Assembly (NCBI GenBank): GCA_015179025.1
Contig: WHUX01000033.1
Coordinates: 124,001-188,000, forward strand
From: Terfezia claveryi
Taxonomy: Eukaryota > Ascomycota > Pezizomycetes > Pezizales > Pezizaceae
Direction of reading: 5' to 3'
DNA: 64,000 bases
Below are positions 1 to 64,000 of this stretch, piece by piece. The notes below the pieces were generated by a model. That model had not been told where the DNA came from and searched no databases. It worked only from the letters and a program-made list of their open reading frames with translations. Made by a program: the position numbers and the translations under genes. Positions within the stretch are counted from its first letter, which is position 1. Every line of letters begins with the position of its first letter.

Positions 1-1135
1 ACATGTTGAGTCGCAGTATAATGTTTGTATTCAGTGAGCGGCGTATAACCAAATTGTTGTGGTTGAGCACGTTCTGGCCTATTCACCAATCACGAATGGG
101 TCGTGTAGAAGCGGGGTTCATTAATGCAAGGGGGTGTTACTTCCGGGTACATACGTAACCTTACGTAACGGATGGCGTGATCAATACATCAGAATCACAT
201 GCAAAGGATCTTAAATACCTAGGTAGCCCGATGAGGTTAGGTGTATTGAGCTAAATCAACTTGTGTTGTAGATCTACATTAGTCTGGTTGTGATCTACGG
301 TACACATGTACGTTAAGTAGTACATACGGTACTCTACCGATAGATCTATGTGCGGGCCTCATTCTTCCAGCTTTAACTCCCCCCCCACCCTGAGCACTGT
401 TGCATTGCTTATGCTTCCTTATCAGCGCTTCATATTTGTTGCTTTATATTACGGATAAATGTCTGGCTGAATCCCGCTTCCGCATATTATCTTATTCCGC
501 AGCCTTACTTACCCTCTATTCCGTACTCAATATTGGCTATAAACATACTTATTCAAGCGATATCTTTGTATTCTCTGCGTAAGTTCCTCTGGTAATTTAA
601 GCCTTAATATAACTCAAGTTGACTTTGGCAACTAAAAACATTAGATCTACCCAAGAGAAATTCCTATCTATTATATCAGCCTGGGTAAACATAAGTATTA
701 CATGAGCAACTCCTATTCCCGATTTTTACATGGTTTGGTTGTTGACTGAGCAAAACTACAGGATATTATTCTTGCATGCTAAGACCAAGGTAATTCACTA
801 AAGGGATTTCAATCTTCTAGTAGGTTAATGTAAGTTTTGGGGACCATATATACGCAATCTTTTTGACCGATTTGATGTCGACTGCAAAATTCTGGAATAA
901 TGTTATTATGTTCCTATTGTAGACCGGCGAGACACTTGGCCCTGAGCTGAATTTGGGCCACTAAGAGCTTTGATTCAAGAACAATCAATCAGTCAACTCG
1001 TCTGAGGAATTATATACCTTCCCACTCGGCACGCGTCGATGGGGACTTAACGATACTCGGAATGCAATAGCGTTGATATCTAGTAGCCGATATATTTATT
1101 CTGACTATGTATTCTTTGCAGTTTTTGGCCGCAAT
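1..1135. other. Non-coding stretch, nothing recognised
   Basis: No convincing gene is seen. Only one short ORF occurs (400-582) and it has no recognisable features. A copy of the recurrent SINE-head motif TAGTCTGGTTG lies at 280-290 without a recognisable B box after it. Confidence 0.5.
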
Positions 1136-1421
1136 ACCGAAGTAATTGGAGTATAACACTCACCCTCTGTGAATAACACCCGTCTCACTTTACAAAGGTA
1201 ACCAACGAAATTTAGCTAGTGATAAAGGAAATCTAACGACATTGGATTAGTACATGCAGAAGCTGGAAATCCACCGCGTTCAATCCAGCGCCCACTGCAT
1301 CAATTGAGGTTGGCGTTGATCTATTCACATACATATTATACATATGCACATGCAGCGCGGTCTGTGTTGTGAGACGGGTGTTAGTCGCAGAGGGTGGGTG
1401 TTATACTCCAATTACTTCGGT
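1136..1421. repeat. 53-nt inverted repeat
   Basis: The arm at 1136-1188 is an imperfect reverse complement of 1369-1421, separated by 180 bp. The outer ends match as ACCGAAGTAATTGGAGTATA against its complement. The 125-codon ORF at 1344-1721 overlaps the right arm and has no recognisable domain. The structure could be a small non-autonomous DNA element or a local inverted duplication. No target duplication was seen. Confidence 0.6.
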
Positions 1422-2149
1422 AATCATATGATGTCTCTATTTGTCATTATCCGATGCTTTAGAACTTTGTTTTGTTCGAACTCTTCGTGGTCGTGTGAGT
1501 CTCTGTTTACTTTAATGTTGTCGGGATATGTCATCGGACTAATAGACATTAGTGAAGGGTGGATTGCTGCAATGGATTGTCCTGCCGTTGATTTGAACGG
1601 TAGGTTGGAGTATGTGGCGAAAACTTCGTTTCGTGTTGGATTGCTACTTGGCTCGAGTTTTCCCTTTACCGTATTTTCACTCCGACTTGATTGTTACAAG
1701 TTCGGATTCAGGGGGTTGTAGTCGGAGTTGACATTTCTCTCTTCTCCGGCGGGCAGGCTCTGGGTATGGCGGAAGGCAGGGTGGAGGGTGCGCTGAACAG
1801 GATCGATACGTCGTCTATGCCCATCTGCGGGAACTTATTTAGTGATCGTCGTCAATAAATTCGTTGTCATTATCTGGTTGGCACAAGTCATTATCATACA
1901 GCAAACTGGTAGCATCGGTACAGTACTCAACTTGCATAGACCGGCTTAGTCATAGGCTTCCGGTAGCGTGACCTTTCTGGATTAATCAAGCTCAAATCAC
2001 CTTCCACTTTTTTTTTTTTTTTAAAAAATACAATTCATGCTGCCATCCACAAAGAACATAGTCAGTGCTCCCTCAAGCTTCACAAATGACCTCCTGCAGC
2101 ACAGATTATAGCTCAGTGGCACCATCCTACAACTATGGCCCACATACTG
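1422..2149. other. Non-coding stretch with a poly-T tract
   Basis: No gene is supported. A T tract followed by AAAAAATAC lies near 2009-2030 and would be a poly-A tail if read on the minus strand. No element could be attached to it. Confidence 0.4.
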
Positions 2150-2700
2150 GAGCTTCAAGTCCACCTGCAGTCGTCTCGCCAGCCAACACACCCGACGTCC
2201 ACAACAAAAGTGCGGATTCGTCCGTATCTCAGTACACAGAAGGCCCCCGAGCACGAAAATAAGCTCATCAGAAAGAGCTCGAGGCCGAGCACAGAATATC
2301 CCAGTTTCACATCCTCACCCCATCTTCATACCTTCCCCCGTCTTTGAAGTTCTCTAAAGTCGAGATATCCTGCAATTCTTCTGGCCCACACTGTATTGTG
2401 TGCTCGTCACGTAGACAAGCAGATTCTCTCGATCTCACCATCAACAGCCCATCAGGGTATTGATAACTCCCACACCACCCTCGGGCCACTAAGAGTCAAA
2501 AGCAACACACCACCTCACCTGGCTAACGGCAGCGTCAACACCACCCGTGAACGGCCTCTCTTACTCCCGCCACCACACAGCCACCCAGCCTCCCCACAGA
2601 GCCCCACGTTATCCAGGCCCCCTAGAGAGCCACGATCACATCGCGGAGTCAACGTCAACGTCAATGTCAGCCAACTCACCGCCATAATACCGGACACGTA
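2150..2700 (+). repeat. Fragment of the LINE 5' untranslated region
   Basis: This stretch aligns on the plus strand with the reverse complement of about 22,300-22,665, the 5' end of the LINE at 12,734-22,674. Shared landmarks in order are AAGTGCGGATTCGTCCGTAT, a TCCCAGTTTCACATC block, TTCTGGCCCACACTGTAT and TTGATAACTCCCACACCAC. Similarity fades near 2700. A 5' fragment without its 3' part is atypical for LINE insertion, so this is probably a deletion remnant of an older copy. The short ORFs here are shadows of the untranslated region. Confidence 0.7.
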
Positions 2701-2845
2701 CAAGCCCCTCGCATGCTAAGACGGGGAAATCTCGTCCTATGCAGAGATGAAAAGCGCGAGTGCGATGTGTCTAATACACGCCGAGTGTGCAGTTGGTCAC
2801 TGGTGTGTCTGAAAACCAACCGACCGGGTCCCAAGAGGTTCCTGC

Positions 2846-3313
2846 CGAAAGGGAAAGCCACTCAGGGCCTATTCCACGCATAGATAGTCTTAACTGTTAC
2901 ACTTGTCTATCCTCCCTTCGAGTCCTGGTGGGGCCCCTAGTTGGTCGAAATGCACCTGGGGAAGGGGAGGCGGGCTAGGGCAGAGAAAGCAACTCGTCGT
3001 AGTGGAGTACCCCCAGTCCTACCTGTTAAGCAGTTGACTCACCACCTTCCGCGTGCGTTAGGCTAAGTCCCGTTGAGTTCCGGTTGGGCTCGGACAGGTC
3101 ACACCTCGTACAAACAGGCACTGCTGGCACTACCGAGGGGAAAACCACTCAGGGCCTATGCCACGCATAGATAGTCTTAATTGTTACACTCGTCTATCCT
3201 CCCTTTGAGTCCTGGTGGGGGCTCCTAAGGGGGTCGAAATGCACCTGGGGGAGGGGAAACGAGCTAGGGCAGAGAAAGCAACTCGTCGTAGGGGAGTACC
3301 CCCAGTCCTACCT
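2846..3313. repeat. Direct duplication, about 180 bp, period about 289 bp
   Basis: Sequence 2846-3024 recurs at 3135-3313 in the same orientation. Shared blocks include CCACTCAGGGCCTAT, CACGCATAGATAGTCTTAA and GAGTACCCCCAGTCCTACCT. Differences are mostly transitions plus a few short indels. Neither copy has coding potential. Confidence 0.75.
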
Positions 3314-4179
3314 TAGGCGGTCCAGTACCTGTGATGTATTGGTTAGCCACTGGGGGACCCTGGATACAGTGCCTCCTGCGAACCGTCCACCATGAGCAGT
3401 AGAATTCACAGTAATGTACCTATAGAGACCAGTGGCGAGACATCGCCGGCGGATGGTGGGGGTTTGTATGTACCACCTTCTGCATCGCGAAGTGCTGAGA
3501 AACACAGCATGAGGCGAGGCATTACATACGGCTCAGAGCACCATTAGAGTAATGAATTCCATTACGCGTGTTCCCTGACATTGAAAACAAGAGCTCCGGG
3601 TTCGGGGTTAACTGCAGTGTAATGGTCCGACAGGACGGATGCGGATGTCGGTCTCAATGAACGTAGCAATACGTACGCAATTCACTTGCGGAGGCTTAAG
3701 GAGCAAAGGCAAATACTATAGCGGAGTCGTGACCGCATAGTTCTCTACTGTTGGCAACAAGATTGGCAGTAACTGGGTCAGGTTTAGTATAAGTTATGGA
3801 AAGCGGGCAACGCCGTGAGTATGTCCCATAGCGAAATTGAGAACTGATGAGGGAGGCGATGGTGAAGTTGGGGCTTCGGTATGCTTAACCGTTAACCACC
3901 ACGGGCAGCAATACCGCTCCATGGGGCAGTGAAGCATCTGCTGAGCCCCTCTTGTCATCCGCTGCTAATACCTCCTTGGGGACCACGAAAGTGGTAAAGG
4001 CAAATCGTGCCTTAGGCCGCAAATACGATGTTGACCACCTGCAGCAATGCAGGACGGACTTAACAAACCAACAGAACAGGTTTGCTGGGGGTCGGAAGAG
4101 TTCCTTGCGTCCCTCACCGCCAGTATTCTGCTGGAAGGTGTACCCCCCTTGTACCCCCCTTGCTCTCGCCTTGCCTTGC
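3314..4179. other. Non-coding stretch
   Basis: No supported gene. ORFs at 3885-4241 (minus) and 3952-4434 (plus) overlap each other on opposite strands and run into the Gypsy LTR remnant, so they are treated as spurious. Confidence 0.4.
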
Positions 4180-4386
4180 CTCATCGAGCAACTCTGCAGT
4201 CCAGCTGCCTCCCACAAGAAAGTGCCCATCACACGCGGCAACCGATTCCGCGTGTCTCTAGTCCCCTGCTCCTACTTCCCTCCCAGCCCCTCCTCTAGTC
4301 ACACACGTAGCGCTCCTACGTGTGCGATCCCTTGCCCTTGCCCAGGCGTACCCCTTGGTCGCCCTGCCCCCCCGCGCCCCGTTACA
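4180..4386 (+). repeat. Gypsy LTR remnant (same family as 36293-42551)
   Basis: The sequence follows the 3' half of the Gypsy LTRs at 36,293-36,768 and 42,028-42,551: a CTCTGCAG block, the ACACGCGG...CCGCGTGTCT inverted repeat, a CACACGTAG...CTACGTGTG hairpin, a pyrimidine-rich stretch, TACCCCTTGGTCGC and the terminal GTTACA at 4386. The 5' part of the LTR is lost or too diverged to follow. Confidence 0.75.
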
Positions 4387-4985
4387 CTAGCACTTCTATA
4401 CTACTTTATTACTATAGCAATTCTATGCTACTAGTAATAACTTTAATAGTAAAAGTCAATAATATACTATTAATAATCTACTTTATAGTATATATTACGA
4501 GACTAAGATTACCTAATTAAATTAGATTATCTTATCTAATCTAATCAGATCTTCTAGTCCCTTATATTACATTATATTTCTTTAACCTAAGAACTTGATT
4601 CTTACATAAGAAGAAGAGCTTATCAACCTTACCCAAGTAACAATAAGTTTCTACTAGCAAGAGTAGAAATAGACCGTGGAGGGGTAGTGCAACCAGACTA
4701 ATATAGACCTACAATACAAGTACAATAGTACTAAAGTCTGATAGTAGTAAAACTATTATTCCAAATAGTAAACAATAATAAAAAGCCTCATAGAGTATTA
4801 GTACTAAGGCTCTAATAGAAATATATAAAACTTAGAAATATATAGATAATTTAAGTATAGAGTATAAAGTAGATAGAAGAGAAAAAGATATTATAATTTT
4901 TAGGATTTATAAGAGTAAATTTAATATTAAAGAAATTGATGCAGAGAAATAGCAAAAGTTAGATTCATGGTCCCTCAGATAATTC
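4387..4985. other. AT-rich island
   Basis: Immediately after the LTR remnant the base composition becomes strongly AT-rich, with many TA steps and no ORF. It may be the heavily mutated internal part of the Gypsy copy. A SINE-head motif in reverse orientation is embedded at 4687-4700. Confidence 0.5.
4640..4705 (-). repeat. Decayed SINE fragment
   Basis: On the minus strand this reads TAGTCTGGTTGCAC, a pyrimidine-rich CCCTCCAC segment, then GGTCTATTTCTACTC. That is the order of A-box head, spacer and degenerate B box in the SINE at 63,191-63,301. No tail or target duplication was identified. Confidence 0.45.
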
Positions 4986-5679
4986 TTAGATTTCCTTCTC
5001 ATGCTCTTCTAATATTACTTTGACAACCTCCTGCGCTCCACTGCCTTCTACTCCTGGTGCCAACTCTGCATAAACCTCACTACGTATACTGTATCTTCTA
5101 CTATGTCTCCCACCATCCGTGTACCTAGATCTACAAGCTCTCGAAAGTAGTTTGGACGCATTACCCCACCGAATGTTATATATATTATGTGATGCAACAC
5201 ACTCCATAGCCCCTTATCCTATTTTTCTTTTACCCACTCTCCAAGTACTACAGAAAGCCAGTCCACGTCTCATCATCACGCACTCCCATATTGAAGAGCT
5301 AATCCGCAAAGCAGTGACTTGCTTTCCTTAACCACTTCATAAAATCCTGCCTCTGAGCTGCTGCCAGTGTAAATATAGCCGAGCCTCATGGTTATCACCG
5401 AGTAGATACAAGATTTACAGAGCGCGGGGACACAACTAAGTAGCACTTGTTCCGGTATCATAGATTCAGAAGAGGGAGCAATGGATGTTGTTTATTAAAG
5501 CATAATAGTTCTGGCCTTCCTGGGAAATTTGCTGAGCTGTCTTGCCTGGAAAGCCACACGATTCTTGGGGGGTCTAGAGTAATGAGTATTTGAAGAAAGA
5601 AGAAAAGCATCATGAAGCCACACCGAAACAATACGAGCCCCTTAACACGCCCATGCCATCTCTACATGCCGAGTACCAA
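4986..5679. other. No supported gene
   Basis: Short minus-strand ORFs (5207-4986, 61 codons at 5461-5276) show no recognisable domain and cannot be joined into a convincing gene. Confidence 0.35.
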
Positions 5680-8046
5680 TCACAACCACCTCTGACTTCC
5701 CGCTCTTACCCTCTTCTGCGTACCCCTGTCATCCCGCCCTTCATTCTCCTCCTTGCCTTCCCCATTCCCCAACTCGCCAATCTTCCTCACTCTTCTCTCT
5801 ACTCGCCTCTTCACCCTCTCTGTAGCGCTCCTCAATCTCTGCTCGCCCTTCTGAAGTGCTTGCTCCGCTGCCACCGCACCTGTCCATGCCTGGTCGACAA
5901 TCCCCTCCGCCCTATCCCGCGCCCGTCGCTTCCTCATCCGCGGACAGTTACGTAATACCGCTTGTGCTAGCTTCTCTAGTGGGAAGTGAATTTGTTTTTC
6001 TGAGTGGGGACGAATGAGGAGTGGAATCTTGTTCAAGAGGTGAGTGGGGATGGAGAAGTCAGAAGCAAGGGGGCCATAAAGTTCTGCGATGCAGAGGGAA
6101 AATGATTGAGAAGCAAGGCCGGCAAGGGGTACATTTCTATGTACAAGGGGGATGGAATGGATTTGCTCAATTCCTACCCTAGCGTCGGCTGCATCCTCAT
6201 CGTCATCCGCAACGTCATCGTCATCGTCATCATCATCGTCATCGTCATCGTCAACAATATCGACATGATCATCGTCATGATCGACATCATTGTCGTCATC
6301 ATCATCGTTATCACCAGATCCCTCATTGGTTAGGTATACCTGTGAACCGACGCTTGGACCACTGTCAGAACTTGTTAAGGATGTATCAAATGATTCCATG
6401 TCGCCAACTTCCTTGATGAAATGATCCGATAAGTCCGAGTCTAGACTAATTTCCAGGTCGGGTTGAGTTGAAAGGTCTCGTTCAACTTCTGAGTCTTGCT
6501 CGGCTTCTTCACCACATTCAATTCCCAAGTTGTCCTCATCACTTGCAATTTCATCCTCTTCAACAGTTTCCTCAGAATCCTCTGCACTCGCATCATCCGA
6601 TTCGTTATTTTCCTCAACATGCTTGTTTGGTCCGTTAGCTTCTGGTGACATCTCACTGCCATCCTCTCTTTTCCGATACACAATCAACCTTGCTCCCAAC
6701 GGTTCTAGTAATGACGGCATTAACTCTGCGTCTCCATCTTGCTCCAAAAGCATTTTCGTGATCTCCTTCTTTAAACTCTCCTTAACTGACTCTTTCACAC
6801 TGCCCCTCCGGCTAACCTCCTCCACCACTCCCCTGCCTTCAAACAATTTACTAGGCCAATCCCACTTTGTCCTCTTTGCTTTATCCCTACTCATGATCAC
6901 CTTTCCATTGGCATCGAGATATGCTTTTGGCGGCTCGTCCTCGAAAACATGTACCAAAACCACAAAATGAATTTTAACCCCATCCCCAACCTCTGTATTG
7001 GAGAACCACATCCTTGCCCTTCTCTTTAAACTCTCTAAAGTCTGCGAAAACCCAATCTCCCAGACCACTCCGGTGAAATCCTCTCCAGTCTCTAGAGGAT
7101 GCAAGGACACCTGGATCGAAATATCAGGGATTCGCCTGCCACCAGACCCGTTCTCATTCCCAGTTGTCTCGATCTCGGTATTTGGACAAACGTCGATCCC
7201 AATATCGTAGGTAGACATCCCAGTATGGGTTCTTAAGGCATCAAGCACTGCCGCCATAGCGTAATTGGCAACCTTCTCATGGATCGGTGTAGGCATGCAT
7301 TTAATGATTAGGTTTTGGGTATCGGGAGAGTATTCCCAGAGACAGTGGAGCTCATTGGAGAAGAGGTTGTTCTTATATTGCTTCATCCATATGCGCAAGG
7401 CTTCGGGAGTGAGTGGAATGGAGATGACGTTGTCCGGGTTGCGAAAAGGGAAATCGGGGGAGTATGATAGGGACCGGGAGAGGCGATAGAGGAGGGAAGG
7501 CGTAAGATCGGAAACAGTATGAGGGGGGAGGGGAAAGATATTCAGGCGGTGTGCTGGTAATACCAGAGTAGGAGTCGATGGCTTCGCTGACGTGGGCACA
7601 ACTGCTGCAACTAAGGGTCGGTTAAGAGAGTTGGGAGGTGTGATCAGGGATGTAGGTCGTGAATGACCGCGGTCGGGGGTTCGCAGTTCCAATTGGGATG
7701 GTATGGAAAGGACACGGGTATATCCTGTTGGTTCGTCATCAGAATTCTCATCCGGAGGTGTTACTGTTCGTGGCGGGTAAGGATGTCCCATATTGGAGCT
7801 AGGCACGATGGAGAGTTCAGATCCTGATGCAACAGTAATATCTAATTGTGGGCTTCCGTGCATCTGATGATGGGTCCTTAAGTTTGGCTTCCGCATCAAG
7901 CCAGCGGGGGGTATCGTGGCGGCTGGGGCAATCTGTGTGCTGGTATCCTTTGCACTGGCAGTATCGGAACCTAAACGCGTGGACTCTATTGAGAAGCGGA
8001 ATGTGCATGAGCGTCTGGACGCGGGACCAGTATCAACCAGAGCCAT
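5680..8046 (-). CDS. Hypothetical 788-aa protein, possible PD-(D/E)XK-like core
   Basis: This is the only long intact non-transposon ORF in the window. Residues 1-180 are low-complexity and rich in Ser, Pro and Thr. Residues about 200-375 look like a folded domain: CMPTPIHEKVANYA near 250, RRIPDISIQV with Asp308, and VVWEIGFSQTLESLKRRA with Glu330, followed by predicted beta-strand sequence. The spacing PD-(x)21-ExG followed by a helix resembles the restriction-endonuclease-like (PD-(D/E)XK, Uma2-like) fold, but the usual Lys after Glu is Gly here, so activity is doubtful. Residues about 420-610 are very acidic with a poly-Asp run (encoded at 6190-6310), and the C-terminus (about 690-788) is basic and helical. 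The first ATG of the frame was taken as the start and no intron is needed. The fold call is inference from pattern only. Absence of nonsense mutations, unlike its neighbours, suggests it is or recently was under selection. Confidence 0.6.
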   Translation of the reverse strand: MALVDTGPASRRSCTFRFSIESTRLGSDTASAKDTSTQIAPAATIPPAGLMRKPNLRTHHQMHGSPQLDITVASGSELSIVPSSNMGHPYPPRTVTPPDENSDDEPTGYTRVLSIPSQLELRTPDRGHSRPTSLITPPNSLNRPLVAAVVPTSAKPSTPTLVLPAHRLNIFPLPPHTVSDLTPSLLYRLSRSLSYSPDFPFRNPDNVISIPLTPEALRIWMKQYKNNLFSNELHCLWEYSPDTQNLIIKCMPTPIHEKVANYAMAAVLDALRTHTGMSTYDIGIDVCPNTEIETTGNENGSGGRRIPDISIQVSLHPLETGEDFTGVVWEIGFSQTLESLKRRARMWFSNTEVGDGVKIHFVVLVHVFEDEPPKAYLDANGKVIMSRDKAKRTKWDWPSKLFEGRGVVEEVSRRGSVKESVKESLKKEITKMLLEQDGDAELMPSLLEPLGARLIVYRKREDGSEMSPEANGPNKHVEENNESDDASAEDSEETVEEDEIASDEDNLGIECGEEAEQDSEVERDLSTQPDLEISLDSDLSDHFIKEVGDMESFDTSLTSSDSGPSVGSQVYLTNEGSGDNDDDDDNDVDHDDDHVDIVDDDDDDDDDDDDDVADDDEDAADARVGIEQIHSIPLVHRNVPLAGLASQSFSLCIAELYGPLASDFSIPTHLLNKIPLLIRPHSEKQIHFPLEKLAQAVLRNCPRMRKRRARDRAEGIVDQAWTGAVAAEQALQKGEQRLRSATERVKRRVERRVRKIGELGNGEGKEENEGRDDRGTQKRVRAGSQRWL

Positions 8047-9740
8047 GAGACGTGTGATTTAAGGGTATTGTGGTGGATGGCGAGCGTCGATGAGGTTGTT
8101 GATGTTTGCTTTGGTGTTTGGTTTTTGTTTGTTGGTAGTGATGGGGGATATGCAGGATGTGGGTGCTTGGCGCCGCGTGTGGCATTTGTTGTAAAGTACA
8201 TGAGCTAATCCAGCATATCTTTATTCACTTGATTTCACTTATACTGATGTGTTACTAAGCGTTGTGCCAACCTAGTCTCATGCCAAGACCTTCTGCCAGA
8301 GATTTCCCATCAAAGACTTAGTCTGGTTACAAAGACTCAGAATTGGTGCACTTGTTTCGGTCATTGCATCTTGACCACTCTGATATCGAACATGCAGAAG
8401 TAGGTCAGCGTCGACGTTGGAACAAAAAACAATAGTCTAATTGTCCACATCAGTACTCTCGTGCCCAAAGCATGCATGTTGTGACTCGGAGGGTTCATCA
8501 GAAGGACATCTACTGCTAGTCACGGTTGGAGTACTCAAAGTTTCAAGTCTCTGGTGGATGTGTTATTGTTTGCTATATTTCTTTGTCGTTTCCCATAACG
8601 GATGGAGTCGCTATTGAGCCGAACTTCCCTTCAGTAAAGTTTTCTTCGACTGACATAGCTATACCGGTGGGCAAATTTTTGTGTGTGGTATTCCGTATAT
8701 GTATATTTGGAAAAAAGCAAACTAAGATAAGTGCTGAGAGGTTGCAATTGAGTTCTTCGGTGAGAAAACTGACTGCCACTGCATTACAGATCACCTAAAT
8801 CACTCTCTGTCCAGAGTGGAAGAATCAGAGTGCTGGTTTACGTGGAATCCGAATCTCAGCTGTTCTGGACCTAGACATTCCCATTCCGATTCTTTACATT
8901 TGATGTTATATTTAGTCTGGTTCGCACTGTATTTTTGATGATTATTACTCCCATTCCTAGCTCTACTACCACAATCCCCGTGATGCATGCAAGCATTATT
9001 GGATATACGCCAAAAGACTAAGCTGGCCATCCTCCAGAAATATCCCTATGCACAGAGGTCTCCATAACGCATTTCTCCCCCCAGGAGGCCTTCCATCACT
9101 GATAGTCCGTCCGACAGTATTTCTACACGGTGAAGATGTTATGTATTTTAAGGATCTATATTTATATTATGTAGAAAATTATACGTTGGTACTAATCGTG
9201 GTGGATTACTCTCTACGAGATGCTTGTGCCAACCAGACTCGTGGATTACCTGTTTGGGTATGTTCAGATTAGACTAGTTTGGGACTTGATAAGGTTTGAC
9301 CAGACTGGATTAGGATTAGTCCCAGAGCACTGCTCCAGTTTATGTCAGCACCTCGCATTTGTACTCCGTCCAGAAGTATCTAGATATACATATGTGCAAA
9401 CCACGAGCTGTTTGCAATCTTTGCTCTTGTCCTCGCCCTCAACCTGACTACACTTGTGGCACTGCTTCTATCACCATAGTCTGGTTGCACCCCCCTCCCC
9501 TCTCGTTCCTGCCTGATTTCTTTAGCAACATAACTAAGCACTCACTCAAATCGTAGATTTAAACCTAACATATTGGTGGATAGGTATACAAGCCATGTGC
9601 ATTTATATGTTCTAACTCAAGCCAACTGACTTCCTGCTTTTGATTAGGAAATGTTCAAGAGTTTTATAGACTTCTCCCATGCTCGAGATATGCCTCTACA
9701 GCAAAGATGACAACATATTCTCCAAGCCGTTCAGGTTACA
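8047..9740. other. Non-coding stretch with several SINE-head motifs
   Basis: No gene is supported. The motif TAGTCTGGTT (or its complement AACCAGACTA, some variants with one change) occurs at about 8261-8279 (reverse), 8319-8330, 8913-8927, 9226-9239 (reverse) and 9477-9490. Each has GCAC or a variant next to it, as in the A-box head of the SINE at 63,191-63,301. None has a clear B box or poly-A tail, so they may be truncated SINE copies. Confidence 0.45.
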
Positions 9741-9998
9741 AATGTCCGGCGGAGTGCTTCTACAACAGAGATGGATGAGCAATACGATAGATGAGCGAGT
9801 TGCTAAGCTGGAAAGAACATTACAAAGGCAGATTGAGGGCCTCGAAAGGAAAAATGAAGGACTCACATCGGAAATCAAGGCCTCACATCCGAATTAAGCA
9901 GCATCTTCAAGTCTACTGTACTGCCACTTCATAAAGCTGTTATTTTGAAGGCAATCATGAAGGAGATCTGCGGCATGAAGAAGAGTTAGTAGGCCTGG
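9741..9998 (+). pseudogene. Decayed small coiled-coil protein gene
   Basis: An ATG at 9741 opens a frame containing a heptad-rich segment (DERVAKLERTLQRQIEGLE, then a GLTSEIK motif). A one-base frameshift near 9885 throws the frame into a stop at 9895-9897. In the adjacent frame the coiled coil continues as GLTSELSSIFKSTVLPLHK to a TAG near 9990. The gene is probably a dead copy of a repeated coiled-coil family. No function can be assigned. Confidence 0.45.
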
Positions 9999-11573
9999 GT
10001 ACGAGACGTCTCGAGACTTTTGGATATCGAGCACCACCCACCACAATCATAATTATATTCGAAGTTGCTAGCTAGCTACCTAGTTATTATCAATTATCAT
10101 CATCTTCGCCTTCGACGTCAATTTCCTCTTCTATACCATCTTCGGCTATACTTCGCTCTAAATCATCTGGAGTATGAGCAGCCGACACGGAAATTTGGCT
10201 CATTGTGCTGATTGTAGATGCAGTACAGGAATGTGCAGATAATGAGCGGAGAAAAAGTATAATGAGCGGAGAAAGAGAAGAAGGAATCTCTACCTTTAAG
10301 TACCGAATAACACATATTTACAAGCGAAGGCTATCGTAGGCTGCTAAACTGATTGTCGCAACCCATGAAAAGATCTTCTCAGCCACAGAAAGATTCTCAC
10401 AAAAATTCTCGAGATGTCTCATCTCATGCAGAGAACTAAGAGTAAGGTACTGGCAATGCAATTTAGCCTTTGTAGTAAGTACCTTATAGCTAATCAGGTT
10501 TTCTAGATTGTCAAGAGAAAGAATAGTAAGAGGAAGAGCAAGTTCGCAAATACGATATTTGGTGCACCCAATGACTTTGGACACTTTGGCCTACGGTCCC
10601 AAAAAGATATGTTGTGGCTATCAAACCAGGTAAGTCATAACTCAACTCCCTCCCTGTCAAGTACAATCAATATACCCTTTCATAGGGAGGACCGTTCAAA
10701 TCTGGTGCCCATTGCAAATTAATCAGATCATTTTCCAGTGAACTGCGATTCGTTTGTGCACAGGCACCAGGTTTTGGACTGAATTGTTAGTGGAAAGAGG
10801 GCCAAAAAACATCTAACAAGCCCGATTGGTTCATAGTACGATACGGTAACGATGCAAAGAACTGGTGTTGCCCATGAAAACACTGGAGAATCGACCTATC
10901 ATGCATTCTCCCCCAGTCCGAACGATATGCTTGTATCGAAGGTACTCTGTATCTGTCCCAAGCCTTCTGCTGCCGGCTGTCCTCCTGCCTCCTGTCTCTT
11001 TAAGCACTTGGCTACTACCAAGCTCGGAGCATGCATAGCTTCATCTCTCGGCTGGTAATACTGGCCAAAAGGCTGCATACCACCTTGCCCGAATCATTGT
11101 CGATCCGCTCTCCTGCGGGATATCGTATCAGTTCGAGATGGCAGAGAAGTACTGCGGGGACAAATGGGACCTTGCCCAACATGCAGCCGAAGAAACCAGG
11201 GAAGAAATCACGAACCCCGGTGTTCAGATCGTATCGCAAAGGTAGGTCAAAAACGCTCTCAGATACCTATGAGCATGTATAGACGGATAAAACGTGTGTG
11301 GAAGCCGGGAATGTGGCCCCTTACTATGATTCAATCTATGACATATATCGCTCAGATTCAAGATATACTTATCTACAAACGACTCGGATACCAACATCCG
11401 GAAGGAAGTTTGTGTTGGATTTACTCGGTAAACATAAGCTCATACATGTGCATTCATGTGAAGGAGAGGATATCATGTGTATATACATTCTATTTCCCAC
11501 ACGTAGAAAGATAAGACAGACAAGCAAGCAATACGATCAATACATACCCAAACACCTAAAACCTGCGCACAAC
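9999..11573. other. No supported gene
   Basis: An 88-codon minus-strand ORF (10584-10318, Leu-rich) and overlapping plus-strand ORFs at 11031-11514 have no recognisable features. The part just before 11574 may be the 3' end of a Copia-type 5' LTR, because a primer-binding-like GGTTATGAGCCC follows it. Confidence 0.35.
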
Positions 11574-12480
11574 GGGTTATGAGCCCGGACAGCTTCATCT
11601 GAGCTCAGCTTTAATTTCAGTTCTACGAGTCCCCATTTATACACGAGTTCCCTTTGTTTTTTTAAAAAAAAAGTTCATTAGTTATTCCTCTTGTTCAGTC
11701 CTTCCAGTTCTGCCCATCGGGGGTGAGGCTCAGTCAGGCTCCCAAGTCCTCGGCCAGTCCGTTAATGACAGCAGGGGGCCCCGCTCCGTTATATGTATTT
11801 AGTTCTTGCGTGGGATTGGCAGATTAACTTGCCTCTCCCTTGAATCCACCGGGCTTCCGTGTGGCTCCTCATAGCTCCACGTTGGAGCTGCATAGGAGTA
11901 TTAAGTATTTAAAAAAAAAAAAAAAAAAAAGAGCCCGGACAGCATCTATATACAATAGAATGTCTACAACCGGCAATACTAGTGAGGCAGACGTCGCCAC
12001 TGCACTCAGCAACAACCCCCAATCGTCTATCTCTACCTACGATCGAAAAGTCCCATCACTAAGGGTAAAGCTCAGTAGCAATACCAATTACCCCGAATGA
12101 ATTACGGCAATGAGGATACCCTATGCATGACCAAAGTGGGTACATATTGAGTATGGGATAGAATGGAAGGAAACTACTGAAAACCACCAACCAATTCCCA
12201 GAAGTGGGAAGACAGCAATGACTTTATTATGCTTACAATACTCAAAAAAATTGAAGCACAAGTTACAAGCTGAATAGAGACTATTAAGAAGGCTAGAGAT
12301 ATATCAAGTAAACTTAAAAAGGCATATAAAGACAAAACTATAATAGAATCTCATACTCTACTAGATAGTCTAAACCTGCAATTCAATACCAAACAAACAA
12401 ATACTAAAGAGCATATAAACAATACTGTACTATATGTCATACTATCTATGCTAAGTCGGGCTATGCCAATGCTATGCTAA
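11574..12480 (+). pseudogene. Decayed Copia gag fragment, split by a LINE copy
   Basis: GGTTATGAGCCC at about 11575 resembles the GGTTCTGAGCCC that follows the Copia 5' LTR at 27,058, so it may be a primer-binding site. After the LINE copy an ATG at about 11961 starts a frame that closes at about 12,098. Further on, a second frame reads DSNDFIMLTILKKIEAQV and KKARDISSKLKKAYKDK, the pattern of the UBN2 (Copia gag) domain, interrupted by stops. No integrase or reverse transcriptase follows. A short direct repeat (TGCTATGCTAAGTCGGGCTA) lies at about 12,448-12,490. Confidence 0.55.
11594..11930 (+). mobile_element. 5'-truncated LINE copy with 13-bp target duplication
   Basis: The 337-bp insert matches the 3' end of the LINE at 12,734-22,674 (GAATCCACCGG, GTGGCTCCTCATAG, GGAGTATTAAGTATTT) and ends in a run of about 20 A. 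GAGCCCGGACAGC at 11581-11593 is exactly repeated at 11931-11943, an unambiguous target-site duplication. Severe 5' truncation plus a poly-A tail is the standard outcome of target-primed reverse transcription. Confidence 0.93.
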
Positions 12481-12732
12481 GTCGGGCTATCTATACTAGC
12501 TACATTCCTCACACTCGGTATGGATGCCCTAAATCGTTACAATCTGATGGTTAGCACAACTCCTCGAAAGCGGAGATTGGCGTATGGGTCAGAATACTGT
12601 GCCGTCAAGCAGAAAACTATATAAGACAAGCTCTTCTTCTTCTGTGTGAGTTTGCATGTTAACCATAATTCTTACGTACATGCCCATCTATACATCTTCT
12701 TGAAGCAAACTACCACTTGTTGCTCTCTATCA

Positions 12733-13064
12733 ATTTTTTTTTTTTTTTAAATACTTAGTACTCCTATGCAGCCCCAATGGGGGGGCTATGAGGAGCCACA
12801 CGGAACTCCGGTGGATTCAAGGGTAAGGCCAGTTAATCGGCCAGACCCACGCGAAAAATATATACAAAGACAAAGAGGACTGTAAAAGAGAGGAGCGAGA
12901 CCCCATACTGTCATTAACGGACAAGCCGATGGCCCGAAGACCTGACTGAGCCTCGACCCCAACTTGAAAGATGAACTAAGATAAAAGACTGATGATGGGA
13001 CTACAAAAGGGATTCGTAAATGTTGGAACTGATATCAACGAAACTCATGAAAAGTGAGAGTGGG
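12733..13064 (-). other. LINE 3' UTR and poly-A tail
   Basis: Sequence after the ORF2 stop contains the 3' block found in the truncated copies at 11,594-11,930 and 45,816-45,977: GAATCCACCGG, GTGGCTCCTCATAG, GCATAGGAGTACTAAGTATTT and then A residues. Confidence 0.85.
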
Positions 13065-16000
13065 CTAAGTGAACTCCCGGAATAATAACCCGAAGAAGGC
13101 CTCCACGGCCTCGTATGTTTCCTCTTCCTCCTTTCTCCATTCAGGTTTGTCAATTTCCTCCCAACTGCTCTTCTCCCCTAACAGGACTCTCCGGGGTCGA
13201 TCAAAGCGTGGGCACTTGAAGACGATGTGCTCTCCAGTCTCAGAGGGGTGACCACATGCGCATTCTGCTGACTTGGCTTTGCCGATATGATGGAGCCAGC
13301 TTTTCTGTGGACCTCTGTTTGTACGTAGCCATGTATAGGCTAAGAGTGCCTGGCAGTCCCATTCTACCCTTCTCGTTCCATAACCTGCTTTCGTCCTTGC
13401 ATCCTTTTGTATGGCCTTAGAGAATGCACGTAGACCCCCTTCCGTTGCAGTGCACATGCTGCCGGTAAATTCCCCTAGGTGAGAGTTAAAGCATGCGGTC
13501 CGATCCGCCTTTTCATTGCCCGGGATACCCAAGTGGCCTCTGACCCATGCTATTTGGAGGTCCCTGTGTGGGTTCTTTACTAGCTTGCTCTTGATCTCTT
13601 TCTCGATGCCGGATCGGGGGGTAGGCCGGTGCTCATGTTGCAGACCGCTTGGATTGCTGCTTGCGAGTCTGAGAGAATCGTCAACATATCGGTTTCCTCT
13701 GTGCCTAGTGCTAGTTGCATTGCGAAAAGTTCGCCATCTGCTACCGTAGCGTGGTGTCCTAGGAAACCTCCGTAGTTCTCGGGGAGCCTCCTGTCCGGTC
13801 CTCACTGTACACTCCACTCGCTATTACTCCTTTCCGTCCGGTGCCGTCAGTGTAGCAAGTCCTCCAACCTTCCTCTAGGATGGCTCCTATTCCCGTTGCC
13901 CAGGGGATTAGGTTTTGGGATGATTTCGACTTGGGGTCCATGATTATTCTGTGGTTATATGGGAAGGGGGTTACGTCTTCCCTGTCGCCCCATGAGAGCT
14001 CTTCCATGGTTGCGCCGTTCAGGAAAAAGGCCTCGGAGATGGGTGTTCTTGCATGATGTAAATCGTTGCTCTGGTGCCAGGACGTGTCCTCTGTGACATA
14101 CGCTCTAATCTGTTTATCCCCCGTCCTGATAGCCCTGACTGCCCATGTGCGTCTCATGTCGTCCAACTTGTCCTGTACCATCCATCTTCGGGATGCCGAT
14201 CACCACCGGGATGCGGATCACCCGACTATTTATGCATTTTCAACGATTTCGAGCTCTATACATAATGAAATAAGCCCAGATTCTGGGATCGTCTTTGAGA
14301 TATATAGTACTTTGCAAAATAAAGTATCGCAGGCCCAAGGTATACTACACCTTAAATGATGCTGAGAGAAATACCGGGGATTACCGGGTAGGTTTAGCTA
14401 TAAGATATATGAATAGATGATGGCGGAGAAAGTTTCAATGATCAGAAATTACTGTTTCCACTTGGTACTTGTGGTTTGCGCTCACTATATATGCAATTTC
14501 ATATAATATACCCATACAGAAGGATCGGTCCGAAATGGTAGCTTAGCCGGGAATGCAAATGAAGCTACTTTTTGTTATAGCTCAACCAAACCAGGCCTAA
14601 TTCGAAAACCAGATAGGTCAAAAGCAAGCACATGGGTAGGAAAATACTCTCAGGTAGCTTATACAGGATATCTGAGCAGAACCGGGCAACATCATGCCCC
14701 CAAATGAAGGCCTAGAGAAGGTGCATAGAATATATTTACTATCATAATTCAATCAAACTAGGTCCAAATCAAATACCTAATGGCATGAAAGTATGCCAAT
14801 AGGCAGGCCTGTCAATTAGTACTCTACACATAATATCTGCTAAAAATTGAGTGAGGACATATCACTAATGAGCAGTTCAGTGGGAGGGCACATAAAATAT
14901 ATCTATGTTATAAGTTAATGAAACCAAGCCCAAATCAAGCAAATAATGGCTTATATGAATGCTTGTAGATACTAGACACTTGTATACATGCTATACAGTA
15001 GCTTTGACTTGACTAAAGTGAAGTCATCTTGTAAAGGCCTTTCTCGGAAACAGGCCAACAGGTGGTAGATTTTAGGATACCACTTTCAAGCAAGTACAGG
15101 ATCAGGTATTTAATATCTTAAAAGCATTAATGTATGGAGGGCAATCTTTTGAACCTATTGCACATATGATTTAGCCTAAATTGATGTAGCTTAGCATCAT
15201 AGCCTTTTTGGGAAGATATATAAAGTCTTAGTATATGTCAATCTCTATCTACCTAAAATATATATTTAGTTGCTGAGACAAGCTTGTCTGTTCTATTTAG
15301 CTATGTGTATTTGTTTGAGCTATGGGGCGATTGATCTGGGTCTAGTTTGGTTGAGCTATGACAAGAAATACCTTCATTTACATCTCTCGTGAAGCTACCA
15401 TTACGGACCGACCCTTCTGCATGGGCATATTATATGAAATTGCATATATAGTGAGTATAAACCACAAGTACTAAGTGGGAACAGTAATTTTTGATCATTG
15501 AAACCTTTTCCACTATCATCTATTCATATATCTTATAGCTAAACCTACCTGGTAATCCCCGGTATTTCTTTCAGCATCATTTAAGCTGTAGTGCACCTTG
15601 GACCTGTGATACTTAATTTTGCAAAGTCCTATATATTTCAAATACGATCCCAGAATCTGGGTCTATTTCGTTATGTATAGAGCTCGAAATCATCGAAAAT
15701 ACATAAATAGCCAGGTGATCCACATCCCAGTGGTGATCGACATCCCGAGGATGGATGGTAGAGGCTCTATATTGGCGATGTACCCCAGGGCTTGGTGGTT
15801 GCTGCCGTGAAACCCTCCTGTAATTTTCCGTAGCGCTTGGTATTCCAAACGTTGCATGAGTTCAAGGAGTTGGGGATGAGGTTTCCAAAGTTCTGCCCCC
15901 CAAGTGAAGGTGCTCCGTATGCAGCCGGTGTAGAGAGCTCTGAGAGCTACGGGGCTCATGCCTCCCCTTTGGTTTCCCAGGCCAGTGAGGACTCTAAGTA

Positions 16001-18356
16001 TGTTAGCTGCTTTGGATGTCCGCTGTTTTACATATGCTTTCCACGAAAAATTGCTGGCTACCGTAATACCCAGGGTTTTGCAGTACTTGATTTTGCCTTT
16101 GTTGTGGAAGTCCAGCCTTGATTCCTTGCTTGAGTCCCATTAGAGCTCGTCCTCCTGTGCTGCTTCCTCTAGTATTTTGTCTACTCTTTAGACCAGCTGG
16201 TTGTGTCTTCTGGTATTGAGACTGCTCACGATGAGGGGGTTGACGTCATCTATGTATGAGAACAGCTGGATGGGATATGGCTGACTTCTCGCCGGTGGTT
16301 GGTCATTACTGTCTCGTCGACTGTTAGATCTTGTTGTTGGTTTTCCGGAGGTCTTCTTGCTGTCGGATATCAGCAGGTTGCATGCCTGGTCCGCCTTATT
16401 CAGAGTGTGGCCTATGTAGATGAGCCATAGCACTGGTGATAATGGGCTACCCTGTGGGGCTCCTTGATCCATGTGTGCTTGGCCTCTAATCGATCCGTCC
16501 CATAGGATAGGGAACGACTGGGGTCTCAGGAACCTCTCTATAAACTATATGATCCTTCATGGCGTTTCCAGCTCCTGTAGGATTTGGATGAGTCTCTTGG
16601 TTCTTACGTTGTTAAAGGCCGATACTACGTCCTTCCCAGCAGCGTGGCTTTCTTTCCTTCTTTAATTGCCTTTTCCACTATCGAGATGGTAAGCATCATT
16701 GAGTCCATTGCCGACCGTCCTTTTCATGAGCCATATTGTAGGGGATGGAAGAGGTTCGTCATATTCTGGAGTTCGTTGGCTACTAGTTTCTCTGGGAGTT
16801 TGCCCACCGTGTTGGATAGGACGATTGGCCTCCATCCCTTTACCTCTGAATGATTTTTTCCTGGCTTTGGGATCATGATTATTGAGAGGTTTCTCCATGA
16901 GAGTGGGAGTGAGACTTTACCCTCTGCCGCTAAAGCTATATCATTAATTAAGCTTGTGCCTAGTGGTGTATTCTTGATTAGTTTGATAAGGCGGTAAGAA
17001 ATGAGGTCTGGTCCTGGAGCCGAGGAATTTGATGTCTTATTTAGAGCCTTCAGTACTTTGAGAATTGTATGTTGCTCTGCTGTTTGGTATCTGATAGGGG
17101 ACTCAACGATTGTCGAGGTGCCTGGTCTGGAAGATGCTTCTTTTGCTATTAAATGGTGTTTTTGGAAGGCTTGTAGCTTGTCTTGGTTACTTGAAAGTAA
17201 CTGGTTGTCCTTGTCAGTGAGGTCCCCCATAATCGGTATGAACTTGAAGGAGTCTCTAGCTATTCTTGCTATATCCTATGGGTGATGCTGACCTTGCTCC
17301 TCTAGAAACTTCTGCCAGCAAACTCTTTTCTTCTTCCTAATCAGCTTTTGGAGTCTTTTCCTCTCTTCCTTGTATTCTGCCTCGCTTTCTTTGCCTGCTC
17401 TCTGTGTCTTTTCTAGTTGTGCTTGCACTTCCTTATCCCACCATTTCTTGCTACATTTGGAGGCGGTTTTCTGGATTAGGTGGTTCTCTACTAGAGTGCA
17501 GAGAGATTGATATACTTCTCCGAAATAGGTAGGTTGGAACGCAGTCTCCTTGTCTTTTCCTTCCTTGTCCTTTTCCGTGTATTCATTCCACCAGTTCCAG
17601 TCGATGGTCATATACTTACTTGCGGGTCTCCGAGGTATGGGCTTTGATATATCCTGAGATGACTGAATGATCCGAGCCGATCCAAGATAGATGTGATGCT
17701 GACTGTGTCCAGGATATGTCATTTCCCTTAAATACTAGGTCTAGGAGACTCCTTCTACTTTTCCGTTGGAAAGTATATGCCTGATAGTGTACTTCTTAGG
17801 TAAGTTGGTTAGTGTTTGCCTATTCCTGTACTACATCCCCTCTGGTTGTTCTGTGGCTACCCCAGAGTGGGTGGTGTGCATTGAAGTCACCTAGGACGAG
17901 AGAGTGACTATTAATGGAAATTCTGTTGAGATCTGCTCTAAGGTCTGGAGGTAAGTCCTTTCCGTTGAGGTACACTCCTATTACTGTTGTAGAGCCTAAA
18001 TGTATACGGCTGATATGATGGTTGATATAGGAACTCGAAGCCTTGTAGTGTCTGATGGATACGTAGCCTGTGATTCTGCTGTGTTTGTAGAGTGTTGTGA
18101 TGCATTTGAAACTCGGGTGGTTTATTGTTCGGGCTCCCACTGGCATGTTGTATATAACCGGTTCCCCTACGAATACGATGTCGGCATTTTTGATACTTTC
18201 TAGAAATGAATGGGTATTAATCCCGCTGTTGTTCACATTGCAATATGCAACTAATATTTGGACTCTTCCTCTGTCTCTTCTAAATTTAAACCTTCCCCTG
18301 TCTACTCCATTTTCCTTACTTCCTTGCCTTTCTTTATCCTTATCTCCCCCTCTCTT
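13065..18356 (-). pseudogene. LINE ORF2: endonuclease, RT, RNase H (broken)
   Basis: The frame opens after TAG near 18,359 and reads an APE-type endonuclease with EPVIYN (catalytic Glu) and GDFNAHHPLWG near 17,890. The reverse transcriptase follows (17,230-about 16,180) with RPIVLSNTVGK, GAPQGSPLSPVLW and the catalytic FSYIDD at about 16,256. The fingers-thumb part continues to 15,760, then the frame resumes after the nested element at 14,177. RNase H shows CYTDGTGRKG near 13,850. The C-terminus has the Cys/His cluster CACGHPSETGEH ending KCPRF. Several frame changes (near 17,820, 17,000-16,500 and 13,800) and stops show it is dead. No in-frame ATG is seen at the very start. Confidence 0.88.
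14178..15758. mobile_element. Non-autonomous DNA transposon with about 420-bp TIRs
   Basis: The segment 14,178 to about 14,605 is an imperfect reverse complement of about 15,335-15,758, both ends starting CCATCCATC. TA flanks it on both sides (14,176-14,177 and 15,759-15,760). Removing the element with one TA restores the LINE ORF2 frame reading NIEPL-QDKLDD, which fixes the boundaries. No ORF inside encodes a transposase. TA target choice suggests mobilisation by a Tc1/mariner-superfamily enzyme. Internal sub-repeats occur at 14,745 and 14,925 (TCAAxxAAACxAGGxCC-like). Confidence 0.88.
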
Positions 18357-18372
18357 CTAGAAGCTTGTGGGC

Positions 18373-21300
18373 CTAGTATTCATTGAGGTGGCGGTTTCTC
18401 TTGCGGGCTATGGGGAAGTGTCTCCAGTTTCCAAGTCTTCTATTCTTATGCTCCTTGACCTTGTTTCCGTATTTCTCGTCGTTGATACGGTGGTAGCAGT
18501 CTTCTGCTTTGTGATTGCTCTTCTCACAGTAGGTGCAGTGGACCTCATTGGGGATTGGCTGCGGGCTATGTGTGGGACGCGGTTCCGAGACTGTATGCTT
18601 GAGGGTATTGATGTAGTAGGCTTTGTCTTTGTGTCATTCATAGATGAAGGCTTTCAAATTCAGACCTGGGATGGGGATAGGAAGTGGGTAGTCCAGTTTG
18701 GCTAAGTCGCTCCTGTATACCATGAACCTGAGAGAGCAGGTCTTGCTTTCATAGCTGTCACCTCTATGCTTGTTTCTTATGAGCCATTTGGGGGACCGGA
18801 CTGCTAAAGTGAGACCTATAGCACGTCCGATTTCGACTGCCCTGTCGTAGGCCTCTTCCCCCTTTCTTCCTGAGAGGCCAGGTACTACTAACTCGATAGT
18901 TTCTCGGTTTATAGACACCACCTTGTCATCTGGTTCTTGAACCCCTGTTGGGTATAGTTCCTTCCTCAAGGTGGCCACTGAGTGGATAATATCTTCCTTT
19001 GACATGTCCGCTAGGTGTGTGATGGTGATATCTCTTTTGAACGGGTAAGATCTGAAGCCCTCGACATGGACTGCCTTGATTTTGCCCTGGACTACTCTAT
19101 CTGATTTAATATTGAAGCACTGGAGGAGCCTGTTTGCCCAGTCGTTTCCATTTGGTAGTCTCGTACATTTGCCGATTAAAACGTGGCTGCTTGTGTCCGA
19201 ATGATGTATGACGCAGATGTCGGAGCACTTGGTTGGAGTTGTGCCTTCTTGAGGGTAGACCCTTTTTGCCTTCTGTTCGACTGTCGCATTTTGGCTGGTT
19301 GGCTTGGTAGATGTAGCTTCCGAAGTCTTGGGAGTGGTTGGCTTAGTGGATGTAGCCTTCCATGATTCAAAGCATGCTGAGTGTTCTGTCATTCTATTGT
19401 TGTGGTCCTGGACATCTGCGGGTGATGGTGGTATGTATTTCTGGGTAGGGTTGCAGCCTCTAAGCCTGGGTAGTGGTATGCCCTCCTTGCATACGTATGT
19501 AATGACCTTTTCATTTCTTGAGAAGGTTGTGAGCAGGCTTTCATCTTTCCTGTAATGTGCCTCTGATACTTCTGCTTCAACCAGTTGCTGGAATTCCTCG
19601 TCTCCCGCTGTAGTCTCCGCATCTGAGTCATATTCCTATAATTCTTTCTTTACTCTGCTTACTTTCTTCATATACAATGGGGACCTCTTCCTGTCTTTCA
19701 GCACCTTGTCCAGGCAGTCAATTAGTGCTATCCTAGCTACCCGATTGGCTGCCTTCCTCAAGTGGAGCTCTCGTTCCTCAGTTAAGGTGTCAGTTGCGTT
19801 GTCTTCTGAATCATCTGACTCCGAGTACCAGTCCAGCTTAATGTGTCTCGTGGCCGATAATCGTAGGGACAGATTCATATTTTCGGTTAGCACTGTTGTT
19901 GGTAGTGGGATGAAGGCAGATGGGGGGTTGAGTGTTGCCACTAGTCGATGTCTGCTCGAGTGGACATTTCTCAAGTCCCTTTCCTTCCCCTTTGATTCAG
20001 CCATCACTCTTGCTTCTGCTTTCTGATGATTTTCTTTATATGTGGCTTGGGCTTTCATCCTCTTGGTTTCTGAATTTACTGTCTCCTCCCTGAGGGTATC
20101 GAGTTGGTTTTCATCGCAGGCCTTGTCGCCATACCGTATTGGGGTGTCCGTACCTGGCTTTGGTGAGATACTTCCTGGTACTGGGGTCGGCTCATATGAT
20201 GGTATTTCTGATGGGAGTAGTGATAGGATGGCTTTTTGCTTAGAGTCCTTTAGTTTTACCTCTTCTTTTCCTGGGTTTTTGGAGTCGCCGGTCCCTTCCT
20301 TTCTCTTTTTCCCCCTTTGGGATTTTGGGAGGGTTCTAGAGGGGGTGGCTACTTCATGTTCAGCTTTGGCCCTGACGTTGGTGCCTGGTAGTGGCACTCC
20401 AGCTGGCATCTTTTGGTTTGTCTTCCTTTCCCCTGTCAGTTTGTTGGTGTCTGGTAGTGCAGCTATTAATAGGACCTTAGCTCCTCCGCATTCTGGTATG
20501 GGACCGTCATGCTGATGCTTGCTGCAGTTGAGAGGGGGGTCCTTGGTATCTTTGTTGCAGACGGTGGCATTGCCTGACATTGATGAATCCTCCTTTATGG
20601 ATGCCGAGATAGTGCCGGCAGGAAGAGGAAGAGCTGGTTCTGGGGAGGTTAGTGGTGGTGAAGTGGGGCTAGGGGTGTCTTGAATGTTGCTGAGGTCTAT
20701 AACCTCCGTGGTGGCTTCGGGGGGTGCCGCTGGGACTGCCTCTGCTGATAGGGGGGGAAGGGGGAGGGCTGGTTCGATACTAGCAGGTGTGCATCGCGTG
20801 TGTTGCCTGAATGCTGATACTGTTGAATGGAAGCCTGGTGGTAATGGGTAACCTGATGCTGGCTGGGGTGTTGGCGTCGGTGGTGAATCTTTACGTGGTG
20901 AAGCCCACCATCCTGGCTGGCTGGCTCTGAGTGGGTGGCTTCCTGATGCTTCTAAGGCTCTCTTAATAGACTGGATATCTATGTGAAGTTTACCAATTGC
21001 ATCGAAGATCGTTAACCTATCTTCTGAGTCCTTTTTCCTGCAAGCCTCCCCTTCTTCCCTAGTGGCGGCTGTCGATAAGTTAATAGAGTTGATGGCGGAC
21101 AAAACACTCTCCCGCATGAGGACTAATTCTGTGCCTTGGGCTCTCATGTGTTCGTTGAACGCTTTTGTGAGGTTGGTGTACGAGTCCTTTATTTCCTCTT
21201 GGACTGCTGCCAGCTCAAGCATGCTCTTCCTCGATTCTGCCCTTTGGACTTCGAACTGCCCCATTACGTCATTGGCGATATTGACAAGGACTGCGCTGTG

Positions 21301-22044
21301 TTCTTCTGTCTTCTTCCTTTCTTTCTCGATTGACTCTGTTATTTGTGTGACACCATTATTAACTACCTTGTGGACTAGGATCTCCATTTGGTCAAAACAG
21401 TCCCCTTCCAGAGCCGATCTGCTATCCCAGTTGACAATGGACGTGTCTAATGCGTTTGACCTGTGTCCAGAGTCGACACTCTCGTCTAACGCCTCATTCC
21501 TGAACTAGTGGAAGGATGAATTGTCGTTGGCATATCCTTCTGTATTTAACTCTGGGCAGTCCTGAAATATCGTCTCTGTGTCTTCGTCTCTGGTGGCGGA
21601 GTCTTCGTCTTGGGAGTCGGGTATCTCGCCAAGGCCTAGGTATCGTGCGTCTTCTTCTATCGTGGTTGGGGAGAGGGGTTGGGGACGAGCTGGGATTGTT
21701 GTGTTATCGGAACCCATATCTGAGTCCGAATTGCTGTCTGTGTCTGGTTTTGGGCCCGTTCGCTGCCCGATGGAGAGGCCTGGATGGTTGCGTACAGTGA
21801 TCGATTCACAGATTTGCTCCCCTACTGGGTCGATGGCTAGGACGGCGACATCTGGGTCGAGGAAGGCCTCATAAATTTCATCCACAGACCCTTCTCTCGT
21901 GAACTCTGGGAGAATATCTGGACTCGTCTCTAGGATCTCGTGGCCTCTGGCTATTGCACGGTCTACACTTTCCGGCTGAATTGCTGCCGCTCCAAAAGTA
22001 CTATAACTGTTAAGAGTTCTGTATGCGGTGCCTTTGATTATCAC
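18373..22044 (-). pseudogene. LINE ORF1 (gag-like), three in-frame stops
   Basis: From ATG at 22,044 a single frame runs to TAG at 18,375-18,373 (about 1,222 codons), broken only by TAG at 21,507-21,505, TAG at 19,638-19,636 and TGA at 18,636-18,634. Each fits a CAG or CGA codon changed by C-to-T. The N-terminal third is acidic and Ser-rich, followed by coiled-coil and Pro/Ser-rich linkers, then a conserved C-terminal block. After the TGA a CCHC knuckle CTYCEKSNHKAEDC appears, typical of the nucleic-acid binding part of LINE ORF1. ORF2's frame opens within about 15 bp downstream, suggesting coupled translation. Confidence 0.85.
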
Positions 22045-22193
22045 AACGAGGCGTCCGCTGTCTCTTCAACCTGGGGTGACCGGATGGAACATGCGCCTTG
22101 GGGCCATGTTCGGACCGTTATGGGTTGCCAGGTGAAACTATACCCTAGAAGCGTGGTATGGTTTGGAGATCACGTGGCGACTTCAGCGGGGTA

Positions 22194-22256
22194 TTATGAC
22201 GGCGGGGTGTTATGACGGCGTGATGTTATGACGAAGGGTTATGACGGCGGGGTTGT
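22194..22256 (-). repeat. Short tandem repeats in the LINE 5' UTR
   Basis: Four imperfect copies of a 16-18-bp unit (TTATGACGGCGGGG on the plus strand) lie about 150 bp upstream of the ORF1 start. Short repeats in LINE 5' UTRs can hold promoter elements, but that role is only inferred here. Confidence 0.6.
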
Positions 22257-22687
22257 GGCAGTGAAACTTGTGAGTGGCAGTGAGTCTTGTGACGGGTGTC
22301 GTGACCGTACTCGTCAGCCAGGCAGTGGCGCCGGAATGGTGTGTTGCTGTTGGTCCTTATTGGTCGGGCAGTGGTGTGGGAGTTATCAAATCCCTGATAG
22401 GCTCTTGAAGGTGTGATCGGGCAGTGTCGCTCGACGTGGCAAACACGCTGAGATACAGTGTGGGCCAGAAGAGTTGCAGGTTATTGTGGGAATTAATAAC
22501 TTAAAGGACGGGGGAAAGTATGAAGATGGGGACTTGGAGATGTGAAACTGGGATATGTTGTGCTCTATGTCGAGCTCTCTTGGATGAACTTGTTTTGGTG
22601 CCCGGGGGCCTTCTGTGTGCAGAGATACGGACGAATCCGCACTTTTGAACTTGTGGTTGAGGCGGGAACTGATGTGCTCTCTATCAA

Positions 22688-23702
22688 GAAGGTACATTAA
22701 GCTATTATCTACCCTTTCCCATGCCTTATGCCCTTGATCAATCCCTTTCACCAACTGCCTCCTAACTGAGACCAGAATCACTTCGACAACCGGCGAGATC
22801 TAACCGCAGCGCGAAAACCACCTACAACCCGTGCTGAAATAACATTGTTCTCCCTCCGGCAGAAAATCTATCGAGCAGTGTTTGTCTTGGTGGCAAGGCT
22901 GCGTAAAGCCGGGCAGGGCAATATAGACTCCAAGATTACTGCCCAAAGGATCGGCCACATCGGAACAAGCCGCAATACATAGTTGCCGGGGTACAGCGGG
23001 GCCGGGGTGCTGCCGCTAAGGGACGACGGCGGAAGCTGGGGAAACGCCAAGGAGGGCTTAGGTTAATTCGTCCTCATTGGGCAGGAGCCGGTGAGAGTGA
23101 AGACGAAGAAGAGGACAGGAGCTCACGAGGGGCTTGCCAGGGAATCGACCAGGAGCAACACCCCAGCTTGATACGCCGATTGAGGCATACCATCAATGAA
23201 GAACAGGATGAAGAGGAAAGATTGGCGGGGAAGCATTAAGTGGGCAAGCATTGGGTCTCGGCATTCGTGGAGAAGCCCTGAGTGAGATAGCCTTCGGTGC
23301 GGACGATGTGGATGGTAGTGAGATTTCTCGGCCCTTGGCTTAAGTTGATCCTGAAATGGGGAACCACACAAATAGCGAGGATATAAGACAAACAATCAAT
23401 GTGGATGAGGACACTCCCAGCGCCAATTTGTTGATGTCTTCTAGTATTGCTTCCGGCTGGCTAAGCACCCAACTCCAGGAGGCACAGGATGCGATGGTGG
23501 GTGATATAGTCCATGGGATAGTTGACAAAAACACAGCTACATCTGAACTGGATGTCGAAGGGGATGTTGTAATGGAGAACTATGGGGGAAAAGACTGGAG
23601 AATACAGAAAACCATAGCCACAACTTTTTCGGAATGGTTCCTACTTTGTCAACCCTATTATTCGAGCTTTATACAAGGTCTTGAGGATCAAGTATACTGT
23701 AT
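22688..23702 (+). pseudogene. Remnant of an unidentified gene
   Basis: Between the LINE and the pogo element several plus-strand stretches have coding character but are in different frames: TTRAEITLFSLRQKIYRAV near 22,825, an acidic segment near 23,090, and an ORF at 23,356-23,727 with EDTPSANLLMSSSIASGWL. Interruptions prevent a gene model. It could be a host gene broken by the insertions or another element's gag. I do not recognise it. Confidence 0.35.
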
Positions 23703-25879
23703 ACGACGGGGAAGTAGATCACGATAGGGAAGTGGATCACTTTCGGCTAAATACATGGAAGTAGAAAAACAATAAAAAAATTCACTTCCGGCGTGGCCTC
23801 AATACTCGTAGCTTCTGAGTGGGCTTTGGTGATATCTCAGGAAGTCTAGGAGCAGGTGTAGGGGTGAGGGGCAGAGTGCTAGGGGTGCTTTGGCCATGAA
23901 TAGTCCCTGGGGTCCGCACATAAATGGTGCTGCCTTCAGAGCCACTATGGACGCTCTCAAATTCGCTGTCGCTATCCCGAAAACTTGGACCTGATTCAGA
24001 TGCTGAGGAAGATGAGCTGACCGATATGTGGGTAGCTGTAGAAGAACGCTGGGACCTGACTAGGCGAGTGAATGAGACATGTTTCACATAGCGTTTTCTT
24101 GGCGTCTTTGGTGTTGCTTGCTGTGCCTGCTGCGCCAAATGTAGCTGCAATAACTCCGCACCGGTGATGGCTTTTGAGGTGGTAAGCCTTGTTCGCTTCC
24201 TTGCCTGCTTTGCTTCCTCTGCTTTGGCGGCTAACACTGCTTCAAGCTGTTTTGCTCGATCCTCTCCTAGAAATGCTTTTGTTAAACCACCTATAGCTGC
24301 ATTTGCTATTTTATCGACCAAAGCTTACAGAATAGGGTTGTCCACATTTTTGAGGTGCTCTTGTACTTGCTGGTGAAGATGGCAAACTGCTCGAGTATTG
24401 GCTGGAGTGGTTGGAATGGTGGAATTACTGGTAGAATTAATTGATCACTTAGGATCAGCTGCTGCAGTACCAGTATATTGACATAAAATCCTCCATGGAT
24501 TGAATGGATGAATGCCAGTGGTCTCAAATGCAGATTTAATATTTTTGGATGTATATACAGCCTTGCGAGCTTCTCAGAAGTGTCTAATGAATTGCCAAAT
24601 AGGGAAGAAAAAGATAACTTATGGAAGAAAATTTCTCTTAGTAATTACTTCCCCACTTAAACGTAGTTGATTCTCTACTCAATGCCCATAATACTTCTGT
24701 AATGGTCCAAATAATCCAACATCTAGTGGGTGAGGAATATGTGTTATATATGGAGGCAGACAAAATAGCTCAATACAATTCTAACTATAAAATCATAGAA
24801 AATCCATACTAAAATATGAGTTATAACCATCCACAACTAATAATCGGTTCTCTCTAGAATCCTTCATTCTTATAGATTATTAGTATCTGTTCTTATTTTC
24901 AATTATATATAGATCATACTGCTTATATGTAAGAGGCTCAAATAGTAGTCGTAAATATTCTAGTCTCAAAACTTGATTGGTATATTCTTTAGGTGAAACG
25001 GAAAAAACAGTATCTTTATCTTCCTCACTGAGGTAGTTATGCTATTGAGCTAACTGTACTTTCCCTTTATATATAATTATTGGCAGTACAAATGTTCCAT
25101 TAGCTGTAATTGTCTCAATTATGGTAATTAATTCCTGGTTACCATCTATCATTAAAGGTGGACTCTTTCTACCTAATACATATATAACCTTCACTCAAGC
25201 TGACTTTCCCATTTGCAACCCCTTTTCATCCATATTGTATAGGTTGTATAGCTAGATCTTATTCTGCTTAATCATTGGCCCCAAAACATCGAAGGACTGC
25301 TTAAGTATTTTTGGATCAGAGGAGACAATTCATTACTTGTAAACTTGAGTACTGAATTTAGATGCAAGATGTAGGTAGCGATTAAGAAACCAGCTTATCC
25401 AATGCTCTCCTAACTTTACTATTCTATTTTCTGGCCCCTCTTGCTCCTATAAAATCCTCAAAGCAGTCTCCTGCACACTATCTACTCTAATCGGAAAACC
25501 ACAATGATCCATATCTTCAATTTGCTTAACTACAGAGCACTCTTCTACCTCTCCTAATGTTCCAGCTCATGGACCTTTTGTCTTATCTTACGGCCTTTTA
25601 ACTAGCCTTGCAATGTGGTATAAGATAATCTTTGGCTCTTTGTAGCTTAGTAGATGTTAGAATACTTTCCTATATTATATCCCTGAATTGCCTTAGCAAT
25701 AGACCCTTCCTTCTCTAATTCTTTAACTTGATATGGTTTAACTCACCCCATCATAGCTATTGTTGTCCTTGTAGTTGATCGCAAGTTAATTGCTGGGTTA
25801 CTCATTATACAGTAGGGTTACAAATGTGGGACAAGACTGAAAAAGCAATGTGAAACATAGTGATCTACTTTCCTATCGT
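23703..25879 (-). mobile_element. Fot1/pogo-type DNA transposon, decayed
   Basis: The ends are short inverted repeats: ACGACGGGGAAGTAGATCAC from 23,703 against the complement of the end at 25,879, with three transition differences in 20 positions. TA dinucleotides lie just outside both ends, as expected for the Tc1/mariner superfamily, though the exact duplication is ambiguous by a base or two. The 2,177-bp interior encodes a pogo-like transposase on the minus strand. Confidence 0.75.
23782..25760 (-). pseudogene. Fot1/pogo-like DDE transposase, broken
   Basis: Translated on the minus strand in several frames, the region gives YNMDEKGLQMGKS near 25,220 (first catalytic Asp), LLVVDGYNSYF near 24,835 (second Asp) and AFETTGIHPFNPWRI near 24,520, a typical late motif of DDE_1 transposases of pogo/Fot1. 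The last 180 codons (24,321-23,782) are open: ALVDKIANAAIGGLTKAF and a KRTR basic segment, then a Ser-rich tail. An N-terminal DNA-binding region is expected near 25,700-25,450 (FPIRVDSVQETALRIL) and partly visible. At least eight stops occur. Confidence 0.78.
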
Positions 25880-26564
25880 GTATAGTACTTATCAACACCT
25901 TACCACCTTCAGTCAAATTGGAAGATTAAGAGAGTAGTAGGAACAGTAAGACTATGCTGCGGAAGGCAGTATAAGAAGATTCTGAAATGGAAGATATAGA
26001 CATAGTAGAAGGAAATGTCTTAGGGGTTAGGATAACGGTTAATGATGTTGTATTAGCAAAGTTAAAGAAGGAATAGTAAAAATGATAAATATTGGTGGAG
26101 CTTTGAGGTGGAGAAGAAGAAGGTAGTTTACTAGGCTCCATTATTGCCAATAGTACTAAGTATTATAGGTATACAGGGCAACACCTCATTCTACGGCAGG
26201 GATTCACCCATAATGCTGGCGTTCGGAGATAAAGCTAAGACTTTGGAAAAGAAGGAACTAGAAGGGATAACCTCAAAATACTTGAAGAACAAAAGTAAAG
26301 TATGGAGAAAAGAATTAAGTAGCTTATAGAAGGCATCTAGAGTTAAGGAAAATGAAGGAAAAAAAGGAGTAAAGGAGCATTTAAGCAATATGAATTAGGA
26401 CAGCAGGTTTGGAAAACAGAATTAAAGTATGTTTGTATATATTTTGCATCTTCCAGAACAATTAAGCCGAGAGGCGATTTGCCAGTTTAAGAATGCTACA
26501 GTAAGTCAACTAGTCCAATAACAGGTGCTATCAATGGGATTTATCTTGACACCAATGTATATCC
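25880..26564. other. AT-rich intergenic remnant
   Basis: Two short ORFs on opposite strands (26,150-25,926 minus, 26,144-26,329 plus) have no recognised domain. After removing the Copia element, this stretch was contiguous with 42,885-43,484. Confidence 0.35.
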
Positions 26565-27057
26565 TGTTAGTGATTAAATGCCATACATTCATTCATTCTA
26601 CTCATGCTTTGCTATTCCATACGCAGCGACCTTCAGCCTGTAGATCTTAAGGCAAGCAACAGTAGCAACCTTCGGGCTGCAGATCTTATAGCAAGTAACA
26701 GCCTTCTCAGGCATTGTGTGCTTCGGCCGTCACAGGTATTGCATGCTCTGGCCTGCAGATCATATAGCAAGCATCGGCCTTTACAGGCATTGCATGCTTC
26801 GGCCTTTACAGGCATTGCATGCTACTCATATGTCCCTCTTCTTCTTCACTTTCTTATGTACGTTTATTCATGTATATATATCTCATTCATTTCCTGTTGG
26901 ATAGAGATAGAATAATTATACAACAACATATCTCTTCACTGCAATACAGCTCTCACTTCTTCATATCTCTATATGACAATCTCACTTTGCTTATTCATAT
27001 TATCCTTCAGTGGACATTTGGATCTCACTACTGCACCTCCCTCCTTTATCTCTTAAA
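26565..27057 (+). repeat. Copia 5' LTR
   Basis: Begins TGTTAGTGATT and ends CTCTTAAA, followed by GGTTCTGAGCCC as a possible primer-binding site. It carries internal direct repeats built on CGGCCTTTACAGGCATTGCATGCT-like units, a sequence also seen in the 3' LTR. Confidence 0.88.
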
Positions 27058-27905
27058 GGTTCTGAGCCCTCTACACTTTAACTCTCTATGAACAAGCACA
27101 ACATATCTTCCGAAACAGGACTATCAAGGCAACTATAAACCCGTTCGAGAGTTCAACAAAATCAGCCTGATAGTAAAGAAGAAATTCTCGAAACCATTGT
27201 ACTCTCGCAACCACAACCTCTAGCTATTCTACAACCACAACCTCTAGCTATTCCACAACCATAACCTCTAGCTATTCTATAACCACAACCTCTAGCTTCT
27301 AAAGCTATACCACCCCAAGTTTAACTGGCTTTAGCACTTGCTGCACAAGTACCGCAAGCGGCAGTACTTATTCCTGTCCATCGGGACTTCAGGTCTAGTA
27401 TTAAGCTAGAAAAGCTAGCAATTCTTGAAGACACAAAGAACTATGATCTTTGGTCATAATAGTTGCTGATGATCTTTGATGCTCTAGAAGCCATACAAGT
27501 AGTTGTCAACGGCTATATTTCTCCACTTCCAGCAACAGCTGCTGAAATAATACATCATAATGTTACGAATCCTCCCGAATCACAATCCTGATCTCGGTAT
27601 CACTAGCAACCTATGCACTTGCCAATACCAACCACCTGAATACCCAGACCTTGTACTGCCGATACCATTCGTATCACCGGTAACCAATATACTTACCGGA
27701 CCCCCGTCACCTGGAAGCCTAGGCTTCGCCCTTGCCCTTGCACCATAACCAGTAACCTAAGAGTCATGACCCTGAGTGATATCGCCAGCAACCAATGCAC
27801 TTGCTAAAAAGAATATCACATGACTATGTTCTCGACCCTGCCTCTCCTGGCTAGCCGACATCCGACCACATCCTGGAAGTCCTAGTCGCTCGCTTATGGG
27901 TTGAT

Positions 27906-28110
27906 ATTTGAGAGTTGAACCAAAACTGGTATGACTCTCAGATTTAGGAAATACCCTGGAAACCCTCAAACCCTATTTTGACCCAAACCTTATTTGAGAG
28001 TCGAACCCAAACTGGCATGACTCTCAGATTTAGGAAATACCCCGGAAACCCTCAAACCCTATTTTGACCCAAACCTTATTTGAGAGTCGAACCAAAACTG
28101 GCACGACTCT
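27906..28110 (+). repeat. 86-bp tandem repeat inside the solo LTR
   Basis: ATTTGAGAGT recurs at 27,906, 27,992 and 28,078 with 86-bp spacing. The last copy is partial. Copies differ mainly by C/T changes. Confidence 0.85.
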
Positions 28111-28204
28111 CAGATTGGGAACCACCTACTCACTCAAAAACTCTTTCCTTAGCTTATCAGAAATTTCACCTTCGCTTATATACAATTCTTCAGGCCTTCT
28201 GCTC

Positions 28205-28425
28205 GTACCAGCATTATCCGTTATTTGCCAGACCCCTCATTCTCGACAATCTCACAGGATCCGTGTTTCTATGAGCTGGCTTGTGCGTTCATCTTCTGTT
28301 AGTCGGTTTGCATACTTGTTATCCATTATTGCTAGACGCCTCGTTCTCAACAATCTCACAGGATCTGTATATCCATGAGCTGGCTTGCGTGTCCTTCTTC
28401 TGTTATGCTGATGATATAATTTGTC
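28205..28425 (+). repeat. About 105-bp tandem duplication inside the solo LTR
   Basis: TTATCC at 28,214 and 28,319, followed in both by CTCACAGGATC and ATGAGCTGGCTTG, marks two adjacent copies. Confidence 0.8.
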
Positions 28426-30039
28426 TAGACTGTTGTGTTAGCCAAAAGGGTGTTGTTCGAGATGGAGACAGGATCTCTATAAAAGAAGCCTGTCCTTGCC
28501 ATCTGTGTTCTGTTTCTTTCCTCTCCACGCAACAACTTGTCTACTCTCCTGTACCTAGTTGTTATACGAATATATCTGCATCCTAGCTTTTGAGTGTAGC
28601 TCAGACTACCTCGCCATCTTGACCTTGACCTTGACACCTCACTCGACTTTTGTTTTACCTTAAGTCCCTAGATACCTGATCATACACGTAAGCTCTCTAC
28701 GTGTACAATACCTTGACACTCTCGCCCATTACCTGCAATATCGTTTACCGTGTCGACGCGGGAATCCCCTCACAACCTCCATCCATAACACATAAGCATA
28801 TAGAGACAGAATCTCTTCTGCTCCTTATTCAAGTTATTTTGCAGAAAATCATGATGTAGATTAGTAGGTATAGGTCTGCAAATATGATCTGGCATTATCT
28901 CTGCAAAACATACTACAAAGATACCACATTATGCTTTGTATATGAGATTCATGCCTTTAATTCACTTGCTTCTACACTTGGTACCTCGCAATCAATTTCT
29001 CAGTTCATTGATACTTTTAAGATTCGATGGATGTAGTTGCACTAATTGACCTTGAATGCATATCCTGGCAGCTTCAAGACTGTGTATAGAACTTTGCTAG
29101 AACCTGAAGAAGCTATGTACAAATACCTCCTCACTTCTTTAGTCACTTACTACCCCAATGTGGTAGATAACCTGACTAGTAAGAAAAATCTCTCGTATGA
29201 TGATTTGAAGGAGAGGCTAGTAGGTCTAGCGATCAATAACCAACTCTCTAGCTATAATGGCGGAAACCAGACCAATATGGTGCTACTAGCCAATGGTCAC
29301 CCAAATAAGGCTAGAAGGAAGAAATTTATACAATCATAGCAACAAGCCATAAAATCTCAATCCCAGCAAGCTTCATAAGCTTCGCAAACCTCTACAGATT
29401 CAGGCACTTGGTCTTGTACCTACTGTAAATGACATGGACATCGATTCTAAGGTCATGTCTGGCAAGATTGTCAGAAGCTAAAACATGACTAAGCTAGTAA
29501 GAAACAAATACCACAGCCCTAAGCTGCTGTTGCTCAAGTTACGCAAGCCTCCGTTTCTGAAGCCCAAGTTGCACAAGCCTCCATTTCTCAAGTGCTTGTT
29601 TCCCAACAACTCAATCCCTTCAGTTTTGTCTTTAAATCTATTTAGACCAACTAATAGGTTAGTATAATATACACCTGAAAACTAGACACATATACAACAG
29701 CTCACATAATATCTGATATAGGTCATTTCTACTACATCTTTCCACATCACAGAGTTGTAAAAGTCAGGGGTAACAACCTCCTTCCTGTCAAGAGGAAAGG
29801 CACTGTAATAATATATGTCTCTCTTCTCAATAACATAATCAACTATCTGTTCTTGAAGAATATTTTAAATGTGCCTACTCTAAATCATAGTCTGTTTGCC
29901 TGGGATGTCATTAAGTTTAAGGTTGTTATGGTCACTAGGGATAATGTTATTCATATGTTCAATAAAAGTGATCTTCAGACTCCAATCTTAGTTGTAGACA
30001 TTAGGGACAAGCTTCCCTAATAGCGAGAAACTGCGAATT

Positions 30040-30510
30040 TACAAGCTTATATAAGCCCTGTGAGCAGCTCTAATACTCATACCGGCCTTATGAGCTCTTC
30101 ACTTACTTCGCAACCTTATATAAGCCCTATAAGCTCTAATACTTATACCGGCCTTATAAGCTCTTCGCTTACTTTACAATCTCATATAAGCCCTATGAGC
30201 TCTAATGCTCATACCGGCCTTATTAGCTTTTCGCTTACTTCACAACCTCATATAAGCTCTATGAGCTCTAATGCTCATACTGGCCTTATGAGCTCTTCAC
30301 TTACTTCATAACCTTATATAAGCCCTATGAGCTCTAATGCTCATACCAGCCTTATGAGCTCTTCGCTTACTTTATAACCTCATATAAGCCCTATGAGTTC
30401 TAATGCTCATACCGGCCTTATGAGCTCTTCACTTACTTCACAACCTTATATAAGCTCTGTGAGCAGCTCTAATGCTCATACCGACCTTATGAGCTCTTCT
30501 TTATATATTC
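30040..30510 (+). repeat. 66-bp coding minisatellite in Copia (about 7 copies)
   Basis: Units contain AGCTCTAATGCTCATACCGG and CTTATGAGCTCTTC with 66-bp spacing (for example 30,068 and 30,134). Because 66 is divisible by three, the array can be translated as a 22-residue repeat (SSNAHTGLMSSSLTSQPYIS). It lies just before the integrase region. Confidence 0.88.
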
Positions 30511-31683
30511 ATTGGTATAATGCATTTGGGCATACAGCCAATATATACCTAGCTGCATATGCTAATGGTGAGCTCTTACCTAAGGCACCCGCCAACTTTG
30601 CATGCAATGTATATATTATGTTAAAATCAACTAATAATACCTCATTCGCTCTTTCTCATGCTCTCTCTACTAGGGTATTTGAACTCATATATAGTGATCT
30701 AAGTGGCAAGCAGCCTATCGCATCTTATGGTAACTCTCTCTATTATATCATGTTTATAGACAATTTTACCCGCATGGCATAAATGCACTATCTAATAGCC
30801 AAATCTGATGCAAACCAAGTAATTATTAATTTTATTACCTTTATCCAAAGGCAGTACAATACCGCTATTCTGGCTGTTTTAACTGATAACAGTGGAGAAT
30901 ATATCAAGGTTGATACTTACTTCAAACAATAAAATATAAACTATATAAGGACACTACCTTATTCTTATGAATCAAATAGTATTGCAAAATACTTTAACTA
31001 CACAATATAGACAATAGTTAGAGGCATGCTTACCAATATCTCAGATAAGAGGTTGTAGGTGGAAGCATGCTCAACTACTATTTATTTGAAGAATCACCTT
31101 CCACATTCACATCTCTAAGGGAAAACACCCTATGAAGCCTTGTATGAGGCAAAACCATCAATTAGTTATTTACACCCTTTTGGACAGCATTGCTTTGCTC
31201 ACATCTACATGGAAAATAGACTAAGTGGCAGTAAGCTTCTCCCACAGGCAGAAAGTGTGATATTTGTTAGTTATATGGACAGTACTACGGAGGCGCGGAA
31301 CAAAAGTTTTTTCCCCTTTCCTATTTGGGAGTTGCATATGCAGGATAATGCATGCATGGATACTTGGCATATGCATAGGCATTCACGCATAAGTATTTAC
31401 GAATATGGTCTCAGTGCTATGACTTTCCCACATTATCAGTTGTCTTACCTCACTGTCCAACCTCTCAATTTACTAGTATCGCCGGTATCTTAATTGGCCA
31501 GATATCAACTCTTCTCCAACTATGGAATTCATTATATATCAGCCCTTCCTCGACCCGTAACCCTTCAACTAACTCTTCCCTAATATCTAATTTATCAAGT
31601 ATATTGCCCTTCTTCACCCTTTTAAATTGCTTATATTAACCTCAATTTCCTAGGTATCAACTCTCTAGTTGCATACCCCTTAA

Positions 31684-32045
31684 ACCTGCCAATCAAGCAC
31701 CCCACAACCTGCCAATCGAGCACCTCCTGAACCTGCCAATCGAGCACCTCCCGAACCTACCAATCGAGCACCTCCCGAACCTGCCAATTAAGCACCTCCC
31801 GAACCTACCAATCGAGCACCTCCCAAACCTGCCAATCGAGCACCTCCCGAACCTGCCAATCAAGCACCCCACAACCTGCCAATCGAGCACCTCCTGAACC
31901 TGCCAATCGAGCACCTCCCGAACCTGCCAATCGAGCACCTCCCGAACCTGCCAATTGAGCACCTCCCGAACCTACCAATCGAGCACCTCCCGAACCTGCC
32001 AATCGAGCACCCCCCGAACCTGCCAATCGAGCATCCCCCAACACC
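31684..32045 (+). repeat. 24-bp minisatellite upstream of the Tc1 transposase
   Basis: About 15 copies of ACCTGCCAATCGAGCACCTC plus CCGA, a 24-bp unit, lie directly before the transposase ATG at 32,058. The open minus-strand frames (GRFGRCSI repeats) are artefacts of the unit length. Confidence 0.92.
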
Positions 32046-32057
32046 CCCCCAATTGGG

Positions 32058-33898
32058 ATGTTTGATATTGTGTCTCGCGCTCAGGCAGTGATCTTGCGAT
32101 CTATGGGAGAGGCTCTGGCCATTATTCAGCAGCAAACTGGAATAACTCCAAGACATGTCCGGAATCTCTATAATGAAGCACAGCAAAGGGGGTGGGAATC
32201 TGGCACCTTATTAAAAATAGAGCACGTCCAGAATAGGGATCGCTGTGGGAGGAAAAAAAAGATCACTCCCACAATGGAGCAGGCTATTGTGGATGCAGTC
32301 ACTAAAGATCGGTATGGTCGGGAGAAGACACTTGTCCAGCTTGGCTTACAGTTTAGTATCTCATCTCAAAGCATATTCCGGATTCTCCGCAAAAAAAAAT
32401 TCCGCAAAACAAAGCCCACAAGAAAACCCGGCCTCACCAAAGATATGAAGGTGGCCAGGTATCTCTTTGCTAAACAACATCAATATTGGACACTTGAAGA
32501 TTGGAAGTCTGTAATATGGACTGATGAGACTTCTATCCTGTTAGGCCATCGGCGAGGTAGTTATCGAGTATGGCGACGTCCCAATGAGCGGTGTGTTAAA
32601 TCCTACATTAGAGAGAGATGGAAGGGGTATTCGGAGTTCATGTTCTGGGGCTGTTTTACCTATGACTTCAAGGGGCCCTATCATATTTGGAAGACTGAAA
32701 CTGCTGAGGAGAAGAGAACTGCCAACGAGGATATCACCTGTATGAACAGTGCTATTGAGCAAGAGGCGAAGGCTGAATGGGACAAAAAAATGGCACTTAG
32801 AGGTACCAAGCCTGGTCGAAAACCACAATGGAGGTTCACTGCAGACAATGGGGTATTTGTCCGAACCTCTAAAGGTGGTATTGATTGGTATCGATATCTC
32901 AACTGTATTCTTTTACAGAAGCTTCTGCCTTTTGCTGATGCTCTTAAGTATGCTGGTGTCCCAAATGTCATTGTCATGGAAGACAAGGCCCCATCTCATG
33001 CATCTCCACATCAGCGGCCACACTTTGACGCTACCAATGTACAACGACTTATCTGGCCAGGCAACTCACCTGATCTGAATATGATTGAGATTTGCTGGGC
33101 ATATCTCAAGCGCATAACCACGAAAAAGGTAAATTTTCCAATCCCCAACACCCCAATCCCCCGAACACCCCAATTCCCTGAACACCCCAATCCCCCGAAC
33201 ACCCCAATCCCACGAACACCCCAATCCCCCGAACACCCCAATCCCCCGAACACCCCAATTGCTAATAACTGAAATAGGGACCTCTCACTTCCCGCACGGC
33301 AGCTGAGCAAGCATGGAAGAATGCATGGCATGACCTTGAGCAATGGAGGATTCAGCGTTGGATTGAACGCATTCCCTACCATATCTAAGAGGTCATCAGA
33401 CTTGAGGGTGGAAATGAATATTCTGAAGGACACCCTCTTGTGAAAAGAGATAAAGAGTACTGGATTGCAATCCACCGTGTGCGGCAGCTCCGTATTCAGG
33501 AGAATAACAAGATCCACAAGAATGCATGGTCGCTCTTTCAATGCGCTACGGTCGGATTGCCAGCCAAGTATATTGCACATCTTAAGTCTCTCGTTGGTAT
33601 TCAAGAAGTTGTTGATCTGGAGGATCTTAACACTGATGAATGGAGGCATATGCCGGAGACTGACCAAATTGTCAGTGTTGATCCGATTGATATCATGATT
33701 TCAGCTAGTCCTAAAGGCCGAAAAAAGAAGGCCCCCAAAGATGGTGTTCAGAAGCGTGGGAGGAAACTAGGGCCTTGGATATATAAGGTGCGCTTCATGC
33801 CCCTATCAACACCCGGTACGAGTTGGGAGGGGGTGAAGTGGGATGGGTGTGTGAGGTGGGCGGAGGGCGAGAGCATTGTCACAGTAGATACTTGCTAG
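32058..33898 (+). pseudogene. Tc1/mariner DD34E transposase, one intron, one stop
   Basis: Exon 1 (32,058-33,128, 357 codons) begins with two helix-turn-helix-like regions (ALAIIQQQTGITPRHVRN, then LVQLGLQFSISSQSIFRIL). The catalytic motifs are VIWTDETS, VIVMEDKAPSH and WPGNSPDLNMIE. There are 34 residues between second Asp and Glu, so DD34E. A GT-AG intron (33,129-33,277, branch-like GCTAATAAC) leads to exon 2 (33,278-33,898), which keeps the frame and adds IQRWIERIPYHI and a basic C-terminus. The only defect visible is TAA at 33,386-33,388 in exon 2, consistent with a CAA codon changed by C-to-T. Total length would be about 563 codons, long for Tc1 but typical for fungal DDE_3 proteins. Confidence 0.88.
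33129..33277 (+). repeat. Minisatellite inside the transposase intron
   Basis: The 149-bp intron consists largely of about seven copies of a 16-bp unit CCCCGAACACCCCAAT between GTAAAT and a normal branch site and acceptor. Confidence 0.85.
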
Positions 33899-34114
33899 TC
33901 GTAGTTAGCCGACCCGAATCCGAACTGATATGCATATGCCAAGTATATATGCATGCATATGCATGCATATGCAGGGTTATCCCAAAGAAGAAAGGGGAAA
34001 AGACTTTTGTTCCGCGCCTCCGTACTATATATAGGATACAGCTTAAAAATAAGCATATTAAGACAATAAGAGTAGCTCTTTGCTCATTCTCTCTAATAAG
34101 TATGAGCTTACCAG

Positions 34115-34305
34115 TGAGCAATCAAGCAAGCTTACCAGCGAGCCATCAAGCAAGCTTATCAGCAAGCAATTAAGTAAGCTTACTAGTGAGCAATCAAGCA
34201 AGCTTACTAGCAAGCAATCAACTAATGAGCTTATAAGTGAGCAATCAAGCAAGCTTATCAGCGAGCTTACCAGCAAGCAATTAAGTAAGCTTACCAAGCT
34301 TGAGG
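34115..34305 (+). repeat. 24-bp coding minisatellite in Copia
   Basis: About eight imperfect copies of GAGCAATCAAGCAAGCTTAC plus CAGC, a 24-bp unit, encode a Ser/Lys-rich repeat (LTSEQSSK) between integrase and reverse transcriptase. Confidence 0.87.
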
Positions 34306-34320
34306 TATGACCTAAAACCA

Positions 34321-35980
34321 TGGAAAAAGGCTAAAATTACTGTTATTACTGAAAACTTACCAACCAATGCTGAAGCTCGAACAAGCAACCCTACCCAGCT
34401 ACCCAAGGCAATCCTATATGAGCTAGCCTTACTTGCCGCCAATATTACCAATGAACCCAGAACTTACTTACAAGCTTCTAAAGGGCCCGATACCACTAAA
34501 TAGTATGCAGCAATGCAAGTAGAGCTGCAAGCTTTAGCTGACCAAAACATCTGGGATATTGTACCTAAACCCTCTAACTGTAATATTGTTGGTTCCAAAT
34601 GGGTATACAAAATCAAGAGTAATACTGCTGGTAATATCAGCTAGTATAAGGTAAGGTTGGTAGTACAAGGGTATTCTCAGCAACCCAGTACAGATTTTGA
34701 TGAGGTTTTCGCTCCAGTCGTCAGATATGACTCACTGTACTTGTACATTGCCCTATCAATATGCTTAAATTGGCCAAAACCAGACCAGCTTGATATCAAG
34801 AGCACATTTCTATATGGCTATCTTAATGAAGAAGTTTATAAGTGTCTTCCTTCTAGTTTCTTCGAAAATCAGCTGGACTCATATGCTCTATTAAAACAAT
34901 CTATATATAGACTAAAATAAAGTCCAAGGCAGTGGTATACTAGGCTGACTAGCTTCCTCATACCATGGCTATAAAGTAACCAACTTTGACCCTTGTATCT
35001 TAGTACATACCAGTCATAATATCATTATTACAATCTATATTGATGATATTACTATATTTGCATCCAGTCCACTTAGACAGGAGCTAAAGGAATTGCTAAA
35101 GAGAGAATTTGATCTCAGTGATCTAAGCCCTCTTAACTGGTTGCTTGGGATTCAAATAGAATGACAACATCAAGATTCAGTGACCTTGTCCCAAGATACA
35201 TATATAGACTAATTACTGGCAAAATTCAGGATGGACTCTTGCAACCTGGTCGTTCTTCCTCTCAATCCTCACTACAAGCTGGTAAAGGCTGATGAAGGAG
35301 ACAATGATCTTACTGATGTCTCCCTATACCAGCAAATTATAGGCTTTCTAATATACTATATGATTGGCACATGACCTGATCTGGCATATACGGTCTCAGC
35401 ACTTTCTCAATTCTCTTTGAAGCCGACAACAGCTCATATGGGGATACTCAAGCAAGTCTTACGATACCTCAAAGGCACTCACAACCTTAAGCTTTCATAT
35501 ACTTCAAACCCTATTCATTTAGCTGGCTTCTCAAATGTAGATTATACAGGTGATCGATCCAACCAAAAATCTACTATGGGCTATATCTTCCAAATAGCAA
35601 CTAACACTATTTGCTGGCAGGCTATCAAACAGCAATGTATCGCCACTTCTATAGTTGTAGCTGAATATATCACTCTGTTAATAACTGCTAAGTACAATGT
35701 GTGGCTTTAGTCTACTTTGAATGAGCTCAGAATTACTACCCCAGCTGCCTTAAGCACTGATAATAATAGTTCTATTGATCTGATATCTAATCCTCGAATC
35801 AGTGATAAGAGCAAACACATTGAAGTGGCTTATTATTATGTGTAAGACCTTGTTGAGTCCGGGAAACTTACGATCTTATACCTTCCTAGCCATGATAATT
35901 TAGCTGACTTATACACTAAATCATTTCCCCAGCCACGACTCTCTCTGCTAAGAGATCTCATCCTAGGCAAGTTATAAAAA
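34321..35980 (+). pseudogene. Copia reverse transcriptase and RNase H, broken
   Basis: In order: IWDIVPKPSNCNIVGSKWVY, VRLVVQGYSQQPSTDFDEVF, QLDIKSTFLYGYLNEEVY (first RT Asp), then the catalytic IYIDDITIF with YIDD at 35,036-35,047. RNase H follows: GDRSNQKSTMGYIF and SKHIEVAYYYV, then LADLYTKSFPQPRL near the end. At least five stops (for example in QY and WL contexts) and one frameshift near 34,950 inactivate it. Confidence 0.87.
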
Positions 35981-36127
35981 CAATCAAATTCAACACTCTT
36001 TTCTTTATACATATTTTTTTTTCCATATCCATAGTTTTTTATAGGTTTTTTAATGAGGTTAACTTGATTGTGTACATTTAGGAAGATAGGAGGGGCTTGA
36101 ATCTAGCAAGTATGAGCTGAGGAGGGG

Positions 36128-36292
36128 TGTTAGTGATTGAATGCCATACATTTATTCATTCTGCTCATGCCTTGCTATTCCATATGCAGCGACCTTTGGC
36201 TTGCAGATCTTAAGGCAAGCAACAGCAGTAATCTTCGGCCTGCAAATCTTATAGCAAGCAATGGCCTTCTCAGGTATTGTATGCTTTAGCCT
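36128..36292 (+). repeat. Copia 3' LTR, part 1
   Basis: First 165 bp of the 3' LTR, beginning TGTTAGTGATT just after the polypurine tract. It ends in AGCCT, the left copy of the Gypsy target duplication. Confidence 0.88.
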
Positions 36293-36768
36293 TGTCACAA
36301 TCATGTACTCAGTTGTCTTTGTCATTACCTGCAATCGCAGGTGATAGGTTATCGTTACCTTACTTAGCTTCCAAGATAGAGATTTTGGGAAGCTTATTCC
36401 TTCCATTATCCTAGCCCGGAATTATGTATATATATAGCCTCTTTCCCTTATACTATCATTGGATCCCTATCCAACATCTTGTATACTGAATACAGGACCT
36501 TACCTCTCCCAATGCTTGTGCACCTCCCCTGTGCACTTCATTGTTTTGTGAACAGCTCTGCAGCACAGTTGCCTTCCTCTGACATATGTGGTAACTGCTT
36601 CCACGTGTCTCATACCCCTTACCCTCTGCCTCTCTTACTTCTAGCCCTTGCCCCCCATCTCAGCCTTTCCTTAGTCACACACGTAGTGTTCCTATATATG
36701 TCTTACCCTAGCCCTGCCCTTGCCCTGGCTTACCCCTTAGTCGCTTTATCCCTAGAGCCATTATTACA
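36293..36768 (+). repeat. Gypsy 5' LTR (476 bp)
   Basis: TATATATAG near 36,429 is a plausible TATA element. Compared with the 3' LTR it is richer in A and T at many C/T and G/A differences. Confidence 0.9.
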
Positions 36769-36804
36769 CTACATTAGATCCTCTGAACCAACTGGTACGC
36801 AATC

Positions 36805-37998
36805 ATGTCAGGAGCAGCTTCCCCCTTACCTACTGTCAGGTTTCAGACCTAGAGGAACTCCCCTATACCCTCAGGCCCAAACGAATTAAATGCCTATCGT
36901 CGAGAGGTCATCAACATCTTTAAGGCTATGGATGCCATCAGAGCCGAACTTGGCAATGGCTTGGTCATGGCTGAATGAAAACTGAGATCCGCCGATGAAG
37001 AAATCACAGTACTCCAAAACAACCTTGACAATGCTACCATCACTCTGGCCAATGAGCGAACCATAATCCAGACTCTCAACCGCGCTATGGCCGCTATATC
37101 GGCAACCCTACCCTCCGCACTAACCACCAAAATCGAAAGTATTCCAACCCCCCATAAATTCAATAGGTATAGGGCTTGCCTCTGAGGCTGGAAGAACTCG
37201 GTAAACCTCAAACTCAATAGGGACTCAGCCAGATTCCTATTCAAGCAACACCGATTGGCTTATGTCTTTGCCCTGCTAGAGGGTAAGGCAGTAGATCAAA
37301 TCCAGCTATATATTCTTGAGACTGAGATTAAGCTAGATGGTATACTGGCACTCTTTGCTATTTTGGACAGGGCTTTTGGGGACCCTAATGTTGTAGGCAT
37401 AGCTAGCCGAGCCTTCTGAGCCCTGAAACAATGTAATTCAGATCTGTCCACATATGTGGTAGAATTCTCCAGGCTGGCAGCAGAAGTATTGTGGAATGAC
37501 CAGTCAAAGCTGGAGCAGTTCTAGGAGGGACTGAATGACGAGCTTTAACAAGTTATGGTCACCCTTCCAGAGATCAAGAGTCTCGACGAATTAATCGACC
37601 AGGCATCCAGTGTAGAACAATGAATGGCTAGGTTGAGACACCGCCCTACCTTCCACCCTGCCACCTACTTACCTTAGCAACTACAACAATAGCACCACTA
37701 ACAGCAACCAACCCCCAAGCCTGCCTAAGTTCCGGCCTCAGCTAACAAACCTGCATACCCATCATTGGTTACAGGAGGGACTACCCCTATAGATCTCTCG
37801 TCTGAGAGACCCCGCCTCACTCAGGAGGAAAGGGACCGCTGCCGCACTAATGGTTTATGCATTATATGTAAAAAGGGGGACCACTTCATTGTGGCATGTT
37901 TCCTCTGCAAGAACCGCTCCTTGGCTGCTTATGCCATATCCGAATTACGGATTGAAGAAGCTGGTGAAGAGCCGGAAAAAGGGGAGTACCTTGCCTAG
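36805..37998 (+). pseudogene. Gypsy gag with CCHC knuckle, broken
   Basis: ATG at 36,805 starts a frame broken by about ten TAG/TGA/TAA codons. Recognisable parts are a coiled-coil segment (ADEEITVLQNNLDNA), the retrotransposon gag core (RFLFKQHRLAYVFALLEGKA, AFGDPN, VEFSRLAAEV, LPEIKSLDELIDQA) and the knuckle CIICKKGDHFIVAC (C-x2-C-x4-H-x4-C) near 37,855. The knuckle binds the RNA genome in this family. Confidence 0.87.
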
Positions 37999-38039
37999 TT
38001 ACTGACACTAGCAAGGGACCTGCCTAGAGTTATTTATCT

Positions 38040-41000
38040 TTGTCTGCGTTTTCTTTACCTACATCTATGTCTGTTGATAAGTGTCACCTGTTTAGTGAGC
38101 ACTTTATTGTACCTATAACTGTCAAGTTCAATGATAAAACAGGGGTTACATTAGCTCTTATAGATTGTTATACTTTAGGAATAGCATTCATTGACCAGAC
38201 CTTCGTCAGTAAAAACTCTATACCAACCTATAAGCTAAAGACCCCCCGCCTTCTTGATATCATTGACGGCTGCCCTATCTCTTCTGAGGTGATTATTGAC
38301 CTCATGTGCTTGCCTAGTGCCATAGGTGATCACTCGGAAGATCTCCCAATATTTGTAACCAACCTAAAGTAACCAATTGTCCTTGAGATCTCCTGGCTTA
38401 GGATACATGATGTATCAATTAGTTTCGGCTCTTACACCTTGCGATTCAACAGCCTTTATTGTAAAAAAAACTGTGGAGATCTAAAAACTACTATCACTAG
38501 GCTGTACGCATTGCCACCCCCAATAATCCACCCAACTCAAGTGGTACTCCCGCCTGTATACATTAATGCCCCCATTCCTCCTGTTACCTCTATTCTCCCA
38601 GTTTCCCCAATATCCCCCGCCTCCACAAAACCCCTGAATATTAACTTTATTGGAGCAGGAGCCTTCACTTATCTCATCAGGAGGTATAAGCTCAAGGCAC
38701 ATACCCTCTCAATTTATGAGATCAATCTGTAAATTAACAAGACTAGGCTTAAGGAGGAGTGGAAATCCTTGGTTCCAGATGAGTACTATGAGTTTATTGA
38801 TTTGTTCTCAGAAAAGGCCGCAGAAAAGCTTGCCCCCCATCAACTATACAACCATACAATCCTACTGATTGAAGAAAAAACTCCCCCTTATAGCCCCCTC
38901 TATGGAATATCCTGAGCGGAATTAAAGGCTCTAAAGAAGTACCTGGAGGAGAACTTGAATAAGAACTTCATTCGACATAGCTTTTCCTTGGCGGGTACTC
39001 CTGTACTATTCGTGAAGAAATTGGATAGCTTTCTCCAGTTGTGTGTTGATTACCGGGGCCTAAACGAGATAAAAGTCAAAAACAAGTACTCCCTACCCCT
39101 AATCCAGGAGAAATTAGCCAGGCTCTCCAAGGCTAAATAGTTCACCAAACGGGATTTGAGAGGGGCTTACTACCTGGTATGGATCACCGAGGGGGAGGTG
39201 TGGAAAACTGCTCCGAATATGATATGGCCATTTTAAGTATAATATGATGCCTTTTGGCCTAACCAATACTCCTGTCTCCTTTAAGCACTTCATCAATGAC
39301 ACCTTGCGGGACTTCTTTGGTGTGTTTTGCACAGTTTACCTGGACGATATCCTAATATACTTAGACTCCCTAGTGGAAAACAAAGTCCATATGAGGCAGG
39401 TGCTAAAGAAGTTGGAGAAGGCTAGATTATACCTGAAACCAGAGAAATGCAAGTTTCATGTGCAAGAAGTCAAGTATTTGGGGTTAATCATCACTACAGA
39501 AGGTATCAGGATAGACCCCACCAAGATCACTACTATCCAGGAATAGCAAACCCCAGCAAATCTCAAGGATGTCCAAGCCTTCCTGAGGTTCGCTAACTTT
39601 TACCAGTAGTTAATTCTAGAGTATTCAAAGATCGTAGCCTCCCTCACTATCCTAACCAAAAAAGATCGGTATTTCGACTGGAATCCAAAAGCCCAATCTG
39701 CTTTCCAGAACCTTAAGGAAGTCTTCTGCTCAGTACCGATTCTCACCTATTTCAACTCTGACAAGGAGTGTGTTGTCGAAACCGATGCTTCCGACTATGT
39801 TTCCGAGGGAATTCTGTCACAGAACAATGATAACAGTATCCTCCTACTTCTCGAAAAAACACTCCTCGGCTGAATGCGATTACAAGATTTATGACAAAGA
39901 ACTGATAGCCATTGTGTAAGCTTTTGAGGAATAGAGGCCATACTTGGTGTTAGCCAAAGGGATTATTGAGGTACTGTCCAATCATAAGAACCTCGATTAT
40001 TTCACCACCACCAAACTGCTTAACTGACGGCAGACCAGGTGGTCAGAGTTCTTATCTTAGTTCAATTTCAAGATCAAATACCGGCCAGGAAAGGCTGGGG
40101 GGAAACCGGATACCTTGACTAGGAGATCAGGAGATCTCCCTAAAGTGGTGGATGAAAGGCTAAAATACCAAAATCAGGTGGTATTGAAGCCCGAAAACCT
40201 CGATCTGGCGGCTAATGTTCTTGCTGAAGCTGAGGCTAATACGGAGGCTGATGCGGAAGATGAAGCAGAGGCTAATGCTGAAGCTAAGGCTAATGCTGAA
40301 GCTAAAGCTAATGCTGAAGCTGAGGCTTATGGGGAGGCTGAGGCGAGAGCTGACCTCCGACAACTGGTGAGACAGGCATGCGAGGATGACCCCCTGGCTA
40401 AGAAAATTATTACTGCAGTAGATTCTAGCCAGTGCCGCCATTCCAAGATCTCTCTGGCTGAGTGTACCATCTAGGAGGGCCTTCTATACCACCGCGAATG
40501 GCTCTATATACCAAAAGGAGAAGGGTTAAGGCTAAGACTGATCGAGGAGCACCACAACACCTTGGTGGCAGGTCACCCTAGAGTGGCCAAGACACTAGAG
40601 CTTCTGTCTAGGGAATATACCTTGATTGACTAGCAGAAAGACATGGAGCAGTACATACGGAATTGCCATGTATGCAAATGGGCTAAGCCTGTCCGCCATG
40701 CCTCATATGGCACTCTAAAGTCTCTGGATATCCCTGATCGGCCATAGCTTCACCTGACCATGGATTTCGTGACGGGATTGCTGGAAGACTCGGGATTCAT
40801 CACCATCCTGATAGTGGTGGATTAGTTGACAAAGATGAGGCATGTTGTACCTTTTCGAGACACTTATTATGCTCAGGAGCTGGCCAACCTCTACCTCAAC
40901 AACGTGTTCCGGTATCATGGGCTCTCCAAATCCATTGTGTCCGACCATAGCCCTTAGTTTACCTCGGATTTTTGGAGAGCCTTCTGTGAGCTTCTGGAGG

Positions 41001-41814
41001 TTAAAGTACATTTGTTCACAGCATATCACTTCCAGACAAACGGGCAATCGGAGAAGATGAACACTATTATGGAGCAATATTGGTGGGCCTTTATCAATTA
41101 CCAGTAGGATAACTGGGTTTCGTTGCTGGCTACCTGTGAGTTTGCCTTAAATAACTAGTTCTCAGAATCCTCCAAAATGTCACCTTTCCTGGCTAACTAT
41201 AGTTGGCACCCCCGGTTCGTGGATGCCCTGGCGCCCCTGCAAAAAGCCCACCCCCCAGCTAAGAAGTTCACGGTTGAGATCGCTGAACTCTACCGTACCC
41301 TGAAAGCTGAGCTGGGATATGTACAAGCCAGGCAAGCTGAGTATGCCAATGGATCACAGCTGCTAGCCCCCAGATACCAGCAAGGGGACAAGGTATGGCT
41401 CTCCAGCCAGCACTTCCGGACAGAGTGGCCATCTCGCAAACTCAACTACAAGTTTTTGGGTCCATTCGAGGTGTTGGCCACTGTGAGTACTCATGCCTAT
41501 TAACTGAGGTTCCCCAAGGACATCAAACGCCACCCAGTTGTCCATGTCTCCGAGATTGAGCCCGCCGAGGAGAACCCTCTTCCAGGACAGAAATACCCCC
41601 TACCCCCTCCCGTAGTTATCGAAGGTGAGGAGGAATGGGAGGTTGAGGAGGTACTAGACTCGCGGAAGAGGTATGGACGTTTGCAGTATAAGGTCAAATG
41701 GCTGGGGAATGAGGAGGCTACTTGGCAACCCGCAGAGGACTTGGAGAATGCGCAGGATTTGGTCACCCTATTCCACCAGCAATACCCAAGGAAGCCTCGC
41801 CCAATGGAATGATA
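38040..41814 (+). pseudogene. Gypsy pol: PR, RT, RNase H, integrase, chromodomain
   Basis: Protease-like segment at 38,100-38,370 (TLALIDCYTLGIAFID; the usual DSGA is altered to DCYT). RT has [42 protein letters not shown] and catalytic VYLDD (YLDD at 39,337-39,348). RNase H shows VETDASDYVSEGILSQ near 39,780. Integrase has an HH-CC zinc part (HHNTLVAGHP, CHVCKWAKP), TMDFVTGL, and the SDHSPxFTSDFW motif near 40,940. A C-terminal chromodomain (EVEEVLDSRKRYGRLQYKVKW, WQPAEDL) lies at about 41,640-41,760. Chromodomains direct integration to heterochromatin. An Ala/Glu-rich repeat (40,205-40,360) sits between RNase H and integrase. Numerous TAG/TGA codons, few frameshifts. Confidence 0.88.
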
Positions 41815-41849
41815 TTGTGCCTTTTGAGAGTCATATGGTGGGGCCCATC

Positions 41850-41925
41850 CGACTCTCGTTCTTCTCATTCTTCTCGTTCTTCTGGTTCTTCTCGTTCTTC
41901 TCATTCTTCTTGTTGTTTGGAGTTG
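41850..41925 (+). repeat. TTCTTC/TCGTTCTTC simple repeat
   Basis: A degenerate 6- to 9-bp pyrimidine repeat lies just downstream of the chromodomain and upstream of the 3' LTR. Confidence 0.8.
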
Positions 41926-42027
41926 GGGCCCTTGTCGTTGCCTTTGTTGTTGTTTCCTATGTTAATTTTGCCGGTTGTCGTACCCAGGCCTCCTAGTCGC
42001 TGGAGCTCCAGCCTAAAGGGGGAATAG

Positions 42028-42551
42028 TGTCACAACCGTGTGCTCAGTTGTCTTTGTCATCACCTGCGATCACAGGTGATGGGTTATTGTCATTGTTGCC
42101 TTTGTCATCACCTGCAATCGCAGGTGATAGGTTATCGTTACCTTGCTTGGCTTCCGAGATAGGGATCTTGGGAACCTTATTCCTTCCGTTGTCCTAGCCC
42201 GGAATTATGTATATATATAGCCCCTGTCCCTCGTACTGTCGTTGGATCCCTATCCAACGTCTTGTATACCGAATACAGGACCTTGCCTCTCCCAGCGCTT
42301 GTACACCTCCCTTGTGCACCCCCTTGTCTCGTGAACAGCTCTGCAGCACAGTTGCCTCCCTCCGACACACGCGGTAACTGCCTCCGCGTGTCTCGTGCCC
42401 CTTGCCCTCTGCCTCTCTTGCCTCTTGCCCTTGCCCCCCGTCCCAGCCTTCCCCTGGTCACATACGTAGTGTTCCTACGTATATCTTACCCTAGCCCTGC
42501 CCTTGCCCCGGCATACCCCTTGGTCGCTTTGTCCCTAGAGCCGTCGTTACA
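42028..42551 (+). repeat. Gypsy 3' LTR (524 bp)
   Basis: Carries two copies of a 48-bp unit starting TTTGTCATCACCTGC at about 42,053 and 42,101; the 5' LTR has one. Retains CpG-containing blocks (ACACGCGG, CCGCGTGT) that are changed in the 5' LTR. Confidence 0.9.
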
Positions 42552-42884
42552 GGCCTTCACAGGCATTGCGTGCTCTGGCCTGCAGATCATATGGCAAGCA
42601 TCGGCCTTCACAGGCATTGCGTGCTTCGGCCTTCACAGGCATTGCGTGCTACTCATATGTCCTTCTTCTTCTTCACTTTCTTATGTATGTTCATTCATGT
42701 ATATATATCTCGTTCATTTCCTGTTGGATAGAGATAGAATAATCACACAACAACGCATCTCTTCGCTGCAATACAGCTCTCACTTCTTCATATCTCTACG
42801 TGACAATCTCACTTCGCACATTCGTATTATCCTTCAGTGGACATTTGGATCTCACTGCTGCACCTACCTCCTTTATCTCTTAAA
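42552..42884 (+). repeat. Copia 3' LTR, part 2
   Basis: Starts with GGCCT (right copy of the Gypsy target duplication) and ends CTCTTAAA, followed by TGTCC, the Copia target duplication. Confidence 0.88.
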
Positions 42885-42889
42885 TGTCC

Positions 42890-43484
42890 CACCCTGATAG
42901 AATACTCCATGAACAACATTACAACACCTAAATGGAATGCTATTGGCAACAAACCACCCGAAGTTCCAATGTCCCCATCTGGCGATTCAGGTGGTCTAAA
43001 TCGAATTTATTGTTTTATATACAGGAATAGCTCGTTCAATCTTCCACCATCAAAAATATAGAATAAGTTGGAGAAATTGCAGTGGAAAGTTAGCAGCAAC
43101 CTCACAAATATTCGCTTATTAGATCCGGGCGTCGTGGAATTTGGAGGAAGGCGGAACCTGGGAAGAAGTGCTTGGGATAAGAGGCAATTCTAGAAACAAA
43201 CTACTACCGAATTTGCAGGGGATGTCGAGGCTGCGGCGATCATTGGTACAACTACGGGGCAAATCAGTCTGATTAAAATCCATGCTCCTTTCTGATTAAT
43301 TCCACGATAATATGCTTTGAATCATGTAATGCTTCACTAGCTATGCTCCTATACCTTCATCACTTTCTGGTGATGCAGTCTCTTGTCCTAGTGGTTATTT
43401 AAACTGCTCAAAGTCTTGCCTATATTGAAAAAGTACCAGAACAATCCAGTGCAATTCAACCATCCGTTGCGCATATGATCACTC
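42890..43484 (+). pseudogene. Unidentified decayed ORF
   Basis: From ATG at 42,912 a frame reads NKPPEVPMSPSGDSGGLNR and, after TAG near 43,060, KLEKLQWKVSSNLTNIRLL, then another TAG near 43,189 and a stop near 43,294. It was contiguous with 25,880-26,564 before the Copia insertion. I do not recognise the product. Confidence 0.4.
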
Positions 43485-43737
43485 CACCTCTAGCATGCAG
43501 CTCGAACATTACTTAAGAATGGGGCAATTCTAAAATGCCCCCATTGTTAAGTAATGTACACGGCAGGGCAATCCCACCCACGCTAAAATAACTTCTTGGC
43601 ACACATTATGTCTTCAGGCTGGGTGGCGAAGACTGTTCGTGCACGCAAACTTTAGTCTTCCGTGCTGATAATAAAGACTACTACGTGCCGTGCAATATTT
43701 GTCTTCCGTGTTGATAATGAAGACTGCTACGTGCCAT
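43485..43737 (+). repeat. Left terminal inverted repeat of the KDZ element
   Basis: Begins CACCTCTAGCATGCAGCTCG. Positions 43,506-43,557 are themselves an imperfect palindrome (ACATTACTTAAGAATGGGG with its complement). It then carries direct repeats of about 54 bp containing GTCTTCCGTG...GATAAT and CTACGTGCCGTGCAATATTT, which continue past the inverted repeat to about 43,800. Confidence 0.93.
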
Positions 43738-44506
43738 GCAATATTTGTCTTCCGTCTTGATAATGAAGACTACTACGTGCCGTGCAATATTTGTCTTCAA
43801 GCTGGAAATGTAGACTACTTCGCTCATTTAATAACATCATGATTATTTTACCTTCCACTCCGTGCTTGAAGATTTCACGTCACGTGCTCGATTTGAGCAC
43901 TGCTGTCGCCATGATATGATGGCTTCAACTCTACAATTGTGATTGAAGATGCTGACCGCCGTCTTCTTCTCTATGGTCAATACTGCCTCCATTGCGTTTT
44001 CTACTCCAATTGCGAAATTAAGACCAGGTGATTAAGACAATCTGTATTGTTCTCCTACCACCCTGGGCTAGGTGCCCTTGACAAGTCAAGTAACTACCAT
44101 ATACATCTCGGCCTGTTGACTTCATATGAATTGATATGACTGTCAATGAATATGTAATGTAATATAATTTCAAGGGGCAGAACAAATCCACTCGAAAGAT
44201 ATCGAGTGATGTTATATGCACTGATATGTATGACCTGAATTATTGGTAGGATATGATATGATGCTATATGTGTTCATATGATGGCATATTTCTACCTGGT
44301 TTTTTAGCGAACTACGCATGGCATGGTTGCATATGTGTGCGAATTATTTTGCTTAGGTGGGTTGCTGACTGTTTATTTCTTTCTTCTCCTTCACCCAAAC
44401 TTGGTATCCACATAGTATACACACATCCCTACACCACCCTGCCCTATATATCTCTATCACCGTGATCTCTTTATACAACGCAACGATCGAATACCAATCA
44501 CTAAAT
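43738..44506. other. Subterminal region, left
   Basis: Further copies of the TIR direct repeat to about 43,800, then AT-rich sequence with many CATATG motifs (44,120-44,290). No gene is seen. TATATA at about 44,445 lies 60 bp before the ATG of gene A. Confidence 0.5.
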
Positions 44507-45736
44507 ATGGAATGCTCAGTGCCTGGCTGTACTAAATCCTATAAAGGGAAGTCGGCAAATAGCAGCTTACAGCGACACCTGAAGGCATTACACAAAGACT
44601 ATGTACTTCAGAGTAATGAACAATAGCCTGTACGAGACCCCAAGACTGTACGTAAAGAAATCAATGCTCAGTATAAAGCCAAATACCCTCGCCGTGGACT
44701 CGCCTTGACCAGGATGAAGCAAATCAAAGGTTTGGCTGAGGAGCTTTTAGAGAAGGAAAACCTAGCTCGGAAGCCTCAAAGATTGCTTCCACCAGTACTG
44801 AACGCAATGGTTGATGAAAGAAATGTGTATTGGATCTTAGAGGAGAGATATGGTCTATTTGTGGGCAGGTTAAAAAGGATATATGATTGGAACTGGGCGG
44901 CGAAAGTATGTATAGAGCGCAATTGGCATATATCATTCTGGATTGTTAACAGAAGCTATGTAGAAAGTTGCCCGATTCTCAAAGCAACCCATATTCGATG
45001 AGGAGGTTGGAGATGAATGGGAAGTATATTTGAGCTACAGCCTGCAGATCCTGGAATACCGAAGTCAAATGAAGGACTACCAGGCTTCAGAGGAAGCATT
45101 TGATTATAGACTTCAACTTTAGAAAGAAGACTACACGGCCACCAGGACAACGCGAATTCAGGAGGAAGCCGAGATACTGTATAGACAGAAGTATGAGTCA
45201 CAATACCAGGATGATTATGACTATGAAGCTAGGGATAATAGTACTACCGGTCCCAAGCATAGACTAAGCCTAGGCAAGAGCAACTATCCAGAACCTGACA
45301 TTCTCCCAGAGGTTTTAGCTTGGCGGGTACAAGGTATTTTGCCAGAGTTGGGCCGGTTGATAGTGTCTGATGAGTCTACACTTCTGCGTGCTGCAACTAG
45401 ACTTGGGATTCTCAGAGCGAATGGGGGGGCAGAAGCTGCTTTTACGAGTGAATGGTTAGGCCCAGGGTATTATGGTCATAAAGGTTTGTCTTACCTGATG
45501 TTAACACAGGTATATTAACTATTGCTAACAGTTTAAAAGCCGAGGATACACTTCTAGAACTAGCCTTCCAGGTCCAGGAAAGGATCCCGAAGGCTCCAAT
45601 AGAAACTACACCAGTAAGGTGGTTCCAATTTGTTATAGTTCCGGAGTTACTGAATTTGTTGATTATGGAAGATCTCGAGATTGCATATGAGGAGGCAAAT
45701 GAAGTGAGATTACAAAGTACAGTCGAAGAGTTGTGA
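44507..45736 (+). pseudogene. KDZ passenger gene A: C2H2 zinc-finger protein
   Basis: ATG at 44,507 starts CSVPGCTKSYKGKSANSS followed by LQRHLKALH, a single C2H2 finger (C-x4-C ... H-x4-H) in the first 33 residues, like the DNA-binding fingers of chromatin and transposon proteins. TAG at 44,624 interrupts the frame. The frame continues with a basic-helical segment (RMKQIKGLAEELLEKE). A 58-bp GT-AG intron (44,906-44,963) joins in frame to EEVGDEWEVYLSYSLQ. A second TAG lies at 45,120. A one-base deletion in a T run at 45,485-45,487 shifts the frame for the last 83 codons, ending in TGA at 45,734. Beyond the finger there is no recognised domain. Role unknown; it may bind element or host DNA. 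Confidence 0.65.
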
Positions 45737-45815
45737 GGAACCTGAGCAGGAGAGCAATTGTAGTTAGTATGCACCGGCGATGGTTGCATATGGGTGGGAA
45801 GTTCTTGTAGTGGTA

Positions 45816-45977
45816 GCTCTCCTCCTACCTTAGTTAATAGTTATGTATACCTAGTTGCGTACGGGTTTGGCAGATTAAGTTGCCTCGCCATTGAATCCAC
45901 CCGGGTTTCCGGGTGGCTCCTCATGGCCCCCCTGATAGGGCCGCATTGGAGTAACAAGTATATAAAAAAAAAAAAGA
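45816..45977 (+). mobile_element. 5'-truncated LINE copy inside the KDZ element
   Basis: A 162-bp insert matches the LINE 3' UTR (TTGAATCCACCCGGG, GTGGCTCCTCATGG, GGAGTAACAAGTATAT) and ends in an A run. TTGTAGTGGTA at 45,805-45,815 and TTGCAGTGGTA at 45,978-45,988 are the target duplication with one C/T difference. It shows that LINE activity postdates arrival or assembly of the KDZ element. Confidence 0.87.
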
Positions 45978-46235
45978 TTGCAGTGGTACCTAGCTCGAGA
46001 AATGTAAATCGTTTATCGTATTACTACTATAAGGTTGTTTGTTAATGATAGGGAGCCAAGCATTCATTAAATCTTGATTGTGCACTTATGTTTGTGTATG
46101 TCCTCCTATGTAGTTTGGTTATGTTTAATAATCACCGCTGCCTTTTCAACATTCTATAACAACCACATATTCCATCAGGCGAGGCCCTCGATAACTCACC
46201 TATACCCACAGACACCCATCAGTAAATCAATTAGA

Positions 46236-47023
46236 ATGTCTAATGTTGAAGAAGTGGAAGGTGATGAGTTTGAAATCAAAAGCAAAGAGATTGTGGAAAC
46301 CTTCGTTCAAGGAATTCGGGGTTTATGTACTGAACAAGGAAAGGACTTCAGATATACAATGAATGATATCGTGAAGGGCCTACCTACTATAGCTATGAGA
46401 ACCAGGACATATAAGCCAAATGCCTGGAACATGAGCCTGGGAGTGGCTGCAAAGGAGATGCCAGCCGAATTGAAGAAAGGTGGTAAAGAGCTACGAGGCC
46501 AACTGGCCAGGTATGCTAAGGAGCATGTATACACTGCGGAAAGAAAAGAGGAACTCGATGACATAGTTGAAGCGGAGAAGCAAGATCTTGTTTATGGGGT
46601 TAAAATTGTCACAGACCTAGTAGTGAAGGCACGGAAAAAGGCCTTGAAAGCATTGTCCAACTCGGTAAGTAACTAGCCAATCGCAAAGCCAATCCGAAAG
46701 GGTACTGGTAGATAGAGCACTCTTAACTAACCTATACCTTACAGTGTAATTATGCTCAGGAGTTAGGGATTCATATAATCTTAATGGCAGCTTCTTCAGA
46801 AGATAAACTGCATATTGCAACTGAGGGGCTTGTGGAGAAGTTTGCCGTCCTCCAGGACGTCAAAAAGGTTGGTATTCCGCAGTTTGAGCTGCTCATTCGT
46901 GGTGGAATGATTGAAGAGGAAGCCAGGGAGGCTGTAGCTCAAAAAGCGGTTAAAAGTAGAGACCAAGCAAGGAAAGAATGTACTAATGCTTTACTGAAGG
47001 CAATAAGTGAGTTAGTCCTGTAA
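46236..47023 (+). CDS. KDZ passenger gene B: helical protein, unknown
   Basis: Exon 1 46,236-46,664, a canonical 80-bp intron (GTAAGT ... ACTAAC ... TTACAG; 46,665-46,744) and exon 2 46,745-47,023 give about 236 codons with no stop, so this is the best preserved passenger gene. Upstream codons in the same frame reach back to 46,074, but the ATG at 46,236 follows a typical leader and opens MSNVEEVEGDEFEIK. The protein is charged and almost entirely helix-like (EELDDIVEAEKQDL, EEEAREAVAQKAVKSRDQA). There is no membrane segment or known motif. Function unknown. Confidence 0.6.
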
Positions 47024-47097
47024 TTCTCCCGGTCTCTAATACCTTTAACTTACACTACTTCAATCAAGACGAACAGATAAAATGCCCAAATAAACCG

Positions 47098-47361
47098 ATG
47101 AAGTCAGTTCCACGCCAGTCAGGTATGTTTCTGGAGAGCCAAAAGAATGCTGGGCTGAGAGTGTCATGGCTGAAGGAATGGGGGGATCAACAACAGATGG
47201 AGAAGGTTATTCAATCACAGGATGCTGGGAATATCCGAGCAATCTTGAAGGCTTTGGCAGAGAAGCAGCTACAATTCAGTGAAGGCGAGAGTGATGATGT
47301 CAATATGGAAGAGCAGGATGTGGACAGTTGGGATGTGGAAGGCCAGGAAGGTGAGGAATAG
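47098..47361 (+). CDS. Small acidic ORF downstream of gene B
   Basis: An 87-codon ORF with an acidic C-terminus (EGESDDVNMEEQDVDSWDVE). It may be a separate gene or the last exon of gene B. An ATG at 47,079 in another frame runs into TAA after three codons. The evidence is weak beyond codon openness and its place in the cassette. Confidence 0.4.
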   Translation: MKSVPRQSGMFLESQKNAGLRVSWLKEWGDQQQMEKVIQSQDAGNIRAILKALAEKQLQFSEGESDDVNMEEQDVDSWDVEGQEGEE

Positions 47362-47733
47362 GCCAATAGCTTGTTGTGAGCTAATAGATTGTCGTTGTGT
47401 AGTTCATATATGAGTTTGATACTTAATATGTGCCAAGAAACAATTATTCTTTCTTACATAACCGTCAAAAATGCGAAAAAAAAAAGCCACCCTATACGGG
47501 TATTACAAAGAAATCAAACAAACCCTATGCAATCGAAAAAAAAAAATAAAAATAAACAAAGCCACCCATTGCAACTACCTATTTAAAAGAAATAAAACAA
47601 AACAAGAAAAGAAAAAAGAATAAAAAGAATAACAAAATAAAACAAAGACACCCCACGTCTCACTCATGAAAAAGAAAAAAAAGAATAACAAAACACCCCA
47701 CATATTACCCATGAAAGAAAAGCAAATACAGAG

Positions 47734-48557
47734 CTAGAACTTCATTTGATCTAGTTGTGATTGAAGGTCCTGAACCTCCCTCTCAGAAATATGCCCATAT
47801 CTACGCTTTTTGGTCTGGGAATTCTTTGATGGTTTCTGAGATTTATTATGCCGATTCACCCAATTCTGCAACATTTCCAGGCGTGAAAGACTTCGGTCAA
47901 TTTGGAATTTTGCACGGGGCTTTGGCTTCATTAGCTTAGTGATCTATGAAGGATTAGCTAGGGAATCTCTGATAGATCCAACGAGGGCAGAGACCATGGC
48001 ATGGAAGACTTCTTCGGGCATCTCGTCAATAAACATGCCAATCTCATGGCCAGGCCCTAATTGCACCGGGCCTAGCTCTGGGACCACCGGGCCTAGATCT
48101 GGAAGAGCTTGGCCATGGTGTAGTTGGTCAATACCAAGAGAAGTTGCCGACCCCAATGGTTCTGAGTCTGGAGATGCTGGTATTACTGCCTCAGGCTCAT
48201 TTGGTATATTGAGTTCTTCTTCGGCAATCATATCGAGAATTCCCTGTTGCAGTTCTTGTCGAGGGGCAGGTATGCGGCTATCAATCGCATTCTAAAATAA
48301 GTACTATTATATTAGTCTTTCTATCCAAAAGTATAGATTTACTCGAGAGAGATCATACACAAAACCTTTATACGTTGATCACTCCAAGGCCTGAGTCGGC
48401 TTCTTAGATGATCAAATTCTTCTTTAGTTAGACTGGTCAGACTACCATCGCGTTCCTGGATGGTATCTGCAGCCTCCTGCACAATCTTGCTCCGAATGAG
48501 GTTCATAGGAACCCCCATTAAGTTTCGAGCCATTATATTAGAACCAGAATATGACAT
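47734..48557 (-). pseudogene. KDZ passenger gene C: unknown, one intron
   Basis: The only passenger gene on the minus strand. Exon 1 (48,557-48,366) starts MSYSGSNIMARNLMG and includes SLTKEEFDHLRSRLRPWSD. A 74-bp GT-AG intron (48,365-48,292) keeps the frame into exon 2 with PAPRQELQQGILDMIAEEEL and a Pro-rich segment. TAG at 47,946-47,944 interrupts, and the same frame continues with a basic tail (KPKPRAKFQIDRSLSRLEML) to 47,734. The TAG could be the true stop or a C-to-T mutation. Product not recognised. It converges with gene B. Confidence 0.5.
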
Positions 48558-48737
48558 TATTGTAATGTTGGCTAGTAGAGTGTAAGTGAGTGTGTCGGTG
48601 AAGTGACTGTGATGAGGTTGGTTTGAGTAGAGTAGAGTGGAGGCGTTACGGCATGATGTGTTTGGTAACTTACTATGGGATTTGGAGTCATATGAATATG
48701 AATGACAACACATGGAATTTCCACAAGGTTCTTGCAA

Positions 48738-48995
48738 GTCTGGCTTGCACTAGCCCCTCAGTAGGTGCTGATAAGAACCCGATATCAAACTTCTGGCTTT
48801 AGCGGTTTGTTTTCACCACACCACACCCACAACCCTACAACCAGAGCCCAACCTACAACCAGAACAGACTCACCCCAACCTACTGGTACTAGTGCTTCAT
48901 CCTCCAATTTGTCCCACTACCGTGCATCAACCCCGCATTCACCCACCACATCTACAATGATCCCCCCAATCTCTTAGTCACTGACAAAGAAGAAC
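48738..48995. promoter_or_regulatory. Divergent intergenic region between genes C and D
   Basis: Genes C (minus) and D (plus) diverge from about 48,560-49,000. CA-rich leader sequence (48,815-48,960) precedes gene D, as in many fungal 5' UTRs. No defined motif can be claimed. Confidence 0.35.
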
Positions 48996-49008
48996 ATGTC
49001 TAAAGTAG

Positions 49009-49787
49009 GTGCTAATACAACGAAAAGTAAATTTGACTGTGAAACTAATAAGGGAGGTTGTACTTTCTGTTGAAAACGAAAGTGCAAGGCTAAAGGCGAG
49101 ACAAAGAAAATACAAAAGAGGCTACGCATCACAAATTGCAAATGAGCAAGACACTCCTGGAGCAACAGAGCCAACAGAGGAAGAAATGGGGAAGTGGATT
49201 CTAGCTCAAGAGCTTGGACGTGAGGTAAGGCATGAACCTAAGTTCTGACATAATATGTCCTGACCTAGGAGCAGGTTTTTACATTAGGGGATGATGAAGA
49301 AGCTATCCTGCATGCGTATGTCTATGACAATGGTTTGCGAGGAAGTAGGCCCAAAGAGCTATTTTTGGAACTCTTAAGCAAACTCAATGTCGAGGATATG
49401 CCACAGTTTAAGGTCGTATTCAGAAAATCAAGGTAAGTTACCGTGTTTCTATGCAGTATTGCCGGTATCATAGTAGGAAGCCTGCATAAAGTATTAACGG
49501 TGGAAGCTCGATAATAGAACCGAATCCAGAATGAAGCTCGAATTGCAAATCAAATGGAGAAAATGGTCAAAGTTGAGGCTCTACAGGACATGACATTCCG
49601 GATGAGGGCATGGCTTTCCTCAATGAAAAAGAGGAAGGAAGGCGCAAATGCCCTGATGAGCCAAAGTCTATTTTGTTGGGATTCTGTATCGGTTGATGAA
49701 GGCATTGATATGCTAAACTCGTTGAAGCAACAGATAGCCTCTTTGGATGGTGGTGAAGAGGCCCTTGTGGAGGCAGGGTTTCCTTAG
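49009..49787 (+). pseudogene. KDZ passenger gene D: unknown, probably three exons
   Basis: Exon 1 (from ATG 49,009, or 48,996 in another frame) ends at 49,224 with EEMGKWILAQELGRE. A 44-bp intron (49,225-49,268) leads to exon 2 with VFTLGDDEEAILHAYVYDNG and KPELFLELL-like sequence to 49,432 (donor GTAAGT). Exon 3 begins near 49,516 (IQNEARIANQMEKMVK) and ends in TAG at 49,785. The phases of exons 2 and 3 do not match with the visible acceptors, so an indel is likely. The alternative 48,996 frame has a Cys-rich start (CETNKGGCTFC then TGA). Not recognised. Confidence 0.5.
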
Positions 49788-50653
49788 TAGATATATAGGG
49801 CTTTTTTGCTTATAGTAGTTTCTTTTGTTTTTTGCAAAGCTAGTAATAGGGTATTAGCACTACAAGCACGAGGGCATGAGAGATTACTACTACACATGGC
49901 ATATTAAGGAATCACTATGTCTGTTCAATAAAAGCATATGGGAAAAAAAATTGCAGCGTCTTACAGAATTGAATTTGGGTACTAACAATTTACAAGTTAA
50001 CAACTACCAACTAGGCCAAGCACACTAAACAATTAATTTGTATTTAACTATTCTATATATATATTATAATAAAGATATATACTATATACCTACCATATAC
50101 ATCTCTAATACTTGAAACAACAACAAGCAAGAGAATTGTTTACAATAAGAAGTCTATAGCAGGCATTACTTAGATCTGATCCTGAAGTCTAAAAGATATA
50201 AACAATAGTAAGGTTGCTTTCTAAAGTTTAACTAACTTGAAGGTAAAAGTTATTTACTTAAAAACTATGAATACTAGCTAAAATATCTACATACTATGCA
50301 ATTTACCATCCATTAGTTTAAGGAATAGCAAATCAATTGTAAAACGAAAATTCTATTACTTAACCAGACTACTATTACTTCAAGAACTGAGACTGCCCAG
50401 GCAAATCGTACAATTGGATATTAAAAATTACCATATTGGGACATGCCAAGACCGCACCTACGTACAAGACCTAAACCCTTGATGCGGCCTCGGCATTCAC
50501 CCATATGCATGCACCCTCCAAGCCACCACCACCCGTGCACACCCCCATTCACGTCACAACTTTTATCTAGTCTATGACCGATATATATAGTAAGGAGTGA
50601 GAGGGCCCTATTCCATCAACCATCTTGTGTATCATTGATATACTAATAGGACG
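49788..50653. other. AT-rich spacer inside the KDZ element
   Basis: No gene. Strongly AT-rich at 49,960-50,400, then a short GC-richer block (50,440-50,600) immediately before the minisatellite. Confidence 0.5.
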
Positions 50654-51885
50654 ATACAGCCTGTGTTTTTTCTATCACACACGTAGGACGGGTTATGTGT
50701 GTGATACAGTCTGTGTTTTTCTATCGCACACGTAGGACAGGTTACGTGTGTGATACAGCCTGTGTTTTTTCTATCACACACGTAGGACGGGTTACGTGTG
50801 TATACAGTCTGTGTTTTTCTATCGCATACGTAGATGGGTTACGTGTGTGATACAGCCTGTGTTTTTTCTAAGATGGGTTACGTGTGTGATACAGTCTGTG
50901 TTTTTCTATCGCACACGTAGGACGGGTTACGTGTGTGATACAGTCTGTGTTTTTCTATCGCACACGTAGGACGGGTTACGTGTGTGATACAGCCTGTGTT
51001 TTTTCTATCATACATAGGATGGGTTACGTGTGTGATACAGCCTGTGTTTTTTCTATCACACACATAGGACAGGTTACGTGTGTGATACAGTCTGTGTTTT
51101 TCTATCGCATATGTAGGACGGGTTACGTGTGTGATACAGCCTGTGTTTTTTCTATCACACACGTAGGATGGGTTACGTGTGTGATACAGTCTATGTTATT
51201 TCTATCACACACGTAGGACAGGTTACGTGTGTGATACAGTCTGTGTTTTTTCTATCACACATAGGACAGGTTACGTGTGTGATACAGTCTGTGTTTTTCT
51301 ATCGCATACGTAGGATGGGTTACGTGTGTATACAGTCTGTGTTTTTCTATCGCTACGTAGGACGGGTTACGTGTGTGATACAGTCTGTGTTTTTCTATCG
51401 CACACGTAGGACGGGTTACGTGTGTGATACAGCCTGTGTTTTTTCTATCACACACGTAGGATGGGTTACGTGTGTGATACAGTCTGTGTTTTTTCTATCA
51501 CACACGTAGGACAGGTTACGTGTGTGATACAGTCTGTGTTTTTCTATCGCACACATAGGATGGGTTACATGTATAATACAGCCTGTGTTTTTTCTATCAT
51601 ACACGTAGGATGGGTTACGTGTGTGATACAGTCTGTGTTTTTCTATCGCACACGTAGGACGGGTTATGTGTGTGATACAGTCTGTGTTTTTCTATCATAC
51701 ATGTAGGACGGGTTACGTATGTGATACAGTCTGTGTTTTTCTATCGCACACGTAGGACGGGTTACGTGTGTGATACAGCCTGTGTTTTTTCTATCACATA
51801 CGTAGGACGGGTTACATGTGTGATACAGTCTGTGTTTTTCTATCACACACGTATGACGGGTTACGTGTGCGATACGAAGTGTCTT
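50654..51885. repeat. 49-50-bp minisatellite of inverted-repeat units (about 25)
   Basis: Each unit has ATCACACACGTA, a GGACGGGT loop, TACGTGTGTGAT, then ACAGYCTGTG and a T run. The first two blocks are perfect complements, so every unit can form a 12-bp stem. Two linked subtypes alternate irregularly: ACAGCC with six T and TCACAC, and ACAGTC with five T and TCGCAC. Long ORFs on both strands here arise from the repeat and are not genes. Confidence 0.95.
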
Positions 51886-52252
51886 TTGTTTTTGAAGAGG
51901 CAAAAAGGTTCTTCTGGCCAAGGCGTTTAAATCAAAAAGAATTGGGTTAATTCTTGCGGAACCTTTCTAGAAATGTATGGAACGTCTCAACTGAAAAGCA
52001 GGCTGAGGGGACGCATCGAAAAGAAAAGACCATGAAAGGAAGGTGTTGGAAATAGTCAAGGACAGAAAGAAGTTTAGGGTAAGTGATGGAATGGAACTCG
52101 ATTGTTTGTAGAATGTTCCTACAAGCAACCAGAACATCACAAACAACATGGAACATAAAAGGCAGAGTTACCCGGGCCCTCTAGAACCAAATGGGAGCTA
52201 GAAAGAATGAAGTGGACGATGCTAACCCACCCAAATTCGCCACACCCTTCAG

Positions 52253-52260
52253 TATAAATA
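52253..52260 (+). promoter_or_regulatory. TATA element of passenger gene E
   Basis: TATAAATA lies 57 bp upstream of the gene E ATG, followed by a CT/CA-rich leader. Confidence 0.5.
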
Positions 52261-52316
52261 CCCCCGATCCCCTCTATCTTCCTTACAACATTCAAACACC
52301 ATTTCTCCACACAACA

Positions 52317-53639
52317 ATGTCCACCGAAATCGTCAACATTGCAGGGAAGTTAGTGAAGAGGAGCCAAGGGCTCCGCGAAAGATATAGAAACGAGCTTGCT
52401 AAGCTCGATGGACCCAAAAGGTAGGAGTTAGCCTTGAAAGTTGCTAGGCTAACTCAAGAACAGACGGAACAGATCTCATTTGCAGCACAGGTCCAGAAGG
52501 AGGTCATCGAGGCCTGGACAGACGAAGACTATGTAGCAATGCAAGTGGATAGGGTGACTGCCGACGCTAAGCTCGGCTTCACCTCAATCATCCTCCCCTT
52601 AGCGGACATCCATTCAGAGTCGGAGCGAAGGAAAGGTAAGGTAAAGAACAGGCTGGAAGCAACCTGGGGCGCGCAGTGGGAAGACCAGGTGGGGGACCTC
52701 ATGCTGCCATGGCCGGCCGAGGAGTTTCTAAGGGAGCTTGCAGTGTTCTCGGAGAAACAAGTGGATTGGGCAGCAGCAAAGCTTATTTTGGAGGCTAGGG
52801 TTAAAGAGCGGCTGGCCGCTAAGAAGACAAAGAAAGTTGCTTGGCTAACCTGACGTGATATAGCTAATAGAGCTATATCAGAAAGACGCAAAGCGAGAGG
52901 GAAAAAGGCTGTGGCTGGTTCACAGCCGGAAACCGATGTTGGGGAAAATTCCGTTGGTCGGATAACCCTAGTTGGGGAAAATTCCGCTGGTCGGATAACC
53001 CTAGTTGGGGAAAATTCCGCTGGTCGGATACAAAGCCCCGCTGGCCGGGCACCTATAGACACCCAGACCTTACTTTCTCCTTCTCAACTTTCTTCTTCTT
53101 CTGTTAGTGAAGCTGCTGCCCAAGATCAAAACGTGGATCTTGAGAACATTGACAAGGAACTTCCTGGCTCTGAGCCGGTTGTGGAAACGCAGAGGTCGAT
53201 CCCCTACGGATCTTCTGCATCACCCCCGAAGGAAGCCGAAGCTGAATCTGGAGCCGAGCCTAGACTGAGCGAAGAGGTGAGAATGGATAAAGGTAAGGGT
53301 AGGGAGGTTGACGCAGGAGAAGCGAAGGAAGCAGAGGCTGCTCTTAAGACTCGCAAATGTAAGAGAGCTGCAAATGAGGTCGAAAAGAGCACTGTGGAAA
53401 AGAGGAGGAAATATGGGTTAGAAATCCCCATTATTAACTTGGACGTAGAGGAGGGGGTGGAAGAACTAAAGCATGAGGCGCTTGACGAGGAAGAGAAGGA
53501 CGAAGCTTTGGCAGTAGAGGAAGCTGTTAAAGTGTTATTTCGAGGGAAGGGACGGCCGGATAAGGAAACGGCAGGGAGGATGTTGAGGAAGATGATGAAG
53601 GTGATGAAGGCGGAAGTGGTAGAGGTGGATGATGATTGA
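52317..53639 (+). pseudogene. KDZ passenger gene E: acidic protein with GENS repeats
   Basis: A single uninterrupted reading phase of about 440 codons from ATG 52,317 to TGA at 53,637-53,639, broken only by TAG at 52,422 and TGA at 52,851. The N-terminal 180 residues are helical (IVNIAGKLVKRSQGLRERYR). The middle has three 33-bp tandem repeats encoding VGENSxGRITL (52,935-53,025). The C-terminal half is charged, with a nuclear-signal-like KTRKCKRAANEVEKS and acidic patches ending EVVEVDDD. No domain is recognised. A nuclear DNA- or chromatin-associated role is possible from composition alone. Confidence 0.55.
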
Positions 53640-53672
53640 TTACACACGTAGTAGGATTACGTGTGCGATGGG
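53640..53672. repeat. Single hairpin unit just after gene E
   Basis: ACACACGTAG, TAGGA and TTACGTGTGCGAT directly follow the gene E stop. This is one diverged copy of the inverted-repeat core that makes up the array at 50,654-51,885. Confidence 0.75.
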
Positions 53673-53887
53673 AAAAGTGATGAGGAAGGAGTTGATTACG
53701 GTTTCCTTTGTTTTATTTGTATAGTTATAATATACTTTATCATCAATATATGCATCGTTCTTCTTCGCAGTATTCGACCAGGTCTTGGCATGAGACTCGT
53801 GCACTCGTATATATTTGTAACATTCATAGCCACCCATCACCCACACACCTACACACACTTTAGAGATCTCTCATCATAAGAGATACC

Positions 53888-56800
53888 ACAATAGTTATTG
53901 TCCTCCGGAAAGGGGTAAGACCCAAACCAAAGAAGCTAACAGGGAAACAATTAAAGAAGCATTTTGATTCTCAGCTCGATGATGCATACGAAATGATGAA
54001 TTCCTTAAGGATTCAACCAATACCAAACCTCCAGTTAAGGTCTGCCAACCAGGAGGGGGAATGGGTCGACTTAGAAGCCAATGATCTTGGCAATACTCTT
54101 AATGAAAACAATGAAGAGGATCCAATATTGATGGCTCGGCGCCTACTTCAGACCAATTCTAATTCTATAAAGAGGAGGAATGCCAAAAATAGAGACCAGT
54201 TGGCACAGAACTGGAGCAAAGTCAGGCCAATAATGGTTCAGTATGCCACCGGAAGAGCTTTACCAGAGTGTGACTGCCAGGAAAGAAAGGAGAAGGTGAT
54301 AACCATAATATCATTGACTGGTAAGTAGACAAGACACTACAGATATCCTAGTAGTTTAAAGCTAACTAGTTTCCAACGCAGAGATGAAGAAGATATCCTA
54401 TAGTTTTTGTAACTGCGGGCAGCATAGTGCTAAACTATTCTATGACAACAAATTCCCTTCCAAACCTCTTCGTGCCTCTATAGTTTTCGATATATGGCTT
54501 CTGCAACTATTACATGAACAGCTGATTCATGGAATTGGCCGAATTCATGCATGGAGTAGAGGATTACAGAGCTGCTTAGAAGCCAATTCGCCAGAGGTGG
54601 TGCTTGATTTCTATAGATCAGTAGGCTTCAATTTTTACCTATGCCCAACTCACACTTTAGAATTGAAACTTACTTTAATGTACTCATAGCTCCTAGATGC
54701 ATATTATAACTGGAGGGCTGTGAGTTCGGAGTGCGAGAAGTTTGTAGCAACGACTCTAGCTCAAACAGCCCCAGAACATTGCTGGGATGCCGGTGCTTTT
54801 GAAAACTTATGTCCTGCATGTTTCAACTTCTCTCCGGATGACAGAAATGGCCTACAGGTATATAGAGGTGAAGATCAAGGCCCCTTGAATGACCAGACTA
54901 GCTCTCCAAAAGGAAAGGTTGAATATAATGTTGTATTCGTTTCAATAGATGGGGACATGCAACTTACCCGGTTTAAGGATGTCACCAGTCATAAAACCCA
55001 TTTCCAAGAGTGGGAAGTTCTTCCAAGCAAACTTTTTGTTAATATCGATAGGCGATTTTATGGTACATCTAGCCAACCAGACCCTAGTGATGAAGAACAA
55101 CCAATTGAAGCTGAAGTGGAAGAGCCTGACCAGTGTGCAAGCCAGTTTAAAGCCTCTAGGGGATGGGAAAGTAGTACATCTACAAAGGAGTTAGCATCAC
55201 TGAAGAGTTTTGATGAGACAGGGTTAATGGGTATGGTTTGTCACCATGGCTGCCCACTCCGGTACCTGAATATATATACTGGAGAGCGGGCAAGACATGG
55301 TATTGCCCTACTGCAAAGCCTGCTCAAGGATCTACCCAGTGGCACAAAAATACGTTGTTGCTATGATATCTCATGTATATTTGCTACTACGGTCAAGGTA
55401 GGTTACCACCGTCTCTTTGTTATCCTCGCTGTTCACACTGAATTTATACTGAAGATGTTTTCTTAAAGGCTAGCACCAAAACTGGCCTCAGTTTTGACCT
55501 GCCGAGTTGGGAGATTTCATATGTATGCATATGAATACAAATGTCATGTGTTGTACAATACCCAACGCTCGATGGGTTGGGGAAACATGATAGGTGAAGA
55601 GTGCAAATCTGATTGGTCGCTAAAAGGCTATCTTGTCACCTCAACACGCGTTTCCTCAGCTCCTAGAACGCGGCAACGAATTGATGATCATGCTTGCTTT
55701 GTGGTTAACATGACTCGTGAGAGATTAGGCTATAGGCTAGGTCACCGGCTTACTAAGGCCCAGGCAGATCTAAAAGCCTCATCAGGCATTTTGGAACGCC
55801 TTTACACGCAAAATAATAGGAAGGGAACTAAGTTCACCGAAGAGTATTTTGACATCCAACTAGGGCTGCAAGAGGTATACTATCGGGAAAACAGGTAAAT
55901 AGCAGGAGCTCAGGGGCCAGCTTACATGGATATTTGGTTAAATAACTAATGTAAATTTTAGAAACAAAGCTGAGCCTGTAGATCCTAATGATGCGATTTT
56001 TACTGCTATCCTGAATGAAGAGGAGATTCTCAGGGACTTAGAAGAGGATAGATGGGCTGGTATTCCTACTCGTCGAAAGCTCTCTCCACCGAATCAAAAG
56101 CTTGACCGGAGAGACCTCGAACAAGTATCAAAAGGGCATGCTGCAGTCCGCAGAACAACACAGCTTCTTACTCAACAACACCAGACCATTGATGACTGGG
56201 TGGATCGGCAAGCACCTGATAGTAAATACAAGATATACGAAAACAGGAAGATCATGCGAGAACTACCCAATATTCAGTGAGGGTTAATACAAAACACAAC
56301 CGCACGGAAAAAGGAGCTTGAAGCAATCAGGAGTAGAGTTGGCCATAAGAACTCTAAGAAGTTTATGACTTGCCTTAATCAACGTTGGAAGGCAGTTAAT
56401 ATTGGCATAGCTGAATTCAACGAGCTTATAGAAAAATTACCTATTGAGCAATGCCCTAAAGAGCTTGATATATGAAAAATAAAGAAGGAAGGGTTGACTT
56501 TAGATACGTTCTGGGATGTAAATTGTGTAAGGATTACAGATGACTGGGCATGCCAGGAAGTAGTCTGTGAGGGCATTGCAGCACTTTCTCGTCAAAGGCG
56601 AGCTCAGGAAGAGATCATCCGCATAGGTATTGAGATAGCCAGAGTTTTTGATTGGATTGGTAAGGAGACATACGGAGCTACACATTCTGATACCAATGGT
56701 TGGCTGCGCCTATGGACAGTCCAGCGTCTCCGGCATCTACAGAATATTGTGACAGGCTTTCTTAAAGCTCAAGCGAGATATGGGCTTGAAATAAGCAAAA

Positions 56801-57043
56801 CACAATGAACAATGATTATGGGTGAGTGGAGTGGAGTGGAGTGGTGGCACGACCTGCTAAGCTACAAAGTGACTAACCCAATATTCTAATATAGAACTTC
56901 AGAACAGAATCCACACTATGCTTACCAATATATGGAGTGCGGGTATAGAGGTCAAGGAATGTGTAGAAGAGGAAGATTTTGGTGATGATGATGAGGTCAT
57001 TGGAGAACTGTTGGCACGAGAAGCTGCCAGGGACTTTGATTGA
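53888..57043 (+). pseudogene. KDZ transposase (multi-exon, interrupted by stops)
   Basis: The N-terminal part (53,900-54,315) ends ALPECDCQERK. A 68-bp intron joins in frame to ISYSFCNCGQHSAKLFYDNK, the paired CxC cysteine cluster that precedes KDZ domains. TAG at 54,687 follows MYS, then LLDAYYNWRAV. CPACF leads into FVSIDGDMQLTRFKD (first catalytic Asp), GLMGMVCHHGCPLRYLNIY and CCYDISCIF, then AYEYKCHVLYN and MGWGNMIGEECKSDWS, the motif order of the KDZ family. A 68-bp intron follows at 55,895. The C-terminal region is helical (FWDVNCVRITDDWACQEVV, WLRLWTVQRLRHLQNIV) and ends in TGA at 57,041 after a last intron near 56,825. TGA codons at 56,278, 56,473 and near 56,804, and a phase mismatch at 55,400-55,470, show inactivation. 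Confidence 0.85.
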
Positions 57044-57109
57044 ATTGTGAAGTTTTTAGGTTTTATTTTTTAAGACACGGCTATAGATTTGAGTTCATAA
57101 TAATTATGT

Positions 57110-57425
57110 AGCTGAAGCCACGAAACCATCATATGAAGGTATATCGTCCCGTAAAAGCATATACATATGAGACCTGCACTTGCCCGGCAAGACCGAATAA
57201 GCCGGCAAGACCGAATAAGCCATCAGACCGAATAAGCCATCATATGAAGGCATATCGTCCCATATAAGACTTGCACTTGCCGGCAAGACCGAATTAAGCC
57301 ATTATATGAAGGCATATCGTCCTATATAAGCATATACATATAAGACCTGTACTTGCATTGGCTCAGCAACACTGAATAAGCCACCATATGAAGCCGTATA
57401 GTCTAGTACAAGCGTATATATAATA
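57110..57425. repeat. Subterminal repeats, right end of the KDZ element
   Basis: About four imperfect copies of a block containing CATCATATGAAGGYATATCG, CATATAAGACYTGCACTTGC and CAAGACCGAATAAGCC. Such subterminal repeats usually serve as transposase-binding sites. Confidence 0.7.
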
Positions 57426-57615
57426 GTATCATGTGGAAGAGAATATTGCCGTGGCCGATGAAAATCTCAAAAACTATGAAGAGAATCAGATAATATATTA
57501 GGTTTGGATCATGGGAAGTGAATAGCACGTACATCTCACGTGGTGAGGATAAGCTCAACTTAATCAGATTCTTTTGCTAGTGTGTGCATTTTATAAGGGG
57601 TGGACTAATCTGAAG

Positions 57616-57868
57616 ATGGCACGTAGCAGTCTTCATTATCAACACGGAAGACAAATATTGCACGGCACGTAGTAGTCTTTATTATCAGCACGGAAGACTA
57701 AAGTTTGCACGCACGAACAGTCTTCGCCACCCAGCCTGAAGACATAATGTGTGCCAAGAAGTTATTTTAGCGCGGGTGGGATTGCCCTGCCGTGTACATT
57801 ACTTAACAATGGGGGCATTTTAGAATTGCCCCATTCTTAAGTAATGTTCGAGCTGCATGCTAGAGGTG
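57616..57868 (-). repeat. Right terminal inverted repeat of the KDZ element
   Basis: Reverse complement of 43,485-43,737 with about three differences, including the mirrored palindrome at 57,796-57,847. Confidence 0.93.
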
Positions 57869-60150
57869 TAATATATATGTTCGGAGCTAGCCACAAGAAA
57901 TTTAACTTCGCAGAATGACAGGGCCAGCCAGCTGCAAGCCCACACGATTTCTAGCTGGCCCAAACCCTGCGGGAGAATTCAGAGCGACCAGTCCCCCGGC
58001 GAGTATGGAGGAAATGTAACTTATTGAATATGACCGCTCAAGTAAGTCACCTATTAAGAAATCTAATATACAGATCAGCAACAAGCTCCTGAAATTCTCC
58101 CAAAGTGGCATTAAGTATCTTGCTTGGATCCATCCCCAATGCTTCCCTGAGTTCAGAGTAATGCCGCTCGAACTCGTACTCAAGATTATAAGTTTTTTTT
58201 TTTTTTTTTTTTTGTTTATTTTGGAGCCTGTAGGTACCCAAATTAGCATCAAATACAGAAAAAAAAACTTATGAGTTAGCTGAAATTTGAAATTAGAGAA
58301 ATTCGTTTCAGTATATATTCCTTAGAATTGATCACCATGCTACAACAATATTCCAAAGCCTTCATTTTGAGCGAAATCAACTTGCTGACCATCCATCATG
58401 ACGTCTCAATCGCTTTCCCCAACACGGGAACTACATCCGCTTCCACCAAATTTTACGCATCCAGAGTTAAGTAGCTCAGTTGGACAAATATACAATACAA
58501 ACTGCTTTGTCATGATGAGAAGCTACATCACGAAGTAACCTTTACTCGAAGCCATCTGCCAATGTAAAGATAATTATCAAACCCGTCGCTATTTAAAATG
58601 TAGGCAGTTGAGCCAGATTGCACTACCGATGCCGTCCTACAAATATCAGATATATCCTCTCGTGAGTGGCCTGGCTGGCGGATAGCACGGGCCCTTGCGA
58701 GAGCTGTTAATTGTCTCGCAGCTCATAATTGCCTAACTAGTAATATCCAGATATATCGTGGATATCACTTTCCCTGCGGGGGGGCTTGCTGGGAATATAT
58801 AACTTTTTTCATAAAAAACCTGCGTATATTTAACTTCTTCCCTGCGTGGCGCTACACTTGCCAACACCCCTCCGGTCTGCCTCGAAAAATCAGAATACCA
58901 GGTAGAAAGGGTTAGAACTAGCGAGCTTATGAAAGGACGGTTTTTTTTTTTACCTGGTCTCTTGGAAGGGCTACTGTCTGGATAACGACACATGGGAACC
59001 ATACAAGAATCTGAAGGGCTGATTTTAATTTGGAAATTTTTCATCTGGATAACCGTCTTAAGCCTTGGGACTCTAATATTATTTTTGTGAGATTTTTTTA
59101 TTTTTCCTATTGTACTGTAGGTATTAGGTTTTGGGAATTTCTCGTATTTTTTTTGTTTCCTGTATTTCTCATGCCATGTTGTCCCAGGGGTGCAATGAGA
59201 CGTACGAGGCTGCGTTTCGGCTGTGATACATGAGGACGGGTCTTCAAACCCCATCCATTGTTATTAGTACGGAATACAAATAAGTCTACTCATATCATTG
59301 ATCAGGCTCTTGCAGACAAGAACTTTTGACGAAGGGTGTCATGGGGTAATATCCAGCCCTTCTATAGGGCCTTGAGCCAATTCAGAATGACTCTAGAATA
59401 CCCCTTTGGACTCTAGGTACACTGGGAGCGCTGTAGTACAATTGGATTTAACAATGACTCTTTCAGGTAACTGTATACCATATAATACGGACAAGAACCC
59501 TGAGCAGTAAAAGGTTCTTATGAATGATTCTAATTCCCATGATACGTCTATAGACCTAAGAAGGTCATACGGTTTAAGTTTCACAAGGATCCGATTGATA
59601 GATTCTATTGTTATGTCCAGATCAATATAACGTCCTATAAGAGGTCAAGGGTTACCCTGTCCTGTGTTACCCTCAACTGAAGAAAAACTCGGTAAAAATA
59701 ATTAAAAAAAAAAAGAAATGAAGACCTGAGGGCACAGTTTAGACCTCAGTGTGTCCGGTAACACTATAAGAGGGTGGTCCAGCAACCAATAGCTTGGAAA
59801 TAGAGCTGTCCGGAAAAGTTATTCAAAACAATACTTTCAAAGTTCTATCTAGGCCTATTCAGCGCGCTGAATCCATTTCTGAAGTCCTTTTTATGATCGG
59901 AGCAATACTCATTGGGAGAATAAGGTCTCAAAGTCGGGTATTATAGGTCCACGAGGAGGTTTACCTATCACGGGTCATAACTCCCATGCATAATTAGGGG
60001 ATTGAGATGAACTAAGATTCTATAATCTTCTTTGCATAAAGGACATTCCAATGATAATCTAATCAGACCTATGGTTCTCTGTTCATAGAGTTATGTGCAG
60101 TTGAAAAATTATTTTCAATGGACACTAGGATATAAACTATGAGTACTGTT
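57869..60150. other. Intergenic, no supported gene
   Basis: A run of about 22 T at 58,195-58,215 and shorter T runs near 58,941 and 59,145 suggest old retrotransposed inserts, but no element is recognised. The 173-codon minus ORF at 59,254-58,733 lacks any domain and is Lys/Ser-rich. The 63-codon ORF at 59,584-59,393 is likewise unidentified. Confidence 0.4.
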
Positions 60151-60155
60151 GAAAC

Positions 60156-60509
60156 TCAATTAGATGATTCTATGGTCGGCTGAAAGTAATTTCGGGTCGC
60201 ATGGGATGGATGCATGCGTTCTGCTTTATAAGGCTTGTTAAACAAGCGCCAGTTAGTCTTTTCTGCTGGGTTCATGCCAGCAATGGTTGAGCAGGAAGGT
60301 GGCGACGATTGCCACGTAGGATCGTTGGGATTTGCTAGCATCCTGATGTTCCCTATTGCGGATCTGGCCACTAAGAGTTTCAAGGAACTCTTGCTCGTGG
60401 TCATCCACTGAAAATGTGTGGTCCTGCGTTCGTGGATAAACTTCTTCAGCAAATTCGATAGTGCGATACCTCCAATATCAACACGTCCAGGCCTCCGATA
60501 TGTGCACAT
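60156..60509 (-). CDS. Unidentified ORF (117 codons), doubtful
   Basis: An open frame without recognised motifs, in a region of old transposon fragments on the same strand. It may be part of a decayed element. Confidence 0.2.
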   Translation of the reverse strand: MCTYRRPGRVDIGGIALSNLLKKFIHERRTTHFQWMTTSKSSLKLLVARSAIGNIRMLANPNDPTWQSSPPSCSTIAGMNPAEKTNWRLFNKPYKAERMHPSHATRNYFQPTIESSN

Positions 60510-60779
60510 ATCTTATGACCCAGCAACCTCAATTAAAATAGATAAGAGTATTTGCTCAGCCTCCAAGCATAATACCACGTGCTGGCTGCTCCTGTAAGCC
60601 AGCGCAATAAGACCGCGTGCCACAAGAAATATGGCAAGCTCGTACCCTCTTCCAATTCCTTATAGGCCTTGGGAACATATTCGATGGATTTCATTCTGCT
60701 TAGATAGTTTCCGGAATGTGGACTAGGTATTGTGCAATTAGAATAAAGTCGGTTATATACCGAACACATAAAATTGCCT

Positions 60780-60935
60780 TATGGCAGGATGCTTTGTGTC
60801 GGGTTGGAATACCAAGGGCGTCGGAAAAAGGGGGTGAGTTTTGTGCTATAGTGGATAGCGTTATTATAACAAAACTCGGCTAAATGGAAGTAACTCAACC
60901 CAGTCATCCTGATCCTATGACTATCAACTAAATTT
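60780..60935 (-). pseudogene. Gypsy integrase fragment
   Basis: The minus strand reads DWVELLPF in one frame and AEFCYNNAIHYSTKLTPFF in the next, the conserved end of the Gypsy integrase core (around the catalytic Glu). The frame change shows decay. No flanking LTR was found. Confidence 0.65.
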
Positions 60936-60999
60936 TTGGACTTGCTGCCTAGCAGACATAGAAGTTCAAGTCTCTTTGATTATTGGTCCTTGTGGGATG

Positions 61000-62220
61000 G
61001 GGTAACTCTCTATCAAGAGGATGTAACTAGAGTCAAATTGAAATCGCCATGACTAGGTTTGTCAAACCCAAATTCTATATTAGTTAAGTAAGCATGCCTT
61101 TGATTGGGTCTCGCCGGTAGGTATACTGCAGCAATTATACTTTCCCTCTTATGTCTATATCACAAATCAGTAATCTGCCCTCAGTATCACGAAATCTCAC
61201 CTTAGTGGTATGTGCGCCTCCCGGATTTCCCACCGGAAGAGCGATACCTGATCTCTCATGAGGGTAATGAATAATCACGTCAATATCTTGGTTCACTGAT
61301 TTTATTCAGAGACTCTAGTCTGCGGACATCTATCATTGCAAGGATATCAAATTCATCTCTGAGTACAAAATTAAATACAGCAACACCCTTGGCCTCCGAT
61401 AACCTATCTACATTATAACACCCAATTTTCACTTGACTGCCATACCTTTTCCTTTTTCTCATGTTAGTTCTATTTCTACCAATTTCAACGCAGGCTGGCT
61501 CACCTAATCCATCGTCTCGTCTCCCTCCAAATCCACTGTTCTCGTCCCTTCCTTCTTCCCCAACTTCCCTTCCCCTTGCGGGGTTCTTGGAAGCTAAATT
61601 CGATGGTTGGGTCGAAGGTATGGCTGACGCTGAAGCGAGCTCCGTCCAAGGGTATGGGGGGAAATGGCGGAATTGCGTCTGGTGCATCTTTGAGTAGGGA
61701 TGGGGGCTTTGTCCTGGCTCGCTTCGCCTTCCGTTCCTCCCTCAGTAGTTTTCTCTGTGCACAAGATGTTAGCGGGATCGATTATGGGTGTGGGAGTTAG
61801 AGATTCACTTGGGGAGCTTACCTTCAGTGAACGATTCTTCCTCCAAGCCTCCCTCTCATTCCTTTTAGTCTCTTGTAGTGTCTTCTCTTCGGAGCTCATT
61901 TTTGGGTCAAAGCGTACAGATTCGATGCAACCCCCTTTATGCTCCAAATGGCGACACATCTAGCATTTACCTCTATCTGCACTGCTAGGGACTACAACGG
62001 TAATATTCCAATCTAGGATCGGGATGGACTTCGGTATGGATCTAGGAGCCCTTTTGAGTCGGACCAAGGCCTCCCCCATCTGAACCCCACTGATCTCCCG
62101 AAAGTATATATTAAAGTCCCGCCCAAATACGGTCCAAACTGCCTCGAACACTTGTTTGTTCGTTGCTGGAAGAATTAAGTGCCTAAAGGCAAGCGGTATA
62201 AGGAACAAAGATTGAACCAT
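61000..62220 (-). pseudogene. Fragment of a second LINE (ORF1 end and endonuclease)
   Basis: Minus strand, in order: a segment like the gag-related domain of LINE ORF1 (VWTVFGRDFNIYFREISGV, EALVRLKRAPRS), a Cys/His knuckle-like C-x2-C...H...C spanning TAG at about 61,961, a linker, then VKIGCYNVDRLSEAK and LRDEFDILAMIDVR, the start of an APE-type endonuclease, and GDFN near 61,048. Together these indicate ORF1-ORF2 of a LINE different from the one at 12.7-22.7 kb. The reverse transcriptase part is absent. Confidence 0.6.
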
Positions 62221-63051
62221 AAACTCAAATGCTGAATGGCCAAGAAGGAAGGAGATGAGCGAGCGAAAACGCGACTAAACTCGAAATCATTCTCCCAAGT
62301 GTTTTGTGTTCAAAAGCCTCCTCTCCCAATGAGGTGTCGGTACAGGTAGACGCTTCAAACGAGTGGGAAAGTGCTGCAATGATTCTTTCCCCGGGTCTGA
62401 GCATACATATACTCTTGTTATGAACAACGAGGCCTATCCCGTGTGCTGTCGGTTTGGCTGTAGGTTCTCTGGTTCTTGAGTTCCGACCACGCTCTCATTC
62501 TGTCAAAGTGGTTATCAGTTATGGGCGAGCGAGCGGCGAGAGGCGGGGCGCTGCAACCCCACGCCGGGCAACGGCCTCGGTGATGGGAGTTGATAATCCC
62601 AGGGCCAGATGGCCGTTCAGCTCTCTGGACGTTGACAGGGCTGTTAAGATGCAAACCCACACAGAAGAGGAAGGGCCTGTCTTAGGTTTGTTGCTTGACG
62701 GCGTACAGTCTTTGTTCACGGTGACTCGGTATATGTGCTCGATATGTGACTTTATTGCTCTGTCTCTGTCGATGTCTTTCTCAATATCGATGTCTTTCTC
62801 AGGTCTCTACTGCTGAAGAGCGGGCCTTTTATAGCCACCTCCTCAGAGGCATGACTCAGCTATCTATGCGATCTGCAACTAAGCTAACTAAAGACAACAA
62901 AACACCCGATGGGCCGATGCCACGGAACCATTATCTATCTAGCTATCTATTATCGCGGCTACCACAATCCCCCGTAACAGGGTCTTGATAGCCCTGGGCC
63001 ACATGGGTTGACAATTTCAGGTCGGAGACGGATGCTGCTGTTTCAGAGGTC
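62221..63051. other. No supported gene
   Basis: Overlapping ORFs on both strands (62,418-62,816) have no recognisable features. A short imperfect duplication of TCGATGTCTTTCTC lies at about 62,768-62,800. Confidence 0.4.
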
Positions 63052-63069
63052 GTTGTGCCAACCAGACTA
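63052..63069 (-). repeat. SINE-head motif
   Basis: TAGTCTGGTTGGCACAAC on the minus strand, as in the A-box head of the neighbouring SINE but with an extra G. A full SINE cannot be delimited here. Confidence 0.4.
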
Positions 63070-63190
63070 ATACGATCGAGACTAACTAATACTGCTGATA
63101 TGCTAGGAGTTGGAAGGTTAGCCCGTCATGCCTGCCAGCGGCTGTTCTCACTTTGCCATGTTGTCACTCCAATGAGCTGCCACTTTTCTC

Positions 63191-63301
63191 TTTTTTTTTT
63201 CTTTTAAATACTCATTAATCCCTGGGAGTAGTCTCGAACCCGACCGCTCCTAGGGAGGCCCTGGGAGGAGGGTGTTGTGCAACCAGACTACATTAATCCT
63301 A
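63191..63301 (-). mobile_element. tRNA-like SINE, 111 bp, with 13-bp target duplication
   Basis: TGCCACTTTTCTC at 63,178-63,190 and 63,302-63,314 is an exact target duplication. Between them, on the minus strand, are TAGTCTGGTTG (63,290-63,280; fits an RNA polymerase III A box), a spacer, GGTTCGAGACTACTC (63,240-63,226; fits a B box, as in a tRNA T arm), and a tail GAGTATTTAAAAG plus an A run. A-box to B-box spacing of about 40 bp is tRNA-like. The tail resembles the 3' end of the resident LINE (AAGTATTTAAAA). Confidence 0.85.
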
Positions 63302-63314
63302 TGCCACTTTTCTC

Positions 63315-64000
63315 GATCCAGCCGTCAGCCGTCTTTGCACATCTCCGAACAGATAGCTTTGGTCGCCTCCATTTCGCTTGCACATCCAGGGCTCCGGTTC
63401 TCCCCTTCTAATCAAACAAGTCTTCAACGGTATCGTTCACTGCCTATGCATTCTGTTTTATCGCCCATATATTGCCATTGACAAGTGTTCCGAGCCCCCG
63501 GCGAGAACTTAATATTCGCGAGAGGCCTGCCTCCTTGGGGGCCCTGGCCTGCCGCGAGAACGGTTTGTTATCTCGCGGGGCCTGGGCCCATGGGAGCACA
63601 TAATTACCCAAGTAAAATTTGATATATAGTAGATACAATGTGGAATAAAGCATGAAATTGATCAAATCCCTTCTGCTGTATTTGGGGTTTGGAAATTATA
63701 TCGAGTATGTTCATTTACAATCTTACGGAAGGCAGGATCGCCAACCAAAGAAGACCTAAAGTATTATAGACTCTTGACCTGGGCTCTGCCTGGATAAATA
63801 ATGGATGGTTATAAATCGCAGATGCACCCCAGATCTGCTCAATCAAACTATTTTACTGAACCAATCCTCAGTATGTGCAGTGTTGTGACAGCATATATAT
63901 TCTGTGCCGCTCGCAGCATCGGCTGCCCGCAGGCAGCATACCCACTACGCCCCTCGGTATGATATTCCTTTCGTATGCAACCTTGGATCCAAGCAATATG
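63315..64000. other. No supported gene
   Basis: Short ORFs only (63,272-63,481 plus, 63,665-63,444 minus), overlapping the SINE or without recognisable features. A CTCGCGGG/GCGAGA imperfect inverted pair occurs near 63,510-63,585. Confidence 0.4.

Follow-up and report, generated by a model that had tools for sequence, protein, structure and literature searches.

Here we report a complete 14.4-kb KDZ transposon of Terfezia claveryi, occupying positions 43485..57868 of the 64,000-nucleotide stretch of DNA that was analysed (hereafter the window) and composed of inverted ends, a transposase gene, and five passenger genes, A to E (Table 1). The best overall explanation of the data, which we consider reasonably probable, is that of a KDZ transposon whose E protein would bind palindromes and thereby control or protect element transcription, most likely through anti-silencing.

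Table 1. Features of the T. claveryi KDZ element and its flanks, in window coordinates
Feature	Position	Strand	Description
Left flanking 8-mer	43477..43484	.	GATCACTC; target duplication; partner at sister copy C257b
Left terminal inverted repeat	43485..43737	+	253 nt
46-bp tandem units	43655-43798		arise inside left terminal inverted repeat
Gene A	44507..45736	+	3 exons; C2H2-like start (inspection) and RTC4-like domain PF14474; damaged in window
Gene B	46236..47361	+	3 exons; no family; stop-free in window copy
Gene C	47944..48557	-	2 exons; no family; opposite strand
Gene D	48996..49787	+	several exons; cysteine-rich start by inspection; damaged in window
Minisatellite	50653-51875	+	49-bp units; 1.2 kb
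Gene E	52317..53639	+	440-aa type; no family; two stops in window copy
Single palindrome	53639..53669	+	starts at last base of E stop codon; right edge of shared block
KDZ transposase gene	53876..57043	+	CxC1 + KDZ; several exons by inspection; 3' end approximate
Right terminal inverted repeat	57616..57868	-	253 nt
Right flanking 8-mer	57869..57876	.	TAATATAT; target duplication; partner at sister copy C257b

Element structure and copies

The original prediction of a KDZ gene bracketed by 253-bp inverted ends was confirmed, as the two ends are 99% complementary, with the termini CACCTC...GAGGTG, and a KDZ domain was found between them. Genome-wide searches of the 72.6-Mb T. claveryi assembly (a desert truffle of the Pezizales) matched the ends at 33 places, a count of hand-picked genome rows with ≥150 bits. 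These places, together with the target duplications, rule out a chance inverted repeat. Four complete copies exist, namely the window copy, its inverted sister C257b at a distance of 114 kb, C38, and C679; the three further copies are 97-99% identical and carry A to E in unchanged order. The differing flanks of the four rule out a single-locus artefact. Exact 8-bp target duplications surround two of the four complete copies (C38 and C679), and those of the window copy and C257b are matched crosswise between the two, which reflects either an inversion or an assembly mis-join. The two copies lie on the contig at ~167.5-181.9 kb and ~295.9-310.3 kb. Provided that the assembly is correct, recombination between two element copies produced an inversion of 114 kb.

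The joint recurrence of A to E inside the same ends, also foreseen, was found in all four copies read, which rules out that the passengers are simply adjoining host genes. At one further pair of ends, on C224 and separated by 5.8 kb, the genome searches with A to E and KDZ gave no match. Genome protein searches of partial and older copies likewise showed that the order and strand of the retained genes are unchanged, with the older fragments appearing as rows of 57-87% protein identity (mostly 65-80%). We conclude that the transposase and passengers almost certainly travel together as a single element, which the transposase would move through action on its ends. As a separate observation, a 536-bp segment (57333-57868) is present at both ends in some copies.

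KDZ transposase and class

The following features of the KDZ class were found: a KDZ domain, a CxC cysteine cluster, terminal inverted repeats (TIRs), and 8-bp target duplications. The KDZ domain was detected on two exons of the window copy (E 1.9e-14 and 5.2e-10), in which the start codon and several other codons of the transposase gene are damaged. The exon-joined C38 transposase matched both PF18758 (KDZ; 1.9e-34, 119.7 bits vs a Pfam cut-off of 26.6) and CxC1 PF18802 (2.8e-7, 31.0 bits vs a cut-off of 26.9). An in-frame TAG at 54687 was considered as a common lethal stop and rejected, because by inspection it lies inside a probable GT-AG intron.

The element resembles KDZ1 of Cryptococcus neoformans, described as ~11 kb long with 241-bp TIRs, 8-bp target duplications, and a CxC1 + KDZ transposase (PMC12810828), in that it is also long, has long TIRs and 8-bp target duplications, and encodes a transposase of the same composition. 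It differs in that KDZ1 is a basidiomycete element, for which the sections of PMC12810828 describing it name no passenger set of this kind. According to the account in PMC12730594, Zisupton and Dileera create 8-bp target duplications, whereas Kyakuja has 7-bp duplications and no TIRs; the TIRs and 8-bp duplications found here speak against Kyakuja as that paper describes the group.

Passenger genes

The gene units B, C, D, and E and the minisatellite were located where the original prediction had placed them. Its proposal of five unknown passengers was upheld for B, C, E, and the scanned part of D (without its first exon), none of which gave a family match, but not for A, which carries an RTC4-like domain (1.9e-8, above the Pfam cut-off). 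The start of gene A has a C2H2-like C-x4-C...H-x4-H arrangement by inspection, but the Pfam zinc-finger match of 0.32 falls below the cut-off. Gene A may assist in DNA or chromatin binding. A search for RTC4 in a transposon context gave nothing useful among the rows listed, and an NCBIfam search with proteins P0002, P0034, and the second transposase-like frame discussed below gave no match. In Terfezia boudieri, proteins 76% and 71% identical to A and E, respectively, were found.

The expectation of a passenger set other than TET/JBP was borne out as well, since a scan of 20 proteins, in which D was represented minus its first exon, gave no Tet_JBP match. TET/JBP passengers are reported on Kyakuja, Dileera, Zisupton, and other transposon superfamilies (Kojima 2025, PMC12730594), and the Ascomycota carriers named in the text of PMC12730594 are Helitron and IS3EU, not KDZ. 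With the present element, a KDZ architecture of six genes is on record for an ascomycete.

Mutation pattern and selection

In the four copies, C>T or G>A changes accounted for 75/81, 45/47, 29/40, and 166/185 singletons (gapped columns and the minisatellite left out). Most of these changes fell in a CpA/TpG or CpG context, and the C-to-T damage of the copies is RIP-like. In the window, the element has stops in A, C, D, E, and KDZ and none in B, with counts that include read-through of some introns. Stop-free alignments were obtained for A, B, E, and D (the last tested minus its first exon) in at least one genome copy each.

Comparison of the E genes of the KDZ and second elements yielded dN/dS values of 0.37-0.43, and distant E, B, and D pairs had pN of 0.33-0.41 vs pS of 0.79-0.90. 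Against C244, dN/dS was 1.09 for B, 0.87 for C, and 0.36 for D. The values for B and C would suit passengers that hitch-hike selfishly or were captured from the host, useless to the element and kept only because its ends enclose them, as would the remote relatives that B (C223), D (C401), and A (C335) have at places where no KDZ of this family was found. We regard this possibility as quite unlikely, however, because gene order persists in diverged fragments and the ratios for D and, across carriers, for E point the other way.

Gene E and its carriers

Gene E is a single open frame in copy C38 and occurs at ≥73 places in the genome (manual grouping of 123 search rows, with 96 of 175 candidates scored), far more commonly outside of KDZ elements than within them. 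Its relatives adjoin a gypsy-like integrase and a second transposase-like frame, and therefore E is not KDZ-specific; the passengers do co-travel as a set with KDZ, as had been proposed, but E belongs to other carriers as well. Manual grouping of 15 rows placed the second transposase-like frame at nine sites, and at six of these E follows on the same strand after 1.6-3.4 kb. By a motif of that group, this frame may resemble tnp2/CACTA-type transposases; it has no Pfam match. Its assignment to Plavaka was dropped given this result and the absence of C96 and C117 among the 127 Plavaka matches listed (123 of 598 candidates scored).

The minisatellite travels with E in the carrier comparison, and at C96, C117, and C44, E and the array occur with no KDZ in the stretches read. 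Together they constitute one block common to KDZ and the second element at 86-93% DNA identity, and in the comparison between KDZ and C96 one border of this block falls inside the array and the other coincides with the palindrome that adjoins the E stop. E plus array is very probably a transferable module. The sharp borders, the unrelated flanks in the two carriers, and the predominance of E outside of KDZ might also be expected if E were a nested insertion that entered KDZ inside a gypsy-like or second element, since decayed, and were not a KDZ gene at all. This is unlikely in our judgment: the window has no match to the gypsy-like integrase or to the second transposase-like frame, and E is present in all four complete KDZ copies and, among the older copies, next to a KDZ exon on C86 and next to D on C244.

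Palindrome arrays beside E

In the minisatellite, 16 units retain the palindrome ATCACACACGTA-N7/8-TACGTGTGTGAT with ≤1 mismatch per half, and E is usually found downstream of a palindrome array. The gypsy-like carrier has a related E next to the integrase, preceded by an array that resembles this one without being the same. The KDZ/gypsy palindrome pattern has 143 sites genome-wide (control 0), and gypsy-type palindromes have 71, vs 0 for a reversed-pattern control. Nearly all of the latter (68/71) share the strand of an E start and precede it by 0.61-1.24 kb, which is not independent evidence, as the 19 gypsy-type E loci seem to be members of a single family of copies. One of 20 gypsy-type clusters (C144) is without a listed E, and a gypsy-type site is absent at 34 of 53 hand-listed E starts (N-terminal rows of the genome E search, fragments left out). 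The half-sites of KDZ and gypsy palindromes agree at 9/12 in register (96 of 200,000 shuffles; p ~0.04 with free offset), and those of gypsy and the third E clade compare with p ~0.73. In this third clade, among four loci read, upstream palindromes were found at two places in C42 and one in C31, those of C312 are on the downstream side of E, and C774 lacks them; E-palindrome pairing is therefore weak in this clade, which lowers the likelihood that E binds the array. No array accompanies E in the old KDZ copy on C86.

Palindromes also occur on at least nine contigs without a listed E (C12, C23, C26, C50, C51, C54, C81, C99, and C118; from ~50 of the 143 sites and an E listing of 96 of 175 candidates scored) and at window position 4298, and the protein that binds them could therefore come from the host. 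The half-sites contain ACGT, and bZIP proteins recognise ACGT cores. The array could consequently be a promoter or enhancer of host factor sites (e.g. bZIP), with E a non-binding structural or transposition accessory, and the promoter distance of gypsy-type and KDZ arrays from E as well as the poor fit of the third clade are in keeping with this. We hold this to be a credible but somewhat improbable alternative, since E of the KDZ/second-element type and E of the gypsy type are each paired with their own palindrome and two element types share array and E as one block. That E itself would bind the palindromes, as a DNA-binding protein accompanied by its sites, is suggested by these sequence patterns, and we judge its prospects to be slightly short of even; Pfam, NCBIfam, and PDB sequence searches (the last with an E profile) recognised no DNA-binding domain in it.

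Proposed role of E and known systems

An E protein that binds its array would control or protect transcription of the element, the most likely route being a sequence-specific opposition to silencing (methylation or heterochromatin), as with VANC in Arabidopsis. VANDAL carriers are Mutator-like. In these plant elements, the encoded VANC protein is paired with rapidly evolving, non-coding tandem repeats of a short motif that is also present in the unrelated element AT9TSD1, and binding and methylation loss have been demonstrated experimentally, as PMC5735166 and PMC10398659 describe. The T. claveryi module similarly combines an element-encoded protein with non-coding tandem motif repeats (except at C86), a likeness of arrangement; it differs from the VANDAL/VANC system as presented in those papers in being fungal, in having a palindrome as its motif, in its carriers (KDZ, gypsy-like, and the second transposase-like frame), and in that binding by E is inferred. 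Anti-silencing as the purpose of E is doubtful on present evidence. Similarly speculative is the broader proposal that E and its array are a transferable, sequence-specific anti-silencing or transcription-control module passed among KDZ, a second DNA transposon, and a gypsy-like lineage, with E and palindrome co-evolving, which would make it a fungal counterpart of VANC free of any one superfamily.

The carrier-switching passengers described for fungi in PMC12730594 are TET/JBP, an enzyme presumed to reverse methylation, and the present element resembles the TET/JBP KDZ elements of that account in joining a KDZ transposase to a passenger that also occurs on other element types. The desert truffle has a different, non-TET/JBP passenger, common to more than one carrier along with its adjoining DNA repeats. 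If E does read these repeats, fungal elements would possess a sequence-specific escape from silencing. Starships are also ascomycete cargo-carrying elements, usually much larger and with a tyrosine-recombinase captain, in place of which the element described here has a KDZ transposase.

A KDZ transposon and five passenger genes form one mobile unit

The KDZ transposon was originally noted as bounded by two inverted ends of 253 bp each, and both boundaries proved exact, the ends being 99% complementary. Between them lie the passenger genes A-E, a minisatellite array of tandem 49-bp units and the KDZ transposase gene. The window covers 124001-188000 of contig C257. We searched the 72.56-Mb assembly (794 contigs) and read both ends in four copies, all of which bear out the proposal that A-E recur between such ends at other loci, as A, B, C, D, E and KDZ occur in one order in 4 of 4. 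These copies are 97-99% identical in pairwise comparison outside gaps, and the element with A-E moves as one unit.

Features of the window copy and positions of the other copies with both ends (contig named where outside the window)
Feature	Position	Strand	Remark
Left inverted end	43485-43737		253 bp
Gene A	44507-45736	+
Gene B	46236-47361	+
Gene C	47944-48557	-
Gene D	48996-49787	+
Array	50653-51875		49-bp units, 1.2 kb
Gene E	52317-53639	+
KDZ transposase gene	53876 to ~57043	+
Right inverted end	57616-57868		253 bp
Copy C257b	C257:295902-310323		inverted sister copy
Copy C38	C38:2394-16770
Copy C679	C679:214582-234410		made larger by insertions

The C38 and C679 copies are flanked by exact 8-bp target duplications, GATTTCGG and TTTTACTC, respectively. 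The window copy (43477-57876 with flanks) has GATCACTC on its left and TAATATAT on its right, and the same two sequences flank C257b (contig 295894-310331) in swapped positions. This implies either that recombination between the two inverted copies turned over the intervening 114 kb or that the assembly was joined wrongly. KDZ elements with TIRs and 8-bp duplications are already known (PMC12810828 and PMC12730594). Further copies (C160, C108, C43, C736, C552, C211, C14, and C240) run into contig ends, have undergone rearrangement or were partly read, and what is present of them follows the same order; C43 and C736 have a left flank in common and may therefore be one locus assembled twice. At a fifth pair of ends, 5.8 kb apart on C224, there was no hit to A-E or KDZ among the matches listed in the genome searches. 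The left ends of C38, C43, C736, C552, and C211 carry an inverted repeat of 536 bp from the right end, whereas the ends of the window copy have only 253 bp in common. The C679 transposase gene is broken by two insertions (~0.17 and ~4.7 kb, equivalent to window ~54530 and ~55080), at whose edges ~12 bp of element sequence are duplicated.

Pfam identified KDZ (1.9e-34) and CxC1 (2.8e-7) in the joined exons of the C38 transposase and an RTC4-like domain above cut-off in A (1.9e-8); A also has a C2H2-like start by inspection, its finger match of 0.32 being under cut-off. No match above cut-off was found for B, C, E, or D minus its first exon. In the public annotation, A and B are fused into a single 581-aa protein (P0035, on a contig of 17,679 bp).

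Among the matches listed, titles and abstract openings of the literature on KDZ and fungal transposons and on Kyakuja/Dileera/Zisupton contained no description of the element, its passengers or E, and the same was true of the matches for ascomycete cargo, fungal anti-silencing and tandem repeats, Terfezia transposable elements, and RTC4. The 2014 paper that reportedly founded KDZ may mention neighbors of ascomycete KDZ genes. The word KDZ is absent from the main text of a mycorrhizal genome paper (PMC7550596), and Kojima 2025 (PMC12730594) does not name Terfezia, its named ascomycete carriers being Helitron and IS3EU.

Mutational damage, selection and older relatives

With gap columns and the minisatellite excluded, C>T and G>A changes account for 75/81, 45/47, 29/40, and 166/185 singletons in the four complete copies, chiefly in CpA/TpG and CpG contexts; this damage is RIP-like. 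At least one copy gives a stop-free alignment for each of A, B, E, and the portion of D that was tested. The transposase aligns free of stops in none of the five copies that fully cover the query, some of the stops being introns read through, and inspection revealed one exonic TGA in C38. E is a protein under selection: its dN/dS is 0.37-0.43 between the KDZ element and a second element, and its pN is 0.33 versus a pS of 0.81 in comparison with gypsy-like E. Ratios against the RIP-damaged C244 were 1.09 for B, 0.87 for C, 0.36 for D, and 0.47 for E, which RIP itself may inflate.

Searches with A-E and KDZ also recovered diverged fragments (57-87% protein identity) that keep neighbors, strands and order, namely B-C-D-E on C244, A-B-C on C331 and C756, B-C on C532, and E upstream of KDZ on C478. 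The gene set therefore remained together while at least two subfamilies diverged. Among T. boudieri proteins are relatives of A (76% identity over 82% of the query), E (71%), and KDZ (34% over 31%). At C257:394500-401500, ~215 kb from the element on the same contig, lies another KDZ transposase, which is diverged (about 26-40% identical) and scores 1.9e-17 for KDZ. Distant relatives of B (36-40%; positions 3143-3911 of L026, a stretch of C223) and D (39-40%; 2269-2756 of L030, a stretch of C401) both have silent changes in excess, and the stretches read around them had no match to KDZ or other element genes.

Passenger gene E has several carriers

A genome search with E, in which 96 of 175 candidates were scored, yielded at least 123 matches, hand-grouped into at least 73 places, and several kinds of element carry it. 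On C747 and C784 it lies directly downstream of an integrase frame (rve 7.3e-5, under the Pfam cut-off) that by inspection was taken for Ty3/gypsy. On C96 and C117 it instead follows a different multicopy transposase-like frame, and at 6 of the 9 places of this frame an E among the matches listed lies 1.6-3.4 kb downstream on the same strand. The frame matched no Pfam family at its cut-off; judging by a motif, it may be a CACTA/tnp2-like transposase. In a midpoint-rooted tree, KDZ E and second-element E form two groups (1.0 each) that join as sisters (0.97); T. boudieri E comes next to the pair (1.0), gypsy-like E make up a separate clade (0.99), and C312 branches further out.

E is probably paired with palindromic arrays

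The DNA match between the KDZ element and C96 starts within the array and stops at a palindrome at the stop codon of E, with no match in the remainder of the 6 kb read. E and its array form one block. Its identity is 93% across 1.29 kb and 87% across the final 0.66 kb, and C117 is 86% identical to the last part. The KDZ-type unit contains the perfect inverted repeat ATCACACACGTA-N8-TACGTGTGTGAT, and the 72-bp gypsy-type unit contains another, ATCACTTACGTG-N9-CACGTAAGTGAT. Allowing at most one mismatch per half, the window array contains 16 palindromes, C96 has 4, C117 has 1, and C44, whose array has decayed, has 0; no array was found in the old copy C86. A pattern covering both palindromes has 143 genome sites (control, 0). 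The gypsy type alone has 71 sites at ≤3 mismatches (control, 0), and 68 of them are followed, 0.61-1.24 kb further downstream, by an E start on the same strand. These 68 sites belong to 19 of the 53 E starts that were listed by hand, and since the 19 loci resemble copies of one family, their placement shows conservation, not independent origin.

In a third E group, clade 3, the palindrome GCTCTCACAAAGG plus its complement occurs upstream of E at two places on C42 and one on C31, only downstream on C312, and not at all at C774. E-palindrome pairing is weak in clade 3, and the case for it therefore draws on the KDZ and gypsy E groups, whose two palindromes are related, and on the block found on two element types. 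In register, 9 of 12 positions match between the KDZ and gypsy half-sites (96 of 200,000 shuffles), with p ~0.04 at free offset; p was ~0.03 for KDZ versus clade 3 and ~0.73 for gypsy versus clade 3.

A possible role for E

In the mechanism that we propose, the CxC1-KDZ protein would act on the CACCTC ends, while E, perhaps as a dimer, would bind the palindromes and from there influence the element's transcription or chromatin. Given the weak pairing in clade 3, binding of E to its array is a serious possibility that falls somewhat short of probable, and it seems rather unlikely that E and its array are a transferable, sequence-specific module for anti-silencing or transcription control passed among KDZ, the second transposon and gypsy-like elements. 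According to PMC5735166 and PMC10398659, VANC of the Arabidopsis VANDAL elements is an element protein that binds a tandemly repeated motif and causes loss of methylation, and its motif is also present in an unrelated element. The likeness lies in an element-coded protein with a tandem motif, and in a motif shared with an unrelated element there as the palindromes and E are across carriers here; E binding and any methylation effect are predictions.

Palindromes also occur on contigs without E among the matches listed (e.g., C12, C23, and C50), and one of the KDZ-array type lies outside the element at window 4298-4328; these could either draw on the same system or serve as host-factor sites. 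The flanks of the latter resemble those of a site at L026 3044, near the B relative, which points to a motif borne by another repeat family. Further palindromes of the same type, at C96:75714-76385 with 160-bp spacing and at C117:72618-73371, precede the second transposase-like frame by ~4 kb. Window 26600-34300 contains numerous additional tandem repeats, whose units range from 10 to 167 bp.
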